64,000 nucleotides of DNA, from contig JARFNK010000004.1 in assembly GCA_029167225.1 (NCBI GenBank), positions 284,229 to 348,228 on the forward strand. Reading direction: 5' to 3'. Shown here in pieces: positions 1 to 64,000 of this stretch. The position numbers and the translations under genes were made by a program. Below the pieces are notes generated by a model. That model was not told the DNA's origin and searched no databases. It saw nothing but the letters and a program-made list of their open reading frames with translations. The stretch's first letter is position 1. The number at the start of each line of letters is the position of its first letter. The DNA is from Sphingobium arseniciresistens. GTDB taxonomy: Bacteria > Pseudomonadota > Alphaproteobacteria > Sphingomonadales > Sphingomonadaceae.

Positions 1-1
1 C

Positions 2-250
2 GGCCGCCTTGCGCGCCTGCGTATCCAGCTGCAGGATCGGCCCGGTGCGCTCTATCATGTCGCTCGCATTTTCGACGAGCAGCATGTCAACATCCTCGAA
101 CTCGCGCACCAGCGCATCTTCACCAATCTGCCGGTGAAGGGGCTCAGCCTGGACGTCGAGTGTGAAACCCGTGACGGCATGCATCTTGATCGTCTGATCG
201 CGGCGCTTCGGACGGCGGGCTATGAGGTTTCGCCGATAGAGGTCGCCTGA
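2..250 (+). CDS. Threonine ammonia-lyase, C-terminal ACT domain (5'-truncated by window edge)
   Basis: Only the last 82 codons are present; the frame is open to the left edge and ends with TGA at 248-250. The visible protein is one ACT domain: it opens with a strand followed by LQDRPGALYHVARIF, then VNILELAHQRIFTNLPVKG, and ends with a helix LDRLIAALRTAGYEV. The pattern of a DRPGAL turn followed by a (V/I)EL.H.R segment is typical of the regulatory tail of PLP-dependent threonine dehydratases of about 400 residues (threonine to 2-oxobutanoate, isoleucine synthesis or threonine breakdown). The catalytic PLP domain is outside the window, so the assignment rests on the ACT domain alone. Another ACT-tailed enzyme is possible but less likely. 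Confidence 0.6.
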   Translation, partial: GRLARLRIQLQDRPGALYHVARIFDEQHVNILELAHQRIFTNLPVKGLSLDVECETRDGMHLDRLIAALRTAGYEVSPIEVA

Positions 251-766
251 CGTCGAGGCGATAGCTGTGAACTCGCTGTGCCCTCGCGACTTCCTGAGGG
301 ATGATTATCGGGAATGTGCGCCCTCGTCGCCGCAGATCGGCTGTCGGCGTCGGCTGTAAGCGCCACATTTTCGGAGCATCGCGCGGAAATCAGGCGCCGA
401 TTGTCCGCGTGAAGCGATGCGCTCTCAAGGGGCGGTGCGTGGCCCAGATTCGGCTTCGATGTCGCGCGCTACCGCTGCAGCTCTCTTTCCAGCCCTGCCT
501 TGCCGCGTGACTGGCGTCAAAGTCCCAGGTCATGAAAATGAAGCGACGAATACTTTCGCGAAACATGACTACCTCATGGCGTAGCCGAGAGCCGCTGGCG
601 TGGCAGCTTGGAGTTGCCAGGCCAGAAATGAGCCGCGTCAGGGATAAGGCGCGAAACGGATCCCGACAGAAGCAACAAAGTCGCCATCAGGGCCGCTACA
701 CATAATGGCTCTGCAGGGACGGTCCAGACCGTGCGACGCCCGGGCCGCACGGTTGGGGCATCATCA
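251..766. other. Intergenic stretch, no supported gene
   Basis: No open frame here has a convincing protein: the short plus frame at 301-510 and the minus frame running out of the downstream gene (574 onward) show no recognisable domain and no clear ribosome binding site. A weak hairpin, CCCTC (281-285) with GAGGG (296-300), lies 30 bases after the ACT-domain gene but has no T-run. I see nothing else in it. Confidence 0.4.
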
Positions 767-2155
767 TCAATAGGCGTTCTTGTGGACCAGCACCTGAACC
801 GTGCCAACGAGAATGGCGATGTCACGCCACAGGGTCCAGCCGTTGAGATATTCCAGATCAGCCTCGAGCCGGTTGCGAAGATCGATGTCGCGAACGGTGG
901 CGCCACGGAATCCACGGACCTGCGCGAGGCCGGTAATGCCGGGCTTGAGCGCGTGGCGATGCCAATATTGACGGTCAACTTCCCAGAACAGCCGGTTGCC
1001 TGCGAGCGATCCCAGCGCATGGGGGCGGGGGCCAACCAGGCTCATGTCGCCGAGCAGAACATTCAGCAGCTGCGGCAGTTCGTCGATGCTGGTGCGGCGG
1101 ATGATCCGGCCTACCTTGGTGATCCGGTCATCGTCCAGGCTCGCCGAGCGCGCGCCGGCGCCATCAGCGCGTTCCGTACGCATCGAGCGGAACTTCAGGA
1201 TCTTGAAGATGCGATTGCCGCGTCCCACGCGGTCCTGGCGGAAGAACATGGGGCCGGGCGAATCGAGCTTGATAGCGATGGCCACCAGGATCATCAGTGG
1301 AGAAAGAGCCAACAGGACCGGCACGGTGAACGCGATGTCGAGCGCGCGCTTCTTGGCGCGGCTCGCAAGGTTGAGGGGGCCGCGGGCGACGACCAGCGTA
1401 TCCTCACCGTTGAACGCCCCGATCCCGACGACGCCTACGTCGCCAAAGCCGGGAACCACGATCTCACCCGTCACGTTCGATCCCTTGAGCAGCAAGGCCC
1501 AATCAGCATGCCGATCCTCGGCGCAATGGACGATCACGCGGTCATGCGAGCGCAGCACGATGCCCAAGCGGTTGAGCATCCGGGGATCGTTAAGGTCAGG
1601 CTCGATGCCGGCCTGCCGGGCATAGACGACTTCGGCACCCGAATGGAGAACCGGGTCAACATTGTCGACAATCACCAGTTCGGAAATAAGCGTGCTGCCA
1701 TGGGCGTGGCGGACGTGCCGGATGATCAGCAATCGTTGCATCACGATCAGGGCTGCCGAGGCAAGCACGCCGAATCCGAAGGCCAGTCGCGAGACAGCCA
1801 GCGGCGCCTTGAGAAGGAAAGCCACGGTAAAGATCGCAAGCACGGTCGCACCAAGGGCAAGCAGCGCTTTTTCAAGGCTGTATGACGTGCTCTTGAGAGC
1901 CTGCAGTGCATATGCCTGATTGTTGAAGGCCAGCAGTCCATAGAGAGGAATGATGATCAGGGCGAGGTTGACACCCCCGGTCGACGTCCAGCTCATATGC
2001 TGGGGGAAGCTGGCGAGCACGAAACCGACCACGATCGCAAGCGCATCGGCGGCCAGCAGCGTCGCATACAGGCGCAAGCGCAAGAATTGCTTGTTCGAGG
2101 ACGACTGGCTTGTGATCGCGGCCGTTGCACTGGTGGAAAGGTCGATCTTCGTCAC
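767..2155 (-). CDS. Polyprenyl-phosphate sugar-1-phosphate transferase (exopolysaccharide initiation, WcaJ/SpsB-like)
   Basis: A 462-residue membrane enzyme that should start exopolysaccharide synthesis by moving a sugar-1-phosphate (probably glucose) from its UDP form onto undecaprenyl phosphate at the inner membrane. The N-terminal third has several hydrophobic segments (about residues 25-140). A central CoA-binding-like region follows, then the catalytic bacterial sugar-transferase domain at about 270-462, with the membrane-reentrant helix, SPGPMFFRQDRVGRGNRIF, ILKFRSM, RRTSIDELPQLLNVL and SLVGPRP. This is the full-length layout of the family (about 460-480 residues). The start is GTG at 2153-2155. 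In sphingomonads such a gene (spsB/gelB) primes sphingan synthesis; here no polymer gene cluster surrounds it, so its product polysaccharide cannot be told. Confidence 0.88.
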   Translation of the reverse strand: MTKIDLSTSATAAITSQSSSNKQFLRLRLYATLLAADALAIVVGFVLASFPQHMSWTSTGGVNLALIIIPLYGLLAFNNQAYALQALKSTSYSLEKALLALGATVLAIFTVAFLLKAPLAVSRLAFGFGVLASAALIVMQRLLIIRHVRHAHGSTLISELVIVDNVDPVLHSGAEVVYARQAGIEPDLNDPRMLNRLGIVLRSHDRVIVHCAEDRHADWALLLKGSNVTGEIVVPGFGDVGVVGIGAFNGEDTLVVARGPLNLASRAKKRALDIAFTVPVLLALSPLMILVAIAIKLDSPGPMFFRQDRVGRGNRIFKILKFRSMRTERADGAGARSASLDDDRITKVGRIIRRTSIDELPQLLNVLLGDMSLVGPRPHALGSLAGNRLFWEVDRQYWHRHALKPGITGLAQVRGFRGATVRDIDLRNRLEADLEYLNGWTLWRDIAILVGTVQVLVHKNAY

Positions 2156-2239
2156 GATCTCACTCGGGAATAGTGTTGAACCGAATCTGCCGACCGCTGC
2201 GCTGCAGCATTTTTGCCGCCGCGTTTGTTCTTAACTTTC

Positions 2240-2269
2240 GTTATAGTCTAAATTGCAGCGGTTAGGCAA
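2240..2269 (-). promoter_or_regulatory. Candidate sigma-70-type promoter of the sugar-transferase gene
   Basis: Read on the minus strand: -35-like TTGCCT (2264-2269), 18-base spacer, -10-like TATAAC (2240-2245). It lies about 85 bases before the GTG start. Seen by eye only. Confidence 0.4.
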
Positions 2270-2731
2270 GAAGTTGGTGTTGCACATGCGAATTTCATAG
2301 GCAACCGCAGGAGAGGGCCGGTTCACCCCAGTGGAGCCTCTGCTCGACCTGTCCTCTCCACGTTCACTTATGGTTAACAGAAGCCATGACCCTGCCCGAA
2401 ACTCCCAGTAACGCGGGCGGATAATAGATCCGATTTGCTGTATATTTCGTTAACCAATACTTGAGCAAAGATAGCGGCCGGCGCAAGATGTTGCTTCAGC
2501 GGTCAGTCATCCTCCCTCCGAATTTTCACCATTTTCGCAAATGCGGTATGGATTTCCGTTCATATTTAGAAATCCAAGGCATGGTGCGAGAAGTGGCGGC
2601 AATGTGGGGCTATATCGATTTTCATTGTCGGGACGGAGCAAACGCCTGACGCCCGGTAGGGTTCCCTCTTTTTATTGAGGGCAAAGGCAGCGTTCATTTG
2701 GAAGAGATTGTAGCCCAGGTACGAATCATAA
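2270..2731. other. Intergenic stretch, AT-richer, no supported gene
   Basis: This stretch separates two minus-strand genes. It is richer in A+T than the flanking genes. A 62-codon plus frame at 2461-2649 has a TTG start and no recognisable domain, so it is not called. A weak stem CCCTC/GAGGG (2664-2668 with 2677-2681) has an internal T-run. Nothing else is evident. Confidence 0.35.
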
Positions 2732-2757
2732 AAGCGCGGCGCAATGGCGCCGCGCTT
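2732..2757 (-). terminator. Rho-independent terminator after the small membrane-protein gene
   Basis: A perfect 11-base-pair stem AAGCGCGGCGC (2732-2742) / GCGCCGCGCTT (2747-2757) with a 4-base loop. On the minus strand it is followed by TTTTA, 25 bases beyond the stop codon of the 94-residue gene. Its presence supports that small gene being transcribed on the minus strand. Confidence 0.75.
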
Positions 2758-2781
2758 GAACTCTTGGACATGACCGATGCT

Positions 2782-3066
2782 TCAGATAAAGCCTACGGCC
2801 CAGGCTGCCGCCACGATGGTTGCCAGCATCGCAATGGGGCCCGCGATCCGGGAAAGAGCTTCGATCGAACTATCGACAATCGATTGATCGCCGAAGTCGA
2901 AAGGCGTGCCAGCATTCAGCTCTAAAGCGAGCGCTGCCTGCATCGATGCAACGGGATTCGTCGACCGGCCTGCATCGGCGCGATCATCAATGACATCGCC
3001 AACCGCTTCAATCGGTCGTCGATTATGCAATTCCATGCCCAACCGGGCTTCACCAGCATTTTCCAT
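2782..3066 (-). CDS. Small single-pass membrane protein of unknown function (94 aa)
   Basis: I do not recognise a family. The 94-residue protein starts MENAGEARLGMELHNRR, is polar and acidic through residue about 70, and ends in one hydrophobic segment (IAGPIAMLATIVAAAWAVGFI at the C-terminus), so it may be tail-anchored with the N-terminal part in the cytoplasm. The frame continues open further upstream, but the start at 3064-3066 is preferred because AGAGGA lies about 7 bases before it and the upstream extension is not protein-like. The strong terminator just downstream (2732-2757) supports it being real. It stands alone, divergent from bpt. Confidence 0.55.
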   Translation of the reverse strand: MENAGEARLGMELHNRRPIEAVGDVIDDRADAGRSTNPVASMQAALALELNAGTPFDFGDQSIVDSSIEALSRIAGPIAMLATIVAAAWAVGFI

Positions 3067-3211
3067 TTCGGCGTCCTCTTTCCCTAAGGCGCCGTCGCTC
3101 TTTTTCAGTGTCTTCACTGCGCCCTCACAAAATATGTCATATTTGTGCCTCCATGTATAGAGACAAGGTAAAAATACGGTATGGAGCCGAGCGTTCCCGC
3201 CGGTGATTGTG

Positions 3212-3244
3212 CCGGACCGCCCCACGGGGAGGGGCGGGCTCCGG
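3212..3244. other. GC-rich stem-loop upstream of bpt
   Basis: CCGCCCC (3217-3223) pairs with GGGGCGG (3231-3237); an outer CCGGA (3212-3216) pairs with TCCGG (3240-3244) across a 2-base bulge, giving 12 base pairs. There is no T-run on either side. It lies in the 302-base gap between the small membrane-protein gene and bpt and could be a leader structure; it matches no riboswitch class I know. Confidence 0.4.
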
Positions 3245-3368
3245 CGACAAGGATGGGTTTATCCCAGGATCGGTTATCAGACGGTCGCAATCCGTGGTAA
3301 ACGCGCTTTTAATTTCCGGGCCACCGCGTAATAATGTTGATCGGTCGCATCCAATATCGGGACATCAA

Positions 3369-4187
3369 GTGAGCGCTCCTTTCCGCTTCCCCCGCTTCTT
3401 CGTTACCAACCCTAGCCCGTGCCCGTATCTGCCGGGCAAGAGCGAACGGAAGGTGTTCACGGAACTTTCGGGCGAACATGCCTCAGAACTGAATGACGCT
3501 CTGGGTCGCATTGGCTTCAGGCGCAGTCAGAACGTGGCTTACCGGCCGAGTTGCGCGGAATGTTCCGCCTGCGTTTCAGTACGCGTGGTTGCCGGAGAGT
3601 TCCGGCCCAACGCGACCCAGCGCAAGTTGCTCAGGCGCAATGCGGACCTGGTGGTCACGGCGTGCCGGCCATGGTCAACCGAAGAACAATATGCGTTGCT
3701 CCAGCGCTATCTTCGCGCCCGCCATCCCGGTGGCGGGATGACCGAGATGGACGAGATGGACTATGCGGACATGGTCGAGCAAACCCCGGTCGACAGCCAG
3801 ATCGTGGAATATCGGGAACGTGGGGAAGATGGCCGGCCGGGTCGCCTCGTCGGCGCTTGCCTGACGGATCGGCAGGGCGACGGATTGTCGATGATCTACA
3901 GCTTTTTTGATCCGGAACGGGCCGATCGCCCCGGCATGGGCAACTATATCATCATGGATCACATCCTGCGCGCGCACCGTGCCGGGTTGGCCTATGTGTA
4001 TCTTGGCTATTGGGTCGAAGGCTCGCAGCGGATGCAGTATAAGATCCGCTACCGCCCTCTGGAGCGCCTTGGCCGGTCGGGCTGGACACGCTTCGAGCCG
4101 GACGAGCAGGACCAGGCCATTCGCGATGTCGCCGAGCAGAACCGAGCGCCGTTGCCGCCGGAAATATCGACCCTGTTCCGTAAATAG
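3369..4187 (+). CDS. bpt: Leucyl-tRNA--protein transferase (Bpt, aspartate/glutamate N-end rule)
   Basis: Transfers leucine from Leu-tRNA to proteins with N-terminal Asp or Glu, marking them for degradation by ClpAP with ClpS (bacterial N-end rule, cytoplasm). The N-terminal domain carries the family signature: [20 protein letters not shown] near residue 10, then [20 protein letters not shown] with the conserved cysteines and the YRPSC motif. The C-terminal acyltransferase (GNAT-like) fold includes [21 protein letters not shown] and [11 protein letters not shown]. Start: GTG at 3369 is chosen because family members begin (M)[12 protein letters not shown]; the longer frame from 3207 would add 54 unlikely residues. 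Length 272 is close to the usual 250-275. Confidence 0.9.
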
Positions 4188-4229
4188 ATCTGCGAGCCGG
4201 CAATAGCCGGATATTCGCACAGGAATTAG

Positions 4230-4267
4230 AAATGGCTTTGATCACATTGGATCAAAGCCATTTTTTT
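4230..4267 (+). terminator. Rho-independent terminator of bpt
   Basis: Perfect 14-base-pair stem 4230-4243 / 4250-4263 (arms AAATGGCTTTGATC and its complement), 6-base loop, then seven T residues through 4267. It lies 43 bases after the bpt stop and just before the convergent RcnB-like gene ends at 4272. Confidence 0.88.
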
Positions 4268-4271
4268 GCCG

Positions 4272-5270
4272 CTACCTGCAGTTGCACCGCACGGTCGATT
4301 GCGAACGCCGCACCTTTGAAGACCGGATACGCGCGGGATAAATGACGTCTTCCGTGACATAGGAAGTGGTCGTCGCAGGCTGAACGACGATCGTGGTGAC
4401 GGTCGGGCCCGGGTAATAATAGCCATTGGCGAAATAGCCGCCATATTGATCGACATTGGAGGCAGCCGCCCAGTGCGGATCGCGGGGAGGGGGAACTGTG
4501 CCCTCGTAGCGACCGCGATATTCGCCGCTGTAGGACGTGCCGTCATCGCCATACCAGGTGCCGACCCATCGGCCATCATATTCGTTATTATACGTCACGC
4601 GATCGTCATCGTCATGTCGGCGAGCATGCGGGGCGGCGGATCGCACGGACGCATGCGAATCTTCCGCCCTGTCGATCGCCGCGCCGGCAATGGCGCCTAC
4701 ACCTGCGCCGACGAGCGTTCCGGCAGTACGGTTTTCACGACCAGCGATCCGATTGCCCACCAGGCCGCCCGCAACACCGCCGATTACAGCGCCGCCCACG
4801 CCATCGTCACGGCGCTCTGCAACGTCATAAGCGTCAGGGCCATCATCATAACCACCGTCGTACCGGTCCCATGCAATGCCGTGTCGGCTATCGATGACGC
4901 GGCCATAGCGATCGGTCAGCACGGCATCGTCATAATAGCGGGACCAGCCATAGCCTTCGGCCGGGGCTGGTAGCCCGTAGCTGCCATAATTGCCGATGAA
5001 ATAGGTTGGCTGGATCCAGTAGCGGGGCAGAATGAAGCCGACCACGGGGCGGCGATAGGCGCTCCATCCGCCCGGAGCCTGCGCTCCGGCCAGCCAGTGG
5101 CCGTTGACCCGCGGCCCCCAGCGATGCAAGGTGCGCTGCGGCTGGGCAATCGTCTGCCCGGCAACGCGCCGCGCCTGAACGCCACGATCGAGTGATTGCG
5201 CAGTCGCAACGGACGGCATGGCCAGGCACGCGCTGCCCAACATGACCCCGGATATGATGATGCCCCGCAC
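4272..5270 (-). CDS. Exported RcnB-like / glycine-zipper protein
   Basis: A 332-residue exported protein beginning with a signal peptide (cleavage likely after VATAQ, about residue 25). Residues about 75-130 (RYWIQPTYFIGNYGSYGLP, then YYDDAVLTDRYGRVID) look like the RcnB domain found in periplasmic nickel/cobalt regulators. Residues about 155-200 (GGAVIGGVAGGLVGNRIAGR and following Gly/Ala repeats) form a glycine-zipper 2TM domain as in 17-kDa surface antigens. A tyrosine- and glycine-rich region follows, then a basic tail. The start is GTG at 5268-5270. The combination suggests an envelope protein; a metal role would be inference only. Convergent with bpt. Confidence 0.68.
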   Translation of the reverse strand: MRGIIISGVMLGSACLAMPSVATAQSLDRGVQARRVAGQTIAQPQRTLHRWGPRVNGHWLAGAQAPGGWSAYRRPVVGFILPRYWIQPTYFIGNYGSYGLPAPAEGYGWSRYYDDAVLTDRYGRVIDSRHGIAWDRYDGGYDDGPDAYDVAERRDDGVGGAVIGGVAGGLVGNRIAGRENRTAGTLVGAGVGAIAGAAIDRAEDSHASVRSAAPHARRHDDDDRVTYNNEYDGRWVGTWYGDDGTSYSGEYRGRYEGTVPPPRDPHWAAASNVDQYGGYFANGYYYPGPTVTTIVVQPATTTSYVTEDVIYPARIRSSKVRRSQSTVRCNCR

Positions 5271-5433
5271 AGCTATGCTCCCTGTTTCGTCCGATGCGCG
5301 CGTGCGATCGCAGGCGCGTTAACGTGCTGTTTAGCATCCCGCATGGCGCCCCGCCATGAACTGCAGGGAAGGCCTCTGTCCTGAAACGGGGCAGAACAAG
5401 GGCTATTTGGGCGGCGAAGGCGTGCTTTGAGGG

Positions 5434-5925
5434 TTAACGCTGACGCAGGATCGGCGCGATCCGGGCAGCCAAAGCCTCCAGCCCGGCGGCATCCTGCGAA
5501 TCGAAGCGGCTGGGCAGGGGGCTATCCAGGTCGATCACCGCTATCAGGCCAATCTCATCGACAACCGGCACCACCAGTTCGGACGCTGATGCCCCGTCGC
5601 AGGCAATGTGGCCGGGGAAGACATGGACATCGGGGACGCACTGCGTCTCGAGCGTCTGGGCGGCCGTACCGCAGACGCCCTTGCCGAGAGGAATGCGGAT
5701 GCACGCTGCTTTCCCCTGAAATGGACCAAGGACGAGTTCGCCTTCCACGAATCGGTAGAAACCCGCCCAGTTGAGATCGGGCAGATATTGCCAGAGAAGC
5801 GCTGACAGGTTCGCCATGTTGGCAATGGCATCCTTCTCCCCGGTCACAAGCGCATCGGCTGCGCTCAGAAGGTCAGCATAAAGGGCCGGCTTGTCAGCCA
5901 CTTCGGGCGCGAAAAAATCGAACAT
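5434..5925 (-). CDS. msrC: Free methionine-(R)-sulfoxide reductase (GAF domain)
   Basis: Reduces free L-methionine-(R)-sulfoxide to methionine with thioredoxin-type electrons in the cytoplasm. The 163-residue protein is a single GAF domain with NWAGFYRFVEGELVLGPFQG, then IPLGKGVCGTAA and a tail IAVIDLDSPLPSRFD. Cysteines at 75, 85 and 109 have the same 10- and 24-residue spacing as the catalytic set of the E. coli enzyme (84, 94, 118). Start ATG at 5923-5925 gives MFDFFAPE; the frame extends upstream to 6048 but that part is not typical of the family and nearly reaches astD. It lies downstream of astD on the same strand with a 119-base gap. Confidence 0.9.
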   Translation of the reverse strand: MFDFFAPEVADKPALYADLLSAADALVTGEKDAIANMANLSALLWQYLPDLNWAGFYRFVEGELVLGPFQGKAACIRIPLGKGVCGTAAQTLETQCVPDVHVFPGHIACDGASASELVVPVVDEIGLIAVIDLDSPLPSRFDSQDAAGLEALAARIAPILRQR

Positions 5926-6044
5926 GGGCGTTATGTAGGGAGCATGCGTGCCAGGGTCCATGCCTGCCGTGGCAGAGAGGCAGTTTTGATGCCCGGTCCA
6001 AGCCAGCGGGCGAGAAGATCGTCGATGATGGGCTCGCTCGTGGC

Positions 6045-7478
6045 TCAATCACCCATCGCAGCGACGTCTATCTCTGCCATGCCCACGCCCATGGACGCGC
6101 GCGGCTGGTCAGCTTCGGCGGACACCACCGGATAGGCGCAATAGTCGGCGGCATAATAGGCGCTTGGACGGTGGTTGCCTGAAATGCCGACCCCGCCGAA
6201 GGGAGCCGACGAGGACGCCCCGTTGGTCGGCCGGTTCCAGTTCACGATACCCGCGTGGATGTTGGCCCAGAACTGATCATAATGTTCTGGCGAACCACCG
6301 ATGAGCGCCGCAGACAAGCCATAGCGCGTATTGTTTGCCTCGGCGATCGCCGCATCGAAATCCGGCACGCGGATAACCTGCAGCAGCGGGCCGAACAATT
6401 CGATGTCGGGGCGTTCGTTCATCATCGTGACGTCGATGATCGCGGGGGACAGGAAGGGCAGGCCGTCCTTCGGCCGCGCCATATGCTTGATCGGCCGCCC
6501 GCCGCTGCTCATCAGGATCAGGAAGCTTTCCGTCAGGCCGTCCGCCGCCTGCATATCGATCACCGGCCCCATATAGGGCGCGGGTTCTGCATGGGGATGA
6601 TCGACGATCATCCGGTCGGCGATCCTCTTCACTTCCTTCATCAGCGGATCGGCCAGGCTGTCCTTTACGACGAGGCGCTTGGCGGCCGTGCAACGCTGAC
6701 CTGCGGAGAGAAACGCGGATTGCGCGACGAGTGCTGCCGCACTGGCCAGATCGGGGGTGTCCCACACGACGATGGGATTATTGCCCCCCATCTCCAGCGC
6801 CAGGATCTTGTTGGGCTGATCGGCAAACGCCCGGTTGATGGCAATGCCGGTCTGGGCAGAGCCGGTGAAGAGAATGCCGTTGACTGCAGGATTGGCCGTC
6901 AGAGCCCGTCCTTCTTCGGGGCCGCCGATGATGAGGCGCACTACGTCCTGCGGCACGCCTGCCTCATGATAGAGGTCGACCAGCATGGCGCCCACCGCCG
7001 GCGTTTTTTCGGACGGCTTGAACAGGACTGCATTGCCGGCGATCAGCGCGGGCACGATATGACCATTGGGCAGGTGCGCGGGGAAATTATAGGGGCCCAG
7101 CACGGCCATCAGGCCATGTGGCTTGTGCCGAAGCGCCTGCTTTGCGCCCAGGGCGCCTTCCAGCCGCTTCTGCCCGGTGCGTTCGGCATAGGCTGCGATC
7201 GAGATGTCGACCTTGTTGATGACCGCGGACACCTCGGTCAGCGCGTCCCAGAGCGGCTTTCCGGTCTCGCGCGAAATCAGGTCTGCCAGCGCACCTTCGG
7301 ATCGGCGGACGGCATTGGCAAAGCGACGCATCGTCTCGATACGGAAGGAGAGCGGCTGCGCGGCCCAGCCGATCCAGCCGGCCTGCGCGCGCTCAACCTC
7401 TTCGGCGACATTGCTGATCGCCCCTTCCCACAAATGCACACCGGTAGCAGGTTCTGTAGAAATCAGCGTGCGCGACAT
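6045..7478 (-). CDS. astD: Succinylglutamate-semialdehyde dehydrogenase (AstD)
   Basis: NAD-dependent oxidation of N-succinylglutamate semialdehyde to N-succinylglutamate, fourth step of the arginine succinyltransferase pathway. The 477-residue protein has the aldehyde dehydrogenase fold: LGPYNFPAHLPNGHIVPAL (Asn131 region), GILFTGSAQTG, general base Glu229 in LALEMGGNNP, and nucleophile Cys263 in SAGQRCTAAKRL. The PNGHI and YNFPAHLPN segments are characteristic of AstD rather than generic dehydrogenases. Start at 7476-7478 (MSRTLISTEP) is chosen by family length; the open frame upstream overlaps selO. No other ast gene is in the window; the neighbours are selO and msrC. Confidence 0.88.
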   Translation of the reverse strand: MSRTLISTEPATGVHLWEGAISNVAEEVERAQAGWIGWAAQPLSFRIETMRRFANAVRRSEGALADLISRETGKPLWDALTEVSAVINKVDISIAAYAERTGQKRLEGALGAKQALRHKPHGLMAVLGPYNFPAHLPNGHIVPALIAGNAVLFKPSEKTPAVGAMLVDLYHEAGVPQDVVRLIIGGPEEGRALTANPAVNGILFTGSAQTGIAINRAFADQPNKILALEMGGNNPIVVWDTPDLASAAALVAQSAFLSAGQRCTAAKRLVVKDSLADPLMKEVKRIADRMIVDHPHAEPAPYMGPVIDMQAADGLTESFLILMSSGGRPIKHMARPKDGLPFLSPAIIDVTMMNERPDIELFGPLLQVIRVPDFDAAIAEANNTRYGLSAALIGGSPEHYDQFWANIHAGIVNWNRPTNGASSSAPFGGVGISGNHRPSAYYAADYCAYPVVSAEADQPRASMGVGMAEIDVAAMGD

Positions 7479-7545
7479 GAGCGACTTATGGACCAATTCG
7501 ACGGTGCTTGCAAAGGGGTGGGGCGTGCTATCGCGGAGCAACTGT

Positions 7546-8946
7546 TCACGGCGGGGACGGGGCGCTCCCATGGGCTTCGCCCATGGCGCGGATCGCCGCG
7601 ACCTTGGCATGGAGGAGCGACCAGTCATCATCCGCGTCGATCGCCGACCAGATGGCTTCCACTTCCTCGATGTGCATGGAACAGGGCGCCTCGCCCGACC
7701 AGTAGGGGTGATCCCGCGTGCCCGTCGGCGCAAAGCCGGCAACCGCATTCCGCGCCTCGCGCCATGCCTCTTCGCTATAGGCCGGCACGTCCGGCAGGGC
7801 GCCATGCCGCCAGTCGAAGAAGAAGCGATCAATCGGCGTGCCCGTCGTGATCATGCTCCGAACGGCCGCCTGCGCGAAGGCGGCGGATGCCTGGCTGTCG
7901 CCGGGCTTCAGCCCGATGCGCCAGAAGAAGCGCCGGATCATGGCATCGGCATAGAGGCCGGGAAAACGTTCCAACTGGGCAATGAGCGGCTGTGCATCGC
8001 ACAGAAGGCGGAGGGACACGGCGAGTTGCGCGACATCCCAATGAATGGCTTCCGCCTGCGCGCCGAAGCGATAAAGGCCGCGATGGTCGAAATAGGCGGC
8101 GGTGAAATTGGGATCCCACAGCGGCGTGAACCGCCACGGGCCATAATCGAAGCTCTCCCCGGTCACGTTGATGTTGTCGCTGTTGAGAACGCCATGGACG
8201 AAACCGGCGACCATGTAGCTCGCGGCCAGATCGGCGGTCCGCTCCACCACCCGGCCCAGCAACTGCGCCGCCGGCTGATCACCGGGCGTTTCGCAATAAA
8301 GTTGTTCCAGCGCATAGCTCACGAGCCGCTGCATCAGCGCCTCATTCCCTTCATAGACCGCCCGCTGGAAGGTCCCGATGCGAATATGCGAATGGCTGAG
8401 GCGGACGAGGACGGAGGAACGGGTGGGAGAGGGTTCGTCCCCGCGCGCCAATGCCTCTCCGGTCTCGATCAGCGAGAAGGTCTTGCTCGTGTGGACGCCA
8501 AGCGCTTCGAGCATCTCTGTCGCGAGAATTTCGCGCACGCCGCCTTTCAGCGTCAGGCGGCCATCGCCGGACCGACTCCATGGCGTCGTACCGGACCCCT
8601 TGGTGCCAAGGTCGAGCAGGCGGCCTTTTCTGTCGCGTAATTGCGCAAACAGAAAGCCCCGCCCGTCGCCAATATCGGGATTGTAAACCTGGAACTGATG
8701 CCCGTGATACCGCAATGCCAGCGGTTGCGGCAGACTGCCTTCCAGTGGAAAGAAACGGCCGAAATGCGCGATCCACTGGTCGTCGCTCAACCCGTCGAGT
8801 CCAACCGTCAGCGCATGGCGGTCGTTCCGAAACCTCAGGATCGTCTCGGGAAAATCGGCGGGAGAAACCGGATCGGCGATGCCTTCCCCCAACAGGGATA
8901 TGGACTGTTCCGGGGTGAAAATGGCGGCTTGCGAGGTCGTGCTCAT
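7546..8946 (-). CDS. selO: Protein adenylyltransferase SelO (YdiU family)
   Basis: Pseudokinase-fold enzyme that AMPylates Ser/Thr/Tyr on target proteins, linked to redox stress. Hallmarks in order: YHGHQFQVYNPDIGDGRGFL (80-99), LGTKGSGTTPWSRSGDGRL with the nucleotide-binding Lys116, REILATEMLEALGV (138-151), and the active loop HGVLNSDNINVTGESFDYGP (251-270) with Asp257 and Asp267. At 466 residues it lacks the longer C-terminal tail of E. coli-type SelO; the last 80 residues are divergent. Start ATG at 8944-8946. It is divergent from the alpha/beta hydrolase gene, whose start is only 37 bases away, and 67 bases upstream of astD on the same strand. Confidence 0.88.
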   Translation of the reverse strand: MSTTSQAAIFTPEQSISLLGEGIADPVSPADFPETILRFRNDRHALTVGLDGLSDDQWIAHFGRFFPLEGSLPQPLALRYHGHQFQVYNPDIGDGRGFLFAQLRDRKGRLLDLGTKGSGTTPWSRSGDGRLTLKGGVREILATEMLEALGVHTSKTFSLIETGEALARGDEPSPTRSSVLVRLSHSHIRIGTFQRAVYEGNEALMQRLVSYALEQLYCETPGDQPAAQLLGRVVERTADLAASYMVAGFVHGVLNSDNINVTGESFDYGPWRFTPLWDPNFTAAYFDHRGLYRFGAQAEAIHWDVAQLAVSLRLLCDAQPLIAQLERFPGLYADAMIRRFFWRIGLKPGDSQASAAFAQAAVRSMITTGTPIDRFFFDWRHGALPDVPAYSEEAWREARNAVAGFAPTGTRDHPYWSGEAPCSMHIEEVEAIWSAIDADDDWSLLHAKVAAIRAMGEAHGSAPSPP

Positions 8947-8983
8947 GGCGCAATATGGGGGGCACGTGGCGAAGGGATCAAGC

Positions 8984-9856
8984 GTGGCCGAATATAAAGA
9001 CGGATATTGGTGGTCCCCGGACGGTTTGCGCCTGCATTATCGGGATTATGCCGGTGGCGAGGATGGTCGTCCGCCACTGCTCTGCCTGCCTGGTCTGACA
9101 CGCAATGCGCGCGACTTCGAACCGCTGGCATCTCGGCTCGCCGGGCACTGGCGCCTGATCTGCCCCGAAATGCGCGGGCGATCGGAGAGCGCCTATGCGA
9201 AGGATCCGATGACCTATGTGCCATTGTCCTACCTCCACGATCTGGAACGACTGTTCGCGGACCTGATGCTGACGCGCTTTGTGGCCATCGGCACGTCGCT
9301 CGGCGGTATTATCACGATGCTGATGGCCGCGACCGGGTCGGATCGGCTCGCGGGAGCCGTGCTGAACGACATCGGCCCTCATATCGAGGAAGCGGGGCTG
9401 GAGCGCATTCGCGGCTATGTGGGATCGGGGAGCACACACACCACATGGGTTCATGCGGCGCGTGCGCTCGCAGAAAATAATGCCGATGTGTATCCAGATT
9501 ATGAACTTGAGGATTGGCTAGCGATGGCCAAACGCCTCTATCGCCTGAATAGCAGCGGCCGTGTGGTCCTCGACTATGACATGCGAATCGCGGAGCCGCT
9601 CAAGATCCCCGGTGGCGAGGCCGGCGTCGACCTGTGGCCCACAATTGCGCCCTTTGCGGGCAAGCCCACGCTCATCCTGCGCGGTGAACTGTCCGACCTG
9701 CTGAGCGATCAGACGGCCCGGCAGATGGTCGAGCGGATAGGCCCGAGCGCAGAGTGCGTGACGGTGCCGTGTGTCGGTCATACGCCAACGCTGGTGGAAC
9801 CCGAAGCACTGGCCGCGATCGAGCGGCTGCTTGATCGCGTGCTGCAGGCCAACTGA
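8984..9856 (+). CDS. Alpha/beta hydrolase
   Basis: A 290-residue hydrolase of the alpha/beta fold, substrate unknown. Visible elements: LLCLPGLTRNARDFEPLA (oxyanion-hole strand and turn), the nucleophile elbow GTSLGG, the acid-containing strand near LILRGELSDLLS, and the catalytic His in VGHTPTLVEPEA. Start: GTG at 8984 is preferred because GAAGGGATC lies just before it and the protein then begins VAEYKDGYWWSPDGLRLHY; an ATG at 8945 in the same frame would overlap the selO start. The glycosyltransferase gene follows 25 bases later on the same strand. Confidence 0.78.
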   Translation: MAEYKDGYWWSPDGLRLHYRDYAGGEDGRPPLLCLPGLTRNARDFEPLASRLAGHWRLICPEMRGRSESAYAKDPMTYVPLSYLHDLERLFADLMLTRFVAIGTSLGGIITMLMAATGSDRLAGAVLNDIGPHIEEAGLERIRGYVGSGSTHTTWVHAARALAENNADVYPDYELEDWLAMAKRLYRLNSSGRVVLDYDMRIAEPLKIPGGEAGVDLWPTIAPFAGKPTLILRGELSDLLSDQTARQMVERIGPSAECVTVPCVGHTPTLVEPEALAAIERLLDRVLQAN

Positions 9857-9881
9857 ACATGGTCTTGATGCAGGGGCGCTG

Positions 9882-11027
9882 ATGCCAGACGATCAACGCC
9901 CGCCCCGCATCCTGCACCTCCACAGCAGCTTCAACCTGGGCGGCAAGGAAGCTCGCGCCGTCCGGTTGATGAACCTGTGGGGAGATCGGCTGCGGCACAG
10001 CATCCTGAACGGGGTGCCGGCGCAATCATCGGCACGCGCGGCGATAGATCCTGCGATCGATGTGGATTTTCCGTTGGAGCCGGCGCTCGCGGGGCGGGTG
10101 GGCGTTCGCCGGCTGCACGCGCTCGCCCGGTTCATGGCTACTTATGATCTGGTACTCAGCTATAATTGGGGTGCGATGGATGGCGTCATGGCGCATCGGC
10201 TGTTTTCGCCGGTGATGCGGTTGCCGCCGATCATCCATCATGAGGATGGCTTCAATGAGGACGAGGCAAGCGGGCTGAAGCCTAGCCGCAATCGCTATCG
10301 CCGGCTGGCGCTGGGGACATGCCGCGCCTTGGTCGTTCCATCGCATGTGCTTGACGGGGTCGCCCGGAATTTCTGGAAACAGCCGGAAGATCGCCTGCAC
10401 CTCATTCCCAATGGCATTCCGATCGATGACTATGCGCAGCCGCCCAAACCGCATGCCATTCCTGGGCTGGAGCGATCTCCGGGCAAGCTGTTGGTCGGCA
10501 CGCTCGCGGGCCTCCGCCCCGTCAAGAACATCCGGCGGCTGGTGCGCGCGGTCGCACCGCTCAAGGATCGGCTGCAGCTGGTGATCGTGGGGGAAGGGGC
10601 TGACCGCGATGCGATTGTCGCCGAGGCTCGCCAGCTTGGACTTGATGACCTGCATATGCCGGGCTTCATGGCGCAGCCCGGCCGCTTCATCGGCCTGTTC
10701 GATATCTTTGCCTTGTCCTCGGACAGCGAGCAGTTCCCGATTTCCCTGGTTGAAGCGATGGCGGCGGGGTTGCCGGTAGTTTCGACGGATGTTGGCGACG
10801 TCATGATGATGGTCACGCCCGAGAATCGGGACATGGTCGTTGCTACGACCGATGAAAGCGCCTTTTCGGCCGCACTTCACAGGCTTGCCGAAGACCCTGC
10901 GCTACGCAAACGGCTGGGCACGGCGAACCGGGCAAAGGCCATCACCACCTATGGCGAGCCGGCGATGGTCGACGCCTATGCACGGCTCTATGGGGAAGCG
11001 CTGGCCAGACCGGCGCTTTTGCGTTAG
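9882..11027 (+). CDS. Glycosyltransferase family 4 (GT-B fold)
   Basis: A 381-residue GT4-type transferase, cytoplasmic face, likely moving a sugar from a nucleotide-sugar to a glycan or lipid acceptor. The N-terminal Rossmann half begins ILHLHSSFNLGGKEARAVRL (the glycine loop for the acceptor side). The C-terminal half has HLIPNGIPIDDY, LLVGTLAGLRPVKNIRRLVRA, LVIVGEG, HMPGF and the donor-binding motif SDSEQFPISLVEAMAAGLPV with the E-x7-E arrangement, then VSTDVGDV. The start at 9882 (MPDDQRPPR) is preferred over the upstream frame that overlaps the hydrolase. No exopolysaccharide cluster is adjacent; the product is unknown. Confidence 0.85.
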   Translation: MPDDQRPPRILHLHSSFNLGGKEARAVRLMNLWGDRLRHSILNGVPAQSSARAAIDPAIDVDFPLEPALAGRVGVRRLHALARFMATYDLVLSYNWGAMDGVMAHRLFSPVMRLPPIIHHEDGFNEDEASGLKPSRNRYRRLALGTCRALVVPSHVLDGVARNFWKQPEDRLHLIPNGIPIDDYAQPPKPHAIPGLERSPGKLLVGTLAGLRPVKNIRRLVRAVAPLKDRLQLVIVGEGADRDAIVAEARQLGLDDLHMPGFMAQPGRFIGLFDIFALSSDSEQFPISLVEAMAAGLPVVSTDVGDVMMMVTPENRDMVVATTDESAFSAALHRLAEDPALRKRLGTANRAKAITTYGEPAMVDAYARLYGEALARPALLR

Positions 11028-11124
11028 ACGCGCGCCAGTTTTTCCGTCGCCTGGACAAAAATCTGCTATACGCAGCTTTTGGTCCTCTGGGGGCGGAGGG
11101 CGCAGTTGCGTTGGGGAGACCAGT

Positions 11125-12528
11125 TTGTTCAAGGGTTTGAAGCCGATCATCTATGGCGGCCGCGAAGTTTGGCCACTTGTAGAAGGCGGCAAGGGTGTCG
11201 CGGTGTCCGATCATATGAGCTCGGGCGCATGGGCGGCTGCGGGCGGTATCGGTACGGTTTCTGCGGTGAACGCCGACAGCTATGATCTGGCCGGCAATCC
11301 GATTCCCCAGATCTATCATGGCCGCACCCGGCGCGACCGCCACGAGGAACTGATCGCCTATGCCATTGAAGGCGCAGTCGAGCAGGTGAAGCGCGCGTTC
11401 GAGATTGCCGGGGGTAAGGGCGCGATCAACATCAATGTCCTGTGGGAAATGGGCGGCGCGCAGCGCGTGCTGCACGGCGTGCTGGAGCGTACGCGCGGCA
11501 TGGTGGCAGGTGTTACCTGCGGCGCGGGCATGCCCTACAAGCTCAGCGAAATCGCGGCGTCCTACAATGTCTCCTACCTGCCGATCGTCAGCTCGGGCCG
11601 TGCTTTCCGCGCCTTGTGGAAGCGCGCCTATTCGAAGGCGGCGGAATGGCTGGCGGCGGTCGTCTATGAAGATCCCTGGCTTGCCGGCGGTCACAATGGC
11701 CTGTCCAACGCCGAAGACCCGTTGAAGCCGGAGGATCCCTATCCCCGCGTCAAGGCGCTGCGCGATACCATGCGCGAGGGCGGCATTTCCGATGATGTGC
11801 CTATAGTGATGGCTGGCGGCGTCTGGTATCTGCGCGACTGGAACGACTGGATCGACAATCCGGAACTGGGCGCCATCGCATTCCAGTTCGGCACGCGGCC
11901 GCTGCTGACGCAGGAAAGCCCCATCCCGCAAGATTGGAAGGATCACCTGACCCGGCTTGAGGAGGGCGACATCCTTCTCCACCGCTTCTCGCCCACCGGC
12001 TTCTACAGTTCGGCGGTTCGCAATCCGTTCCTGCGCAATCTGGAGCATCGCTCGGAGCGTCAGATCGCCTTCAGCCTCGAGCAGGCGGGCGACCATACCC
12101 ACCAACTCGACGTGGGAGTGAAGGGCAAGAATTTCTGGGTCACGCGCAACGACCTGCTGCGGGCGCGGGCATGGGTAGGCGAGGGCTACACCTCCGCGCT
12201 CAAGACGCCGGACAATACGCTGGTGTTCGTGGGCGAAACGGAAAAGGCCGAAATCCGCAAGGATCAGGCCGATTGCATGGGCTGCCTGTCGCAGTGCTCC
12301 TTCTCGGCCTGGATGGACAGCGAGACCAACTCGACCGGCCGCCTTGCCGATCCACGCAGCTTCTGCATCCAGAAGACCCTGCAGGACATCGCCCATGGCG
12401 GGCCCATCGACCAGAACCTGATGTTTGCCGGCCATGGCGCCTACAAGTTCAAGCAGGATCCCTTCTATTCCAACGGCTTCGTTCCCACGGTGAAGCAGTT
12501 GGTGGATCGTATTCTGACGGGCGACTGA
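11125..12528 (+). CDS. Nitronate monooxygenase / 2-nitropropane dioxygenase-like flavoprotein with C-terminal Cys cluster
   Basis: A 467-residue TIM-barrel flavoprotein of the nitronate monooxygenase (NPD) group. Supporting segments: GVAVSDHMSSGAWAAAGGIG (FMN-phosphate region near the N-terminus), VAGVTCGAGMP, PIVSSGRAFRALWKR, WLAGGHNGLSN, VPIVMAGGVW and GAIAFQFGTRPLLT. The C-terminal part carries CMGCLSQC, unusual for classical nitronate monooxygenases and typical of a longer alphaproteobacterial branch. Start: TTG at 11125 with GGGGAGA about 6 bases upstream; the product then begins (M)FKGLKPIIYGGREVWPLVEG. It is translationally coupled to the DUF2093 gene (TGATG overlap). True substrate unknown. 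Confidence 0.78.
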   Translation: MFKGLKPIIYGGREVWPLVEGGKGVAVSDHMSSGAWAAAGGIGTVSAVNADSYDLAGNPIPQIYHGRTRRDRHEELIAYAIEGAVEQVKRAFEIAGGKGAININVLWEMGGAQRVLHGVLERTRGMVAGVTCGAGMPYKLSEIAASYNVSYLPIVSSGRAFRALWKRAYSKAAEWLAAVVYEDPWLAGGHNGLSNAEDPLKPEDPYPRVKALRDTMREGGISDDVPIVMAGGVWYLRDWNDWIDNPELGAIAFQFGTRPLLTQESPIPQDWKDHLTRLEEGDILLHRFSPTGFYSSAVRNPFLRNLEHRSERQIAFSLEQAGDHTHQLDVGVKGKNFWVTRNDLLRARAWVGEGYTSALKTPDNTLVFVGETEKAEIRKDQADCMGCLSQCSFSAWMDSETNSTGRLADPRSFCIQKTLQDIAHGGPIDQNLMFAGHGAYKFKQDPFYSNGFVPTVKQLVDRILTGD

Positions 12529-12737
12529 TGGCAGATGTTCCAGGGCTCGCGGTGCTGCATTACGGCACGCCGCATTACGACGTCGTACGGCCAGGGCATT
12601 TCGTGCTCTGCGCCGTCAGCGGCGACCAGATTCCGCTGGATGAACTGATCTATTGGAGCGAGGAGTTCCAGGAGGCCTATCGCGGCGCGGTGGAAGCCAC
12701 GCAGGCCTTCCTGAAGCATCGCGGTATTTCAGGCTGA
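12528..12737 (+). CDS. DUF2093 domain protein
   Basis: A 69-residue protein of the DUF2093 type, which is common in alphaproteobacteria and has no known function. It reads LAVLHYGTPHYDVVRPGHF near the N-terminus, then VLCAVSGDQIPLDELIYWS, with a helical tail EEFQEAYRGAVEATQAFLKH. Its ATG (12528) overlaps the stop codon of the upstream flavoprotein by one base, so the two are likely co-translated. Its 3' end overlaps the convergent glycosyltransferase gene by 9 bases. Confidence 0.8.
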   Translation: MADVPGLAVLHYGTPHYDVVRPGHFVLCAVSGDQIPLDELIYWSEEFQEAYRGAVEATQAFLKHRGISG

Positions 12738-13568
12738 GCGCATCCGTGCCAGCGCCTTCCTGTCGAACCAGCCCGTGATGCCGCTGCGAGGCGTGAAGCG
12801 TGGGAGCCAGTCCGCATAGAGCGCCGCCATTCGCGGCGGAAGGCCTGAAGGGCCTTCACGGCCCATGATGTCCGATATGATCCGGTTCTGATAATGCCGG
12901 ACGGAATAGTTCATCATCCGCCGATATTGCACGCGCCACGTCACGGGGTGAAACAGGGCCACGGGCTCGCACAGAAACCCGGCCTGTTCGCAAGGAACTA
13001 CGCGATCCCTGTCCCAATGGGCATCGGTCGAAAGTCCGGTCATCGCCCAGGCACACACGAGACCATCGTCACCGATCAGATCCTCGGGCAGGGATAGCCC
13101 GCGTGCGCGAATGTCCCGGACAAATGCGCCAGACAGGGCGTAAAGGTCTCCAAAGAGCCCGCCTTCAGCGATCATCATCGCCCGGTAGCTTTGATGGTGC
13201 CGGCCGTTAAGCGGCATGCCGGCGGCGGCATTGGCATGCGGACGTGAGGAGAGGGTATCGATCAGCGCATCCAGCGCACCGGGCGCGATCTCGGCGTCGC
13301 CGTCCATGAAGATATAGGCATCATGCATGCCACCAATCTCGTGAACGAAGCGGTTCCAGGTGCGGGATTTTCCGCCGGGGTAAAGTTCGTGGACCTGTGT
13401 ATTGGCGCTGCCGTCAAATATGGCAGACGCGATGGCGGCAGTATGATCGGTTGAGCCATTGACCAGCAGGTGAAAGTGCAGATCGGCGCGATCGAGCGGC
13501 AGGCTGTTCAGGCATCGGGCGATTCGGCGCTGCTCATTATGGGCGAAGATGGCGACCGCGATCGTCAT
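12729..13568 (-). CDS. Glycosyltransferase family 2
   Basis: A 279-residue GT-A fold transferase. It begins with IAVAIFAHNEQRRIARCLNS (nucleotide-sugar binding strand and loop), then LLVNGSTDHTAAIA, and the metal-binding DxD-type motif in YIFMDGDAEIAPGALDAL. A later segment LPEDLIGDDGLVCAWA fits the catalytic-base region. No membrane segments are evident. Start ATG at 13566-13568 is chosen because the GT2 fold begins there; the frame extends 17 codons upstream without family similarity. The acceptor is unknown. It is convergent with the DUF2093 gene. Confidence 0.82.
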   Translation of the reverse strand: MTIAVAIFAHNEQRRIARCLNSLPLDRADLHFHLLVNGSTDHTAAIASAIFDGSANTQVHELYPGGKSRTWNRFVHEIGGMHDAYIFMDGDAEIAPGALDALIDTLSSRPHANAAAGMPLNGRHHQSYRAMMIAEGGLFGDLYALSGAFVRDIRARGLSLPEDLIGDDGLVCAWAMTGLSTDAHWDRDRVVPCEQAGFLCEPVALFHPVTWRVQYRRMMNYSVRHYQNRIISDIMGREGPSGLPPRMAALYADWLPRFTPRSGITGWFDRKALARMRSA

Positions 13569-13875
13569 GATGCGCGCGCGTCTTGATATGCCAGCCCGGT
13601 TGCGGGCAGAGCAGGCCATGAAAGAATATGTGTCATCGACCGGTCCATGCCATCACGTCACAGCGACATCGCACAAGGGCAGTCAGCCTGTGGCCGGCAC
13701 AATGCGATTCATGGCATCATCCTATAGCGTCAACGTAAAGGCTTCGATAAAGGCGGTGGCTTGGGGCAGAAAAGCCGCAATTCCTCTCAATATGCAACGG
13801 TTGAACAGCATACCGCCTGCTTGCTATCAGCAATGGCATGCCCCGTGCAGCACGACTCAAAAAGAGCAAAAGCCG
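13569..13875. other. Intergenic stretch, no supported gene
   Basis: This 307-base gap lies between divergent genes (GT2 on minus, SH3b on plus). The plus frame stays open upstream of the SH3b gene, but that extension has no domain and would displace the signal peptide, so it is rejected. It should hold both promoters; no clear -35/-10 pair was recognised. Confidence 0.35.
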
Positions 13876-14355
13876 ATGACGACGATGTTTCGATATCCGC
13901 TTGCCGCGCTGGCCCTGGCGTTACCCCTGATGATGACAGGTGCGCGGGTGTCAGCGGAAGGGCGACCAGTCCCCTATTGGGCTTCGATCGCGGCCGACGA
14001 GGCGCGCATGCGGGTCGGTCCCAATCTCGATTATCCGTCGAATTGGGTCTATCGCCGCCGCGACCTGCCCGTGAAGATCGTTCAGGTGCATGGCAACTGG
14101 CGCAAGATCGAGGATTCGACAGGCACTCAAGGGTGGATGCATGTCCGCCTGCTGAGCGACCGGACCACGGCCATCGTCGTCGATGGTACCGCGATGATGC
14201 GCAAATCCGCAGATGATCGCGCGCCTGTTGCCTTTCGGGCGGAGGCGGGCGTCGTCGGCCGGATCAATGGCTGTTCCGCCGGCTGGTGTAGCTTTGATGT
14301 CGGCGGCCGACGGGGGCAGGTTCGTGCGCAAAGCCTCTGGGGCGCTGTACGCTGA
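13876..14355 (+). CDS. Exported SH3b-domain protein
   Basis: A 159-residue exported protein. A signal peptide is clear (MTTMFRYPLAALALALPLMM, cleavage near ARVSA, residue about 27). The mature part begins with a bacterial SH3-like domain: RMRVGPNLDYPSNWVYRRRD (the RxGP turn), LPVKIVQVHGNWRKIED, GTQGWMHVRLLS. A second, weaker SH3-like unit follows (AMMRKSADDRAPVAFRAEAG, then WCSFDVGGRRGQVRAQSLWG). Such proteins usually bind peptidoglycan or sit in the periplasm. Start ATG at 13876 gives a proper signal sequence. Confidence 0.8.
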   Translation: MTTMFRYPLAALALALPLMMTGARVSAEGRPVPYWASIAADEARMRVGPNLDYPSNWVYRRRDLPVKIVQVHGNWRKIEDSTGTQGWMHVRLLSDRTTAIVVDGTAMMRKSADDRAPVAFRAEAGVVGRINGCSAGWCSFDVGGRRGQVRAQSLWGAVR

Positions 14356-14369
14356 CGGGAGCGACGGGA

Positions 14370-14410
14370 GCGGTGGACGACGAGATTGAACCGTCCACCG
14401 CCCTCACTCT
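14370..14410 (+). terminator. Terminator-like hairpin after the SH3b gene
   Basis: GCGGTGGACG (14370-14379) pairs perfectly with CGTCCACCGC (14392-14401), 12-base loop, followed by CCTCACTCTTT. It lies 15 bases after the stop codon at 14355. The T-run is short, so the call is moderate. Confidence 0.5.
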
Positions 14411-14413
14411 TTA

Positions 14414-14441
14414 GTGTTCTGTGTTCTGTGTTCTGTGTTCT
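14414..14441. repeat. Four perfect tandem copies of a 7-base unit (GTGTTCT)
   Basis: GTGTTCT occurs at 14414, 14421, 14428 and 14435 without a mismatch. It sits between the convergent SH3b and eda genes, just past the hairpin, and is not coding. Heptamer repeats can change copy number by slippage. Confidence 0.92.
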
Positions 14442-14478
14442 GCAACGCGCTGGTGGTTCCAGCCGACTTCGGAATGTT

Positions 14479-15096
14479 TCAGGCGATCAGTGCGGATGCG
14501 GCCCGGGCGAGTTCTTCGATACGCGCGGCATTGACCGGCCCCTTTGGCACCAGCCAGCTCCCACCCACGCACTTGACAGCAGGTTCTGCAAGCCAGTTTC
14601 CGGCCGTTTCAAACCTGATGCCGCCGGTCGGGCAGAAGCGGGCCTGATGGAACGGCGCCGCGAGGGCCTTGAGCGCTGCAATGCCGCCAGAGGTCTCCGC
14701 CGGAAAGAATTTGAAGCGGGAAAGCCCCAGGTCCATGCCGCGCATGATGTCTCCCGCGGTGGCCGTACCCGGCAGGAAGGCGGTGCCGCTGGCAATCGCT
14801 GCCTTGCCCAGAGGTTCGGTGAGGCCGGGGCTGACGATGAACTGCGCGCCCGCCTTCAACGCCTCATCAAGCTGAGCGGGGTTGAGCACCGTGCCCGCAC
14901 CCACCACGGCGCCGGGGACCTGTGCCATTTCACGCATCGCTTCCAGGGCAGCAGGCGTGCGGAGCGTCACTTCCAGCGCACGCAATCCGCCGGCGACGAG
15001 CGCCGCGGCAATCGGAGCCGCATCTGCTACATTGTCGATCACGAGCACCGGGATGACCGGCGCCAGTTCCATCACTTCATCGACGCTCAAGCTCAT
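14479..15096 (-). CDS. eda: 2-dehydro-3-deoxy-phosphogluconate aldolase (KDPG aldolase)
   Basis: Cleaves KDPG to pyruvate and glyceraldehyde-3-phosphate, the last step of the Entner-Doudoroff pathway. The 205-residue class I aldolase shows APVIPVLVIDNVADA at the N-terminus, the general-base Glu in ALEVTLRTPAAL, VGAGTVLNPAQ, FIVSPGLTEPL, and the Schiff-base Lys in LSRFKFFPAETSGGI, then CPTGGI. Start ATG at 15094-15096 overlaps the glk stop by 4 bases (ATGA), so it is the last gene of the zwf-edd-glk-eda operon. A 7-base tandem repeat lies just past its 3' end. Confidence 0.95.
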   Translation of the reverse strand: MSLSVDEVMELAPVIPVLVIDNVADAAPIAAALVAGGLRALEVTLRTPAALEAMREMAQVPGAVVGAGTVLNPAQLDEALKAGAQFIVSPGLTEPLGKAAIASGTAFLPGTATAGDIMRGMDLGLSRFKFFPAETSGGIAALKALAAPFHQARFCPTGGIRFETAGNWLAEPAVKCVGGSWLVPKGPVNAARIEELARAASALIA

Positions 15097-16064
15097 TTTC
15101 CATTCTCCCGATAGGCTGCGGCAGCGCCGAAAAGCCCAATTTCATCATGCTTTGCCAGGTGAATCGGAATCGAGCGCATCAATGCCTCGAAACGTCCCTT
15201 GGCAACGAACCGTTGGTGAAAGCCGCTATGGGGCAGCATATGCTGCATGCGCTGGGTCAACCCGCCCGCAAGCACGACATGATGCGGCCCCTGTGCCAAA
15301 GCGAGATCGCCGGCAACGGCGCCATAGCAGAGGCAGAAGCGCTCCAGCGCCATGACCGCAAAGGCATCGGTCTCTTCGAGCGCTGCCTGCCACAACTCCG
15401 CATCCTCCATCAGGGTGACGCGCTCATGGCCGATCGTCGCCATCGCCTTGTAGAGATTGTTGAGGCCGGGGCCAGACACGATGCGTTCCGTCGATACACG
15501 CAGGAACTTGTCACGCAGATAATCCACGATCCGTCCCTCGATCGCATCCAGCGGCGCGAAATCGAGATGTCCGCCCTCCGTCGCGATCACATGGGGCACG
15601 CCGTTGGTGAAACTTATCATCGCGACGCCCAGTCCCGTGCCAGGGCCAAGGATCGTCACGGTGCCATTTTGAGGCAGCAGCCTGTCGGGACCGAAGAGCA
15701 GATCCATATTGTCTGCCGGAAGGCGCGAAACGGCGTGCGCCACCGCTTCGAAATCATTGACGAGGCTGAGGCGTTCCAGCCCCAGATCATCGTCCAGAGT
15801 GTCCGGGTGGATGACCCAGCTGCTGTTGGTCAGCTTGATGACTTCGCGCCCGATGGCGGTCGCAAAGGCGATGGATGCCTTTTTCGGCAGAGGCTCGCCC
15901 TCGTCCCGCGCAAAGGCGTTCCAGCAGGACTGGAGGCTCGCATATTCCGCCACCTTGTACTTGCGCACGGTGCCAAGGGTAGGATTGCCGTTATCGTCGA
16001 TGGACGCGCGGGCGAAGCGGGCGTTGGTCCCGCCGATGTCGGCTGCAACAATTTCGATCGTCAT
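15093..16064 (-). CDS. glk: Glucokinase
   Basis: Phosphorylates glucose to glucose-6-phosphate with ATP in the cytoplasm, supplying Zwf. The 323-residue protein has the hexokinase-type phosphate-1 loop AADIGGTNARFARA at the N-terminus, the sugar-binding region LVNDFEAVAHAVSRL, ILGPGTGLGVAMI, and EGGHLDFAPLD. LAGGLTQRMQ forms the adenosine region. Start ATG at 16062-16064 lies one base from the edd stop. The start was chosen over the longer frame because the DIGGTNAR loop belongs within the first 10 to 15 residues in this family. The order zwf-edd-glk matches Zymomonas as I recall it. Confidence 0.94.
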   Translation of the reverse strand: MTIEIVAADIGGTNARFARASIDDNGNPTLGTVRKYKVAEYASLQSCWNAFARDEGEPLPKKASIAFATAIGREVIKLTNSSWVIHPDTLDDDLGLERLSLVNDFEAVAHAVSRLPADNMDLLFGPDRLLPQNGTVTILGPGTGLGVAMISFTNGVPHVIATEGGHLDFAPLDAIEGRIVDYLRDKFLRVSTERIVSGPGLNNLYKAMATIGHERVTLMEDAELWQAALEETDAFAVMALERFCLCYGAVAGDLALAQGPHHVVLAGGLTQRMQHMLPHSGFHQRFVAKGRFEALMRSIPIHLAKHDEIGLFGAAAAYRENGK

Positions 16065-16065
16065 G

Positions 16066-17895
16066 TCAGATTTCCGCTTCCATCGCAGCCAGCATTGCCG
16101 ATGCGCCGGCTTCGGCGAGATCGCTGTGGTTGCGGAACATGGCGAACAGCTCGCGGCCGGTGTCATAAGGCGGCGGCGGTGGCGGCGGCATATCGCGCGC
16201 AGCCCATTCCGCGGCGTCCACCAGGGCTTCGATCTGCCCGGTCACGGCACAGAGCCTGACCATGTCGCCGTCCCGCAGCTTGCCGATCGGACCACCGCCC
16301 AGCGCTTCGGGAGACAGGTGGATGGCCGCCGGAACCTTGCCGCTGGCTCCGGACATGCGGCCATCGGTCAGCAGCGCGACCTTGAAGCCGCGATCCTGTA
16401 GCACACCGAGCGACGGGGTGAGCTTGTGCAACTCCGGCATGCCATTGGCGCGCGGTCCCTGGAAGCGGACGACCACGATCACGTCCTGCTCCAGTTCACC
16501 CGCCTTGAAGGCACGGATGACATCGTCCTGGTCATGGAACACCCGCGCCGGCGCCTCGATCGTCCAGCGGGATGGATCGACGGCACTGACCTTGATGATG
16601 CAGCGGCCCAGATTGCCCGAAAGCAGCTTCATGCCACCATCCGCGCTGAACGGATTGGAGGCTGGCCGCAACATGGTCTCATCGCGAGAGGCGGCGGGGA
16701 CGTCTTCCCACATCACGGCTTCGTCCTGCAGCACGGGCTCGCGCCCATAGTCGGTGAGATCCTGCCGAGCGACGGTCATGACGTCCCGGTGGAGAAGGCC
16801 AGCGTCCAGCAGTTCCCGAATGATCCACGCCATGCCGCCGGCGGCATGGAAGTGGTTCACGTCGCCCGATCCGTTAGGATAGACGCGGGCGAGCAGCGGC
16901 ACGACGTCCGACAGTTCGGCAAAGTCCGTCCAATCGATGCTGATGCCCGCTGCCCGCGCGATCGCGGGAATATGGATCGCATGGTTGGTGGAGCCGCCGG
17001 TGGCGAGCAGGCCGATCACTGCGTTCACGACCGCCTTCTCGTCGATGCAATGGCCAAGCGGGCGGTAATCGTCGCCATCCCAACCGATCGACGCCATGCG
17101 GTGTACGGCGGCGCGGGTAAGCTCTCCGCGCAGCTTCGTGCCCGGATTGACGAAGGCGGCACCCGGCATGTGCAGGCCCATCACTTCCATCATCATCTGG
17201 TTGCTGTTCGCCGTGCCATAGAAGGTGCAGGTGCCCGCGCCGTGATAGCTGGCGCTCTCGGCTTCCAGCAATTCGGCGGTGCCGACCTTGCCCTCTGCAT
17301 AGAGCTGGCGGACGCGGACCTTTTCCTTGTTGGCAAGGCCGGAAGGCATCGGGCCGGCGGGGATCAGGATCGTGGGCAGATGGCCGTAGCGCAGCGCGCC
17401 GATCAGCAGGCCCGGCACGATCTTGTCGCAGATACCGAGCAGCAGCGTGCCCTCGAACATCGCGTGGCTGAGGGCAATCGCGGTGGAAAGGGCGATGGTG
17501 TCGCGGCTGAACAGCGACAAGTCCATGCCCGCCTGTCCCTGCGTCACGCCATCGCACATGGCGGGAACGCCGCCCGCGACCTGAGCCGTAATGCCCGCCT
17601 CGCGCGCCGCGATCTTGATCGCCTCGGGATAGCGCCCATAGGGCTGATGGGCCGAAAGCATGTCGTTATAGGCGGTCACGATGCCGATGTTCATAGCGTC
17701 GCCAGCCCTGATCGCCGGCTTGTCATCACCCGACGCGGCAAAGCCATGGGCGAGGTTGCCGCAGGACAGGCGCTGGCGGTTTGTGCCGGCGTCACGCCCG
17801 CGTTCGATCAGGTCCAGATATTTGCGGCGCCGATCGGCGCTGCGCTTGACGATGCGCTCGGTGACGGCGGCAATCGTTGAATGAAGGTCAGTCAT
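16066..17895 (-). CDS. edd: 6-phosphogluconate dehydratase
   Basis: Dehydrates 6-phosphogluconate to KDPG (Entner-Doudoroff), an iron-sulfur enzyme of the IlvD/Edd family. The 609-residue protein is full length. Visible motifs: the cluster cysteines in [29 protein letters not shown] and [14 protein letters not shown], then [31 protein letters not shown], and a C-terminal swivel domain with [16 protein letters not shown]. Start ATG at 17893-17895 overlaps the end of zwf by 8 bases. Near the C-terminus there is a run of seven prolines ([14 protein letters not shown]). Confidence 0.95.
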
Positions 17896-19345
17896 GCCAG
17901 CTGGCTCCGTCGCGTTCGATAAGGGCAATGGCCGAAGACGGCCCCCAGTTCCCGGAAGCATAGGTGGAAGGCTTGATGCCTGCCTCCTGCCAGCCGTCGA
18001 TGATCGAATCGATCCAGACCCACTGCGCTTCCACCTCGTCGCGGCGAACGAACAGTGTCGCATCGCCCTCCAGAAGGTCCAGCAGCAGGCGCTCATAGGC
18101 GATGCGCCGGCGCTGGCCGCCAAATTCATGGTCGAGCGATACGTCGAGGCCGACCTCGCGCAGCTTCACGCCGTCAAGCCCCGGTTCCTTCGCCATGATG
18201 AGCAGGCGGATATTCTCTTCCGGCTGCAGGCGAATGATGAGGGTGTTGGGCTCCAGCCCCGATGCGCCACGCTTGCCGAAGATGCTGTGCGCGACCGGCT
18301 TGAACTGGATCATGATTTCCGACTGGCGGCTCGGCATCCGCTTGCCGGTGCGCAGATAGAAGGGCACGCCCGTCCAGCGCCAGTTGTCGATATAGGCTTT
18401 GAGCGCGACGAAGGTCTCGGTCGTCGATGGCTTGCCAAGCTCATCGGCATATCCCGTGACGATCTGCCCCTGCACGGCGCCGGGCGTATATTGCCCGCGC
18501 ACGCTGTGGGTCTTCACGCTCTCGGCGTCCATCGGGCGCAAGGAGCGGAGCACCTTCACCTTCTCGTCGCGCACCGCGGTCGAATCGAGCCGGGCAGGGG
18601 GCTCCATCGCGATGATCGAGAGAATCTGCAGCATATGGTTCTGCACCATGTCGCGCAGCGCGCCAACGCCGTCATAATAGGAGACGCGGCCTTCCAGCCC
18701 GACGACTTCGCCGACCGTGATCTGCACATGGTCGATCGCATTGGCGTTCCACAGCGGCTCGAACATCATGTTGCCAAAGCGCAGCGCCATCAGGTTCTGC
18801 ACCGTTTCCTTGCCCAGATAATGGTCGACGCGGAAGATCGACTGCTCGTCGAACAGCGCGCCGATCCCGTCGTTCACGACCTTCGAAGAGGCGAGATCCT
18901 TGCCGATCGGCTTTTCCATCGCGATCCGGGTTTTCGGCCCGGAAATGCCGGCGCGCGCCAGCCCCTCGGCCGTCGGCGCGAACAAGGAAGGCGGTGTGGA
19001 CAGGTAAATGGAGACCCCTTGCTGCAACCGGTCGCCAAGCCGCTCGGCCAGCGCCGAAAACTGCTCATTGTTGCCGGCCTCGACCGGGCAGTAGATGATT
19101 CGCCCCAGCAGATCCGCCGCGCAGCCTTCGTCAAAGCGGTCCGCGACAATGAATTTGCGCAGCGCGGCATTGATGTCCGCGCGGAATGCCTCGTCATTCA
19201 TTTCCGTGCGGCCGGAGGCGATGACCATGAAGTCTGCAGGCAGCAGTTCGTCGCACAGCAGGTTGTAGAGCGAGGGGAAGAGCATGCGATGGGCAAGATC
19301 GCCAGTCGCACCAAAAAGAATAAGCGTGGAGGATTGTTCGGTCAA
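17888..19345 (-). CDS. zwf: Glucose-6-phosphate 1-dehydrogenase
   Basis: Oxidises glucose-6-phosphate to 6-phosphogluconolactone with NAD(P)+. The 485-residue protein has the dinucleotide-binding loop [15 protein letters not shown] at the N-terminus, the substrate signature [14 protein letters not shown] with the catalytic His, then [11 protein letters not shown] and [10 protein letters not shown]. The start is TTG at 19343-19345, with GAGGGAC 5 to 6 bases upstream; no better ATG precedes it. It heads the operon zwf-edd-glk-eda. No 6-phosphogluconolactonase gene sits between zwf and edd, although pgl commonly does in related bacteria. Confidence 0.94.
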
Positions 19346-19397
19346 AGGTTGTCCCTCACCGTTTGCGGTTTATCGATCTTCCTGCACGAATGCGCCT

Positions 19398-19425
19398 TGT
19401 ATAGCGAATGATGCCGGGACCGCAA
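19398..19425 (-). promoter_or_regulatory. Candidate promoter of the zwf-edd-glk-eda operon
   Basis: On the minus strand: -35-like TTGCGG (19420-19425), 16-base spacer, -10-like TATACA (19398-19403), about 53 bases before the zwf start and between zwf and tRNA-Ser. Seen by eye. Confidence 0.42.
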
Positions 19426-19478
19426 CCATTGCCAGGCGGCCATCAGAACGCATCTCAATGCCCTCGCGGAAATTTTTT

Positions 19479-19568
19479 TGGCGGACAGGGTGGGATTCGA
19501 ACCCACGGTGAGCTTGCACCCACGGCGGTTTTCAAGACCGCTGCCTTAAACCACTCGGCCACCTGTCC
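19479..19568 (-). tRNA. tRNA-Ser(UGA)
   Basis: A 90-nucleotide tRNA on the minus strand. The acceptor stem pairs GGACAGG (5' end at 19568) with CCTGTCC (19483-19489), followed by discriminator G and an encoded CCA (19479-19481). The anticodon stem is GCGGT/ACCGC around the loop CTTGAAA, giving anticodon TGA (reads UCA and related serine codons). The T-loop GGTTCGAATCC is standard, and a long variable arm is present, as expected for serine. It lies between zwf and the lytic transglycosylase gene. Confidence 0.97.
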
Positions 19569-19720
19569 TTGTGGCGCCGCTTCTATCCAGACCGTCGATA
19601 AAGCCAAGCGAAAATCTGCGCGGCGCGCTCAACCTCGTTTAGGGGCATCGTGGCGCGGGCGGGGAGGAAGGGGATTCACCTGAGCGGCAGGCTGTGCAAC
19701 AAGGAGCGCCGGAGGGTCAT

Positions 19721-20797
19721 ATGAAACGTACATTTACCACTGCCTTGTCTGCTGCAGCCGCGATTTTCGCGATTGCGCTGGCGAGCGGTGATGCCCCCAA
19801 TGGCGATCTGGTAACAGCCGCCCATGCGCAGGATCTGGCTGGAATGGACGGTGGTTTCCAAGCCTATCTGCAGAGCCTGCGGCCCAAAGCGCAGGCGATG
19901 GGCATTCGCGATTCGACCATCAACGCGGTATTCCCGACGCTCACGATCAATCCCCGCGTGGTGCAACTGGACCAGTCGCAGCCCGGAGGCGGCATTGATT
20001 CTCCCATTCCGAATTTCGCGCCCTACAGGCAGCAGCATGTGGATGCCGCGCGCATCGGCCGTGGCCGCACGGCTTATCAGGCGAACCGTTCCCAGCTTTC
20101 CCGCATAGAGAGCGAGACGGGCGTTCCCGAATCGATCATGGTCGCGATCTACGGGCACGAAACCAATTATGGCAGCTATGTCGGCGACTTCGATCTGTTG
20201 CGATCGTTGGCGACGCTGGCGCATGAAGGTCGGCGTCGCGCACTCTTCGAGCCGGAGTTCCTGGCCGCGCTCAAAATTGTCGATCAGGGTGTGCCCCGCA
20301 GTAAGCTCGTCGGAAGCTGGGCCGGCGCCATGGGCTATCCCCAGTTCCTGCCGTCCGTTTACCTGAGGGTCGCGCGGGATGGCGATGGGGATGGCAAGGC
20401 GGACATCTGGTCCAGCGAAGCCGATGCACTCGCTTCGATCGCCAATTATTTCGTGAATGCCGGATGGCGAAAGGGGCAGCCATGGGGTGTCGCCGTCACC
20501 GTGCCCGCCGGCTTCGATCGCGCTTCGGTCGCGGGCAAGACCGTGCCCGCGCGATGCCCGAGGGTGATGAACCGTCACAGTCGCTGGCTGACCATGGCCG
20601 AGTGGCGCGCGCGCGGGATCATGCCGCAGGGTCGGTCCCTGCCATCCGACACCGTGCTTGCGACCTTGCTTGAGCCCGATGGGCCGGGCAAGACGGCCTA
20701 TCTCCTGACGGGAAACTATCGCGTGATCCTGGACTATAATTGTTCCAATTTCTACGCGCTGTCCGTGGGGTTGCTGGCCGATGCGGTTACGCAATAG
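19721..20797 (+). CDS. Lytic murein transglycosylase, MltB-like
   Basis: Cleaves the MurNAc-GlcNAc bond of peptidoglycan to anhydro products in the periplasm. The 358-residue protein has a signal peptide (MKRTFTTALSAAAAIFAIAL, cleavage near AAHAQ, residue about 37). The SLT_2 domain spans about 45-340: FQAYLQSLRPKAQAMGI, the catalytic Glu in IYGHETNYGSYVGDFDLLRS, GSWAGAMGYPQFLPSVYL, and DGDGDGKADIW. The C-terminal end has NYRVILDYNCSNFYALSVG, typical of the group. Start ATG at 19721 follows GGAGGGT. No lipobox is present, so it is probably soluble rather than lipid-anchored. It overlaps rlpA by 17 bases. Confidence 0.9.
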   Translation: MKRTFTTALSAAAAIFAIALASGDAPNGDLVTAAHAQDLAGMDGGFQAYLQSLRPKAQAMGIRDSTINAVFPTLTINPRVVQLDQSQPGGGIDSPIPNFAPYRQQHVDAARIGRGRTAYQANRSQLSRIESETGVPESIMVAIYGHETNYGSYVGDFDLLRSLATLAHEGRRRALFEPEFLAALKIVDQGVPRSKLVGSWAGAMGYPQFLPSVYLRVARDGDGDGKADIWSSEADALASIANYFVNAGWRKGQPWGVAVTVPAGFDRASVAGKTVPARCPRVMNRHSRWLTMAEWRARGIMPQGRSLPSDTVLATLLEPDGPGKTAYLLTGNYRVILDYNCSNFYALSVGLLADAVTQ

Positions 20798-21695
20798 GGC
20801 GCTGATCCCGGCTGTGATGCTCGCAACCACGCTTTCCGGTTGCGACATTACGGATGGGGATGAGAACGCGGCCAAGACGAAACCTTCAGCGGCTTCGGCG
20901 ACGCGCCGGATCAGTGACAATATCGTGAAGGTCGGAAAGCCCTATCAGGTGTCGGGGCGATCCTATGTGCCAAGCGACACGCCGCATTATGACGAGGTCG
21001 GCTTTGCCAGCTGGTACGGCGAGGAGCTGGCCGGCAGCAAGACGGCGAATGGCGAGCCATTCAAGCCCACGGCCATCGCTGCGGCTCACCCGACCTTGCC
21101 GTTGCCCAGCTATGTCGAGGTGACGTCACTCGAAACAGGGCGAACGATATTGGTCCGCGTGAACGACCGGGGTCCATTCTCGTCCGACCGGGTGATCGAC
21201 CTTTCCCGAGGTGCCGCCGAGCAGTTGGGTATAGCGGGGCGAGGGAATGTGGCCGTGCGGGTCCGGCGTGTCAGCCCGCCGGACGGCGAGCGCGCCATGT
21301 TAAGAGACGGCGGCAAGGTGCCGGCACGCACCACCTTGGCAGCCCATCTTCTGGACGCATTTCGCAGGAAAATGCGCGCGGCGTCGGAAAAGCTGGGCAA
21401 GGTGTTCAAGCCGGCTGAAGGCAGCTCCACGCCGGGCCTCAATGGCACCAAGTCCACAAGTGTTGGCGGCACTGGCGCACCGTCCGGCTATGCCGTGCAG
21501 ATCGCGGCTTTCGGCTCCGCTAACCGCGCGAGGCAACTCGCCAGCCGGGTTGGCGCGACGGCGATGCAGTCCGGCGCCGTCTGGCGGGTGCGCTTTGGTC
21601 CCTATCCCGACCAGGCGGCCGCGCAAAGCGGCGTCAGGCTTGCGCGCACGAAGGGGTTCAATGATGTACGGATTGTCGCTAATGACCATCCGTGA
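20781..21695 (+). CDS. rlpA: RlpA-like septal lytic transglycosylase lipoprotein with SPOR domain
   Basis: Cuts naked glycan strands (lacking stem peptides) at the division septum. The 304-residue protein starts with a lipoprotein signal whose lipobox is LSGC (Cys21). The double-psi beta-barrel lies at about 70-165: GFASWYGEELAGSKTANGEP, TAIAAAHPTLPLPSYVEVT (catalytic His) and VRVNDRGPFSSDRVIDLS (catalytic Asp), then AAEQLGI. A basic linker follows and the C-terminus carries a SPOR domain (GYAVQIAAFGSANRARQLAS ... WRVRFGPYPD) that binds denuded peptidoglycan. The start overlaps the upstream transglycosylase gene by 17 bases, so the two cell-wall enzymes are probably co-translated. Confidence 0.92.
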   Translation: MRLRNRALIPAVMLATTLSGCDITDGDENAAKTKPSAASATRRISDNIVKVGKPYQVSGRSYVPSDTPHYDEVGFASWYGEELAGSKTANGEPFKPTAIAAAHPTLPLPSYVEVTSLETGRTILVRVNDRGPFSSDRVIDLSRGAAEQLGIAGRGNVAVRVRRVSPPDGERAMLRDGGKVPARTTLAAHLLDAFRRKMRAASEKLGKVFKPAEGSSTPGLNGTKSTSVGGTGAPSGYAVQIAAFGSANRARQLASRVGATAMQSGAVWRVRFGPYPDQAAAQSGVRLARTKGFNDVRIVANDHP

Positions 21696-21762
21696 AATCA
21701 CGTTACGCGACCAGTTTCATTTGCCTGTCGGTAGCTGTCGCTACCCGAAGTCGAGAGTGCCC

Positions 21763-22938
21763 ATGACCGTTCCCATGAAGAAGACCGCCTTTTCGCTCAT
21801 CATGCTGGCGCTGGGTGCGCAGCCCCTCTCGGCGGGCGCGCCGCCCTATACCAGCGAGGCGCCCATCGCCTATATGAAGGATCTCTCGTCGGGCGCGGTG
21901 CTCTATAACAAGGCCGGGCAGCAGCGTATTCCTCCCGCTTCGCTCGCGAAGATGATGACCGCGCATGTCGCCTTCCGCCTGATTCAGAAGGGGGAACTCA
22001 AGCTCGGCACCAAGTTTACCGTTCGCCCCGAAACCTGGCAGAAATGGCACGGCCCGGCTGCCGGCTCCACTATGTTCCTTTCGGCCGGAGAGCAGGTTTC
22101 GGTCGAGAACCTGCTGCACGGCATCGTGACCCTCTCCGGCAACGATGCCTGCGTCGTGCTGGCAGAGGGGATCGCCGGCACCGAGCAGGCGTTCGTGGCG
22201 CTGATGAACGAGGAAGGCAAGCGCCTGGGCCTTGCCAACAGCCATTTCGGGACGAGCAATGGCTGGCCCGACGAGGGCGTGACCTATGTGACGGCGGAAG
22301 ACCTGGCCAAGCTCGCCGAGGCGACGATCGTCGAGACGCCGGATCTCTACAAGCGCTTTTATGCCACCCAGTCCTTCACCTGGGGCAAGACCATGGGTGG
22401 CAATGAGATCACGCAGGCCAACCGCAATCCCATCCTGGGCAAGATCCCCGGCGCTGATGGCCTGAAGACGGGCCATACCGAGGAGGCGGGCTTCGGCTTC
22501 ACCGGATCGGCCGAGCAGGATGGCCGCCGGCTGGTGATGGTGGTCGCCGGTTTGCCCAGTTTCAATGGCCGCATCACCGAGTCGGTCCGGTTCATGGACT
22601 GGGGCTTCAAGGCGTGGAAGGCGCAGCCGCTGTTCAAGAAGGGCGCGCTGGTCGAGACCGCGCCGGTGCAACTGGGCAGCGCGACGTCTGTCGGGCTGGT
22701 CGCGCCCCGCAACCTGGCGGTGACGCTGCCGCGCTCCGCATCGGCCAACATTACCGCGAAGGTGGTCTATACCGGCCCCATCAAGGCGCCGATCGCCAAG
22801 GGCGCACAGATCGCGCAGCTGGTTGTTTCCACGCCGGATACGGGCGCGCAGATCATGCCGCTGGTCGCCGCAGAGGATGTGGCAGAAGCCGGAATTTTCC
22901 GCAGGATGTGGAACGGCCTGATGTCGTTCTTTGCATGA
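21763..22938 (+). CDS. D-alanyl-D-alanine carboxypeptidase (PBP5/6 type)
   Basis: Removes the terminal D-Ala from peptidoglycan pentapeptides in the periplasm. The 391-residue protein has a signal peptide (MKKTAFSLIMLALGAQPLSA) and the three active-site motifs of S11 serine peptidases: SxxK in PPASLAKMMTA, SxN in TLSGNDACVVLAE, and KTG in DGLKTGHTEEAGFGF. The C-terminal beta domain (about 285-391) ends with an amphipathic helix FRRMWNGLMSFFA that would attach to the inner membrane. ATG at 21763 was chosen; a second ATG at 21775 (MKKT) is equally possible and gives the cleaner signal peptide. It follows rlpA and precedes tmk. Confidence 0.92.
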   Translation: MTVPMKKTAFSLIMLALGAQPLSAGAPPYTSEAPIAYMKDLSSGAVLYNKAGQQRIPPASLAKMMTAHVAFRLIQKGELKLGTKFTVRPETWQKWHGPAAGSTMFLSAGEQVSVENLLHGIVTLSGNDACVVLAEGIAGTEQAFVALMNEEGKRLGLANSHFGTSNGWPDEGVTYVTAEDLAKLAEATIVETPDLYKRFYATQSFTWGKTMGGNEITQANRNPILGKIPGADGLKTGHTEEAGFGFTGSAEQDGRRLVMVVAGLPSFNGRITESVRFMDWGFKAWKAQPLFKKGALVETAPVQLGSATSVGLVAPRNLAVTLPRSASANITAKVVYTGPIKAPIAKGAQIAQLVVSTPDTGAQIMPLVAAEDVAEAGIFRRMWNGLMSFFA

Positions 22939-22954
22939 GGTCGGGCAAAACCGC

Positions 22955-23581
22955 ATGATCGGTCGGTTCGTCAGCCTTGAGGGCGGGGAAGGCGCAGGGA
23001 AATCGACACAGGTACGGGCGCTCGCCGCGGGGTTGCGCGCGCGCGGCCTGGACGTCGTCGAAACCCGCGAACCGGGGGGGAGTGCCGGCGCGGAGGTGAT
23101 CCGGTCGCTCATTCTGACAGGAGAAGCCGATCGCTGGGAGCCACGCGCCGAGGCGCTTCTCTTCGCCGCGGCGCGCTCCGACCATGTCGAGCGGGTCATC
23201 CGGCCTGCGCTGGCGCGCGGGGCATGGGTGCTGTCGGATCGGTTCATCGACAGCAGCCGCGCCTATCAGAGCGGCGCGAGCGGCCTTGCCGACGCGGACA
23301 TCATGGCCTTGCATCATGTCGGCAGTGCCGGCTTGCTACCGGACCGGACGTTCGTCCTGACACTCGACGAAATGGTCGCCGCGGCACGCGCAGCGGCCCG
23401 GGATGGCGACAGGCCCGATCGCATAGGCGCCCGCGACGCCGCCTTTCATGCGCGCGTAGCGCAGGCATTTCAGGGTTATGCTCAGGCAGAACCAGCGCGG
23501 TTCCGTATGATCGATGCCGGGCGCTCGCCCGAAGCCGTGACGGAAAGCCTTCTCGCTGCGGTCGCGGACCTGTTGCCGTGA
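22955..23581 (+). CDS. tmk: Thymidylate kinase
   Basis: Phosphorylates dTMP to dTDP. The 208-residue protein begins MIGRFVSLEGGEGAGKSTQ with the Walker A P-loop. It then has VVETREPGGSAGAEVIRSL (the DR(E/Y) dTMP-binding region), AARSDHVERVI and WVLSDRFIDSSRAYQSGA (DRF motif, catalytic aspartate and arginine). Start ATG at 22955 was chosen because GAGGTCGGG precedes it; an upstream ATG at 22931 would overlap the carboxypeptidase gene. Its stop overlaps the GTG start of holB by 4 bases (GTGA). Confidence 0.94.
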   Translation: MIGRFVSLEGGEGAGKSTQVRALAAGLRARGLDVVETREPGGSAGAEVIRSLILTGEADRWEPRAEALLFAAARSDHVERVIRPALARGAWVLSDRFIDSSRAYQSGASGLADADIMALHHVGSAGLLPDRTFVLTLDEMVAAARAAARDGDRPDRIGARDAAFHARVAQAFQGYAQAEPARFRMIDAGRSPEAVTESLLAAVADLLP

Positions 23582-24546
23582 TTGCTCTGGGACACGACAT
23601 CCAGACGGAGACGCTCCTGGCGGCGGCACGCTCCGGCCGGATGCATCATGGCTGGATCCTTGCGGGGCCGAAGGGCATCGGCAAGGCCAGCTTCGCGCGC
23701 GCTGCCGCCCTGCGGATTTTGGCGGACGCCGCCGGCCCTGCCTCCCATGCGCCGGGACTGGAGGTGGAGGTGGAGCATCCCATCGCCCGTCTGGTCGCTG
23801 CCGGCTCTCACCCGGACTATGCGGAATTGGTCCGACAGGAACGCGAGAGCGGCGATCTGGCGCGGAATATCTCGGTTGATCAGGTCCGCGGGCTGCAACG
23901 GTTGCTCGGCAAGGTGCCCTCATTGTCCGACCGTCGCGTCATCGTGATCGACAGCGCCGATGATCTGGAACGCAGCGCGGCCAACGCGCTCCTGAAAAAT
24001 CTCGAAGAGCCCCCGGCAGGCACCTTGTTCCTGCTCGTGGCCCATGCGCCGGCCCGGCTGCTGCCCACGATCAGGTCGCGATGCCGGATCCTGCGCTTCT
24101 CGCCGCTCGATCAGGCGCAGATGACGGCGGCGTTGTCGGCAGCGCTTCCCGACAGTGATCCAGCCGAAATCGCGGCACTGGTCGCGGCGGGCGAGGGCTC
24201 GCCCGGCCGAGCGCTGGGTTATGCGGGCCGGGATCTTCCCGGAATGAACCGCATGTTGAGCGACATTGCCGAGGATGGCGACCCAGGAAACATCAGGCGG
24301 CTGGCATTGGCCAAATCGGTCAGTGGCAAGGCCGGAAAGCCCCGGTTCGAACTGCTTCTTGAGCGCGCGCCGGCCTTTATCGCCGCCGAAGCGAGAGGAT
24401 GCCAGGGCAGGGCGCTCAAGGACGCGCTCGACGGATGGGAGGCTGCGCGTCGTCTTGCCGCCGGTGCCATCATCCTTTCGCTCGATCCGGCTACCGTGGC
24501 ATTTGAGCTAGGCGGTCATGTCGCTGCACTGGCTGCCGCGCATTAG
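23578..24546 (+). CDS. holB: DNA polymerase III subunit delta' (clamp loader)
   Basis: Clamp-loader subunit that helps load the beta sliding clamp during replication. The 322-residue AAA+ protein shows RMHHGWILAGPKGIGKASFA (Walker A region), HPDYAELVRQER, ISVDQVRGLQRLLG, RRVIVIDSADDLERSAANAL (Walker B region), LLKNLEEPPAGTLFLLVA and TIRSRCRILRFSPL (the SRC sensor motif). The zinc-binding cysteines of some clamp-loader subunits are not evident. The GTG start at 23578 overlaps the tmk stop (GTGA); tmk-holB adjacency is common in bacteria and supports the call. Confidence 0.92.
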   Translation: MIALGHDIQTETLLAAARSGRMHHGWILAGPKGIGKASFARAAALRILADAAGPASHAPGLEVEVEHPIARLVAAGSHPDYAELVRQERESGDLARNISVDQVRGLQRLLGKVPSLSDRRVIVIDSADDLERSAANALLKNLEEPPAGTLFLLVAHAPARLLPTIRSRCRILRFSPLDQAQMTAALSAALPDSDPAEIAALVAAGEGSPGRALGYAGRDLPGMNRMLSDIAEDGDPGNIRRLALAKSVSGKAGKPRFELLLERAPAFIAAEARGCQGRALKDALDGWEAARRLAAGAIILSLDPATVAFELGGHVAALAAAH

Positions 24547-24611
24547 GCTGGCACTTCTGCGGGACTGCGGCTAGACAGGCGGCCAACGACAGCCAGCCAT
24601 TTTGTGAGCCG

Positions 24612-26171
24612 ATGACCAGCCCCTATACCATCACGACCGCCATCAGTTACCCCAACGGGCGCCCTCATATCGGCCATGCCTATGAGGCGATTGCGACAGA
24701 TGCCTTTGCGCGCTTCCAGCGAATGGCGGGCAGGGACGTGTTCTTTCAAACCGGCACTGACGAGCATGGCCTGAAAATGGACCAGGCGGCGCGCGCACGC
24801 GGCATCGAGCCGCGCGCACTGGCTGATGAAATGTCATCCTATTTCAAAGAAATGGATGACAGTCTTAATATCAGCTACGATCGTTTCATTCGAACGAGCG
24901 AGCCTGCCCATCACCGCGCAAGCCAGGCGATCTGGCAAGCGATGGAAGCCAATGGCGACCTCTATCTCGGCCGCTATGAGGGCTGGTACTCCGTCCGAGA
25001 CGAGGCCTTTTATGACGAGAAGGAACTTGTTGAAGGGGAAGGGGGCGTAAAGCTCTCGCCACAGGGAACCCCCGTGGAATGGACCGTGGAGGAAAGCTGG
25101 TTCTTTCGTCTCTCGGCCTATCAGCAGCCCTTGCTGGACCTTTACGCCAGTCAACCCGATTTCATTCGCCCGGACAGCCGCCGGAATGAGATCATGCGCT
25201 TTGTCGAAGGCGGGCTGAGCGATCTGAGCATTTCGCGCACCAGCTTTGACTGGGGCGTCAAGGTGCCGGGCAGTGACGGGCATGTCATGTATGTGTGGGT
25301 CGATGCGCTCACCAACTATATCACGGGCACGGGCTACCCGGACGATCCCGCGCGGATGGAGCGCTATTGGGCGCAGGGCGGCGATATCACGCATATCATC
25401 GGCAAGGATATCGTGCGTTTTCATACCGTTTACTGGCCAGCATTCCTCATGAGCGCCAAGATTCCGCTACCCAAGCAGGTGTTCGGCCACGGCTTCCTGC
25501 TCAACCGCGGGGAAAAGATGTCGAAGTCGGTCGGCAATGTTGCGGACCCGCTGGAACTGGCGGAGCGCTTCGGCGTGGACCAGCTGCGCTACTTCCTGCT
25601 AGCGGAGGTCAGCTTCGGCAATGACGGCAGCTACAGCCCGGAAGCCATCGTGCAGCGCTCCAATGCGGACCTTGCCAACAGCTTCGGCAATCTGGCGCAG
25701 CGCACGCTGAGCTTCATCGCCAAGAACCTCGCCGGGAAATTGCCCCTCGCCAATGGGCCTGATGCTGCGGACAGCGCATTGCTCGCGTCGGTGCGGAGCG
25801 CGGCGACCGAATTTGCCGCCGCCATGAACGATCTCGCGCCAAGCCAGGCCATCGAGGCATGGATGCGCGCCGTGTTCGCCTGCAATGCCTATATCGACGC
25901 GCAGGCACCATGGGCGTTGCGCAAGACCGACCCCGAACGGATGGAAACGGTGCTCGCCACGCTTTACGAAGCGATTGGCCTGCTCGCCATCATCATCCAG
26001 CCGGTCATTCCACACAGCGCCACCGCCCTGCTCGATCAGATGGGAATCGAAGGCCGGGATACCGGCGCCTTGACGTCACCCTGGTATGACGCCCTTGTCG
26101 TCAGCGGTTTCACGCTTGCGCCGCCCAAGCCCTTGTTTCCTCGTCTCGAAATGCCGCAGGTCGATGGCTGA
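24612..26171 (+). CDS. metG: Methionyl-tRNA synthetase (short, zinc-less type)
   Basis: Charges tRNA-Met. The 519-residue class I synthetase has PNGRPHIGHAYEAIATDAFA (HIGH at 19-22), FFQTGTDEHGLKMDQAA, the connective peptide with SVRDEAFYDEKELVEG, and GEKMSKSVGNV (KMSKS at 302-306), followed by an alpha-helical anticodon-binding domain with NLAQRTLSFI and APWALRKTD. The connective peptide has no Cys-x-x-Cys pairs, and there is no C-terminal tRNA-binding extension, so this is the short form related to mitochondrial enzymes. Start ATG at 24612, 65 bases after holB; tatD follows after 3 bases. Confidence 0.95.
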   Translation: MTSPYTITTAISYPNGRPHIGHAYEAIATDAFARFQRMAGRDVFFQTGTDEHGLKMDQAARARGIEPRALADEMSSYFKEMDDSLNISYDRFIRTSEPAHHRASQAIWQAMEANGDLYLGRYEGWYSVRDEAFYDEKELVEGEGGVKLSPQGTPVEWTVEESWFFRLSAYQQPLLDLYASQPDFIRPDSRRNEIMRFVEGGLSDLSISRTSFDWGVKVPGSDGHVMYVWVDALTNYITGTGYPDDPARMERYWAQGGDITHIIGKDIVRFHTVYWPAFLMSAKIPLPKQVFGHGFLLNRGEKMSKSVGNVADPLELAERFGVDQLRYFLLAEVSFGNDGSYSPEAIVQRSNADLANSFGNLAQRTLSFIAKNLAGKLPLANGPDAADSALLASVRSAATEFAAAMNDLAPSQAIEAWMRAVFACNAYIDAQAPWALRKTDPERMETVLATLYEAIGLLAIIIQPVIPHSATALLDQMGIEGRDTGALTSPWYDALVVSGFTLAPPKPLFPRLEMPQVDG

Positions 26172-26174
26172 GCC

Positions 26175-26963
26175 ATGCTGATCGACAGTCACTGCCACCT
26201 CAATTACAAGGGCCTGATCGAAGATCAGCCTGCGGTGCTCTCCCGTGCCCGCGCGGCCGGCGTAGACCTGATGCTGAACATCGCCACGCGCGAGAGCGAA
26301 TGGGACGATGTCCTTGCGACGGCGGAGCGGGAAGGGGATGTGTGGGCCACAGTCGGCATCCATCCGCATGAAGCCGACGAGCATCCCCATATCGACACGG
26401 CCAAGCTGGTGGAGCGTGCCGCGCATCCGCGCATCGTCGGCATCGGTGAAACGGGCCTCGACTATTATTACGACCATAGCGACCGCGACCGGCAGCAACG
26501 GAGCTTCCGCGCCCATATCGCCGCCGCCCGCGAAACCGGACTGCCGCTGATCGTCCACACCCGCGAGGCGGAAGAGGACACGATCGCGATCATGCGCGAT
26601 GAAATGGGGAAGGGGGCCTATAGCGGCGTCATCCACTGTTTCACGGCCAGCGGCGCCTTCGCCGACATGGCGATGGATATCGGCTTCTACATCAGCATTT
26701 CCGGCATCGTGACGTTCAAGAACGCGCGCGATCTTCAGGAAACGGCGGCCCGCCTTCCCGCTGATCGGCTGCTGATCGAGACGGACTCGCCCTTTCTCGC
26801 GCCAGTGCCGCATCGCGGAAAGCCTTGTGAGCCCAGCTTCGTGGCCGATACGGCGCGCTTTCTGGCGACGCTGCGAGGGGAGAGTGTGGAAGAGCTCGGG
26901 GCGACGACGAGCGCCAATTTCCTGCGGCTGTTCTCGAAAATCCGCGTCGAGGCTGCTGGATGA
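26175..26963 (+). CDS. tatD: TatD family metal-dependent deoxyribonuclease
   Basis: A 262-residue TIM-barrel hydrolase of the TatD group (3'-5' DNA exonuclease or repair role by family). Metal ligands are visible: LIDSHCHLNY at the N-terminus (HxH), VGIHPHEADEH, IGETGLDYYYDHS (Glu ligand), LIVHTREAEEDTIAI, VIHCFTASGAFADM, and LLIETDSPFLAPVPHRGKP (Asp ligand). This is full length. It starts 3 bases after metG, and its stop overlaps the MBL-fold gene by 4 bases (ATGA), so metG-tatD-MBL is one translation-coupled set, an order common in proteobacteria. Confidence 0.93.
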   Translation: MLIDSHCHLNYKGLIEDQPAVLSRARAAGVDLMLNIATRESEWDDVLATAEREGDVWATVGIHPHEADEHPHIDTAKLVERAAHPRIVGIGETGLDYYYDHSDRDRQQRSFRAHIAAARETGLPLIVHTREAEEDTIAIMRDEMGKGAYSGVIHCFTASGAFADMAMDIGFYISISGIVTFKNARDLQETAARLPADRLLIETDSPFLAPVPHRGKPCEPSFVADTARFLATLRGESVEELGATTSANFLRLFSKIRVEAAG

Positions 26964-27730
26964 GCCTGACGGTTACGGTGCTTGGTTGCGGGACATCCTC
27001 GGGTGTGCCGCGGATCGGCAACGATTGGGGCCAGTGCGATCCGCATGATCCGCGCAATCGCCGGACGCGTGCCTCCATCCTGATCGAGAGCAGCACCACG
27101 CGGCTGCTCGTCGATACGTCACCCGACATGCGCAACCAGTTGCTGGATGCCCAGGTGGCCGATGTCGATGCGATTTTGTGGACGCATGACCATGCCGACC
27201 ATTGCCATGGGATCGACGACGTCCGGCAACTCTTTCACTATCGCCGCGAACCGATCGCCGGCTATGCACGGGCGGAAACGCTGGCGTTGCTGCGCAAGCG
27301 CTTCGGCTATGCGTTCGATGGGAGAAACGGCTATCCCTCGATCATCGACGGCAGAGTGCTGCCCGATCGGTTAACCATCGGCGACATCGAGATCCATAGT
27401 GTCGATCAACCACATGGTAATATTTTTTCAACAGGATTTCGATTTATATCCAATGGATTATCAATTGGATATGCCACGGACTTTCATCTTGTCACTCCGG
27501 AGATGATCGCGCTGTTTTCCGGCGTCGATTTGTGGGTGGTCGATGCGCTTCGCCGCGCGCCGCATCCCACTCATCCACATCTGGGACTGACATTAGCCGC
27601 GATCGAGCAAACCCGGCCAAAGCGCGCAATCCTGACGCATATGGATCAGAGCATGGATTATGCGAAGCTCGCCTCCGAACTGCCGGATGGCGTCGAGCCG
27701 GGCTATGACGGTTTGCGGGCAACTATGTGA
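26960..27730 (+). CDS. MBL-fold metallohydrolase (PhnP-like)
   Basis: A 256-residue metallo-beta-lactamase-fold hydrolase, probably a phosphodiesterase of the PhnP type; substrate unknown. It begins LGCGTSSGVPRIGNDWGQCD, then LLVDTSPDMRNQLL, and the metal motif WTHDHADHCHGIDD (HxHxDH). Later ligands are HGNIFSTGFRF, IGYATDFH and AILTHMDQ. The two-cysteine zinc site of some PhnP members is not complete. Bases 27415-27475 inside the gene are strikingly AT-rich with rare codons (TTA, ATA, TCA, GGA) though the encoded residues are the conserved ones. It overlaps tatD and the next gene by 4 bases each. Confidence 0.85.
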   Translation: MSLTVTVLGCGTSSGVPRIGNDWGQCDPHDPRNRRTRASILIESSTTRLLVDTSPDMRNQLLDAQVADVDAILWTHDHADHCHGIDDVRQLFHYRREPIAGYARAETLALLRKRFGYAFDGRNGYPSIIDGRVLPDRLTIGDIEIHSVDQPHGNIFSTGFRFISNGLSIGYATDFHLVTPEMIALFSGVDLWVVDALRRAPHPTHPHLGLTLAAIEQTRPKRAILTHMDQSMDYAKLASELPDGVEPGYDGLRATM

Positions 27731-28332
27731 CGGCAGATCAGTCGGCCGACCTGCTATGGTATATATTGGCGATGGTCCTCGTCGGGTCGGCTTTACTGTC
27801 ACGACGCATGGCCTGGCGCAGCGCTCTGGGCATGGTTCTGGCCTGGATCGCCATATTTGCGGTCGTGCTGGTGATCGTGAGCTATCGGCATGAAATGAGC
27901 GGTGTCGCTGAGCGCGTCCAGTCCGAAGTCACCGGCAAGCCAATCCAGCGGGCAGATGGGCAGACGTTGCGGATCTCTGCCGCACCAGACGGTCATTATT
28001 GGGTGGATGGCACGGTGAATGGAGCACCGGCGCGCTTCCTGATCGACAGTGGCGCGACCGTGACGGCCTTGTCGGACAGCACGGCGAAAGCGGCGGGATT
28101 GACCATTGATCCCAATGCGATGCCGGTCGTGCTACAGACGGCCAATGGTCCGGTGAACGCACAACGTTCATCAGTCGGCACGCTGACTATTGGCCCGGTT
28201 CGGGTCAACGATCTGCCGGTGGTCGTATCATCCGCTTTTGGAAACGTGAACGTGATCGGCATGAATATGTTGTCACGGCTGCGACGCTGGAGCGTAGAGG
28301 ATGGCGAGATGGCGCTGACGCCGCGATCGTAA
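27727..28332 (+). CDS. Membrane-anchored retropepsin-like aspartic protease (clan AA)
   Basis: A 201-residue protein with two hydrophobic segments near the N-terminus (about 9-23 and 32-52) and a single-domain retroviral-type aspartic protease at about 85-195. The catalytic motif is RFLIDSGATVTALSDST, followed by the flap region and VIGMNMLSRLRRW, as in the TIGR02281-type bacterial family. Such enzymes act as dimers; the substrate is unknown, and the active domain should face the periplasm. The GTG start (27727) overlaps the MBL-fold stop by 4 bases. It is the last gene of the plus-strand block that begins near metG. Confidence 0.82.
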   Translation: MTADQSADLLWYILAMVLVGSALLSRRMAWRSALGMVLAWIAIFAVVLVIVSYRHEMSGVAERVQSEVTGKPIQRADGQTLRISAAPDGHYWVDGTVNGAPARFLIDSGATVTALSDSTAKAAGLTIDPNAMPVVLQTANGPVNAQRSSVGTLTIGPVRVNDLPVVVSSAFGNVNVIGMNMLSRLRRWSVEDGEMALTPRS

Positions 28333-28436
28333 ACCACGAGCTTGCCGCCGCGGACATGTTCGCAATTTAACATAATATATATTATCGGACACTAGGAAAT
28401 CTAACCTAGACGCCTCTCGTTCATAAAAATGTCCTC

Positions 28437-28485
28437 GCACATCCAGATCTCCGTGCCGGTTTCGGTGGCAGAGATCTGCATGTGC
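28437..28485. terminator. Long imperfect inverted repeat between convergent genes
   Basis: GCACAT-C-CAGATCT (28437-28450) pairs with AGATCTG-C-ATGTGC (28472-28485), with one C-C mismatch and further inner pairing of TGCC (28454-28457) with GGCA (28467-28470). It lies between the convergent protease and PTS genes and is probably a bidirectional transcription stop, though neither side has a long T-run. Confidence 0.5.
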
Positions 28486-28495
28486 GATTGCGCCT

Positions 28496-30223
28496 TTACC
28501 CGGCAGTAAGCCCCGTGCCGATGATATGGATCGTCAGCGGATCGACATGGGTGAATGCATGAACGCCGTCGACATTCGCGAGACGACTGATATCCACCGG
28601 CCGAGTGAGCGTGATGCGCAGGCGACCAGCCGCCATGCGCGCATCGCCGACGACGTCTGCTCCGCCCAGGCTCGTCACGATGATCGAGGATGGCTGTACC
28701 TTGTTGCCAGGCGCGCCAGCGTTCCCATCCGGTGGACTTGCGACAACCGTTCGGACGTCCGTTGCCGGCGCGCGTTCGGCAGCGATCCTGATCTCCTCGG
28801 ATATCTGGTCGGCCATCGGCCCGATGATGACCTGCACCGCCTTGGCCGACGGTCGCAGGACTGCAACTGCGCCCAATGATCGCAGCGCGGCGTCATCGAC
28901 GGCCTGCTGGTCGCGCACGACCAGACGCAAACGCGTGGTGCAGGCCCCTATCGTCTCCAGATTTTGCGAACCGCCAAGGGCATTCAGATAGGCCGCGCCA
29001 CGCGAGTTTTCTTGGGCAGCTCCTTCCTGCGTCCCGCTCGCCCTGGCTATGTCACCAGGCTGCCGGCCCGGCGTGGCGAGGTTAAAGCGCGTGATGAAGA
29101 AGCGGAACACGGTGTAGTAGATTGCGAAATAGGCGATGCCGACCGGCACCAGCATCAACGGCCGCGTCGCCCGCCCGAAATTGAGCACATAGTCGAACAG
29201 GCCAGCGGAAAATCCGAAGCCGAGGCGCACGCCCAGCAGGTCCATCACCACCATGGAAACGCCGGTCAGCACAGCGTGGATCGCATAGAGCACCGGCGCC
29301 AGGAACATGAAGCTGAATTCGATGGGCTCGGTGACGCCGGTCAGGAAGGATGTGAGCGCAAGGCTGAACAACATGCCGCCCACTGCCTGGCGCTGCTCCG
29401 GCAATGCGGAGCGATACATGGCGAGACAGGCCGCCGGCAGGCCGAACATCATGACCGGGAAGAAGCCGGCCATGAATGCGCCGGCGTGCGGATCCCCGGC
29501 GAAGAAGCGACGGAGGTCTCCCGTCGTGCCGCCGAAATCTCCCAGCACGAACCAGGCGACATTGTTGAGAATGTGGTGGAGCCCGGTGACGAGCAGCAGC
29601 CGGTTGAGCACGCCGAAACCGAACAGGCCGAAGCTGCCCGAAGCCACCAGCCCGCGGCTGGCAAGGCCAAGCCCTGTATCCAGCGCGCCATAGGCCAGGC
29701 CAAGCAGGAGTGCCATGACAACGCCGGCCGCGCCTGCCACGATCGGCACGAAACGGCGGCCACCGAAGAAGGAGAGCGCCGCGGGCACCTGTATGGTGGC
29801 GTAGCGATTATAGAGCGCGCCCCCGATCAATCCTGCGCTGATGCCGATCGGCACATCGAGCCGGGCAAAGGCCTTGATCCGCCATGCATCGGCAATGGTT
29901 TGCGCGATATCCTTTGTGAGGCCCGCCGTCACTTCCGGCGGAACGGCAAGCAGCACGCGCCCGCCATGCATTGAAACCAGATAGCAGACCACGCCGGCGA
30001 GCGCTGCCGCGCCATTGCCATCCCGCGAAATCCCGGTCGCAACGCCGATTGCGAAAAGCAGGCCAAGGCTGGAGAAAAGCGCGTCCCCTGCCCCTGCCAA
30101 AAGCGGAATGCCCAGCAGGTCCGGCTGGCCCAGGCGCAGCAACAGGCCGGCCACCGGTAATACCGCAATGGGCAGCATCAGTGCCCGGCCGATAGGCTGC
30201 AGAAGTCCTATGATCTTCCTCAT
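28496..30223 (-). CDS. nagE: N-acetylglucosamine PTS permease, EIICB (NagE-like) with extra degenerate EIIB
   Basis: Brings GlcNAc across the inner membrane while phosphorylating it to GlcNAc-6-P. The 575-residue protein has the glucose-family EIIC (about 1-380, many hydrophobic segments; GISRDGNGAAALAGVVCYLV, GLHHILNNVAWF, GVTEPIEFSFMFLAP). EIIB at about 415-480 has phosphorylated Cys428 in NLETIGACTTRLRL. A further C-terminal unit (about 510-575) aligns without gaps to the start of EIIB (LGGSQNLETIGACTTRLRL with LGGADVVGDARMAAGRLRI) but has Ala in place of Cys. EIIA is missing here and is supplied by the upstream fused protein, whose stop overlaps this start (ATGA). The nag context supports GlcNAc rather than glucose. 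Confidence 0.9.
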   Translation of the reverse strand: MRKIIGLLQPIGRALMLPIAVLPVAGLLLRLGQPDLLGIPLLAGAGDALFSSLGLLFAIGVATGISRDGNGAAALAGVVCYLVSMHGGRVLLAVPPEVTAGLTKDIAQTIADAWRIKAFARLDVPIGISAGLIGGALYNRYATIQVPAALSFFGGRRFVPIVAGAAGVVMALLLGLAYGALDTGLGLASRGLVASGSFGLFGFGVLNRLLLVTGLHHILNNVAWFVLGDFGGTTGDLRRFFAGDPHAGAFMAGFFPVMMFGLPAACLAMYRSALPEQRQAVGGMLFSLALTSFLTGVTEPIEFSFMFLAPVLYAIHAVLTGVSMVVMDLLGVRLGFGFSAGLFDYVLNFGRATRPLMLVPVGIAYFAIYYTVFRFFITRFNLATPGRQPGDIARASGTQEGAAQENSRGAAYLNALGGSQNLETIGACTTRLRLVVRDQQAVDDAALRSLGAVAVLRPSAKAVQVIIGPMADQISEEIRIAAERAPATDVRTVVASPPDGNAGAPGNKVQPSSIIVTSLGGADVVGDARMAAGRLRITLTRPVDISRLANVDGVHAFTHVDPLTIHIIGTGLTAG

Positions 30224-32724
30224 GCCTCCATCTTCCTTTCAAAATGGCGAGCCAGCGCGCGCACTTCCGCTGCCGACTGCAAGCCCAAAGCCTGTTTTGC
30301 GTGGGCACGACATGCCTCGATGGACAGGCGCCGGACGAGCGCCTTCAGATCGGGTACGAAATGCGGCGCAGCGGACAATTCCGTTACCCCAAGGCCAAGC
30401 AGCAGCGGGATGGCCAGCCGATCGGATGCCAGTCCTCCGCACACTCCGACCCATCGGTCATGGACTTGCGCACCTTCCGTCGTGAGCGCGATCAGGCGCA
30501 GAACGGCCGGATGCAGGCCGTCGATGCCCGCCGCTACAGCCGAATTGCCACGGTCCATGGCCAGCGCATATTGGGTAAGGTCGTTGGTGCCGATCGACAG
30601 GAAGTCGGCGTGCCGCGCCAATGTGGCGGATGTGACCGCCGCGGCCGGGGTTTCGACCATGATGCCTAGCTCTACAGGATGGATGATGCCCATCTCCAGC
30701 TTCAGCGCATCGACCCGGTCACGCACGGCCTGAAGCTCCGAAACGCTGGCGACCATGGGCACCATGATGCGACACTGGCCATGAGGCTGGACCGACAGAA
30801 TGGCACGCAGCTGAGCGTCAAGAACCTCAGGATGCGCCAGACCCACGCGAATGCCGCGCAAGCCCAAGGCTGGGTTCTCCTCCGGGGCAATAGGAATATA
30901 GGATGTCGGTTTGTCGCCGCCGACATCCAGCAAGCGGATGATCAGGGGGCGCCCCTGCAGTCGCTCGGCAATCGTACCGTAAAGCGCGACCTGTTCGTCC
31001 ACGCTGGGCGCGGTTTCGCGTTCGAGAAACAGGAATTCGGTCCGCAGAAGCCCGGAGCCCTCGGCGCCATTGGCCATGGCAATATCGGCATCTTCTACCG
31101 ATCCGAGGTTGGCAAAAGCCTCGATCCGCACGCCATCGCGGCTGATGCAGGGCTCTGCCGACGCGGCGAGCGCAGCCTTGCGCGCTTCGAGGCGACGGGC
31201 GCATTCGACCTGCGCTTCCGACAGCCGGCCTTCCGGTGGATCGACATGGAGAAGGCCGGTGTCGGCGTCCAGAATGACCTGCGTTTCATCCGCGACCATG
31301 TTCAACTGTGGCCCCATGGCCACCAACGACGGCAGGCCCATCGTCGCGGCAAGGATCGAGACATGCGACGTCGGGCCGCCGCGCTCCAGCACCAGGCCGA
31401 TCACGTCCTTGCCCAGCGCCATGACCTGCGACGGCAGAAGCTCCTCAGCCAGCAGGATCGTGCCTGGCGGGAAGGCCAATGCTTCTTCCGTCGCGCCCGT
31501 GAGTATCCTTAGTGTCTGACGTTCCAGATCGAGCAGGTCATCGGCGCGCTCAGCCATGCGCGCGTCGCCAAGACCCCGCATGACCTCGGCCTGGGCGCGA
31601 CAGGCCGCACGCCAGGCATGGCCGGCATCACGCCCCTGCCCGATGTCCGCGAAAGCAGCGTCCTGAAGCGCGGGATCTTCGAGCAGCGCCGCATGAGCAA
31701 GACGGATCGCCGCGCCCGTCAAGTCCCCGCCGCCATCGTTCAGGCGCGCGCGCATCGCATCCAACGCCTTCTCGAGGCGGCCATGTTCCAGATCGACGCC
31801 CTGCCCATCCTGCGGGACCGCAATGTCGGTCGCGCGCAGCCAGCGGACCCTGCCCAGCGCATAGCCGGGCGCCGCAAGCGTGCCGCCGATGCAGCCCTCG
31901 GGCACTGCCTCGACCTGACTGGGTGCGGCAGGTGCGTGAGAATGTGCCGTCTCCGGCTCCGGTTCGTCGATGCCGCCGTCGATCAGCTTCACCAGTGCGG
32001 CGACGGCCGCATCCGCATCTTCGCCGCGCGCGACAATGTCCACCTCGTCATTGAGCCGGATGCCGAGTTGCAACAGCGCGATGGGAGAACGGGTAGAAGC
32101 CTCGCTGCCGTCCTTTACGATCCAGCTTTCGGCCACGAAATGCCGCGCCGTCTCCCCCACGCGGGCTGCCGGCCGGGCGTGGATGCCATGGACGAGCGGC
32201 ACCGTGATGCGGGCGGAAGAGCGGCGCTGCCCTTCCGTGTCGCTTTCCACCGCGACCACCGGCTCCACCGGTTCGAGGTACAGCAGCCCTTCCCCCATGC
32301 CCACAACCTTGCCGATTTCCCGGCGGGTGATGCGGAACCTGTCGGGATTGGTGATGATGACGGGCGTGATGAGGGACGGCGCTGCAAGCGCAATGGCATC
32401 AAGGTCGAAGCGGATCAGCGGCTGGCCGCGGGTCACGATGTCACCGACACGAACCTCCGGCACGAACCCGTCACCGTTCAGCGCCACCGTATCGATGCCC
32501 AGATGCATCAATATCTCGACCCCGCCCTGCCCCCGCAGCGTGATCGCATGATGGCTGGCATGGAGGGTAAGAACTTCGCCATCGCACGGCGCATGCAGCG
32601 CGCCGACAAGCGGATCGATGGCCACGCCGTCGCCCAGCATGCGTGCGGAGAATACGGGATCGGGCACATCGTCAATGGCCGTGGCCCACCCCTGCAAAGG
32701 CGATGTGAGGATGATCGGAACCAT
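30220..32724 (-). CDS. Fused PTS protein EIIA(Glc)-HPr-EI
   Basis: Carries the whole phosphate relay from PEP to the permease in one cytoplasmic chain of 834 residues. EIIA(Glc) at about 1-150 has its phosphorylated His74 in EILMHLGIDTV. HPr at about 170-250 has His182 in VHGIHARPAARVG. EI at about 275-834 has His454 in ERGGPTSHVSILAATMGLPS, then EGSGLLRTEFLFL and GVCGGLASD near the end. With NagE it makes a complete GlcNAc PTS. Start ATG at 32722-32724 is preferred over the frame start at 32766 because AAGGGGAAG lies 4 bases before it. It overlaps nagE by 4 bases; nagA lies 71 bases upstream. Confidence 0.92.
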   Translation of the reverse strand: MVPIILTSPLQGWATAIDDVPDPVFSARMLGDGVAIDPLVGALHAPCDGEVLTLHASHHAITLRGQGGVEILMHLGIDTVALNGDGFVPEVRVGDIVTRGQPLIRFDLDAIALAAPSLITPVIITNPDRFRITRREIGKVVGMGEGLLYLEPVEPVVAVESDTEGQRRSSARITVPLVHGIHARPAARVGETARHFVAESWIVKDGSEASTRSPIALLQLGIRLNDEVDIVARGEDADAAVAALVKLIDGGIDEPEPETAHSHAPAAPSQVEAVPEGCIGGTLAAPGYALGRVRWLRATDIAVPQDGQGVDLEHGRLEKALDAMRARLNDGGGDLTGAAIRLAHAALLEDPALQDAAFADIGQGRDAGHAWRAACRAQAEVMRGLGDARMAERADDLLDLERQTLRILTGATEEALAFPPGTILLAEELLPSQVMALGKDVIGLVLERGGPTSHVSILAATMGLPSLVAMGPQLNMVADETQVILDADTGLLHVDPPEGRLSEAQVECARRLEARKAALAASAEPCISRDGVRIEAFANLGSVEDADIAMANGAEGSGLLRTEFLFLERETAPSVDEQVALYGTIAERLQGRPLIIRLLDVGGDKPTSYIPIAPEENPALGLRGIRVGLAHPEVLDAQLRAILSVQPHGQCRIMVPMVASVSELQAVRDRVDALKLEMGIIHPVELGIMVETPAAAVTSATLARHADFLSIGTNDLTQYALAMDRGNSAVAAGIDGLHPAVLRLIALTTEGAQVHDRWVGVCGGLASDRLAIPLLLGLGVTELSAAPHFVPDLKALVRRLSIEACRAHAKQALGLQSAAEVRALARHFERKMEA

Positions 32725-32795
32725 AGTCTTCCCCTTGAACCCGGTCATTCGGCCGGGTGAAATCATGACGTCTCGATGCAGGTCGATGCCTGCAT

Positions 32796-33926
32796 TCAGG
32801 CCACGCGCTGGCCGCCAATCCAGGTGCCGCGCACCTTCAGTTCACTGTCCAGCCACACATAATCGGCCTGAAAACCCGGAGCCAGCGCGCCAAAACGTTC
32901 CGACAGACCCAGGAAGGCCGCGGGATTTGCCGACGCCATCGCCAGCGTTTCCGTCATGGATATGCCCAGCGCACGCGTGTTCCGTACCGCTTGCGCCATG
33001 TCGAGGTCGCAGCCAGCCAGTGTTCCGGCGGCATTCACGCAGACGCCGTTCTGGACCGTGATCTGCTCGCCGTTAAGAACGAAGGTCTTGGTGGCGCTGC
33101 CTACGGTGGGCATCGCGTCGGTCACGAGCATGAAGCGGTCGCGTGGCCGGGCCGCAAAGGCGATCCGTAGCGCTGCGGGATGCACATGCGCGCCGTCGAT
33201 GATCAGCCCGCAATAAAGCGAGCCATCCTCCATCGCCGCCCCCACAAGTCCGGGTTCGCGGTGATGCAGCGGCGACATCGCATTGTAGAGATGGGTAATG
33301 CCGGTAGCGCCAGCATCAATGGCCGAGCGCGCCTCGGCATAGGTCGCGTTGCTGTGCCCGATGCTGACGATGACGCCAGCCTTGGTCAGTGCGCGAATGG
33401 CCTCGACGTCATTACGCTCCGGCGCCAGCGTGACCATGACGACACCGCGACGCGGGCGTGTCAACAACGCCAGCGCGCCTTCATCAAGGGCACGGAAATT
33501 TCCGGCATTATGGATGCCCTTGCGGTCCGCATTCAGGAACGGCCCTTCGACATGGATGCCGATGACGCCCGGCACGCCCTGCTCGATGGCCGCATCAACC
33601 GCATCCAGTGCGCGCTCGATGACATCGAGCGTGCCGCTGATCAGCGTGGGCAGGAACGCCGTCGTACCATATTGTGCATGGGCAGCGCCAATCTGCGCGA
33701 TCGCCTGAACATCGGGCGTATCGTTGAACAGGACGCCGCCGCCGCCGTTCACCTGCACGTCAATGAAGCCGGAAACAAGCCAGCCGCCATCAAGATCGAG
33801 CACATTTTCAGCGTCGACCCCGGCATCTGTGCCGACGATCCGCCCTGCCTCAATCTCGAACGTCAGTTGATCGTGAATACCGTCTTGCGCAACAATAGTG
33901 CCGTTGCGAAACCCCTGTTTCATCAT
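32796..33926 (-). CDS. nagA: N-acetylglucosamine-6-phosphate deacetylase
   Basis: Removes acetate from GlcNAc-6-P to give GlcN-6-P. The 376-residue amidohydrolase shows GFIDVQVNGGGGVLFNDTPD (the family's metal-site variant without HxH), VIGIHVEGPFLNADRKGIHN (metal Glu), VSIGHSNATYAEA and GITHLYNAMSPLHHREPG (metal His ligands), and MLVTDAMPTVG with the catalytic Asp. Two ATG codons in a row begin the gene; the first (33924-33926) overlaps the deaminase stop (ATGA). It follows the deaminase in the nag operon and precedes the PTS fusion. Confidence 0.94.
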   Translation of the reverse strand: MMKQGFRNGTIVAQDGIHDQLTFEIEAGRIVGTDAGVDAENVLDLDGGWLVSGFIDVQVNGGGGVLFNDTPDVQAIAQIGAAHAQYGTTAFLPTLISGTLDVIERALDAVDAAIEQGVPGVIGIHVEGPFLNADRKGIHNAGNFRALDEGALALLTRPRRGVVMVTLAPERNDVEAIRALTKAGVIVSIGHSNATYAEARSAIDAGATGITHLYNAMSPLHHREPGLVGAAMEDGSLYCGLIIDGAHVHPAALRIAFAARPRDRFMLVTDAMPTVGSATKTFVLNGEQITVQNGVCVNAAGTLAGCDLDMAQAVRNTRALGISMTETLAMASANPAAFLGLSERFGALAPGFQADYVWLDSELKVRGTWIGGQRVA

Positions 33927-34966
33927 CGCGTCTCAGTCACCTTGCGCAGGAACGGGGGCACGTCGGGATCAAGGCCACGGCTATGCGCCAGGGCTTCGGC
34001 TGCACTGTAAAACGACTGTATCATGAGCAGCGGCTCAAGAACTGGATGCGTCGCAAGCGCAGGTAGGCCGCCCGCCGTCTGCCGCTTGGCATCGGCCAGC
34101 AGGACATTGGCGCCACGCTCGGCAAACTCACCGGCGGCCTTGCGCACGTCATCGCCGGCGTCGTCGGACGTCGCGAATGCCAATATGGGGAAGCCCGCGT
34201 CGATGATCGCCATCGGACCATGACGCACCTCGGCGCTGCTGAAACCTTCAGCATGCAGGCCGCAGGTCTCCTTGAGCTTGAGTGCCGCCTCCTGCGTGAT
34301 GGAGAGGCCATAGCCACGACCGATGATGAACAGGTTGCGTGCATCGACCAGAGCCTTCACCACCGGATCCCAATCCAGTTCGAAAGCCATGTCGAGCATC
34401 GCCGGCAGCGAGGCGATGGCGCTCAGCAGCCGCTGGTCCTTGCTCCAATGGGCGGTCAGCGCGACGAGGCCAGCGAGCGAGGTGATAAAGGACTTGGTCG
34501 CGGCGACCGAGGTTTCCGGCCCGGCGCACAGCGGCAGCAGCGTATCGGCCATGGCCGCGAGCGGAGAGCTCTCGTCATTCACCAGCGCGACGACGTAGGC
34601 GCCGGCATCCTTGTAACGCTGGACGGTCGCCAGAAGATCGGGGCTACGGCCGGACTGCGAGATCGCGATCACCAGTGCGTCCGTCTGACGGAACTCCGTC
34701 GCATAGACGGACGTCACCGAGGGGGCAGCTGACGCTACCGGCACGCCGACCAGTGTCTCGATCAGATATTTGCCATAGGTCGCGGCATGGTCCGACGAAC
34801 CGCGCGCGCAAGTGACAACCACGGAAGGCGGGCTCTGCCGAAGACGCTCTGCCAGCTTTTCAAGCGTTGCCGTGTTGGTTTCCAGGAAACGCGCGACGGC
34901 CTCGCCGCTTTCCCTGGCTTCACGACGCATCGCGGAAGGCCGCGGCTCCAACTGCGTATTCGACAT
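33923..34966 (-). CDS. SIS-domain glucosamine-6-phosphate deaminase (NagB-II type)
   Basis: A 347-residue protein with two sugar isomerase (SIS) domains and no glutaminase domain, so it fits the NagB-II deaminase that converts GlcN-6-P to fructose-6-P and ammonia rather than GlmS. SIS1 has VVVTCARGSSDHAATYGKYL and VIAISQSGRSPDLLATV; SIS2 has FIIGRGYGLSITQEAALKLK, AEGFSSAEVRHGPMAIID. The C-terminus PDVPPFLRKVTETR is typical of these SIS proteins. Start ATG at 34964-34966 has AAAGGGGGA upstream. It sits between the GntR regulator and nagA, which supports the deaminase role over GlmS. Confidence 0.88.
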   Translation of the reverse strand: MSNTQLEPRPSAMRREARESGEAVARFLETNTATLEKLAERLRQSPPSVVVTCARGSSDHAATYGKYLIETLVGVPVASAAPSVTSVYATEFRQTDALVIAISQSGRSPDLLATVQRYKDAGAYVVALVNDESSPLAAMADTLLPLCAGPETSVAATKSFITSLAGLVALTAHWSKDQRLLSAIASLPAMLDMAFELDWDPVVKALVDARNLFIIGRGYGLSITQEAALKLKETCGLHAEGFSSAEVRHGPMAIIDAGFPILAFATSDDAGDDVRKAAGEFAERGANVLLADAKRQTAGGLPALATHPVLEPLLMIQSFYSAAEALAHSRGLDPDVPPFLRKVTETR

Positions 34967-34995
34967 TATTCCCCCTTTGGCCCGACGATGCCGGG

Positions 34996-35736
34996 CTAAC
35001 TGGCGTTGAGTTCGGCAACGACGTCATAGGCATCGCCGCGATAATAGGATTGCGTGAACTCCACGGCCTCGCCATCGGCAAGGAAACCGCGTCGTTCGAT
35101 AAACAGCCCCGCATGGCCGGTCTCGACGCCAAGGCGCTTGGACTGTTCCAGCGGAAAATGAATGGCGCGCAGCCGCTGCAGCGCGCGCACCGGCCGGCAA
35201 CCGGCGGCTTCCAGCGCGGCATACAGAGAGTGCTCGACGGCATCCACGCTCGGCAGGCAATGCCCCACGATCGTCGCATATTCGATCGCCATCGGAATAT
35301 CGTCGGCAAAGCGCATACGTTGGAAGCGATAGACTTGCGTGCCGGGTGAAAGGCCGAGCGACAATGCCTCCTCCGGCGTTACCAGGCCAACGGACCGGGA
35401 CATCCATTCGCTCCCGGGACGCCGTCCTCGGGCGATCATATCCTCGGAAAAGGAAGAGAGCTTGGAAAAGCTTTTCTCGACGCGCGAAGCAACGAAGGTG
35501 CCCGCGCCTCGCCGGCGAACGACCAGGCCCTCTTGAGCAAGACCATCAATGGCCTTTCGGACAGTGATCCGTGAAACGCCATATTCCAGCGCCAGGTCAC
35601 GCTCGGCAGGAATCACATCATCCTGCACAAGTATGCGATTCTGGATCGCCTGCCTTATCAGCTGCTGGAGCTGCAGGTAGAGCGGAACGCGTACATCCTC
35701 GCGCAGACCACCGATCCGATTGGAAAACAACGTCAT
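34996..35736 (-). CDS. GntR/HutC-family regulator of GlcNAc genes (NagR-like)
   Basis: A 246-residue regulator with an N-terminal winged helix (about 15-80: VPLYLQLQQLIRQAI, PAERDLALEYGVSRITVRKA, GLVVRRRGAGTFVA) and a C-terminal UTRA ligand domain (about 95-240) with PGTQVYRFQRMRFADDIPM and GLFIERRGFLADGEAVEF. The family commonly senses GlcN-6-P or GlcNAc-6-P; here it heads the operon of deaminase, nagA and PTS genes, so that role is likely. Start ATG at 35734-35736 follows GAGGGGGGT; the longer frame to 35799 is not family-like. Repeats resembling half-sites of its operator lie just upstream. Confidence 0.87.
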   Translation of the reverse strand: MTLFSNRIGGLREDVRVPLYLQLQQLIRQAIQNRILVQDDVIPAERDLALEYGVSRITVRKAIDGLAQEGLVVRRRGAGTFVASRVEKSFSKLSSFSEDMIARGRRPGSEWMSRSVGLVTPEEALSLGLSPGTQVYRFQRMRFADDIPMAIEYATIVGHCLPSVDAVEHSLYAALEAAGCRPVRALQRLRAIHFPLEQSKRLGVETGHAGLFIERRGFLADGEAVEFTQSYYRGDAYDVVAELNAS

Positions 35737-35805
35737 ACCCCCCTCTTTCGTCGAAGCATCTCTCGAAGCCGGAGCGTAAATGAGCGTATCTTGCAGCACA
35801 ACATG

Positions 35806-35828
35806 ATACCTAGGTTATATATTGGTAT
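35806..35828. promoter_or_regulatory. Candidate operator upstream of the nag operon (inverted repeat ATACC/GGTAT)
   Basis: ATACC (35806-35810) and GGTAT (35824-35828) form an inverted pair, 13 bases apart, 70 bases upstream of the regulator start. The right half, ATTGGTAT (35821-35828), is like one half of the NagR/YvoA (dre) operator of Bacillus as I recall it. Further copies of the half-site occur nearby (see the next entry). Confidence 0.48.
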
Positions 35829-35857
35829 TGTTCAAGGCCAAATTTACGACCGCAATC

Positions 35858-35881
35858 ATTGGTATTTCTCTCTTTAGGTAT
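35858..35881 (+). promoter_or_regulatory. Repeated TTGGTAT half-sites in the nag / TonB-receptor intergenic region
   Basis: ATTGGTAT occurs at 35858-35865 and TTAGGTAT at 35874-35881. A reverse-oriented copy (ATACCAAA) is at 36187-36194, and ATAGGACCAAT (reverse: ATTGGTCCTAT) at 36216-36226, the latter two just before the receptor gene. The repetition on both sides of the divergent region suggests one regulator for both transcripts. The match is by eye. Confidence 0.42.
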
Positions 35882-36059
35882 CAGCAAACCGAAGTTCGGC
35901 TGCCCTAAGCTCACGCGCGATGAAACCGCAGTCAGACGTGTGCCATAACGACAGAAACTGCCAAATTTCTCCTGATTTTGATATGATTCTTAACCTGCGA
36001 TTGAGAGATTTGCTCGCCATCGAGAGCAGTTCCATCGACTGGCAGGCGGCAAGGCGTGC

Positions 36060-36180
36060 TGGTTAAACGATGGACATATTTCGTCTTAAAATATTGATAT
36101 TAATGACTATTATTAGAATTTTGAAAAAAAATCGCCGCATTGCATTTTTGTGTAGATTTTACGGCGGCTCCGTATAACAA
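36060..36180. promoter_or_regulatory. AT-rich promoter region of the TonB-receptor gene
   Basis: This stretch is far more AT-rich than the rest of the window, with runs such as eight A residues near 36125. A weak promoter candidate on the plus strand is TTGTGT (36148-36153) and TATAAC (36173-36178), spacer 19. The reverse half-site at 36187-36194 would then fall at the start of transcription, as expected for repression. The remaining part of the gap (35882-36059) shows nothing specific. Confidence 0.38.
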
Positions 36181-36313
36181 TTGGGCATACCAAATGTCGA
36201 AGTAACAAATCCTGTATAGGACCAATTTGACAAGGTAGACGGGACAACGCCTGCCGACAAAAGCGGCGGGCACAAAGAGTGGCGCTGTCGGCGCCTTTAA
36301 GGGGAAATTATCT

Positions 36314-39076
36314 ATGGCATTCCGACGGACCATTTTGCTCGCTACCAGCGCTCTGGTAGCGCTCCCTTCATCCGCCTTCGCGCAGCAGGCCGCGACACCT
36401 CAGGCAACGCCTGATGCCGCAGCCGAGGCGCCCGCCAGCGACGAGATCATGGTCACAGGCATCCGTGCCAGCCTTCGCAACGCAATCAATGTGAAGAAGC
36501 AGGCAAATGCTGTCGTTGACGTGATTACGTCGGAAGACATCGGTAAGTTTCCTGACCGCAACGTCGCGGAATCGCTCTCCCACATTCCTGGCGTTTCGAT
36601 CGACCGGCGCTTTGGCGAAGGCGAGAAGGTTGCCATCCACGGCACCGATCCTGCCCTTAACCGCATGCTGCTCGACGGTCACGCCGTGGCGTCGGCCGAC
36701 TGGGGTGGCAATGACAATGACCCGACGAGCCGTACCTTCAACTATTCGCTGCTCGCCCCCGAACTGGTGGAGCGCCTGGAAGTCTACAAGTCGCCCGAGC
36801 CCCGCATCGAGGAAGGCAGCATCGGCGGCACCGTCATCGTCCGCACGCGTCGCCCGCTCGACACCCCGGCGAACTCGCTGTTCGCTTCGGGCGGCTATTC
36901 GTACAATGACCGCTCGGAGAAGGGCAATATTCGTGCCTCCGGCCTCTACAGCTGGAAAAACAAGGACGAGACCTTCGGCATCCTGGGTGCGGTCACCTAT
37001 GACAAGACCAGCCTGACCCGCGCTGGTGTCGAATTCTTCGGTTTCGAAGGCGCGGGCAGCCGCTTCTTCCAGACCGACTCCGACGGCGATCTGGTGCGTG
37101 ACGCAAGCGGCCAGCCGGTACTCAAGAACCCCTCGGCGACTGTAACCGGCGGATCGCTGAACGATCTGGCGAATGCTAGCATTCCGTTCGGCATCAACTA
37201 TGCCTATTTCACGCAGACCCGTACGCGCGTCAGCTATTCCGGCACGGTTCAGTACAAGCCGACCCCGGATGTCACGCTGACCCTGAATGGCCTGCATATC
37301 GACGGCAACTACAACAATGCCAGCCAGTCGATGTATGTCATCCCCGGTGCCTGGAGCGGCGATGTGCTCCAGTCGGCAACCATCAATGACGGTGTCGTGA
37401 CCGCCGCCAGCTTCGGCGCAGCTTCGGCGGGTAGCCGCAGCTCGCAGCTGGACCTGCTGATCCGCAAGACCAAGCTGAAGACCAACAACCTCAATTTCGT
37501 CGGTGAGTGGGAAGGCGACAGCGGCGCGAGCGTTACCGTGTCCGGTGGCTGGAGCCGCGCGATCGGTGGTCGTTCGCCTGAATATCTGCTCGACGTTCAA
37601 ACCGACCTGCCGTTTACCTACAGCTTCACCCCGAACAGTGCCGAGGTGAACTATGACGGCGACCTGACCAATCCTGCCAATTATCGCCGCAGCAACAGCC
37701 CGCAGCTTCAGACGATCGACGGTCAGCCGATCATGTACAATGGTTCGCAGCTTTATGCAGCGCGCGCCGGCGGGATCGACTTCTCGAAGACGATCGATAG
37801 CGACTATTATGGCGGCTATGATGCGGTTATCCCGTTCGAATTCGGCCCGTTCACCGAAGTTCGCATCGGCGGCAAGTACACCAAGCACCGCAATCGCCTG
37901 AATGCGCGCGGCGTCAACAATTACGACCTGTCGTCGGGCTACACGCTTGCAAGCCTGGGCGTGGACACCCTCACCACGCCGAATGGCGCCTTCAACGGCA
38001 CCGGCGGCACCGGCAACGCCACGCAATATATCAATCTGCCGGCGCAGTCGGTGATCGATATCCTCGCGAACTCGGTCAACATCGCCGTCGATAAGCCGAC
38101 GTCCTCCTACATCGTGGACGAAGAGGTTGCGGCGAGCTACGTCCAGTTCAACTTCGAACAGGGCGGGTTCCGCGGCAATATTGGTGGCCGCTTCGTGTAC
38201 ACGAGCGATACTTCCCGCTATTCGAGCCAGGTTTCCGGCACTAACGGCAGCCTGCCGACCATCGTGGCGGAGCGCGTATCCAACGACTATTCGAAATTCC
38301 TGCCAAGCTTCAACATCGCCTATGACACCGGTTCGAACCTGATCTTCCGCGGCAGCGTCGCCAAGGTGATCGCTCGCCCGCGTTATGAGCAGCTTGGCGG
38401 TTCGATCGGTCGTAACGACATCACGCTCGACGCGAGCGGCGGCAACCCCAACCTGAAGCCCTATCAGTCCGTGAACTACGAACTGTCGGCTGAATGGTAT
38501 CCGCGCGCGGGCACGCTGCTCTCGCTGGAACTGTTCCGTCGCGAGGTGAAGGACTATATCTATAACGGCCTGACGCAGCAGACCTTCTTCAACGAACTGC
38601 TGCAGACCAACCAGACCTACAATGTCTCGCAGCCGATCAACGGCGGCAAGGCGAAGGTCAACGGCGCGCTGATCTCCGGCCAGGCGGAAATCTGGAATGG
38701 CTTCGGCATCCAGGCTAACTATTCCTACGCCGACAGCTCGACTGACGAGGGTCTGAACCTTCCCTACCTGTCGAAGCACACCGTCAACGTCATTCCCTAT
38801 TATGAGAATGGTCCGTTCCAGGCGCGCCTGAGCTACAACTATCGTTCGTCCTATTTCCGGGCAATCGGTCGCCTGAGTTCGGTAGACATGGTCGCGCCCT
38901 ACAGCCAGCTGGACTTCTCGGCCGCATTCAAGATCACCGAGAACATCACGCTCACGGCAAATGCCCAGAACCTGCTGGACGAGACCTACATCCAGTATAG
39001 CGGCACCCGCGCAACGCCGACGGCCTTCTACAAGAACGGTCGTACCTACGCCGGCAGCATCAGCGTTCGCTTCTGA
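36314..39076 (+). CDS. TonB-dependent receptor, likely for glycans
   Basis: A 920-residue outer-membrane receptor that would import an oligosaccharide using the TonB system. Signal peptide at 1-23 (ALVALPSSAFA|QQ). A TonB-box-like EIMVTG follows at about 44-49, then the plug domain with DVITSEDIGKFPDRNVAESL and IPGVSIDR, and a 22-strand barrel ending in RTYAGSISVRF with the terminal Phe needed for assembly. The DIGKFPDRN plug sequence is typical of carbohydrate receptors in sphingomonads and Caulobacter. It lies at the head of the glycosidase genes and divergent from the nag operon, so a GlcNAc-containing glycan is the likely ligand. No SusD partner is present, as usual in proteobacteria. Three hairpins separate it from the GH20 gene. 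Confidence 0.9.
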   Translation: MAFRRTILLATSALVALPSSAFAQQAATPQATPDAAAEAPASDEIMVTGIRASLRNAINVKKQANAVVDVITSEDIGKFPDRNVAESLSHIPGVSIDRRFGEGEKVAIHGTDPALNRMLLDGHAVASADWGGNDNDPTSRTFNYSLLAPELVERLEVYKSPEPRIEEGSIGGTVIVRTRRPLDTPANSLFASGGYSYNDRSEKGNIRASGLYSWKNKDETFGILGAVTYDKTSLTRAGVEFFGFEGAGSRFFQTDSDGDLVRDASGQPVLKNPSATVTGGSLNDLANASIPFGINYAYFTQTRTRVSYSGTVQYKPTPDVTLTLNGLHIDGNYNNASQSMYVIPGAWSGDVLQSATINDGVVTAASFGAASAGSRSSQLDLLIRKTKLKTNNLNFVGEWEGDSGASVTVSGGWSRAIGGRSPEYLLDVQTDLPFTYSFTPNSAEVNYDGDLTNPANYRRSNSPQLQTIDGQPIMYNGSQLYAARAGGIDFSKTIDSDYYGGYDAVIPFEFGPFTEVRIGGKYTKHRNRLNARGVNNYDLSSGYTLASLGVDTLTTPNGAFNGTGGTGNATQYINLPAQSVIDILANSVNIAVDKPTSSYIVDEEVAASYVQFNFEQGGFRGNIGGRFVYTSDTSRYSSQVSGTNGSLPTIVAERVSNDYSKFLPSFNIAYDTGSNLIFRGSVAKVIARPRYEQLGGSIGRNDITLDASGGNPNLKPYQSVNYELSAEWYPRAGTLLSLELFRREVKDYIYNGLTQQTFFNELLQTNQTYNVSQPINGGKAKVNGALISGQAEIWNGFGIQANYSYADSSTDEGLNLPYLSKHTVNVIPYYENGPFQARLSYNYRSSYFRAIGRLSSVDMVAPYSQLDFSAAFKITENITLTANAQNLLDETYIQYSGTRATPTAFYKNGRTYAGSISVRF

Positions 39077-39154
39077 TGAACAAGGATTGGGATCTGTATC
39101 ACCTGATTGCCGGATATGTCCGGCGTCCGGTGGTACGGCCCGCCCTTCCCTCCC

Positions 39155-39181
39155 CGCCTGTCTTTCCTTGAAAGACAGGCG
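39155..39181 (+). other. Stem-loop after the TonB-receptor gene
   Basis: CGCCTGTCTTT (39155-39165) pairs perfectly with AAAGACAGGCG (39171-39181), 5-base loop. It is the first of three successive structures in the 215-base gap. It has no T-run; it could protect the 3' end of the receptor mRNA. Confidence 0.6.
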
Positions 39182-39189
39182 TCCCTGAT

Positions 39190-39203
39190 GGCAGTGCACT
39201 GCC
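39190..39203. repeat. 14-base perfect palindrome (GGCAGTGCACTGCC)
   Basis: A self-complementary 14-mer lying between the two hairpins. It may be an extension of the secondary structure or a protein-binding site. Confidence 0.5.
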
Positions 39204-39205
39204 AC

Positions 39206-39237
39206 GGGCGGCCCGCTGCACCGGGCCGCCCGCTTTT
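39206..39237 (+). terminator. Rho-independent terminator between the receptor and glycosidase genes
   Basis: GGGCGGCCCG (39206-39215) pairs perfectly with CGGGCCGCCC (39222-39231), followed by GC and five T. It lies 130 bases past the receptor stop and 55 bases before the GH20 start. The downstream operon therefore either reads through it or has its own promoter in the remaining 55 bases. Confidence 0.82.
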
Positions 39238-39291
39238 TCTTATACGAAGGTGCGCGGATCAGCGCGCCGCCGCAACAAGGAGCTAAAGCCG

Positions 39292-41574
39292 ATGCGCAGC
39301 CTCATCGCGATCCCCCTCGCCCTGGCCGCTACGGACGCCCATGCGCAAATCAGCCCGCCGCTGATCCCCTTTCCCGCTGAGATCACGATTGGCCAGGAAA
39401 CGCTGCGCATCGGTTCGGACAGCGCCATTTCCTTCGCAGCGGAAGACAAAGGCGCAGCCACCGCCGCCCGCCTGCTGATCGAACGGGTTCGCACCGATCG
39501 CGGCATCACCCTGCGCGACGCATCTGCTGGTGCCGGCATCATCTCCTTCACGCGCGACCCGTCTGTCACCGGCGAGGAAGCCTATCGGTTCGACGTGACC
39601 GCCAGGGGCGTGGCCATTCGCGCCAGCGGGGATCGCGGCCTGATCTGGGGCGCGATGACGCTGGCCCAGCTGCTTTCGCCCGATGCCGCTTTCGGCAAGC
39701 CCGTAACGCTCACCGCCATGTCGATCAGCGATGCGCCGCGCTTCTCCTGGCGTGGCCTGATGGTAGACGTCGCCCGTCATTACCAGCCCATCGAAACCCT
39801 TTACCCGGTCATCGACACCATGTCGGCGCAGAAGCTCAACGTGCTGCACATGCATCTGACGGACGATCAGGGATGGCGGATCGAGATCAAGCGCTACCCC
39901 AAGCTCGCCGAGATCGGTGGCTGGCGTACCCCGCCCTCCTCCGGCGGCGCGCCCGGCGAGAAGGTCGGCGGCTTCTACACCCAGGAACAGCTTAAGGCAC
40001 TGGTCGCCTATGCTGCCGAGCGCGGTATCACCATCGTCCCGGAAATCGACATGCCCGGCCATGCGCAGGCAGCCGTCGCCGCCTATCCTGAAGAGATCGG
40101 CGTGCTGGGCGACCGGCCGGAGGTCAGCCATGACTGGGGCGTCAATCCCTGGCTTTTCTCGCCCTCGCCGCGCTCCATGGCGTTCATCAAGAATGTGCTC
40201 GACGAGTTGATCGACGTCTTCCCCTCTCAGTTCATACATGTCGGCGGCGATGAGGCGGTGAAGGACCAGTGGCAGCGCTCGCCGGAAGTCCAGGCCCAGA
40301 TGAAGGCGCTCGGCCTCAAGACCGAGAACCAGATGCAGGGCTGGATGATCGGCGAGCTTGGCAAATATCTCGCCAGCAAGAACCGTCGCCTGATCGGCTG
40401 GGACGAAATCCTGGAAGGCGATGTGCCGACCAGCGCGTCGGTTATGTCATGGCGCGGTGAAAAGGGCGCGGTCGAGGCTGCGAACAAGGGGCATGACGTT
40501 GTCCTGTCCCCAGCGCCGGACCTGTATCTCGATAGCCTGCAGTCCGACCGCAGCGACGAGCCCCCCGGACGGATCGCCATCCAGACGCTCAAGAAGATCT
40601 ATAGCTATGAGCCGGCACCCGCCGGCATCGCGCCGGACCGGATGAAGCATGTGCTGGGCTCGCAGGCCAATGGCTTTTCGGAATATCTGGCGACGGCCAA
40701 GCAGAAGGAACGTGCGACCTTCCCGCGGCTTTCCGCCGTTGCGGAGTTCAACTGGTCGCCCAAGGACAAGCGCGACTGGCCGAGCTTCGTCGCGCGCCTC
40801 GATCCGCAGATGCTGCGTTATCAGCGCGAGGGCATCACCGCCGCCGACAGCGCCTTTGCGGTCAATTTCCGCATGCAGGGCAGCCGGGGCGATGCACTGC
40901 GCAGCGGCAAGTTGACGCTTGCCATGGACAGCGAAACGGGTGCCGGCACGCTGCGCTATACCATCAACGGCAAGGCGGTTTCGGCGCGGTCGACGGTCTA
41001 TGCGAAGCCGCTGACGGTCAAGCTCGGCAGCATGATCGAGGCAGCGTCATTCCTGAGCGACGGGCGCACGACCGCGACGCCGCGACATTTCGACGCCTCG
41101 CGCACGGCATTGCTGACGGCGGGCGCTTCCGATCTCGCAGCCTGTCCGAAGGGCGCGCTGGGCCTGCGCGTGCCGCTTGTCTCAGGTCAGCCGGAGGATG
41201 CCCCGGCGTTCAACGTCAACATCTTCGACACCTGCACCCAGTGGATCGGCGCGCCCTTGGGCGAAGCCAAGGGGTTCGCGATCGACGTCGCCCGCCTGCC
41301 CCGCCATTATGGCCTCGCGCATGAGGAAAGTGCGTTGCGCGCACATTATGCCGTGACTGCCCATGGCGAGATGGTCGTGCGCGCCGGCGGCTGCGAGGGC
41401 AGCGTGATCGGCACCTTCCCGTTGCCCGATCCGAAGACCGCACCCAACCGGATGCGCTTAAGCGGCGTCATCAACGGCCAGGCCGGCGATGCGGATCTGT
41501 GCTTCCAATTCACCTCGCCGCTTTCGGACCCCTTTTATGCGGTCGAAAAGGTGACGCTGGAGGATCGGCGGTGA
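39292..41574 (+). CDS. Beta-N-acetylhexosaminidase (GH20)
   Basis: Removes terminal beta-linked GlcNAc (or GalNAc) from glycans, probably in the periplasm. The 760-residue protein has a short signal peptide (ending DAHAQ, about 19), a GH20b domain (about 20-145), and the catalytic TIM barrel from about 146 with FSWRGLMVDVARHYQP, LNVLHMHLTDDQGWRIEI, and the catalytic pair Asp320-Glu321 in FIHVGGDEAVKDQW. VMSWRGEKGA and GSQANGFSEYL follow. A further 230 residues beyond the barrel contain six cysteines and probably a beta-rich accessory domain. Start ATG at 39292 has AAGGAGC upstream. It heads a chain of overlapping glycosidase genes. Confidence 0.93.
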   Translation: MRSLIAIPLALAATDAHAQISPPLIPFPAEITIGQETLRIGSDSAISFAAEDKGAATAARLLIERVRTDRGITLRDASAGAGIISFTRDPSVTGEEAYRFDVTARGVAIRASGDRGLIWGAMTLAQLLSPDAAFGKPVTLTAMSISDAPRFSWRGLMVDVARHYQPIETLYPVIDTMSAQKLNVLHMHLTDDQGWRIEIKRYPKLAEIGGWRTPPSSGGAPGEKVGGFYTQEQLKALVAYAAERGITIVPEIDMPGHAQAAVAAYPEEIGVLGDRPEVSHDWGVNPWLFSPSPRSMAFIKNVLDELIDVFPSQFIHVGGDEAVKDQWQRSPEVQAQMKALGLKTENQMQGWMIGELGKYLASKNRRLIGWDEILEGDVPTSASVMSWRGEKGAVEAANKGHDVVLSPAPDLYLDSLQSDRSDEPPGRIAIQTLKKIYSYEPAPAGIAPDRMKHVLGSQANGFSEYLATAKQKERATFPRLSAVAEFNWSPKDKRDWPSFVARLDPQMLRYQREGITAADSAFAVNFRMQGSRGDALRSGKLTLAMDSETGAGTLRYTINGKAVSARSTVYAKPLTVKLGSMIEAASFLSDGRTTATPRHFDASRTALLTAGASDLAACPKGALGLRVPLVSGQPEDAPAFNVNIFDTCTQWIGAPLGEAKGFAIDVARLPRHYGLAHEESALRAHYAVTAHGEMVVRAGGCEGSVIGTFPLPDPKTAPNRMRLSGVINGQAGDADLCFQFTSPLSDPFYAVEKVTLEDRR

Positions 41575-44201
41575 TGCGCCGGGCGTTCCTGCTCCTGCTT
41601 GCCGCTGCGCCTACTGCGCTTCTGGCGGCACCTCGGGAGACGACGGACCTCGCCGCGCATTGGCAATTTCGCCTTGCCCCTGATGAGAAGGACGTAGCAA
41701 CAGCCCATCCCCAGGCGGCGAAGTGGCGCCCCGCGACCGTGCCCGGCTATGTCCAGACCGACCTGATTGCCCAGGGCATCACGCCCGATCCCTTTGCCGG
41801 CCTGAACGAAGCGACGATCCAGTGGGCCGGACGGAGCGACTGGGAGTATCGCGGCCGGATCGACGCCTCACCTGCCCTGCTCGCGCGCCAGCATATCGAC
41901 CTCGTGTTCGACGGGCTCGATACCTACGCGGACGTGCTTGTGAACGGGCAGCCGCTGCTCTCGGCAGACAACGCCCATCGCCGCTGGCGCGCTGACGCCA
42001 AGCCGTTGCTGAAGGTCGGCGCGAACGAGATCCTCATCCGCTTCCGCTCGCCGCTCAAGGCGTTGCAGCCCAAGGTTCTGGCGCTCGCCAATCCGCTGCC
42101 GGGCGAATATGATTCCGTCTTCGGCGATGAGCCCGAAGCACGGCAGACGTCCCCTTATATCCGCAAGCCCAAATATCATTACGGCTGGGATTGGGGGCCG
42201 CGCATTCTCAACATCGGGTCCAATGGCCCCATTCGGATCGATGCCTGGGATAACCTGCGCATCGGGAGCCTGCGGGTCGCGCAGGAGGCGGTGACGAGGG
42301 CGGAAGCCCGGATCGCTGCTGGTGTCGAACTGGTCGCAGACCGTGAAGGTCGCGCCCGCGTGGAAGTGACGGTAAAAGGTCCCCAGAAGGGACAGACCTT
42401 CACTTCCACGCGCGACATCGCCGTGACCGCTGGCATCAATCGCGTCTCCGTGCCCGTCAGCATCCCGGATCCGCAAATCTGGTATCCGGCGGGCTATGGC
42501 GCGCAGCCGCTCTATTCGGTCACGACGAAGGTTTCACTCGATGGCGAGGTCGTTGACAGCACGACCCGCACTACCGGCCTGCGGACGGTCGAACTGGTGC
42601 GGGACGCCGATGCCAAGGGGCGCGGCTTCCAGATCAAGGTCAATGGCCTGCCCATCTTCATGAAGGGCGCCAACGTCATCCCCTTTGACAGCTTCGCGCC
42701 GCGCGTGACGCCGGAACGCATGGCCGGCATCCTCGCCGATGCGAAGGCGGCGAACATGAACATGGTCCGCATCTGGGGCGGCGGGCATTATCTGCCCGAC
42801 AGCTTCTATGATGCCGCCGATCGGCTGGGCCTGATGGTGTGGCAGGATTTCATGTTCGGTGGCGCTGTGCCCCCCTATGACCGCGAATTCCGTGAGAATG
42901 TCCGCATAGAGGCGGAACAACAGGTCGAGCGGGTGCAGGCGCATCCGTCCATCGTGCTGTGGTCGGGCAACAATGAAGTGCTTTCCGGCTGGGAAAACTG
43001 GTCCGATCGCATCGCCTTCAAGAAGCGCGTAGGCGCGGACGAGCAGGAACGTATCGGGGTAGGCATGGCGATCCTGTTCAACCAGGTACTGCGCGACGCG
43101 GCCGAGCGCATCGATTCCGACGTGCCCTACTGGCCCGGCTCCCCCAGCACCAACTATGAAGGCAAGCCCGACGTCGATGGTGACGGCGACCGCCATTATT
43201 GGGATGTCTGGGGCGGGAAGAAGCCCGTGACCGCCTATTTGGAAAGCTGCCCGCGCTTCATGTCCGAATATGGGCTGGAGGCGATGCCGGTCATGCCGAC
43301 CATCAAGGCGTTCGCAAAGGATGGCGACCTCAGCGTCACCTCGCCCGTCATGCGCGCCCATCAGAAGTTCCTGAAGGGCGAGGGACAGGAACGCCTGCTC
43401 TATTATATCGAGCAGCGCTATCGGACGCCGCGCGACTTTGCCGATTTCGTCTATCTCTCCCAGGCGATGCAGGCGGACGGTATCGCGCTCGGCGCGCTCC
43501 ATCATCGCGCCTGCCGCCCGGAAACGACCGGTTCGCTCTACTGGCAGCTCAACGATGTCTGGCCCGGCGCCTCATGGTCCAGCATCGACTATTTCGGCCG
43601 CTGGAAAGCGTTGCACTATGCCGCGCGACGTTTCTTCGCGCCGGTCGCGGTCGCTGCCGGACGGCATGAGAATGGCTCGACGGACGTTTCGCTGATCTCG
43701 GACAGGACAGATGCGGCCGCCGCCCATTGGCGCATCCGCATCGTCGATGTCGATGGCGCGCAGAAGATCGTGAAGGAAGGTGACGTCCAGCTCGCGCCGT
43801 TGTCCGCCATCAAGGTCGCGACGCTGGGTGATGCCGCGCTGTTCGGCGCTGCCGACAAGAGCCGCAGCTTCGCCGTCGCCGAACTGATGATCGACGGCAA
43901 GCTCGCCTCTCGTGCGCTGGTTTCGGCCGTTCCCGAAAAGGACATGGCCCTGCCCGATCCGAGCCTGACGACCCAGTGGAGCACAGCTGCCGATGGCAAG
44001 CCGCAATTGACCGTCAGCGCAGGGAAGATGGCACGCGGCCTGTGGATCGGCTTCGGTGAAATCGACGCCAGCGCCTCCGACAATTATTTCGATCTGCTTC
44101 CCGGCGAGAGCGTGACCGTAACCATCACTTCCAAGGCATCCACGGCCAAATTGCGCGCGGCGCTCGAACTGCGGCACCTCGGCATGGAGGGCAAGCGATG
44201 A
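41574..44201 (+). CDS. Beta-mannosidase (GH2)
   Basis: Splits terminal beta-mannose, such as the core Man-beta-1,4-GlcNAc of N-glycans. The 875-residue protein has a signal peptide (MRRAFLLLLAAAPTALLA), the GH2 jelly-roll (VFDGLDTYADVLVNGQPLLS; KYHYGWDWGPRIL), an Ig-like middle domain and the TIM barrel with MKGANVIPFDSF, MVRIWGGGHYLPDSFYD and GLMVWQDFMFG. The acid/base is Glu468 in VLWSGNNEVLSG and the nucleophile Glu565 in FMSEYGLEAMP. WGGG and WQDFMF are features of beta-mannosidases rather than galactosidases. The ATG overlaps the GH20 stop by one base; a GTG 3 bases upstream is also possible. Confidence 0.93.
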   Translation: MRRAFLLLLAAAPTALLAAPRETTDLAAHWQFRLAPDEKDVATAHPQAAKWRPATVPGYVQTDLIAQGITPDPFAGLNEATIQWAGRSDWEYRGRIDASPALLARQHIDLVFDGLDTYADVLVNGQPLLSADNAHRRWRADAKPLLKVGANEILIRFRSPLKALQPKVLALANPLPGEYDSVFGDEPEARQTSPYIRKPKYHYGWDWGPRILNIGSNGPIRIDAWDNLRIGSLRVAQEAVTRAEARIAAGVELVADREGRARVEVTVKGPQKGQTFTSTRDIAVTAGINRVSVPVSIPDPQIWYPAGYGAQPLYSVTTKVSLDGEVVDSTTRTTGLRTVELVRDADAKGRGFQIKVNGLPIFMKGANVIPFDSFAPRVTPERMAGILADAKAANMNMVRIWGGGHYLPDSFYDAADRLGLMVWQDFMFGGAVPPYDREFRENVRIEAEQQVERVQAHPSIVLWSGNNEVLSGWENWSDRIAFKKRVGADEQERIGVGMAILFNQVLRDAAERIDSDVPYWPGSPSTNYEGKPDVDGDGDRHYWDVWGGKKPVTAYLESCPRFMSEYGLEAMPVMPTIKAFAKDGDLSVTSPVMRAHQKFLKGEGQERLLYYIEQRYRTPRDFADFVYLSQAMQADGIALGALHHRACRPETTGSLYWQLNDVWPGASWSSIDYFGRWKALHYAARRFFAPVAVAAGRHENGSTDVSLISDRTDAAAAHWRIRIVDVDGAQKIVKEGDVQLAPLSAIKVATLGDAALFGAADKSRSFAVAELMIDGKLASRALVSAVPEKDMALPDPSLTTQWSTAADGKPQLTVSAGKMARGLWIGFGEIDASASDNYFDLLPGESVTVTITSKASTAKLRAALELRHLGMEGKR

Positions 44202-46747
44202 GCGCGCTTCTGCTTCTGCTCGCCGCGAGCGCCGGGCAGACTGATCCGCAGATCACGGCCAAGATCAGCGCGATGAGCCCGGCGGAAAAAGCGGCCCAGC
44301 TTCAATCCGGGGCGCCTGCCAACGGCGCTGAGCTGCCCGCCTATGACTATTGGAACGAAGCCCTTCATGGCCTTGCCCGCAACGGCGTCGCCACCGTGTT
44401 TCCCCAAGCGATCGGCCTGGGCGCGACATGGGATCCAGAACTCATGGAGCGGATCGGCACCGTCGTCTCGACCGAGGCCCGTGCCAAATATAACGCCCTG
44501 CCCGGCAAGGATCGCCGCCGCTATCAGGGGCTGACCATCTGGTCGCCGAACATCAACATCTTCCGCGACCCGCGCTGGGGTCGCGGGCAGGAGACCTATG
44601 GCGAAGACCCGCTGCTGACCGGTAGCCTTGCCGTGGGCTATGTGCGCGGGCTGCAAGGGCCGGACCTTACCCAGCCCCGCGTGCTCGCGACGCCCAAGCA
44701 TCTCGTCGCGCACAGCGGGCCTGAGGCCGGGCGCGATTCCTTCGGGGTGCAGAGCAGCGCCTATGACATGGAGACCACCTATCTCCCCGCCTTCCGCAAG
44801 GCGCTGACCGAGGGCAAGGCGCTGTCGGTGATGTGCGCCTATAACAGCGTGCATGGGGTGCCTGTCTGCGCATCCGACTGGCTGCTCAACGATCGCGTGC
44901 GCAAGGATTGGGGCTTCACCGGCCTCATCGTCTCGGATTGCGACGCGATCGGCAACATCAACCATTATCAGCGCTATCGGCAGACCAATGCCGCCGCCTC
45001 GGCCGCCGCGATCAATGCCGGCATGGACCTTAATTGCGGCAAGGCCTATGCCGCCCTCGATCAGGCGCTGGCGCAGGGACTGACCGACCAGAAGACGGTA
45101 GACCGTGCGCTTGAACGCACCTTTGTCGCGCGCAAATTGCTGGGCGACGCCTTTGGTGCGAAAAGCCGCTGGGATGCGATCCCGGCAAGCGCGGTCGATA
45201 CCCCAGCCAACCGGGCACTGGCGCTGGAAGCGGCGCGCAAGTCGCTGGTGCTGCTGCAGAACAATGGCGTTTTGCCGCTCAAGAAGGGCGCCAGGATCGC
45301 GGTGATCGGCCCCAATGCCGACAGCCTCGATACGCTGGAGGCCAATTATCACGGCACGGCGGGCAATCCCGTGACGCCGCTCGCGGGCCTCAGGGGGCGT
45401 TTCGACGTGCGCTACGCACAGGGCGCAACGCTGGCGGAAGGCGTGCCGCTGCCGATCCCCGAAACCGCCTTCGGCACGGGCCTCAAGGCCGAGTTCTTCA
45501 CCGATCCGGGCTTTTCAGGCGCCGCTGCACAGACGCAAACCCACCGGAAGATCGATTTCGACTGGAACCGCACCTCCCCCGCGCCGGGCATTCCGGCGGA
45601 GCGCTATGGCGTGCGCTGGACCGGCACGCTGACGCCAGAGGGACCGGGCGAGCATGTTCTGCGCCTCGACGTGCCCCGCTGCTTTGATTGCAATGGCCAT
45701 GACGCCGTGCGCCTGTGGATCGACGGGCAGCAGGTGATCGCCGACAATGGCGACGGCAGCAAGGTCGAGGCACGCCTGACCTTTGCCGACACCCGCCCTC
45801 ATGACATCCGCGTCGAACTGGCCCATGCCAGCGAGGACGAGGGCATCCGCCTGACGTGGACCGCTCCAGCCGCCGCGCAGCGACAAGCAGCCATCGCGGC
45901 GGCGCGTGACGCGGACGCCGTCGTCGCCTTTGTCGGTCTGTCACCGGCTGTCGAGGGCGAAGCGCTGCAGATCGAGGTGCCCGGCTTCTCCGGCGGCGAC
46001 CGCACCGACATCGCGCTCCCCGAAGCGCAGCAGGCCCTGCTCGAAGCAGTAAAGGCGACAGGCAAGCCGCTGGTCGTCGTGCTGCTCTCCGGCAGTGCCG
46101 TGGCGATGGAGTGGGCCAAGCAGAATGCGGACGCCGTGGTGGCCGCATGGTATCCTGGTGAAGCTGGCGGCACGGCGATCGCCGACCTGATCGACGGCAC
46201 GATCAGCCCGGCGGGACGCCTGCCCGTCACCTTCTACGCCCGCACCCGCGATCTCCCCGCGTTCGTCGATTACAACATGCGCGAGCGGACCTATCGCTAT
46301 TTCCACGGGCAGCCGCTCTGGGGCTTTGGCCATGGCCTTGCCTATACCCGCTTTGCCTATGCCGACGCGAAGGCTCCGGCGAGCGTCACGGCCGGAGACA
46401 CGCTGACGGTCACGGTGCGGATCACCAATGCGGGCAACCGCGATGGCGATGAGGTCGCGCAAGCCTATCTCATCCCGCCCGAAAACCTGCGCCGCATCGG
46501 CGAGTTCAACGATCCTGTGCTGCGGCACAATCTCGTGGCCTTCAGCCGCCTGCCCTTGAAGCGTGGCAAGAGCCAAACGGTGCGTTTCGCCCTCGATCCG
46601 CGGGCGCTCAGCACCGTGGACCGTGATGGCGTGCGCGCGGTGCGTCCCGGCAGCTATCGCCTGTTCATCGGCGGCGGACAGCCCGGCGAGGCGCAGGGCA
46701 CGGAGCTTTCCTTCACCATCACCGGCACGCAGGTTCTGCCCAAATGA
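44198..46747 (+). CDS. GH3 beta-glycosidase with PA14 insert (xylosidase/glucosidase type)
   Basis: An 849-residue family 3 glycosidase. The N-terminal barrel has LHGLARNGVATVFPQAIGLG, FRDPRWGRGQETYGEDP, and ATPKHLVAHSGPEAGRD, and the nucleophile Asp247 in LIVSDCDAIGNI. The alpha/beta domain begins near KSLVLLQNNGVLPL and is interrupted at about 425-560 by a PA14 domain (GLKAEFFTDPGFSG; RLDVPRCFDCNGHD). A fibronectin-III-like domain closes the protein. The SDC nucleophile segment resembles beta-xylosidases of the family; in this locus removal of the plant N-glycan beta-1,2-xylose is a reasonable guess. The leader (MSALLLLLAASAGQ) is short and lacks basic residues. It overlaps its neighbours by 4 bases on both sides (ATGA). 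Confidence 0.88.
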   Translation: MSALLLLLAASAGQTDPQITAKISAMSPAEKAAQLQSGAPANGAELPAYDYWNEALHGLARNGVATVFPQAIGLGATWDPELMERIGTVVSTEARAKYNALPGKDRRRYQGLTIWSPNINIFRDPRWGRGQETYGEDPLLTGSLAVGYVRGLQGPDLTQPRVLATPKHLVAHSGPEAGRDSFGVQSSAYDMETTYLPAFRKALTEGKALSVMCAYNSVHGVPVCASDWLLNDRVRKDWGFTGLIVSDCDAIGNINHYQRYRQTNAAASAAAINAGMDLNCGKAYAALDQALAQGLTDQKTVDRALERTFVARKLLGDAFGAKSRWDAIPASAVDTPANRALALEAARKSLVLLQNNGVLPLKKGARIAVIGPNADSLDTLEANYHGTAGNPVTPLAGLRGRFDVRYAQGATLAEGVPLPIPETAFGTGLKAEFFTDPGFSGAAAQTQTHRKIDFDWNRTSPAPGIPAERYGVRWTGTLTPEGPGEHVLRLDVPRCFDCNGHDAVRLWIDGQQVIADNGDGSKVEARLTFADTRPHDIRVELAHASEDEGIRLTWTAPAAAQRQAAIAAARDADAVVAFVGLSPAVEGEALQIEVPGFSGGDRTDIALPEAQQALLEAVKATGKPLVVVLLSGSAVAMEWAKQNADAVVAAWYPGEAGGTAIADLIDGTISPAGRLPVTFYARTRDLPAFVDYNMRERTYRYFHGQPLWGFGHGLAYTRFAYADAKAPASVTAGDTLTVTVRITNAGNRDGDEVAQAYLIPPENLRRIGEFNDPVLRHNLVAFSRLPLKRGKSQTVRFALDPRALSTVDRDGVRAVRPGSYRLFIGGGQPGEAQGTELSFTITGTQVLPK

Positions 46748-48183
46748 TCATCGATCGCCGTTCCATGATCGCCGGCAGCTTCGCCCTTGCTGCCACACCT
46801 GCCATTGCCCGCGCAGCCCCTCGCATTGCCGGTTTTGATAGCAAGCGTCCGGCGACGGCCGACCGCAAATTCGTCAGCCGCGCCGTGGAGCGGGAAATCG
46901 GCCGGGTATCGGCCCTTATCGGCGACCCTGAACTGCGCTGGATGTTTGCGAACTGCTACCCCAACACGCTGGACACGACGGTGTTCATGGGCAACATCGA
47001 AGGCAAGCCGGACGCCTTCGTAATCACCGGCGACATCGAATGCCTTTGGCTGCGCGACAGCTCCGCCCAGCTCAATCCCTATGTCCACCTTGCCCGCGAA
47101 GACGCCAAGCTGCGCGAACTTTTCCGCGGGCTGATCGCCCGGCAGGCGCGATCGATCCTGCTTGATCCCTATGCCAATGCGTTCATGCACGATCCTTCGG
47201 CAAAGACGACGCTGCCATGGGCGCTGGCCGACGATACCGAAATGAAGCCGGGCGTGGCCGAGCGGAAGTGGGAGGTGGATTCGCTCTGCTACCCGATGCG
47301 CCTTGCCCATGATTACTGGCGCGCGAGCGGCGACGCGACGCCGTTCGATGCGCTGTGGGTGGATGCCGCACGGGCGAGCATCCGCACCTTCCGCGAGCAG
47401 CAGCGCAAGGACGGCCCCGGCCCCTATCGCTTCCTGCGGCGCGACAAGCTGGCGACCGAGACCCAGATCCTGAACGGCTATGGCGCGCCCACCCGCAAGG
47501 TCGGCATGATCCATTCCATGTATCGCCCCTCCGACGATGCCTGCCTGTTTCCCTTCCTGGTCCCCGCCAACCTCTTTGCCGTCGCCGCTCTGCGCAAGCT
47601 CGCGGTGGTGGCGAGCGAGGCGGCGAAAAACACTGCGCTCGCGGCGGGCGCCAAGGCGCTGGCCGATGAGGTCGATGCCGCCACCCGCGCGAACGGTACG
47701 ATGATCGATACGGCGACCGGAGAGCGGCTCTGGGCCTATGAGGTCGACGGCTTCGGCAACGGCCATTTCATGGACGATGCCAACGTGCCCAGCCTCTCCG
47801 CGCTGACCTATCTCGGCTGCGTACAGCCCGACGATCCCCTGTTCCAGCGCACGCTCTCCGCGGCATGGAGCGAGCGTAACCCCTATTTCTTCAAGGGCAC
47901 GTCGGCCGAAGGCATTGGCGGCCCCCATGCCGGCCTGCGGATGATCTGGCCGATGTCGATCATCATGCGCGCCATGAACAGCCACGACGATGCCACCATC
48001 CGCCAGTGCCTGCGCTGGCTCAAGGCCAGCCATGCCGGCACGGGCTTCATCCATGAAGCCTTCGATCAGGATGATCCCAAGACCTTCACCCGGCACTGGT
48101 TCGCATGGGCCAACGGTCTGTTCGGCGAGCTGATGCTGGACCTTGCCCGCCGCAAGCCCGACCTTCTGGGAGAAACATTGTGA
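46744..48183 (+). CDS. Exo-alpha-1,6-mannosidase-type protein (GH125)
   Basis: A 479-residue (alpha/alpha)6-barrel glycosidase of family 125, which trims alpha-1,6-linked mannose without metal. Supporting segments are WMFANCYPNTLDTTVFM, AFVITGDIECLWLRDSSAQL (catalytic-site region), WALADDTEMKPGVAERKWEV, GMIHSMYRPSDDACLFPFLV, and GHFMDDANVPSLSALTYLG; the end TGFIHEAFDQDDP is also typical. The leader has a twin-arginine pattern (DRRSMIAGS followed by a hydrophobic stretch), so export may be by Tat. Its ATG overlaps the GH3 stop and its stop overlaps the next GTG, both by 4 bases. It probably works with GH92 on high-mannose or paucimannose arms. Confidence 0.92.
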   Translation: MIIDRRSMIAGSFALAATPAIARAAPRIAGFDSKRPATADRKFVSRAVEREIGRVSALIGDPELRWMFANCYPNTLDTTVFMGNIEGKPDAFVITGDIECLWLRDSSAQLNPYVHLAREDAKLRELFRGLIARQARSILLDPYANAFMHDPSAKTTLPWALADDTEMKPGVAERKWEVDSLCYPMRLAHDYWRASGDATPFDALWVDAARASIRTFREQQRKDGPGPYRFLRRDKLATETQILNGYGAPTRKVGMIHSMYRPSDDACLFPFLVPANLFAVAALRKLAVVASEAAKNTALAAGAKALADEVDAATRANGTMIDTATGERLWAYEVDGFGNGHFMDDANVPSLSALTYLGCVQPDDPLFQRTLSAAWSERNPYFFKGTSAEGIGGPHAGLRMIWPMSIIMRAMNSHDDATIRQCLRWLKASHAGTGFIHEAFDQDDPKTFTRHWFAWANGLFGELMLDLARRKPDLLGETL

Positions 48184-50498
48184 GCCGCCCGACCTTCGAT
48201 CGCCGCACGCTGCTGACGGGCACGGGCGGTATCGCGCTCGCCAGCGCCTTTTCCGCGCATGGCACTGCATATGGCGCGACAAGGGCGACTACGGCTGCGC
48301 CGGACCTGTTCGTCGGCACGGGTGGCGATGGCCACACTTTTCCCGGCGCGACCATGCCCTTCGGGATGGTCCAGCTATCTCCCGATACCGATACGGCACG
48401 CTGGGCGACCTGTTCGGGCTATCAAAAGGATGACGGCTCGATCCTAGGCTTCTCCCACACCCATCTTTCCGGCACCGGCATTGGCGACATGCTGGATGTG
48501 CTGGTCGTGCCGACGACCGGTCCGGTTCAGTTGCAGCCCGGCCCGCTCGACAATCCCGACGTCGGCTATCGCCAGCGCTACAACGCGGAACAGGCAGAGC
48601 CCGGCTATTATGCCGTCAATCTGGAAAGCGGCGTTCGCGCGGAGCTGACCGTCACGGAACGCACCGGCATCCACCGCTATCATTTCCCCGCCGGCGCCGG
48701 CCATCTGCTGATTGACCTCAGCCATCTCGTGATGGAAGGCCCCGGCGAAGCGCCGCTGATCGACGAAGCGGCGATCACTATGGAGAGCGACGGCACTCTC
48801 ACCGGGACGCGGCGGGTCTTCCGCTGGGCCAAGGGGCGGCGGATCTTCTTCGCGATCCAGCTTTCCCGCGCGCCCGACCGCATCGCTTTTTTCGGCGATG
48901 AGGATCAGCCAGCCTCGGGCAACAGCATTACCGGCAAGCGGCTGAAGGCGGCACTGCATTATGACGACGCCGGCGCCGCGCCGGTGGTCGTCCGCTGCGG
49001 CATTTCGGCAGTGGACGTTGCCGGTGCCCGCGCGAACCTGAAGGCCGAAGCGCGTCACTGGAATTTCGATCGCTATCGCGCCGCCGCCCAGCAGGCATGG
49101 GCCAAGGAACTGGACCTCGTCGCAGTCGAAGGCGGCACGCCAGAACAGCGCACGATCCTCTCCTCGGCGCTCTATCATGCCAGCATGGGGCCGACGCTCT
49201 ATTCGGATGTCGACGGGCGCTATGTCGGGCTGGATCGCAAGGTCCACACCGCCCCTGCCGATGCTCGCGCCTTCAGCGCCTATTCGCTGTGGGACACCTA
49301 TCGCGCCTTCCATCCGCTCCAGACCCTGCTCCGCCCGCACCGCGCGGCCGAATTCGTCGCGGACCTCATCCGCCAGACCCAGCAGAGCCCCTTCGGCCCG
49401 CCCGTCTGGCCGCTGCAAGGCGTGGAAACAGGGTGCATGATCGGCTGGCATGCGGTGCCGGTGCTTGCCGAAGCCCGCGCCAAGGGCATTCCGGGCGATT
49501 ATGCGGCGGCATGGCCCGGTATCGCCAAGCGTTCCTTCGACTGGTCCACGCCCAATCTGGACAATAGCCTGGGCATCCAGACCTATGACGAATTGGGTTT
49601 CGTGCCGGCGGATCGCATCTTCGAAAGCGTCTCGCGCACGCTTGAATATAGCTATGACGATTATGCCTCCGCCCATATCGCCGACGCGGCGGGGGAAAGC
49701 GCGAGCGCGCAGCGCCTGCGCAAGCGCTCGGGCAACTGGCGCAACGTGTTCGACCGGAGGATCGGTCACGCGCGCGGTCGGCTGGCCGACGGCAACTGGG
49801 CGGAACCCTATGACCCGATTGCGCTCGGCCATTCCAAGAAGTGGCGCGATTTCACCGAGAGCAATGGCTGGCAGGCGACCTTCCTGAACCAGCATGACGT
49901 AAATGGCCTGATGGCGGCCATGGGCGGCGATGCTGCGTTCGAGGCGAAGCTGGACGCGCTGTTCACAGCGCCGTCCACCCTCCCCGCAGACGCGCCGCCG
50001 GACATTTCCGGGCTGGTCGGCCAATATGCCCATGGCAATGAGCCGAGCCACCATGTCGCCTATCTCTATGCCTATTGCGGGGCGGCATGGAAGACGCAGG
50101 CCATGGTTCGCCGGTTGATGAGCGAGATGTACAAGGACACGCCCGATGGCGTCATCGGCAACGATGATTGCGGCCAGATGAGCGCGTGGTTCATCCTCTC
50201 CGCGCTGGGCTTCTACCCGGTCGATCCGGTGAGTGCGACCTATGTGCTGGGCAGCCCGCTGTTCGAGCGCGCGGAAGTGCGCCTCGACAGGGGCAAGCGC
50301 CTGATCGTGGAAGCGCGGGGGAACAGGCCCGACACGCCCTATGTGCAGGCGGTGAGCTGGAACGGGCGGCCATGGACGAAGGGCTGGATCGCCCATGCCG
50401 ACCTTATCCAGGGCGGCACGTTGCGGTTCGAGATGGGCACGACGCCCAACAAGGCCTTTGCCAGCCGGCCAGAGGATCGGCCGGTCTCCAGGGCATGA
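48180..50498 (+). CDS. Calcium-dependent alpha-mannosidase (GH92)
   Basis: A 772-residue family 92 enzyme that removes alpha-1,2/1,3/1,4/1,6-mannose by inversion, with calcium. Motifs in order: FVGTGGDGHTFPGATMPFGM, GFSHTHLSGTGIGDM, LSSALYHASMGPTLYSDVDG, YSLWDTYRAFHPLQTLL, MIGWHAVPVLAEARAKGI, EPSHHVAYLYAY and DGVIGNDDCGQMSAWF. These are full-length family features. The GTG start at 48180 overlaps the GH125 stop by 4 bases (GTGA). The N-terminus has a twin-arginine pattern (FDRRTLLTG) and hydrophobic stretch ending SAHGTAYGA, so a Tat-exported periplasmic enzyme is likely. Confidence 0.93.
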   Translation: MSRPTFDRRTLLTGTGGIALASAFSAHGTAYGATRATTAAPDLFVGTGGDGHTFPGATMPFGMVQLSPDTDTARWATCSGYQKDDGSILGFSHTHLSGTGIGDMLDVLVVPTTGPVQLQPGPLDNPDVGYRQRYNAEQAEPGYYAVNLESGVRAELTVTERTGIHRYHFPAGAGHLLIDLSHLVMEGPGEAPLIDEAAITMESDGTLTGTRRVFRWAKGRRIFFAIQLSRAPDRIAFFGDEDQPASGNSITGKRLKAALHYDDAGAAPVVVRCGISAVDVAGARANLKAEARHWNFDRYRAAAQQAWAKELDLVAVEGGTPEQRTILSSALYHASMGPTLYSDVDGRYVGLDRKVHTAPADARAFSAYSLWDTYRAFHPLQTLLRPHRAAEFVADLIRQTQQSPFGPPVWPLQGVETGCMIGWHAVPVLAEARAKGIPGDYAAAWPGIAKRSFDWSTPNLDNSLGIQTYDELGFVPADRIFESVSRTLEYSYDDYASAHIADAAGESASAQRLRKRSGNWRNVFDRRIGHARGRLADGNWAEPYDPIALGHSKKWRDFTESNGWQATFLNQHDVNGLMAAMGGDAAFEAKLDALFTAPSTLPADAPPDISGLVGQYAHGNEPSHHVAYLYAYCGAAWKTQAMVRRLMSEMYKDTPDGVIGNDDCGQMSAWFILSALGFYPVDPVSATYVLGSPLFERAEVRLDRGKRLIVEARGNRPDTPYVQAVSWNGRPWTKGWIAHADLIQGGTLRFEMGTTPNKAFASRPEDRPVSRA

Positions 50499-52798
50499 CA
50501 GGCGTGGCAGCGCTGGCGCTGCTCGCGGCGGCGGCCTCTGCCGCGACGCCGGCAGCACCGGCCGATTTCGCACTGGACAGAGTTTGCGTGGCCGCAGCCG
50601 GATCGGCCGCTCCGGCTGCAGAGCTGTTGCGGCGCCGGCTCGTGGAGCGCGGGGCGCGGGAGGCGGGTTGCAGCAACCATATCCGCTTCCTCGCCCAGCC
50701 GCGGATCGCGCGGGAAGGCTTTGCGATCAGCCGACAGGGCAGGACCGTCACGGTGCGCGCAGCCTCGACTCGCGGCTTCGTCTACGGGGCCGGCTGGCTG
50801 CTGCGCCATAGCGACAGGCTCAGCCTGACAATGCCAGCGCGTGTCGCCGAAGCACCTGCCCTGAAAATTCGTGGGACGCAGATCGGCTACCGTTTCAAGA
50901 ACAACAGCTATGACGCCTGGACCCCGGCGATGCTCAGCCGGCGGATCGAGGATCTCGCGCTCTGGGGCGCCAATCGCATTCAGATCGTCGCGCCGAAATC
51001 GGACGATGCGTCAGCCTCCCCGCTTTCCCCCGTCCCGGCCGAACAGGCTGTTCGGGAGATGGCCGGCGCTGCCCACAGGCTGGGTCTGGACGTGGCGCTC
51101 TTCTATCCCCTGCTCGGCGACTATGACGGCGGCGCAGCGGACGATGCAGAGGTGAAGGCCTTTGCTACGCTGGTCGAAAGCCTGCCCGCACTCGACGCGC
51201 TGTATCTGCCCGGCGGCGACCCCGGCCACACTCCGCCTGACCGGCTCTTCGGCCTTGCGTACCGGCTCGCAACGACCATGCGCAACCGCTTTCCCAAGGC
51301 GGAGCTGCTGATTTCGACGCAGGGCTTCGACGCAAAGGGGCTGGATGCTTTCTACGCGCAACTCGCCCGGCGCCCCGACTGGCTGAGCGGTATCTTCATC
51401 GGCCCGCAGACACGCGAAAGCGTCGCGATCCATCGGCGCCGCATCGCCGGTCGCTATCCGCTCGAACTCTATCCCGACACCGCCCATGCCATGCATGCGC
51501 AGCTTCCTGTGCCCGACTGGCATCCCGCCTTCGCCCTGACCGAAGGGCGCGAGCCGGTGAACCCTCGACCGCAGGCGCAGGCGACGACCTTCGCGCATCT
51601 CTCCCCCGGCACGCGCGGCGCGATCAGCTATTCCGAAGGCATCAACGACGACTGGAATGTCCACCAATGGCTGTCCATGGGCTGGAACGCCGATGTCGAT
51701 CCCCGCGCCGTCGCCACCGACTATGCCAATTTCTATGTCGGCGATCCCGCCTTTGCCGTGATCCCCGCGATGCTCGAAGAGAATTGGCGCGGTGATCCAT
51801 CGGGCAATGCGGGCATCGACGCCACGATGAGCGCCATCGACAGTGTGAAGCCCGCCTCATGGGCGGACTGGCATCTCGCTCTCTACCGCTACCGGGCCGT
51901 CTATGATGCGCTGGTGCGCGAGCGGCTGGGGCTGGCAAAAGCGCGGCAGGCCGAGGCGCTCTATACACTGCGCCAAGCCTCAGGGATGGGCGCGGAGCCC
52001 GCCGTCGCGGCCGCGCGCTTCGCCTATGCCCGTCCCGAAAGCGACAAGGCGCAGGCGCTCCTCGAACGCCTTGAAGGCTTGGCGCAGCGACTCTGGCTTT
52101 CCGCCCATATGCAGCTTTCCGTCCCGCGATATGGCGCGTCCCACTGGGAGCGCGGTGCAAATCTGGATCGCGCGACCATAGACCTGAACGATCGTGTCGC
52201 CGTGGAACGGGATATGGCGGCCGCGCTTGCACTCCCGACGGAGAAGGCGCGGACCGATCGCCTTGTCGCGCTGGGGGATCGCTGGGGCATGGCGCAGTTC
52301 GCGCTCTACGACGATTTGGGCGATCCGACCAACGAGCCGCATCTGGTGCGCGGCCCCGGCTACCCGGACGATCCCCAACTGTGGCGCGCCGCAATAGACG
52401 GCGTCGCCGATCATATCCCGAACGAGGGCTGGCGCATGGCGGAACTGAGCTATGCCGAGGCGCTCTACGAACATCCGCTGACGCTGCGCTATGACGGGCT
52501 GGAGCATCAGCGGCGCTATCGTCTGCGCTACACATGGGCAGGCGAGGACTATGTGCTGCCACTGACGCTCACCGCTAATGGCACGCCTCTGCCCGCGCCA
52601 GAGCAGCGCAGCAGCAATCCCCAGACGGTGGAACTCGACATTCCGCCCGCACTCACCGGCAACGGCGCGCTGACGCTCGTCTGGGCGCGGCCCGCCGGCG
52701 TTGGCGGCGGCGGACGGGGGCGACAGATTGCCGAAGTCTGGCTGATCCCCCTGCCCCTCGATATCAAAACGACAGAAACAGCCGGAGCCGATCAATGA
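50495..52798 (+). CDS. Unclassified glycoside-hydrolase-like protein (GH20/GH67-like layout)
   Basis: I cannot place this 767-residue protein in a named family. It opens with a signal-like hydrophobic stretch (about 1-20, no basic residue). Residues about 35-115 look like the alpha/beta domain found before the barrel in GH20, GH67 and GH84 enzymes (AAELLRRRLVERGAREAG ... STRGFVYGAGWLLRH). A TIM-barrel-like part follows: IRGTQIGYRFKNNSYDAW (125-142), VALFYPLLGDY (200-210), LYLPGGDPGHTPP (236-248), LLISTQGFDAKGLD, TRGAISYSEGINDDWN (373-388) and WLSMGWNADVDP (392-403). The end is probably a beta-sandwich. Glu381 and Asp242 are candidate active-site residues. It lies between GH92 and GH29 with 4-base overlaps on both sides, so a glycan-cleaving role is likely by context. 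Confidence 0.7.
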   Translation: MTGVAALALLAAAASAATPAAPADFALDRVCVAAAGSAAPAAELLRRRLVERGAREAGCSNHIRFLAQPRIAREGFAISRQGRTVTVRAASTRGFVYGAGWLLRHSDRLSLTMPARVAEAPALKIRGTQIGYRFKNNSYDAWTPAMLSRRIEDLALWGANRIQIVAPKSDDASASPLSPVPAEQAVREMAGAAHRLGLDVALFYPLLGDYDGGAADDAEVKAFATLVESLPALDALYLPGGDPGHTPPDRLFGLAYRLATTMRNRFPKAELLISTQGFDAKGLDAFYAQLARRPDWLSGIFIGPQTRESVAIHRRRIAGRYPLELYPDTAHAMHAQLPVPDWHPAFALTEGREPVNPRPQAQATTFAHLSPGTRGAISYSEGINDDWNVHQWLSMGWNADVDPRAVATDYANFYVGDPAFAVIPAMLEENWRGDPSGNAGIDATMSAIDSVKPASWADWHLALYRYRAVYDALVRERLGLAKARQAEALYTLRQASGMGAEPAVAAARFAYARPESDKAQALLERLEGLAQRLWLSAHMQLSVPRYGASHWERGANLDRATIDLNDRVAVERDMAAALALPTEKARTDRLVALGDRWGMAQFALYDDLGDPTNEPHLVRGPGYPDDPQLWRAAIDGVADHIPNEGWRMAELSYAEALYEHPLTLRYDGLEHQRRYRLRYTWAGEDYVLPLTLTANGTPLPAPEQRSSNPQTVELDIPPALTGNGALTLVWARPAGVGGGGRGRQIAEVWLIPLPLDIKTTETAGADQ

Positions 52799-54699
52799 CG
52801 ACCCACCTGACCCGCCGATCCCTGATGGCAGGTTCGCTCCTGGCTAGCGCGGCGGCCTGCGCCCCTCGCGGCCCCGCTGCCATCGCCCAGCCCCGCCTGC
52901 CCGCGCCATGGGGTGCCACGCCCTCGCCACGCCAGCGCAAATGGCATGATCGGCGGATGTACGGCTTCATCCACTTCTCGATGAACACCTTCACCGACAA
53001 GGAATGGGGCTATGGCGACGAAGACCCGGCCCTGTTCAACCCCAGCGATTTCGATCCCGACCAGATCGTCGCCGGGGCCAAGGCTGGCGGCCTGACGGGC
53101 CTGATCCTCACCGCCAAGCATCATGACGGCTTCTGCCTGTGGCCCACGATGCTGACCGAACATTGCATCCGCAATGCGCCCTACAAGAATGGCATGGGCG
53201 ACATCGTCGGCGAAATGGAGCAGGCGTGCCGACGCGGCGGTATCGATTTCGGCGTCTATCTCTCGCCATGGGATCGCAACCGCGCTGATTATGGCAAGTC
53301 TTCCTATGTCGAATATTTCCGCGCCCAGTTGAGCGAACTGTGCACCCGCTACGGCACGCTCTTCGAAGTCTGGTTCGATGGCGCCAACGGCGGCGACGGT
53401 TATTATGGCGGCGCGCGAGAAGCGCGGAAGATCGATGCGCCCGCCTATTACAACTGGCCCTCGATCATCGCGCTCGTCCACAAGCTGCAGCCCGATGCGT
53501 GCACCTTCGATCCGCTGGGCGCAGACATCCGCTGGGTCGGCAATGAGGATGGCCATGCCGGCGACCCCTGCTGGCCGACAATGCCGAACGAACCCTATGA
53601 CCAGGAAAAGGGCAATAGCGGCGTGCGCGGCGCCGAACTTTGGTGGCCGGCGGAGACCAATGTCTCGATCCGTCCGGGCTGGTTCTATCACGCCGACGAG
53701 GATGTGCAGGTCAAGACGCCGCAGAAGCTGATGGAGCTGTTCGACCAGTCGGTGGCGCGCGGCACGACCTTCCACCTGAACCTGCCGCCCGACAAGCGCG
53801 GGCAACTCGCGCCCCGCGATGTCGCCAGCCTGCAGGCATTCGGAGATGCGCTGCACGCGACCTTTGCCGAGGATCTGGCACGCGGCGCCTTGGCGAGCGC
53901 CAGCGCCGATATCGGCAGCACGGCGGCCCACGCCGTTGACGGCAATCTCGACAGCTTCTGGTGCGCGCCCGCAGGCGCCAAGGACGCGACTCTGACGCTG
54001 GACCTTCAGCCGGGCCGCAGCTTCGATACCATCCGCTTGCAGGAATGGCTGCCGCTGGGCCTGCGCGTCACGCGCTTCGCGATCGATATTTCGGACGGCG
54101 GCGACCAGTGGCAGGAAATCGCGAGCAAGGAGATGATCGGGCCGCAGCGGATCATCCGCCTGCCCCAGCCCATCAGCCCGCGCCGGATCCGCTTCCGCTC
54201 GGTCGAGGCCGAAGCGGGGCCGACGCTGCGCGAATTCGCCCTGTTCCGGTCGGTCGCTCCGGCCGTGCTCCCGCCGGCCCGGGCCTCCGATCCCAGCATC
54301 GTCGCGCGCGACAAGTGGAAGGTCGTTACCGCCAGCGCTCCGGGGAGCGAAGCCGTGCTGGACGATGACGCCAAGACCGCATGGCTCTCGCCCGCGCCAG
54401 CCGCCATCACGATCGATCTGGGCGAAGCGGAACGGCTTGCCGGCTTCACCCTGACGCCTACGCGCCATGTCGATCCGCAATCAGCGCCGCCTGCACGTTA
54501 TCGCGTCGAAACCAGCATCGACGGCAAGAGCTGGACGAAAGCGGAAGAGGGCGAGTTCCAGAACATCAACTATGCCCGCGCGACCCAGCGCATAGCGTTC
54601 AGCGCGGCGCGCAATGTCCGCTATCTGCGCCTCGCTTTCCCGCGCCCGGCAGTGCCGGCACCGGCGATCGCCGTCGCGACGATCGGCGCCTTCCGCTGA
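52795..54699 (+). CDS. Alpha-L-fucosidase (GH29) with C-terminal discoidin-like domains
   Basis: A 634-residue fucosidase. The GH29 barrel (about 45-360) has RRMYGFIHFSMNTFTDKEWG, LILTAKHHDGFCLWPT, FGVYLSPWDRNRADYG, and the nucleophile Asp195 in EVWFDGANGGDG. EVWFDGANG is typical of the alpha-1,3/1,4-fucosidase subfamily. Two F5/8-type C (CBM32-like) domains follow (about 365-490 with AVDGNLDSFWCAP, and about 500-634 with DDDAKTAWLSPAP). The leader has a twin-arginine pattern (LTRRSLMAG) and a Cys at about 22 in ASAAACAP, so a Tat-exported lipoprotein is possible. It is the last gene of the chain and faces the GH2 beta-galactosidase gene. Confidence 0.93.
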   Translation: MTTHLTRRSLMAGSLLASAAACAPRGPAAIAQPRLPAPWGATPSPRQRKWHDRRMYGFIHFSMNTFTDKEWGYGDEDPALFNPSDFDPDQIVAGAKAGGLTGLILTAKHHDGFCLWPTMLTEHCIRNAPYKNGMGDIVGEMEQACRRGGIDFGVYLSPWDRNRADYGKSSYVEYFRAQLSELCTRYGTLFEVWFDGANGGDGYYGGAREARKIDAPAYYNWPSIIALVHKLQPDACTFDPLGADIRWVGNEDGHAGDPCWPTMPNEPYDQEKGNSGVRGAELWWPAETNVSIRPGWFYHADEDVQVKTPQKLMELFDQSVARGTTFHLNLPPDKRGQLAPRDVASLQAFGDALHATFAEDLARGALASASADIGSTAAHAVDGNLDSFWCAPAGAKDATLTLDLQPGRSFDTIRLQEWLPLGLRVTRFAIDISDGGDQWQEIASKEMIGPQRIIRLPQPISPRRIRFRSVEAEAGPTLREFALFRSVAPAVLPPARASDPSIVARDKWKVVTASAPGSEAVLDDDAKTAWLSPAPAAITIDLGEAERLAGFTLTPTRHVDPQSAPPARYRVETSIDGKSWTKAEEGEFQNINYARATQRIAFSAARNVRYLRLAFPRPAVPAPAIAVATIGAFR

Positions 54700-54705
54700 G
54701 CCAAA

Positions 54706-54739
54706 AGCATGATCCGGTTCGATCGGACCGGATCATGCT
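54706..54739. repeat. Intergenic palindromic element (13-bp stem) between convergent genes
   Basis: AGCATGATCCGGT (54706-54718) pairs perfectly with ACCGGATCATGCT (54727-54739), 8-base loop TCGATCGG. It lies between the GH29 stop and the convergent GH2 stop. The GATCATGCT arm looks like a family of dispersed palindromes I recall from alphaproteobacterial genomes. It could act as a bidirectional terminator; only this copy was noticed in the window. Confidence 0.65.
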
Positions 54740-54750
54740 CCAATCGGGCA

Positions 54751-57648
54751 TCACCGCCGGTCGATCAATTTGACCGAGCCGGTTATTCCCGACGGCGTGT
54801 TCGGTACGGACTGCACCAGCAGCGCGACTTCTTTCGCGCCAGGCGGCACCAATGCCTCCAGCGATCCCGCAGCCGGCGTCGCTTTCGTCGCAACGCGCGC
54901 GCCATCGATCCAGAGTTCCGCCTTGCCGGAAATGGCGGCAAAGGCGATCCCGCCGCCCTGCGCGACAATGCGCCGCCGCACCGGCAGCGCCGCGCGGTAA
55001 ACCCGCCATGTCGCCGTGGCATCGGCCTCCGTCGCCGTGCCGCTGCGGGTAAAGGCCCAGAGGTTGTTGTCGCCTTCTGCCGGTCTGATGGCCGGGTCGG
55101 GGCGCTCGGCAAAGCCCGGAGACCGCCGCCAGTCAGCGATCATCGCAACGCTTGGCTGAACGGGCACCGACGGTCTCGCCACCGCGTTCAGCAAAGGCAG
55201 CATGATCCGCGCTGGCCGCAAGCCCTCAGCCTGCGCCTCCACAACGATACGCCCGCGCCCTTCCGGCACCTGAATGATGAGCTGGGCAAGGCCGTTGAAA
55301 AGGGAGCGCTCGGGCGTCTTCTCGCTCTCATGGCTGTTAGGGTCGCCATTGCCGACGCCGATCAGCGTCGCCCCCGACAGAGTGAAGCTGACCTTTCTCC
55401 CTTCGGTCGGCACATGATTACCCTGTGCATCGACGGTATCGACAGTGATCGCCAGCACATCCTCGCCGTCGCCCAGCATCGCCTTGCGCGTCGGCGTCAG
55501 CCGCAGCCCGACCGCAGGTCCGGCTGTGCGGTGGGTCGTGCGCGCAACCACCCGCCCGCCTTTCAGTGCCTCCACCTCCAGCACCCCGGGGGCGTATTTC
55601 GCGCGGAAATGATTGCCCATCACCCGGTCACAGACCTGTTCGCCGATCGGCCGACCGTTCACCAGCACCCGCACCTTGTCGGCGTTCGAGGTCACGAGCA
55701 GGTCGATCTCCTGCCCTTCCCGCCCCGGCCAGGTCCAGTGCGGTGCGACGCCGACCACGATCTCATCGTCGATCCACTGTGCCCGGCGGATATCATAGGC
55801 GGTCTTGGCAAAACCGCAGAGGTCGAGAATGCCGAAGAAGCTGGCGATCGTCGGCCAGGCATAGGGCGTTGGCTCGCCATGATAGTCAAAGCCCGTCCAG
55901 ACGAACCCGCCCGCGACGAAGGGCCGCTGCGCGATCGCCTGCCAGGACTTGCGATGCGTCGCGCCCCAGTCCGCCGCTTCCTCATCCATGGAGGAGATGA
56001 CATGCGCCTTGGGATCGCTGGCATAGGCGCCGCGCGTCATATAGGCGCTAGTGTCTTCCGAACTGGTGGTCGGCTTGGCCGGATTGAGCGCGTGGAAGCG
56101 GTCATAATCATTGGGGTAATAGTTGAACCCCATGACATCGACGACCTGCGAGACATTGTGCGGCACATAGAAGGAGCCGTTCATCGCCGCCGTCACCGGC
56201 CGGCTGTCGTCCAGCGCCCGCACCGCCGCACGCATCCGCCGCACCATTTCCACGCCGGACTGCGTGCCCTGCATCGGCTCTTCGTTGAAGACCGACCACA
56301 GGATGATGCTGGGATGGTTGCGATGCGCCCGCACCAGCCATTCCAGCTGCGCCAGATTTTCCGGCGCCGGATTGAAGATCCGGTTCTCGTCCATGACCAG
56401 GAAGCCCATGCGGTCGCACTGGTCATAGAACTCCGCCGTCATCGCATTGTGCGAACAGCGGATGGCGTTGCATCCCATGTCCTTCAGCCGCTGAAGCCTC
56501 CAGGCGAGGAGCGCATCGGGCACCGCGACGCCAACCCCGGCATGGTCCTGATGCAGGCATACGCCCTTGAGTTTGACCGGCTGGCCATTGAGCAGGAAGC
56601 CGCGGTCGGGATCGAAGGCGATGCTGCGGAAACCAACCGGGACATGGCGCCGATCTTCACCCTGCGCACCCGAAACCGTCACCTCGACATTGTAGAGCGT
56701 GGGGTTTCCGACCGACCAGAGCCTTGGCGCGCCGACGTCCAGTGTCATCCGGCCGAGCGCCTGTGAGAGCGGTTCGACCTCCGTCTGGATCGATTGCGTC
56801 GCCACGGCGCGTCCTTCGGGATCGCGCAAGGTCGCGCTGATCGTGACGGCTTCGCGCGCTGCCGCAATGCTTTCCAACGACACGGAGACGGGCACCTGCC
56901 ATCGGCCATCGGCAAGGCGCGGGTCGCAATGCACGCCGTCCGTCTCGATCGACACCGGTGCCCGGCGCGCAAGCCAGACGTGGCGGTAAATGCCGGCGCC
57001 CTCGTACCACCAGCCTTCCATCGCGTTCGCATCGACACGCACGGCAATCACATTCAAATCATCGCCGAACCGCGCGAACGGCGTGATGTCGATGGTGACG
57101 GCGTTATAGGCGGAAAAGTTGCGCGCCACGATGCTGCCATTGATCCAGATCGTCGCCTGCGTGGCGATGCCGCCGAACTGCAGTTCCAGCCGCTTGCCCT
57201 GATCGGCCGGATCGAGCCGCATCGTCCGCCGATACCAGCCGATGCCGCGCGGTCGGTAGCCCTGCGACACATTGGCGGTCTCGACAAAGGGCTGGGCAGA
57301 CGCCCAGTCATGCGGCAGGGATACCGCCTGCCAATCGCTGTCGTCGAAATCGATCGCCGCCGCGCCGCGCGCATTGCCCGCCTTTACCGACAAATAGGTC
57401 TGGTGATGGCCTTCCGGCGGGGCAAGCGCGATATCCCCTTCACGGAACAGCCACCCCCTATCGAGCAACAGCCGAGACGGGTCGGGCTGGCCCGGTGCCA
57501 GCGGCGCTGCGTCTCGGGTTGCAAGGCCATGAAGTTGCGGCGTATCACCTGTTTCTGCGGATTTCGCAGATCCGGACGCCGGGATCAGACCCGCCAGTCC
57601 CGCCACCGCACCGCTCGCAAGGGCATCCCGCCGGCTGAAACCGCTCAT
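54751..57648 (-). CDS. Beta-galactosidase-type glycosidase (GH2)
   Basis: A 965-residue GH2 enzyme expected to remove terminal beta-galactose. The leader MSGFSRRDALASGAVAGLAG has the twin-arginine pattern. The sugar-binding jelly-roll has VSLPHDWASAQPF, GYRPRGIGWYRRTMRL and GWWYEGAGIYRHVWL; the barrel has LKGVCLHQDHAGVGVA, NAIRCSHNAMTAEFYDQCD and LVMDENRIFNP. Acid/base Glu456 lies in SVFNEEPMQG and the likely nucleophile Glu531 in TSSEDTSAYMTRGAY; FVAGGFVWTGFDYHGEPTPY is typical of beta-galactosidases. Further C-terminal beta domains follow. The start at 57646-57648 overlaps the cutC stop by 4 bases. It is convergent with the GH29 gene. Confidence 0.88.
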   Translation of the reverse strand: MSGFSRRDALASGAVAGLAGLIPASGSAKSAETGDTPQLHGLATRDAAPLAPGQPDPSRLLLDRGWLFREGDIALAPPEGHHQTYLSVKAGNARGAAAIDFDDSDWQAVSLPHDWASAQPFVETANVSQGYRPRGIGWYRRTMRLDPADQGKRLELQFGGIATQATIWINGSIVARNFSAYNAVTIDITPFARFGDDLNVIAVRVDANAMEGWWYEGAGIYRHVWLARRAPVSIETDGVHCDPRLADGRWQVPVSVSLESIAAAREAVTISATLRDPEGRAVATQSIQTEVEPLSQALGRMTLDVGAPRLWSVGNPTLYNVEVTVSGAQGEDRRHVPVGFRSIAFDPDRGFLLNGQPVKLKGVCLHQDHAGVGVAVPDALLAWRLQRLKDMGCNAIRCSHNAMTAEFYDQCDRMGFLVMDENRIFNPAPENLAQLEWLVRAHRNHPSIILWSVFNEEPMQGTQSGVEMVRRMRAAVRALDDSRPVTAAMNGSFYVPHNVSQVVDVMGFNYYPNDYDRFHALNPAKPTTSSEDTSAYMTRGAYASDPKAHVISSMDEEAADWGATHRKSWQAIAQRPFVAGGFVWTGFDYHGEPTPYAWPTIASFFGILDLCGFAKTAYDIRRAQWIDDEIVVGVAPHWTWPGREGQEIDLLVTSNADKVRVLVNGRPIGEQVCDRVMGNHFRAKYAPGVLEVEALKGGRVVARTTHRTAGPAVGLRLTPTRKAMLGDGEDVLAITVDTVDAQGNHVPTEGRKVSFTLSGATLIGVGNGDPNSHESEKTPERSLFNGLAQLIIQVPEGRGRIVVEAQAEGLRPARIMLPLLNAVARPSVPVQPSVAMIADWRRSPGFAERPDPAIRPAEGDNNLWAFTRSGTATEADATATWRVYRAALPVRRRIVAQGGGIAFAAISGKAELWIDGARVATKATPAAGSLEALVPPGAKEVALLVQSVPNTPSGITGSVKLIDRR

Positions 57649-58388
57649 CGGTCCAGTGCCTCGCGCAGAGCCCGTACCTCGGCGAGCGACGTCCTGCGCC
57701 CCGGCCCGTTCGCGAAGCCCAGCGCCAGCGCCTTGGGATCGACATCCTGCGCCTGCTCGCTTGCCGACGCGTGGACTTCGATCGCGCCCGTCGCGTCCAG
57801 CACCGTCGCCACATTCTCCGCCCTGATGCCCGATCCGGGAAGAATGATGATCCGTCCGGCCGCACGCGCCTGCATGGCGGCGAGGATCGGCAGTGCGTCC
57901 AAGGCTTTTCCGGCGCCGCCCGAGGTGAGAATGCGGCTGAACCCCAGCGCGACGGCGCGGTCGACGGCAACGACGGGATCGCCGGTGAGATCGATCGCGC
58001 GATGCAGGGTCAGTGCGATGTCGGCCCGCTCGGCGCGCATTGCCTCGCACCATTTCGTCATCAACGCGTCATCCAGGGTTCCCGAGCGTGCCGCGCCGAA
58101 CACCAGCCCGTCAACGCCGGAGGCGATCAGGGCGAGCCCTTCCGCGATGGCCATGTCCAGCTCGCTCTCGTCATATGCAAAATCGCCTGCGCGTGGGCGG
58201 ACCATGGCATGGATCCGTGTGCTGGATGGCCTTGCATGCTCTACCGCCAAATGCGCGAATCCAGCCGAAGGCGTAAGCCCGCCCAAGGCGAGCGCGCTGC
58301 ACAATTCGATCCGGTCCGCTCCGCCCTGGATGGCGACGTCCAGGTCGGCAATCGTATCGACACAGATTTCGAGCAATTTTGCGACCAT
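57645..58388 (-). CDS. cutC: CutC family TIM-barrel protein
   Basis: A 247-residue protein of the CutC family, named for copper homeostasis in E. coli, though the biochemical role is not clear. It shows LLEICVDTIADLDVAIQGGA, DRIELCSALALGGLTPSAGF, MVRPRAGDFAYDESELDMA, LVFGAARSGTLD, LTLHRAIDLTGDP and ILTSGGAGKALDALP. Start ATG at 58386-58388. Its stop overlaps the beta-galactosidase ATG by 4 bases, so they form a two-gene operon. CutC genes are often found among glycan-degradation genes, so a role in sugar metabolism rather than copper is possible here; that is inference. Confidence 0.92.
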   Translation of the reverse strand: MVAKLLEICVDTIADLDVAIQGGADRIELCSALALGGLTPSAGFAHLAVEHARPSSTRIHAMVRPRAGDFAYDESELDMAIAEGLALIASGVDGLVFGAARSGTLDDALMTKWCEAMRAERADIALTLHRAIDLTGDPVVAVDRAVALGFSRILTSGGAGKALDALPILAAMQARAAGRIIILPGSGIRAENVATVLDATGAIEVHASASEQAQDVDPKALALGFANGPGRRTSLAEVRALREALDR

Positions 58389-58810
58389 GTGAATCCTTCA
58401 ATCGCGATCGGTGGCGCCAGGAAATGGAGATGAAGCGAAAGGGCTCGACGGTCGAACCATGCAGCGCATAACGTTCTCGATCGATGGCCTGCATCGCCTG
58501 GTGGGAGGTGTGCGGCTACGCTATTACTCCGACAACAATTTGCCAAGACAGATAAAAGTCCCTGCCGCCCTCGCCTGCGCCTTTGATCGAACGGGCAATG
58601 GCAGCGGACGGAACATGAAGCCGAAATATGAGGATTGACCACCCGGCCTCATCCGACAATAGAGCAAGGCCATCCTTCCGGGGAACGTGCCTGCAAAGGC
58701 ATATGATCTGACTGTCCTGCCTGCACACTAGGCGGCGCGGATCCGAGGCAACCGGCAGCGACCTGACTTGATTGCACATTATCGCACAATGCCAATTACG
58801 AAGGATTTCC
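58389..58810. other. Intergenic stretch between cutC and the ROK kinase, no supported gene
   Basis: This 422-base gap is divergent and should hold promoters for the cutC operon and the sugar-kinase gene. Short frames here have no recognisable domain. The only feature noted is TTGCACATTATCGCACAA near 58772-58789, a weak near-palindrome upstream of the kinase start. No clear TTGGTAT half-site was found. Confidence 0.35.
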
Positions 58811-59707
58811 ATGGCTGAATTGCTTGTCGCCGGCGTCGAACTGGGCGGAACCAAGTGCATCACGACACTGGCTACCCTGGAAGGCCGCGTCGTCGCTCAG
58901 GAACAGCATCCCACGACCGATCCGCAGACCTGCCTTGGCGCGATCTCAGGCATTCTGCAGGGGTGGTGGCAGACGCACGGCTTTTCCGCGCTTGGCATCG
59001 GTTCCTTCGGTCCCGTGGACCTTGATCCGGCTTCGCCCGGATATGGCCACATAACCTCGACGCCGAAGCCCGGTTGGCGAAACGCGGATGTCGTCGGTTT
59101 CCTTTCCTCAGCCTATCCGGTGCCCGTGGCGTTCGATACCGACGTAAACGGCGCGGCCATGGCAGAAGGGCGTTGGGGCGCCGCGCAGGGCCTGTCCGAC
59201 TATGCCTATGTCACGGTGGGAACGGGCGTTGGCGTAGGCCTCATCGTCAACGGCCGCCCGACACGTGGCCTTGCCCATTGCGAGCTCGGCCATATCCGCG
59301 TGCCGCGCCTTGCCGGTGATAGCTGGCCGGGCAGCTGCCCCTATCATGGCGATTGCGTGGAGGGGCTCGCCGCCGGGCCGGCGATCAAGGCACGGATCGG
59401 TTCCGATCATGTCTCGGGCATCCCGGCCGACGATCCGTTGTGGGACAGCGTCGCTCATGCGCTCGCCCAACTCTGCCATGTCATGGTGCTGACGACCGGC
59501 CCCAAGCGCATCATGATGGGCGGCGGCGTCATCAAGGGCCAGCCCCATCTGCTCGCCGGCATCGAGGCGCGGTTGATCGACAGTCTGGCGGGCTATATGG
59601 CCCTGCCCCAGGACGGCCCTTTCATCCGCGAACCGGGCATGGGCGATCAGGCCGGCCCGCTTGGCCCCATCGCGATGGCACTGAAGGCGATGGAAGCAGC
59701 CGACTAA
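58811..59707 (+). CDS. ROK family sugar kinase (fructokinase/mannokinase type)
   Basis: A 298-residue ROK kinase. The phosphate-1 loop is GVELGGTKCITTLATL at the N-terminus; IGSFGPVDLDPASP, VAFDTDVNGAAMAEGRWGAA, VTVGTGVGVGLIVNG and AHCELGHIRVPRL follow, and the zinc/sugar site is CPYHGDCVEGLAAGPAI. This CxxHxxCxEG set and the length match fructokinases that can also act on mannose (the B. subtilis GmuE/YdhR type). Start ATG at 58811 follows GAAGGA. Its place beside mannosidases suggests it phosphorylates released mannose or fructose; no mannose-6-P isomerase is seen in the window. Confidence 0.86.
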   Translation: MAELLVAGVELGGTKCITTLATLEGRVVAQEQHPTTDPQTCLGAISGILQGWWQTHGFSALGIGSFGPVDLDPASPGYGHITSTPKPGWRNADVVGFLSSAYPVPVAFDTDVNGAAMAEGRWGAAQGLSDYAYVTVGTGVGVGLIVNGRPTRGLAHCELGHIRVPRLAGDSWPGSCPYHGDCVEGLAAGPAIKARIGSDHVSGIPADDPLWDSVAHALAQLCHVMVLTTGPKRIMMGGGVIKGQPHLLAGIEARLIDSLAGYMALPQDGPFIREPGMGDQAGPLGPIAMALKAMEAAD

Positions 59708-59740
59708 ACGCCGCCAGCGGCTGCTTTCTACCCGTTAGGG

Positions 59741-59968
59741 CTATGATCCGATGATGGGATGCTGCAATCGCATCCCATCCACGATCCGCTCGATTTCTGC
59801 ATTCTCCCTCGCCGTGCCGGAAGGCGCCACCGCCCAATTGCAATGCGCGTGGGTAGCGGTGCTATAGATCCGCACAGGGCCGATTGCGGTGCGCCATTTG
59901 CGGCGGTTTCCTCCTACCTCGCGGACCAGGGTTGCGATCAGGAGGTCAAGCAGGTCGGTTGAGGTCAT
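59741..59968 (-). CDS. Small conserved-looking hypothetical protein (75 aa)
   Basis: I do not know its function. The 75-residue protein begins MTSTDLLDLLIATLVREVGG, is followed by a basic stretch (NRRKWRTAIGPVRIYS) and ends in ERIVDGMRLQHPIIGS. The helical N-terminus, a central W/H/C-containing part (THAHCNWAVAPSG) and the codon use look like a real gene; I recall similar short hypotheticals in sphingomonads. Start ATG at 59966-59968. No signal or membrane segment. It is convergent with the ROK kinase and divergent from the NUDIX-DUF47 gene. Confidence 0.6.
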   Translation of the reverse strand: MTSTDLLDLLIATLVREVGGNRRKWRTAIGPVRIYSTATHAHCNWAVAPSGTARENAEIERIVDGMRLQHPIIGS

Positions 59969-60029
59969 GCGCCCCCTTAACGGCTTCCAACCGGCTTTTG
60001 ATAGAGGCCTGCTTGGATAAAATCATCGG

Positions 60030-61277
60030 TTGGTGGTTCGTTTTACCCCTCCGTGTCCCGCAAACATTGCACTTATCCTTATTCCGCTGGTTGACCGTGA
60101 TCCGGTCAGGCGACTAGGGCGGTCACAAATTCGTAACATATCGAGCCGTTCCATTCGCCAGATCGCCGCCCTTCCCTATCGTACCGATGGCCGTGCGCTT
60201 GATGCACCGGTCAGCGTGCTGCTCGTCACCTCGCGCGGGACGGGACGATGGGTGCTGCCCAAAGGCAATCTGGTCAAGGGACTGACCCCGCATGCCTCGG
60301 CCGCGCATGAGGCGAATGAGGAAGCCGGGATCATCGGCGCGGCCTGCCCGACGGCCATCGGCTCCTATGCCTATCGCAAGCGGCTCCGCAGCGGCGCATC
60401 GCTGATGATCGAAGTCGATGTCTTCCCGATTTCAGTCATCGCCGAACTGGACGAGTGGGAGGAGCAGGACCAGCGCGAAAGGCGATGGTTCTCCCTTTCC
60501 GACGCGGCGGATGCCGTCGACGAGCCGGACTTGCGGCAACTCATTCGCAGCTTTCGCGCGACGGAATTCAACAACCTGGCACGGCGTGGCACATTATTGT
60601 CGGGCACCCGCAAGATCAAAGAGGGATTTAGAATGTTTCACTGGTTTCAGGCGTTGCTGCCAAAGCAGGGGAATTTCTTCGCCCTGTTCGAGGCACATGT
60701 CCTGACGATCATGGCCGGCAGCGATGCGCTGGCCCGCCTGCTGCAGGGTGGGCCGGGCATGGGCGACCATATCCGCGAGATCATGGAGCGCGAGCAGGAA
60801 GCCGACGACATCACGCGCGAAGTGCTCCAGACCGTTCGCCGCACCTTCCTGACGCCCTTCGACCGCAGCGCCATCACCAGCCTGATCGGTGCCATGGACG
60901 ATTCGATCGACCAGATGCAGCAGACCGCCGGTGCCATCAGCCTGTATGAAGTGACGAGCTTCGAACAGGAGATGAAGGACATGGCGGCCATCATCGTCGA
61001 CGCGGCCCGCCTGATCGCGGAAGCCCTGCCGTTGTTGCGGAACATCCACGCCAACGCCTCGCGCCTCCACGAACTGACCGAAAGGCTCGTGCGGATGGAA
61101 GGACAGGCCGATGAGATCCATGCCCAGGGGCTGAAGGCCGCCTTCAAGACCCACGGCGAGACCAATACGCTGCGCTTCATCGTATCGCGCGAGATCTACA
61201 GCCACCTCGAACGGGTCGTCGATCGGTTCGAGGATGTCGCCAACGAGATTGACGGCCTCGTGATCGACCACGCCTGA
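60030..61277 (+). CDS. NUDIX hydrolase fused in frame to DUF47 (PhoU-like phosphate-transport accessory) domain
   Basis: One open frame carries two parts. Residues about 50-190 are a NUDIX domain (RWVLPKGNLVKGLTPHASAA, HEANEEAGIIGA: a near-standard G-x5-E-x7-REUxEE box with the leading Gly and REU positions altered). Residues 202-415 are a DUF47 domain of normal full length (MFHWFQALLPKQGNFFALFE; QEADDITREVLQTVRRTFLT; VDRFEDVANEIDGL), the cytoplasmic partner of Pit transporters. The N-terminal start is uncertain: TTG 60030 or GTG 60033 are the only usual codons upstream, and a Pho-box-like repeat (60121-60138) lies inside the resulting N-terminus. An internal ATG at 60633 has GAGGGA 6 bases before it, so a separate DUF47 protein may also be made. 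pit follows after 13 bases. Confidence 0.78.
   Translation: MVVRFTPPCPANIALILIPLVDRDPVRRLGRSQIRNISSRSIRQIAALPYRTDGRALDAPVSVLLVTSRGTGRWVLPKGNLVKGLTPHASAAHEANEEAGIIGAACPTAIGSYAYRKRLRSGASLMIEVDVFPISVIAELDEWEEQDQRERRWFSLSDAADAVDEPDLRQLIRSFRATEFNNLARRGTLLSGTRKIKEGFRMFHWFQALLPKQGNFFALFEAHVLTIMAGSDALARLLQGGPGMGDHIREIMEREQEADDITREVLQTVRRTFLTPFDRSAITSLIGAMDDSIDQMQQTAGAISLYEVTSFEQEMKDMAAIIVDAARLIAEALPLLRNIHANASRLHELTERLVRMEGQADEIHAQGLKAAFKTHGETNTLRFIVSREIYSHLERVVDRFEDVANEIDGLVIDHA
60121..60138 (+). promoter_or_regulatory. Pho-box-like direct repeat
   Basis: GGTCACA (60121-60127), 4 bases AATT, then CGTAACA (60132-60138): two 7-base units with the 11-base period of a PhoB-binding site (consensus CTGTCAT N4 CTGTCAT). 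It is upstream of the NUDIX domain and of the Pit gene. If functional, the first 35 to 40 codons of the open frame are not translated. Confidence 0.45.
60621..60635 (+). promoter_or_regulatory. Internal ribosome binding site and ATG for a stand-alone DUF47 protein
   Basis: GAGGGA (60621-60626) lies 6 bases before ATG (60633-60635), in frame with the NUDIX part and exactly where DUF47 proteins usually begin (MFHWFQ). Translation from here would give a 214-residue protein, the usual DUF47 length. Whether both products are made cannot be told from sequence. Confidence 0.5.
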
Positions 61278-61290
61278 AGGGTATCAGCCG

Positions 61291-62295
61291 ATGACAACCA
61301 CGCTGATAGCCATGCCCTTGCTCGTGGCGCTGGTCGCGCTTGCGCTGGCGTTCGATTTTCTGAACGGGCTCCACGATGCCGCCAATTCCATCGCGACGGT
61401 GGTCTCGACACGGCTGCTGCGCCCGGTGCATGCCGTGCTGTTCGCCGCCTTCTTCAATTTCGCTGCCTATTTCCTCTTCGGGCTGAAGGTCGCCGAGACC
61501 GTCGGCAAGGGCATCGTCGACAAGGAAATCGTCAATCCCCAGGTGATCTTCGGGGCGCTGGTGGGCGCGATGTTCTGGAATGTGGTGACATGGTGGAAGG
61601 GCATTCCGTCATCGTCCAGCCATGCATTGGTCGGCGGACTGATCGGCGCGGGCACGGCGCGGGCTGGCATCGATGGCATTGTCTGGTCGGGCGTCGGTAA
61701 GACGGCCTCGGCCATCGTCCTGTCGCCACTCATCGGGCTCACCATGTCGATGCTGCTGGTGGCGCTCACATCCTGGCTCTTCATGCGGGCTTCGGCGAAC
61801 CGGGCCGAAGGCATTTTCAAGAAGCTCCATCTCATCTCCTCCGCCGCCTATTCGCTGGGTCATGGCGCCAATGACGCGCAGAAGACGATGGGGATCATCA
61901 CCGTGCTGCTCTATTCACAGGGCATGCTCGGCGGCGAGTTTCACGTCCCGGGCTGGGTGGTGCTCAGCTGCTACACCGCCATTGGCCTCGGTACGCTTTC
62001 CGGCGGCTGGAAAATCATCGAGACGATGGGCACGCGGATCACAAAATTGTCGCATCATCAGGGGTTCTGTGCATCCGCCGGTGGCTCCGTGATGCTGTTC
62101 GCGGCCTCTGCCTTCGGTATCCCAGTATCGACCACGCATACGATCACGGGGTGCGTGGTGGGTGTCGGCGCCGCCCGGCGCGCCTCTGCCGTGCGCTGGG
62201 GGGTTGCGCGCAATGTCGTGGTTGCCTGGCTCATCACCATCCCCGCATCCGCTGCGGTGGGCGCAATCTTCTATTGGCTGGTATCGTTCCTTTAA
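61291..62295 (+). CDS. pit: Inorganic phosphate transporter, PiT family
   Basis: A 334-residue inner-membrane phosphate permease with about ten hydrophobic segments. The two PiT signature repeats are visible: ALAFDFLNGLHDAANSIATV near the N-terminus and SAAYSLGHGANDAQKTMGII near residue 190 (G(L/H)(H/G)(D/A)(A/N) core), plus WWKGIPSSSSHALVGGLIGA and GIPVSTTHTITGCVVGVGA. It follows the DUF47 gene by 13 bases; this DUF47-pit pair is the orfA-pit arrangement, which in Sinorhizobium is controlled by PhoB. Start ATG at 61291. Confidence 0.94.
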   Translation: MTTTLIAMPLLVALVALALAFDFLNGLHDAANSIATVVSTRLLRPVHAVLFAAFFNFAAYFLFGLKVAETVGKGIVDKEIVNPQVIFGALVGAMFWNVVTWWKGIPSSSSHALVGGLIGAGTARAGIDGIVWSGVGKTASAIVLSPLIGLTMSMLLVALTSWLFMRASANRAEGIFKKLHLISSAAYSLGHGANDAQKTMGIITVLLYSQGMLGGEFHVPGWVVLSCYTAIGLGTLSGGWKIIETMGTRITKLSHHQGFCASAGGSVMLFAASAFGIPVSTTHTITGCVVGVGAARRASAVRWGVARNVVVAWLITIPASAAVGAIFYWLVSFL

Positions 62296-62503
62296 TGGGG
62301 CAGTGAACCGGGAAGAGGCCGCGCGTCCGAGAGAGCGGCGGGTGGTTCGATAATCCTCGGTCTGCTCGGCGCATATCGGCTGGGGCAAAGGCGCTTGGCT
62401 CCACCTGCCCCCCGCTAACACCCACGGAAATTTCCGAGTTCTCTTCCGACATATTGCAATGCAAAAATAGCCTGCAAACATGATGGAGGAGGTCGGCGTT
62501 GTT

Positions 62504-63730
62504 ATGACAGGCACACGCCTAGCATCCCCCACGCCCCGAGCCGCTTCCATCGATGCTCTTCGCGGCCTCGCCCTCACAGGCATATTGCTGGTGCATCTTC
62601 AGGAATTTTACGAGTGCAAAGGCGGCGGCCTCATTATCACCTCGGGCTTCCATAACGTCATCTTCACCGTTTTTGCGGGCAAGGCCTTCTCGCTGCTCGC
62701 CATCTGCTTCGGTTTCAGCTGCCACGCGGTGGCCCATTCCGGATCGAGCGGCCGGTTGTCCGCCAATCTCTCCTATAGCTGGCGGCTGCTGATCCTGGCG
62801 GTCATTGGCTGGCTCCATAGCCTGCTCTATCGTGATGATATCCTGACGGCCCTGGCCGGCATCGGGCTCCTGCTTCTGCCTTTGCAGGCGGTTCGATCCA
62901 ACCGGATGTTGCTGGTGGTGGCAGCCATCTGCTTTCTGCAGCCATTCATGCTTGCCGACCTGCTGCAGCCGGCCCCGGTCACGCGCTCCGGCGCCTCCAG
63001 CCTGAAAGAGGGGTGGGATGTTGCGGGGCATGTCTATGCGACGGGATCCCTCATCGATGTCTTTCGCATCAATCTGTGGGTTGGTCAGTCAGAAAAATGG
63101 GCTTACCTCATGATGTCCGGCCGCCTGCTCCAGATGATGGGATATGCCATTGTCGGAACGGTTCTTGGAAGAACCGGCTTTTTCGATGATAGTTCTCAGA
63201 GCCCATGGACGTCAGGCCGTCCGTTTCTGATGATCTTCTTCGCCGGCCTGGCCGTGTTGGCCAGCCGGGCCTATTTCCACTCGTTTCTTCTAGGCGGAGC
63301 ATCCACGGTCGCGAAGCGGAAGATGCTGGCGACAAGCTGGTCCGACCTGCTCCTGACATGCGCCTATCTTATCGCCTTCAAGGCCGTCTGGAGCGCGCGG
63401 TTTCGCAGCTGCCTGCAATGGCTTGCCCCGCTCGGCCGAATGTCGCTGACATTCTACATCGTGCAGTCGCTCCTGTTTGTGCCGCTTTTCTATCACTTCG
63501 GCCTGGGCTGGTGCGAAACCATCGGCGCCCGGCGCGTTGCCCTGATCGGCATTGTAGCCTGTGTCATCCAAGTCCAGCTAGCGATCATCTGGCGACGCCA
63601 CTTCGTCTATGGCCCTGTGGAATGGCTCTGGCGTGCGGGCACGAAGCTCAGTTTCGAGATTCCTTTCCGCAGGACAAATATTCCGGCGCTCGGCGTCTCC
63701 TTCTCCCCCCATCCCGCAAAGCATCGCTGA
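62504..63730 (+). CDS. DUF418-like multipass membrane protein
   Basis: A 408-residue protein with about eight to ten hydrophobic segments. The N-terminus ASIDALRGLALTGILLVHL is the usual start of DUF418/acyltransferase-3-type membrane proteins, and the end LAIIWRRHFVYGPVEWLWRA is the DUF418 signature (GPxEWLWR). SRLRLI-type catalytic motifs of acyltransferase 3 are not evident, so DUF418 is preferred; function unknown. ATG at 62504 is preferred because GGAGGAGG lies 11 bases upstream; an ATG at 62480 in the same frame would put that site inside the gene. It stands alone after pit. Confidence 0.82.
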   Translation: MTGTRLASPTPRAASIDALRGLALTGILLVHLQEFYECKGGGLIITSGFHNVIFTVFAGKAFSLLAICFGFSCHAVAHSGSSGRLSANLSYSWRLLILAVIGWLHSLLYRDDILTALAGIGLLLLPLQAVRSNRMLLVVAAICFLQPFMLADLLQPAPVTRSGASSLKEGWDVAGHVYATGSLIDVFRINLWVGQSEKWAYLMMSGRLLQMMGYAIVGTVLGRTGFFDDSSQSPWTSGRPFLMIFFAGLAVLASRAYFHSFLLGGASTVAKRKMLATSWSDLLLTCAYLIAFKAVWSARFRSCLQWLAPLGRMSLTFYIVQSLLFVPLFYHFGLGWCETIGARRVALIGIVACVIQVQLAIIWRRHFVYGPVEWLWRAGTKLSFEIPFRRTNIPALGVSFSPHPAKHR

Positions 63731-64000
63731 CGGCTCATTGGGCCAGCGAAGGTCTGGGAAGCGCCTGCAGACCCGCTTCATGACGTCAGTTGCGCATGGC
63801 TGCGCGCGGCGAGCATGCCCTGCATCGCTCTACGAAAATTTCCCGCTGACACCCCGGGGGAGCTCGCCTTGCCCTCTATAAATGAAGGGAAAAGGATGAG
63901 CCTCGCGGCTTATCCGGCATTGGTTGAGAGAATAGCGGGCATGGCATGAGCGTGGGGGTATTGGTTCCTGGGGCGGTGACGGTGCGCACGGTTTCTGGAT
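63731..64000. other. Right-edge stretch, no supported gene
   Basis: The last 270 bases hold no frame with a recognisable protein. A 17-codon frame at about 63897 onward is too short to support. A gene beginning beyond the edge cannot be judged. Confidence 0.35.

What the first reader, a model, noticed from the sequence alone, without database searches (positions are those of the whole stretch)
50495..52798. Unclassified 767-residue glycosidase-like enzyme inside an N-glycan locus
Seen: a leader, a pre-barrel alpha/beta domain, a barrel-like region with IRGTQIGYRFKNNSYDAW, LPGGDPGHTPP and SYSEGINDDWN, and a likely beta-sandwich end, in a chain of glycosidase genes with 4-base overlaps on both sides. 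Known: GH20, GH67, GH84 and GH163 (DUF4838) share the pre-barrel domain. Inference: it is a glycan hydrolase whose specificity is missing from the rest of the locus. The locus has enzymes for fucose, galactose, GlcNAc, and alpha- and beta-mannose, but none recognised for cutting the chitobiose core (no GH18, GH85 or PNGase seen), so core cleavage is one candidate role. I recall similar motif sets in uncharacterised proteins of other phyla but cannot name a family.
Basis: partly seen in the sequence, partly recalled or inferred. Interest (0 to 1): 0.82.

Follow-up and report, generated by a model that had tools for sequence, protein, structure and literature searches.

The report
Unclassified glycosidase in N-glycan operon
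A bacterial operon for digesting plant-type N-glycans carries a conserved enzyme that fits no family in the libraries searched and probably cuts the sugar core next to the protein, a step for which no usual enzyme was recognised there; the role is inferred, not tested.

Summary
In detail: window 50495-52798 (+) encodes an intact 767-residue protein with 4-base overlaps on both sides, under purifying selection. No Pfam, NCBIfam or PDB sequence model covers it; only its N-terminal domain matches, weakly, the pre-barrel domain of GH20/GH84/GH67/GH138. A partial-confidence AlphaFold model gives that domain plus a (beta/alpha) barrel; best folds are GH84, GH138 and GH20. The barrel alone is not recognisable by sequence. 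The operon is a rearranged Xanthomonas nix cluster (TonB, GH20, GH2, GH3, GH125, GH92, this gene, GH29) lacking the chitinase-like NixF assigned to the GlcNAc-GlcNAc bond. In six sphingomonad genomes the gene lies between GH92 and GH29; relatives (41-52%) sit on Asticcacaulis, Granulicella and Sphingomonas plasmids, the last as an orphan. No GH85 was found in the six genomes; the window genome's only GH18 hit is a deacetylase/glycosyltransferase fusion. Best reading (0.4): a new glycosidase family that replaces NixF at the chitobiose core, probably alpha1,3-fucosylated. The adjacent acidic pair of GH20/GH84 is absent; D242 (end of strand 4) and E381 (last strand) are invariant in eight aligned members. 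CAZy could not be searched and nothing is tested. New variant of a known kind.

The parts
50495..52798 (+). the unclassified glycosidase-like gene, 767 aa
50570..50809 (+). residues 26-105: alpha/beta pre-barrel domain (GH20b-like)
   Evidence: Pfam GH20b E 0.0014, below its cut-off; hhalign of residues 24-117 of the family to GH20, E 9.2e-7; block pLDDT 79-92
50852..51694 (+). residues about 120-400: (beta/alpha) barrel
   Evidence: AlphaFold secondary structure and Foldseek matches to GH84/GH138/GH20; residues 121-142, 168-179 and 327-398 have pLDDT under 50
51218..51220 (+). codon of Asp242 (PGGDPG, end of strand 4), candidate catalytic residue
   Evidence: invariant in 8 of 8 aligned members; position from the model
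51635..51637 (+). codon of Glu381 (SYSEG, last barrel strand by eye; the model is poor there), candidate catalytic residue
   Evidence: invariant in 8 of 8 aligned members
52427..52750 (+). residues 645-752: C-terminal beta-rich (sandwich-like) domain
   Evidence: secondary structure of the full model, mixed confidence
36314..39076 (+). TonB-dependent receptor
39250..41574 (+). GH20 beta-N-acetylhexosaminidase (NixG-like)
41499..44201 (+). GH2, beta-mannosidase type (NixH-like)
44198..46747 (+). GH3, beta-xylosidase type (NixI-like)
   Evidence: best NCBIfam model is a beta-xylosidase, 722 bits, under its cut-off of 1250
46744..48183 (+). GH125 alpha-mannosidase (NixJ-like)
48105..50498 (+). 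GH92 alpha-mannosidase (NixK-like)
52795..54699 (+). GH29 alpha-L-fucosidase with F5/8 type C domains (NixE-like)
54751..58053 (-). GH2, beta-galactosidase type, convergent with the operon
28496..35799 (-). GlcNAc-type uptake and catabolism genes: PTS EIIBC, EI-HPr-EIIA fusion, NagA-type amidohydrolase, SIS protein, GntR regulator
58772..59707 (+). ROK-family kinase

Best explanation
An exported glycoside hydrolase of a family not in the libraries searched: a GH20b-type alpha/beta domain, a (beta/alpha) barrel, a helical region and a beta-rich end, in the same structural superfamily as GH20, GH84 and GH138. In this nix-type operon it most likely cleaves the chitobiose core of plant N-glycans (GlcNAc-beta1,4-GlcNAc, probably still carrying core alpha1,3-fucose), i.e. 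the step assigned in Xanthomonas to the chitinase-like NixF; the products feed the GH29, the GH20 and the neighbouring GlcNAc genes. D242 at the end of strand 4 and E381 on the last strand are the best candidates for the catalytic acids. Shown: gene, operon, conservation, relatives, domain type. Inferred: export, substrate, endo action, order of steps, catalytic residues.
For: Gene set and order match the Xanthomonas nix cluster, rearranged: nixE fucosidase, nixF, nixG hexosaminidase, nixH beta-mannosidase, nixI, nixJ, nixK; GH families of NixI, NixJ and NixK are recalled from the Dupoiron 2015 abstract. NixF (COG3858, GO 0004568) is assigned the bond between the two GlcNAc and has no counterpart among the operon genes scanned. 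GH85: 0 of 6 carrier genomes, control rings. GH18: 2 of 6; the one domain-scanned is a GH18-deacetylase-GT2 fusion. The gene lies between GH92 and GH29 in 6 of 6 whole sphingomonad genomes and in Asticcacaulis, and between a GH29 and a GH20 in Granulicella. A GH20 is present in the window operon, so a plain exo-GlcNAcase is already supplied. Foldseek: GH84, GH138, GH20.
Against: The paired acidic residues of GH20 (Asp-Glu) and GH84 (Asp-Asp) at the end of strand 4 (recalled) are not there: GGD is followed by P. The barrel alone matches neither GH84 nor GH20 by sequence (E 0.07 and 0.2). The model is weak where much of the active site lies. Granulicella's GH29 and GH20 neighbours are only 27% and 23% identical to the window's. 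Two related clusters lack the gene locally: S. parapaucimobilis, where the gene is an orphan on another plasmid, and the Novosphingobium RL4 plasmid, which does not carry it and shows no GH18 in the 10 downstream ORFs scanned. GH84 and PNGase F-type searches (0 of 6 each) had no ringing control; PNGase A-type and glycosylasparaginase were not searched. No activity data.
Confidence: 0.4

Rival explanations
1. It is an exo-acting beta-N-acetylglucosaminidase, on antennae or on the trimmed chitobiose, overlapping with or specialised relative to the GH20.
For: GH20 and GH84, largely exo-beta-hexosaminidase families (recalled), are among the closest folds, and the pre-barrel domain matches GH20 best.
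Against: A GH20 lies in the same operon here and beside the gene in Granulicella; the GH20/GH84 acidic pair is missing. In Asticcacaulis no GH20 is annotated in the stretch, only a GH84, so there the argument is weaker.
Confidence: 0.2
2. It cuts a different linkage, for example a plant-specific decoration or an acidic sugar, as GH138 does on rhamnogalacturonan II.
For: GH138 chains rank 2, 3 and 5 in Foldseek with the cropped model, BPa0997 is the top PDB profile hit (E 0.0057) and an alpha-galacturonidase model is the only NCBIfam hit (best E 4e-4, 6 of 8 members). The sequence matches lie in the pre-barrel domain and the first barrel strand.
Against: Conserved placement among N-glycan enzymes. 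GH138 is not among the 50 listed matches of the full-length model.
Confidence: 0.25
3. It is a sugar-binding or inactive relative that helps the GH29 or GH92.
For: The strand-4 acidic pair of GH20/GH84 is lost.
Against: Many polar barrel residues (for example D242, H245, D328, E353, E381, D385, D386) are invariant in 8 of 8 aligned members across two phyla.
Confidence: 0.07

Closest known systems
GH84 (O-GlcNAcase, PF07555)
   Same: Pre-barrel domain plus barrel; Foldseek rank 1 with the cropped model (2j62, E 4e-11); profile alignment over residues 68-239, E 2e-5
   Different: No PF07555 match; one acidic residue instead of Asp-Asp at the end of strand 4; without the N-terminal domain the similarity is not significant
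GH20 (PF02838 + PF00728)
   Same: Pre-barrel domain (E 9e-7); GGD at the end of strand 4 resembles the GH20 GGDE motif (motif recalled)
   Different: No PF00728 match; Pro follows the Asp
GH138 (BPa0997, enzyme targeting rhamnogalacturonan II)
   Same: Fold ranks 2, 3 and 5; top PDB profile hit over profile positions 36-127
   Different: Sequence match limited to about 90 residues; different locus context
Xanthomonas NixF (COG3858, chitinase-like)
   Same: Missing member of an otherwise similar gene set; assigned to the GlcNAc-GlcNAc bond
   Different: No GH18 domain in this protein; 767 aa against about 350 codons for nixF by its coordinates. The two were not compared by sequence
GH163 (DUF4838)
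   Different: Only 1 of 8 members matches, E 0.17

Membership tests
GH84 | PF07555 catalytic domain | tested here: not met
   no match at E<=1
GH84 | adjacent Asp-Asp at the end of strand 4 (role recalled) | tested here: not met
   PGGDPG; the profile alignment ends at YLP/YVA just before; GH84 reads YVALDD there
GH20 | PF00728 catalytic domain | tested here: not met
   no match at E<=1
GH20 | PF02838 pre-barrel domain | tested here: inconclusive
   19.8 bits against a cut-off of 26.1; hhalign of the domain E 9e-7
GH20 | adjacent Asp-Glu at the end of strand 4 (role recalled) | tested here: not met
   Asp242 is followed by Pro243 in the 8 aligned members
GH138 | full-length match to the NCBIfam alpha-galacturonidase model NF049878 (equated with GH138 from recall) | tested here: not met
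   18.5 bits against a cut-off of 1300, residues 66-132 only
GH163 | DUF4838 (PF16126) | tested here: not met
   1 of 8 members, E 0.17
GH67 | PF03648 N-terminus and a GH67 catalytic domain | tested here: not met
   PF03648 only, 2 of 8 members, best E 3.5e-4
GH18 / GH85 endo-beta-N-acetylglucosaminidase | PF00704 or PF03644 | tested here: not met
   no match at E<=1
endo-beta-N-acetylglucosaminidase by activity | hydrolysis of the chitobiose core | not testable with these tools
   needs an enzyme assay
CAZy families without a Pfam or NCBIfam model | match to a CAZy/dbCAN model | not testable with these tools

The most novel reading that the evidence does not exclude
A new glycoside hydrolase family of endo-beta-N-acetylglucosaminidases specific for core alpha1,3-fucosylated plant N-glycans, built on the GH20/GH84 scaffold but with a different catalytic pair (D242 and a residue on another strand, possibly E381), which has replaced the chitinase-like NixF in sphingomonads, an Asticcacaulis and an acidobacterium.
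Probability: 0.25. Interest if true: 0.75.

Novelty: new variant of a known kind. Interest (0 to 1): 0.5.

Why it matters
[quoted passage not shown] An endo-enzyme for plant-type cores would fill that gap, could be a tool for removing plant-type glycans from proteins, and would show how one fold family changed its catalytic pair. The cluster gives a direct test: one gene, one bond.

Tried and rejected
GH163 (DUF4838), GH67 and GH89 (NAGLU_N, E 0.074 in 1 of 8) were considered and rejected. Partial matches were dropped from the carrier count: G235 (L008; its ORFs, read by eye, are other genes), G509 (L007; looks like a GH20 by eye, not family-scanned), and G487, G171, G343, G346, G845 and G956 (18.5-22.6 bits over 59-119 profile positions, not looked at one by one). 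The viral collection gave no relative (24 and 109 pattern stretches). The barrel-only profile match to GH29 (E 0.001 over 61 columns) was read: a strand-3 to strand-4 similarity, the best of eight families tried, not used. The first structure model (mean pLDDT 53) was superseded by a cropped one (64.6). The repeats look like chance two-copy matches. A wider test of GH125 clusters with and without the gene failed for want of cases: GH125 was found in 1 of 200 genomes of a phylum draw, the window's own. Papers: PMC5700972, PMC6718126, PMC5958218, PMC9522356, PMC10154615, PMC10154630, PMC7190819 and PMC11180146 were seen as passages only; Dupoiron 2015 was not held (its abstract is recalled). PMC7190819 compares its fucose-specific endo-enzyme with GH18 proteins. 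The listings of paper searches showed no title naming this family; this is not proof that it is unpublished.

Full report
What is there. Window 50495-52798 (+) encodes 767 residues, in an operon-like run with 4-base overlaps to GH92 upstream and GH29 downstream. Codon composition matches its neighbours. NG86 dN/dS to four sphingomonad orthologues is 0.20-0.25, against 0.18-0.21 for GH92 and 0.14-0.23 for GH29 in the same loci; against Asticcacaulis the three values are 0.44, 0.34 and 0.45. It is a real gene.

Surroundings. In order: TonB receptor, GH20, GH2 (beta-mannosidase type), GH3 (beta-xylosidase type), GH125, GH92, this gene, GH29, then a convergent GH2 of beta-galactosidase type; on the other side, on the minus strand, GlcNAc-type uptake and catabolism genes. 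The two '+' ORFs after GH29 match no family and are antisense to the GH2 gene. This is the Xanthomonas nix set rearranged. There the order is nixE (alpha-L-fucosidase), nixF, nixG (beta-hexosaminidase), nixH (beta-mannosidase), nixI, nixJ, nixK (alpha-mannosidase), nixL (beta-galactosidase), with a TonB receptor nixD (PMC6718126 table passage). NixF is COG3858 with GO term 0004568 (chitinase activity, meaning recalled) and signal peptide 1-21, and is assigned the bond between the two GlcNAc (PMC5700972 passages). The window operon has no gene of that kind among those scanned. The GH3 gene, by analogy with NixI (beta-1,2-xylosidase, recalled from the Dupoiron abstract; paper not held), points to plant-type glycans.

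Relatives. Of 150 genomes chosen as relatives, 5 match, the window's own included. In a phylum draw of 398, searches report 4 and 6 genomes, of which 2 (own and G476) match over full length. In a family draw of 397, 4 are reported and the same 2 are full length. In a class draw of 289 only the own genome matches. These searches scored only a few candidates per genome, so absences are soft. Plasmids gave 3 more: Sphingomonas parapaucimobilis 52%, Asticcacaulis 44%, Granulicella 41%, and no further ones with the Granulicella or Asticcacaulis protein as query. So the family looks rare but spans two phyla.

Synteny. In 6 of 6 whole sphingomonad genomes with the gene (window; G047 as L009, G009 as L010, G020 as L011, G068 as L030, G476 as L031) it lies between GH92 and GH29. 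In Asticcacaulis it follows GH2, GH3, a beta-galactosidase, GH125 and GH92 and is convergent with a GH29, with a GH84 further on. In Granulicella it lies between a divergent GH29 and a GH20, which are only 27% and 23% identical to the window's. In S. parapaucimobilis it is an orphan on one plasmid, beside a 75-residue TonB-receptor-like stretch, while another plasmid of the same strain has GH2-GH3-GH125-GH92-GH29 without it. So 8 of 9 carriers have a GH29 next door. A Novosphingobium RL4 plasmid has GH20, GH2, GH3, GH125 and GH29 in a row; the plasmid does not carry this gene, and 10 downstream ORFs scanned hold no GH18 (9, 1). Its chromosome was not searched. This weakens the argument that the step must be encoded in the cluster.

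Is core cleavage otherwise missing? GH85: 0 of 6 carrier genomes, and a control rings. GH18: 2 of 6. In the window's genome the hit is a GH18-deacetylase-glycosyltransferase fusion, which looks biosynthetic; the one in G068 has a frame of similar length (1149 against 1166 aa) but was not domain-scanned. GH84 and PNGase F-type: 0 of 6 each, but no control rang, so these do not show absence.

Family. Pfam: GH20b at E 0.0014, below its cut-off, and two weaker hits; over 8 members GH20b in 6, GH67N in 2, NAGLU_N in 1, DUF4838 in 1 at E 0.17. NCBIfam: an alpha-galacturonidase model over residues 66-132. PDB by sequence: none with the single protein at E<=1; with the profile of 8 members the best is BPa0997 (GH138), E 0.0057, over the pre-barrel domain. 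Profile-profile against alignments made here: GH20 (9 sequences) E 9.8e-6, GH84 (9 sequences) E 2.2e-5, GH29 0.0033, five other families of the operon 0.24-0.77; eight reversed controls 0.058-0.54. Split by domain, the N-terminal domain carries the signal (GH20 9.2e-7, GH84 3.8e-4). The barrel alone gives 0.07 for GH84 in an alignment that falls outside the GH84 barrel (raw score 22.3 against a maximum of 21.8 in 40 shuffles), 0.2 for GH20 and 0.001 for GH29 over 61 columns. So barrel kinship to GH84 or GH20 is not shown by sequence.

Structure. Only window and the search for related loci sequences were used, so the alignments have 4 rows. The full-length model has mean pLDDT 53; its top Foldseek matches are GH20 chains, with GH84 among the first 50. 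The cropped model (residues 24-545) has 64.6 and pTM 0.60: pre-barrel domain at block means 79-92, strands 2 to 6 at about 69-91, but residues 121-142, 168-179 and 327-398 below 50. Foldseek on it: rank 1 GH84 (2j62, E 4e-11, TM 0.48 by query length), ranks 2, 3 and 5 GH138, then further GH84, GH20 and GH138 chains. The rmsd is large (about 7-19 A in the 50 rows listed), so these are local matches. A glycosidase-type barrel is supported; active-site geometry is not.

Catalysis. Strand 4 ends in LYLPGGDPG. The GH84 profile alignment ends by pairing YLP with YVA, just before the GH84 Asp-Asp (YVALDD); read on by position, D242 falls on the second Asp and a Gly on the first. Read against the GH20 GGDE motif (recalled), D242 falls on the Asp and Pro on the Glu. 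Either way one of the two acids is missing, so a simple GH20/GH84 mechanism cannot be assumed. E381 on the last strand (by eye), D328 after strand 7 and E353 are invariant in 8 of 8 and could supply the partner. This is inference.

Reading. A new glycosidase family in the GH20/GH84/GH138-like superfamily, in a plant-type N-glycan operon that lacks the chitinase-like NixF. Because a GH20 is present in the same cluster here and beside the gene in Granulicella, core cleavage rather than plain exo-hexosaminidase action is the better guess. The recurring GH29 neighbour suggests a substrate near the core fucose. Confidence 0.4 for the role; about 0.85 for a glycosidase of this superfamily.

Noticed in passing
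L016:1-20025: In S. parapaucimobilis plasmid unnamed8 the orphan relative lies beside a type I-E CRISPR locus in which DISARM genes (drmD, a DNA methyltransferase, drmA, a DUF1998 gene) sit between cas3 and casA.
   Followed up: no
window 28496-34966: A GlcNAc-type PTS (EIIBC and an EI-HPr-EIIA fusion) with NagA-type and SIS genes lies next to the N-glycan operon of this sphingomonad.
   Followed up: no
window 54709-58392: Two long '+' ORFs without any family are antisense to a 1100-aa GH2 gene on '-'.
   Followed up: yes
L028 (G000 contig C44): The GH18 domain hit of the window's genome is part of a GH18-polysaccharide deacetylase-GT2 fusion.
   Followed up: partly
L033:390-15285: A Novosphingobium RL4 plasmid carries a nix-like cluster without GH92 and without the gene studied here.
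   Followed up: partly
L038:1941-5860: A third S. parapaucimobilis plasmid carries a GH84 gene convergent with a GH20 gene.
   Followed up: no
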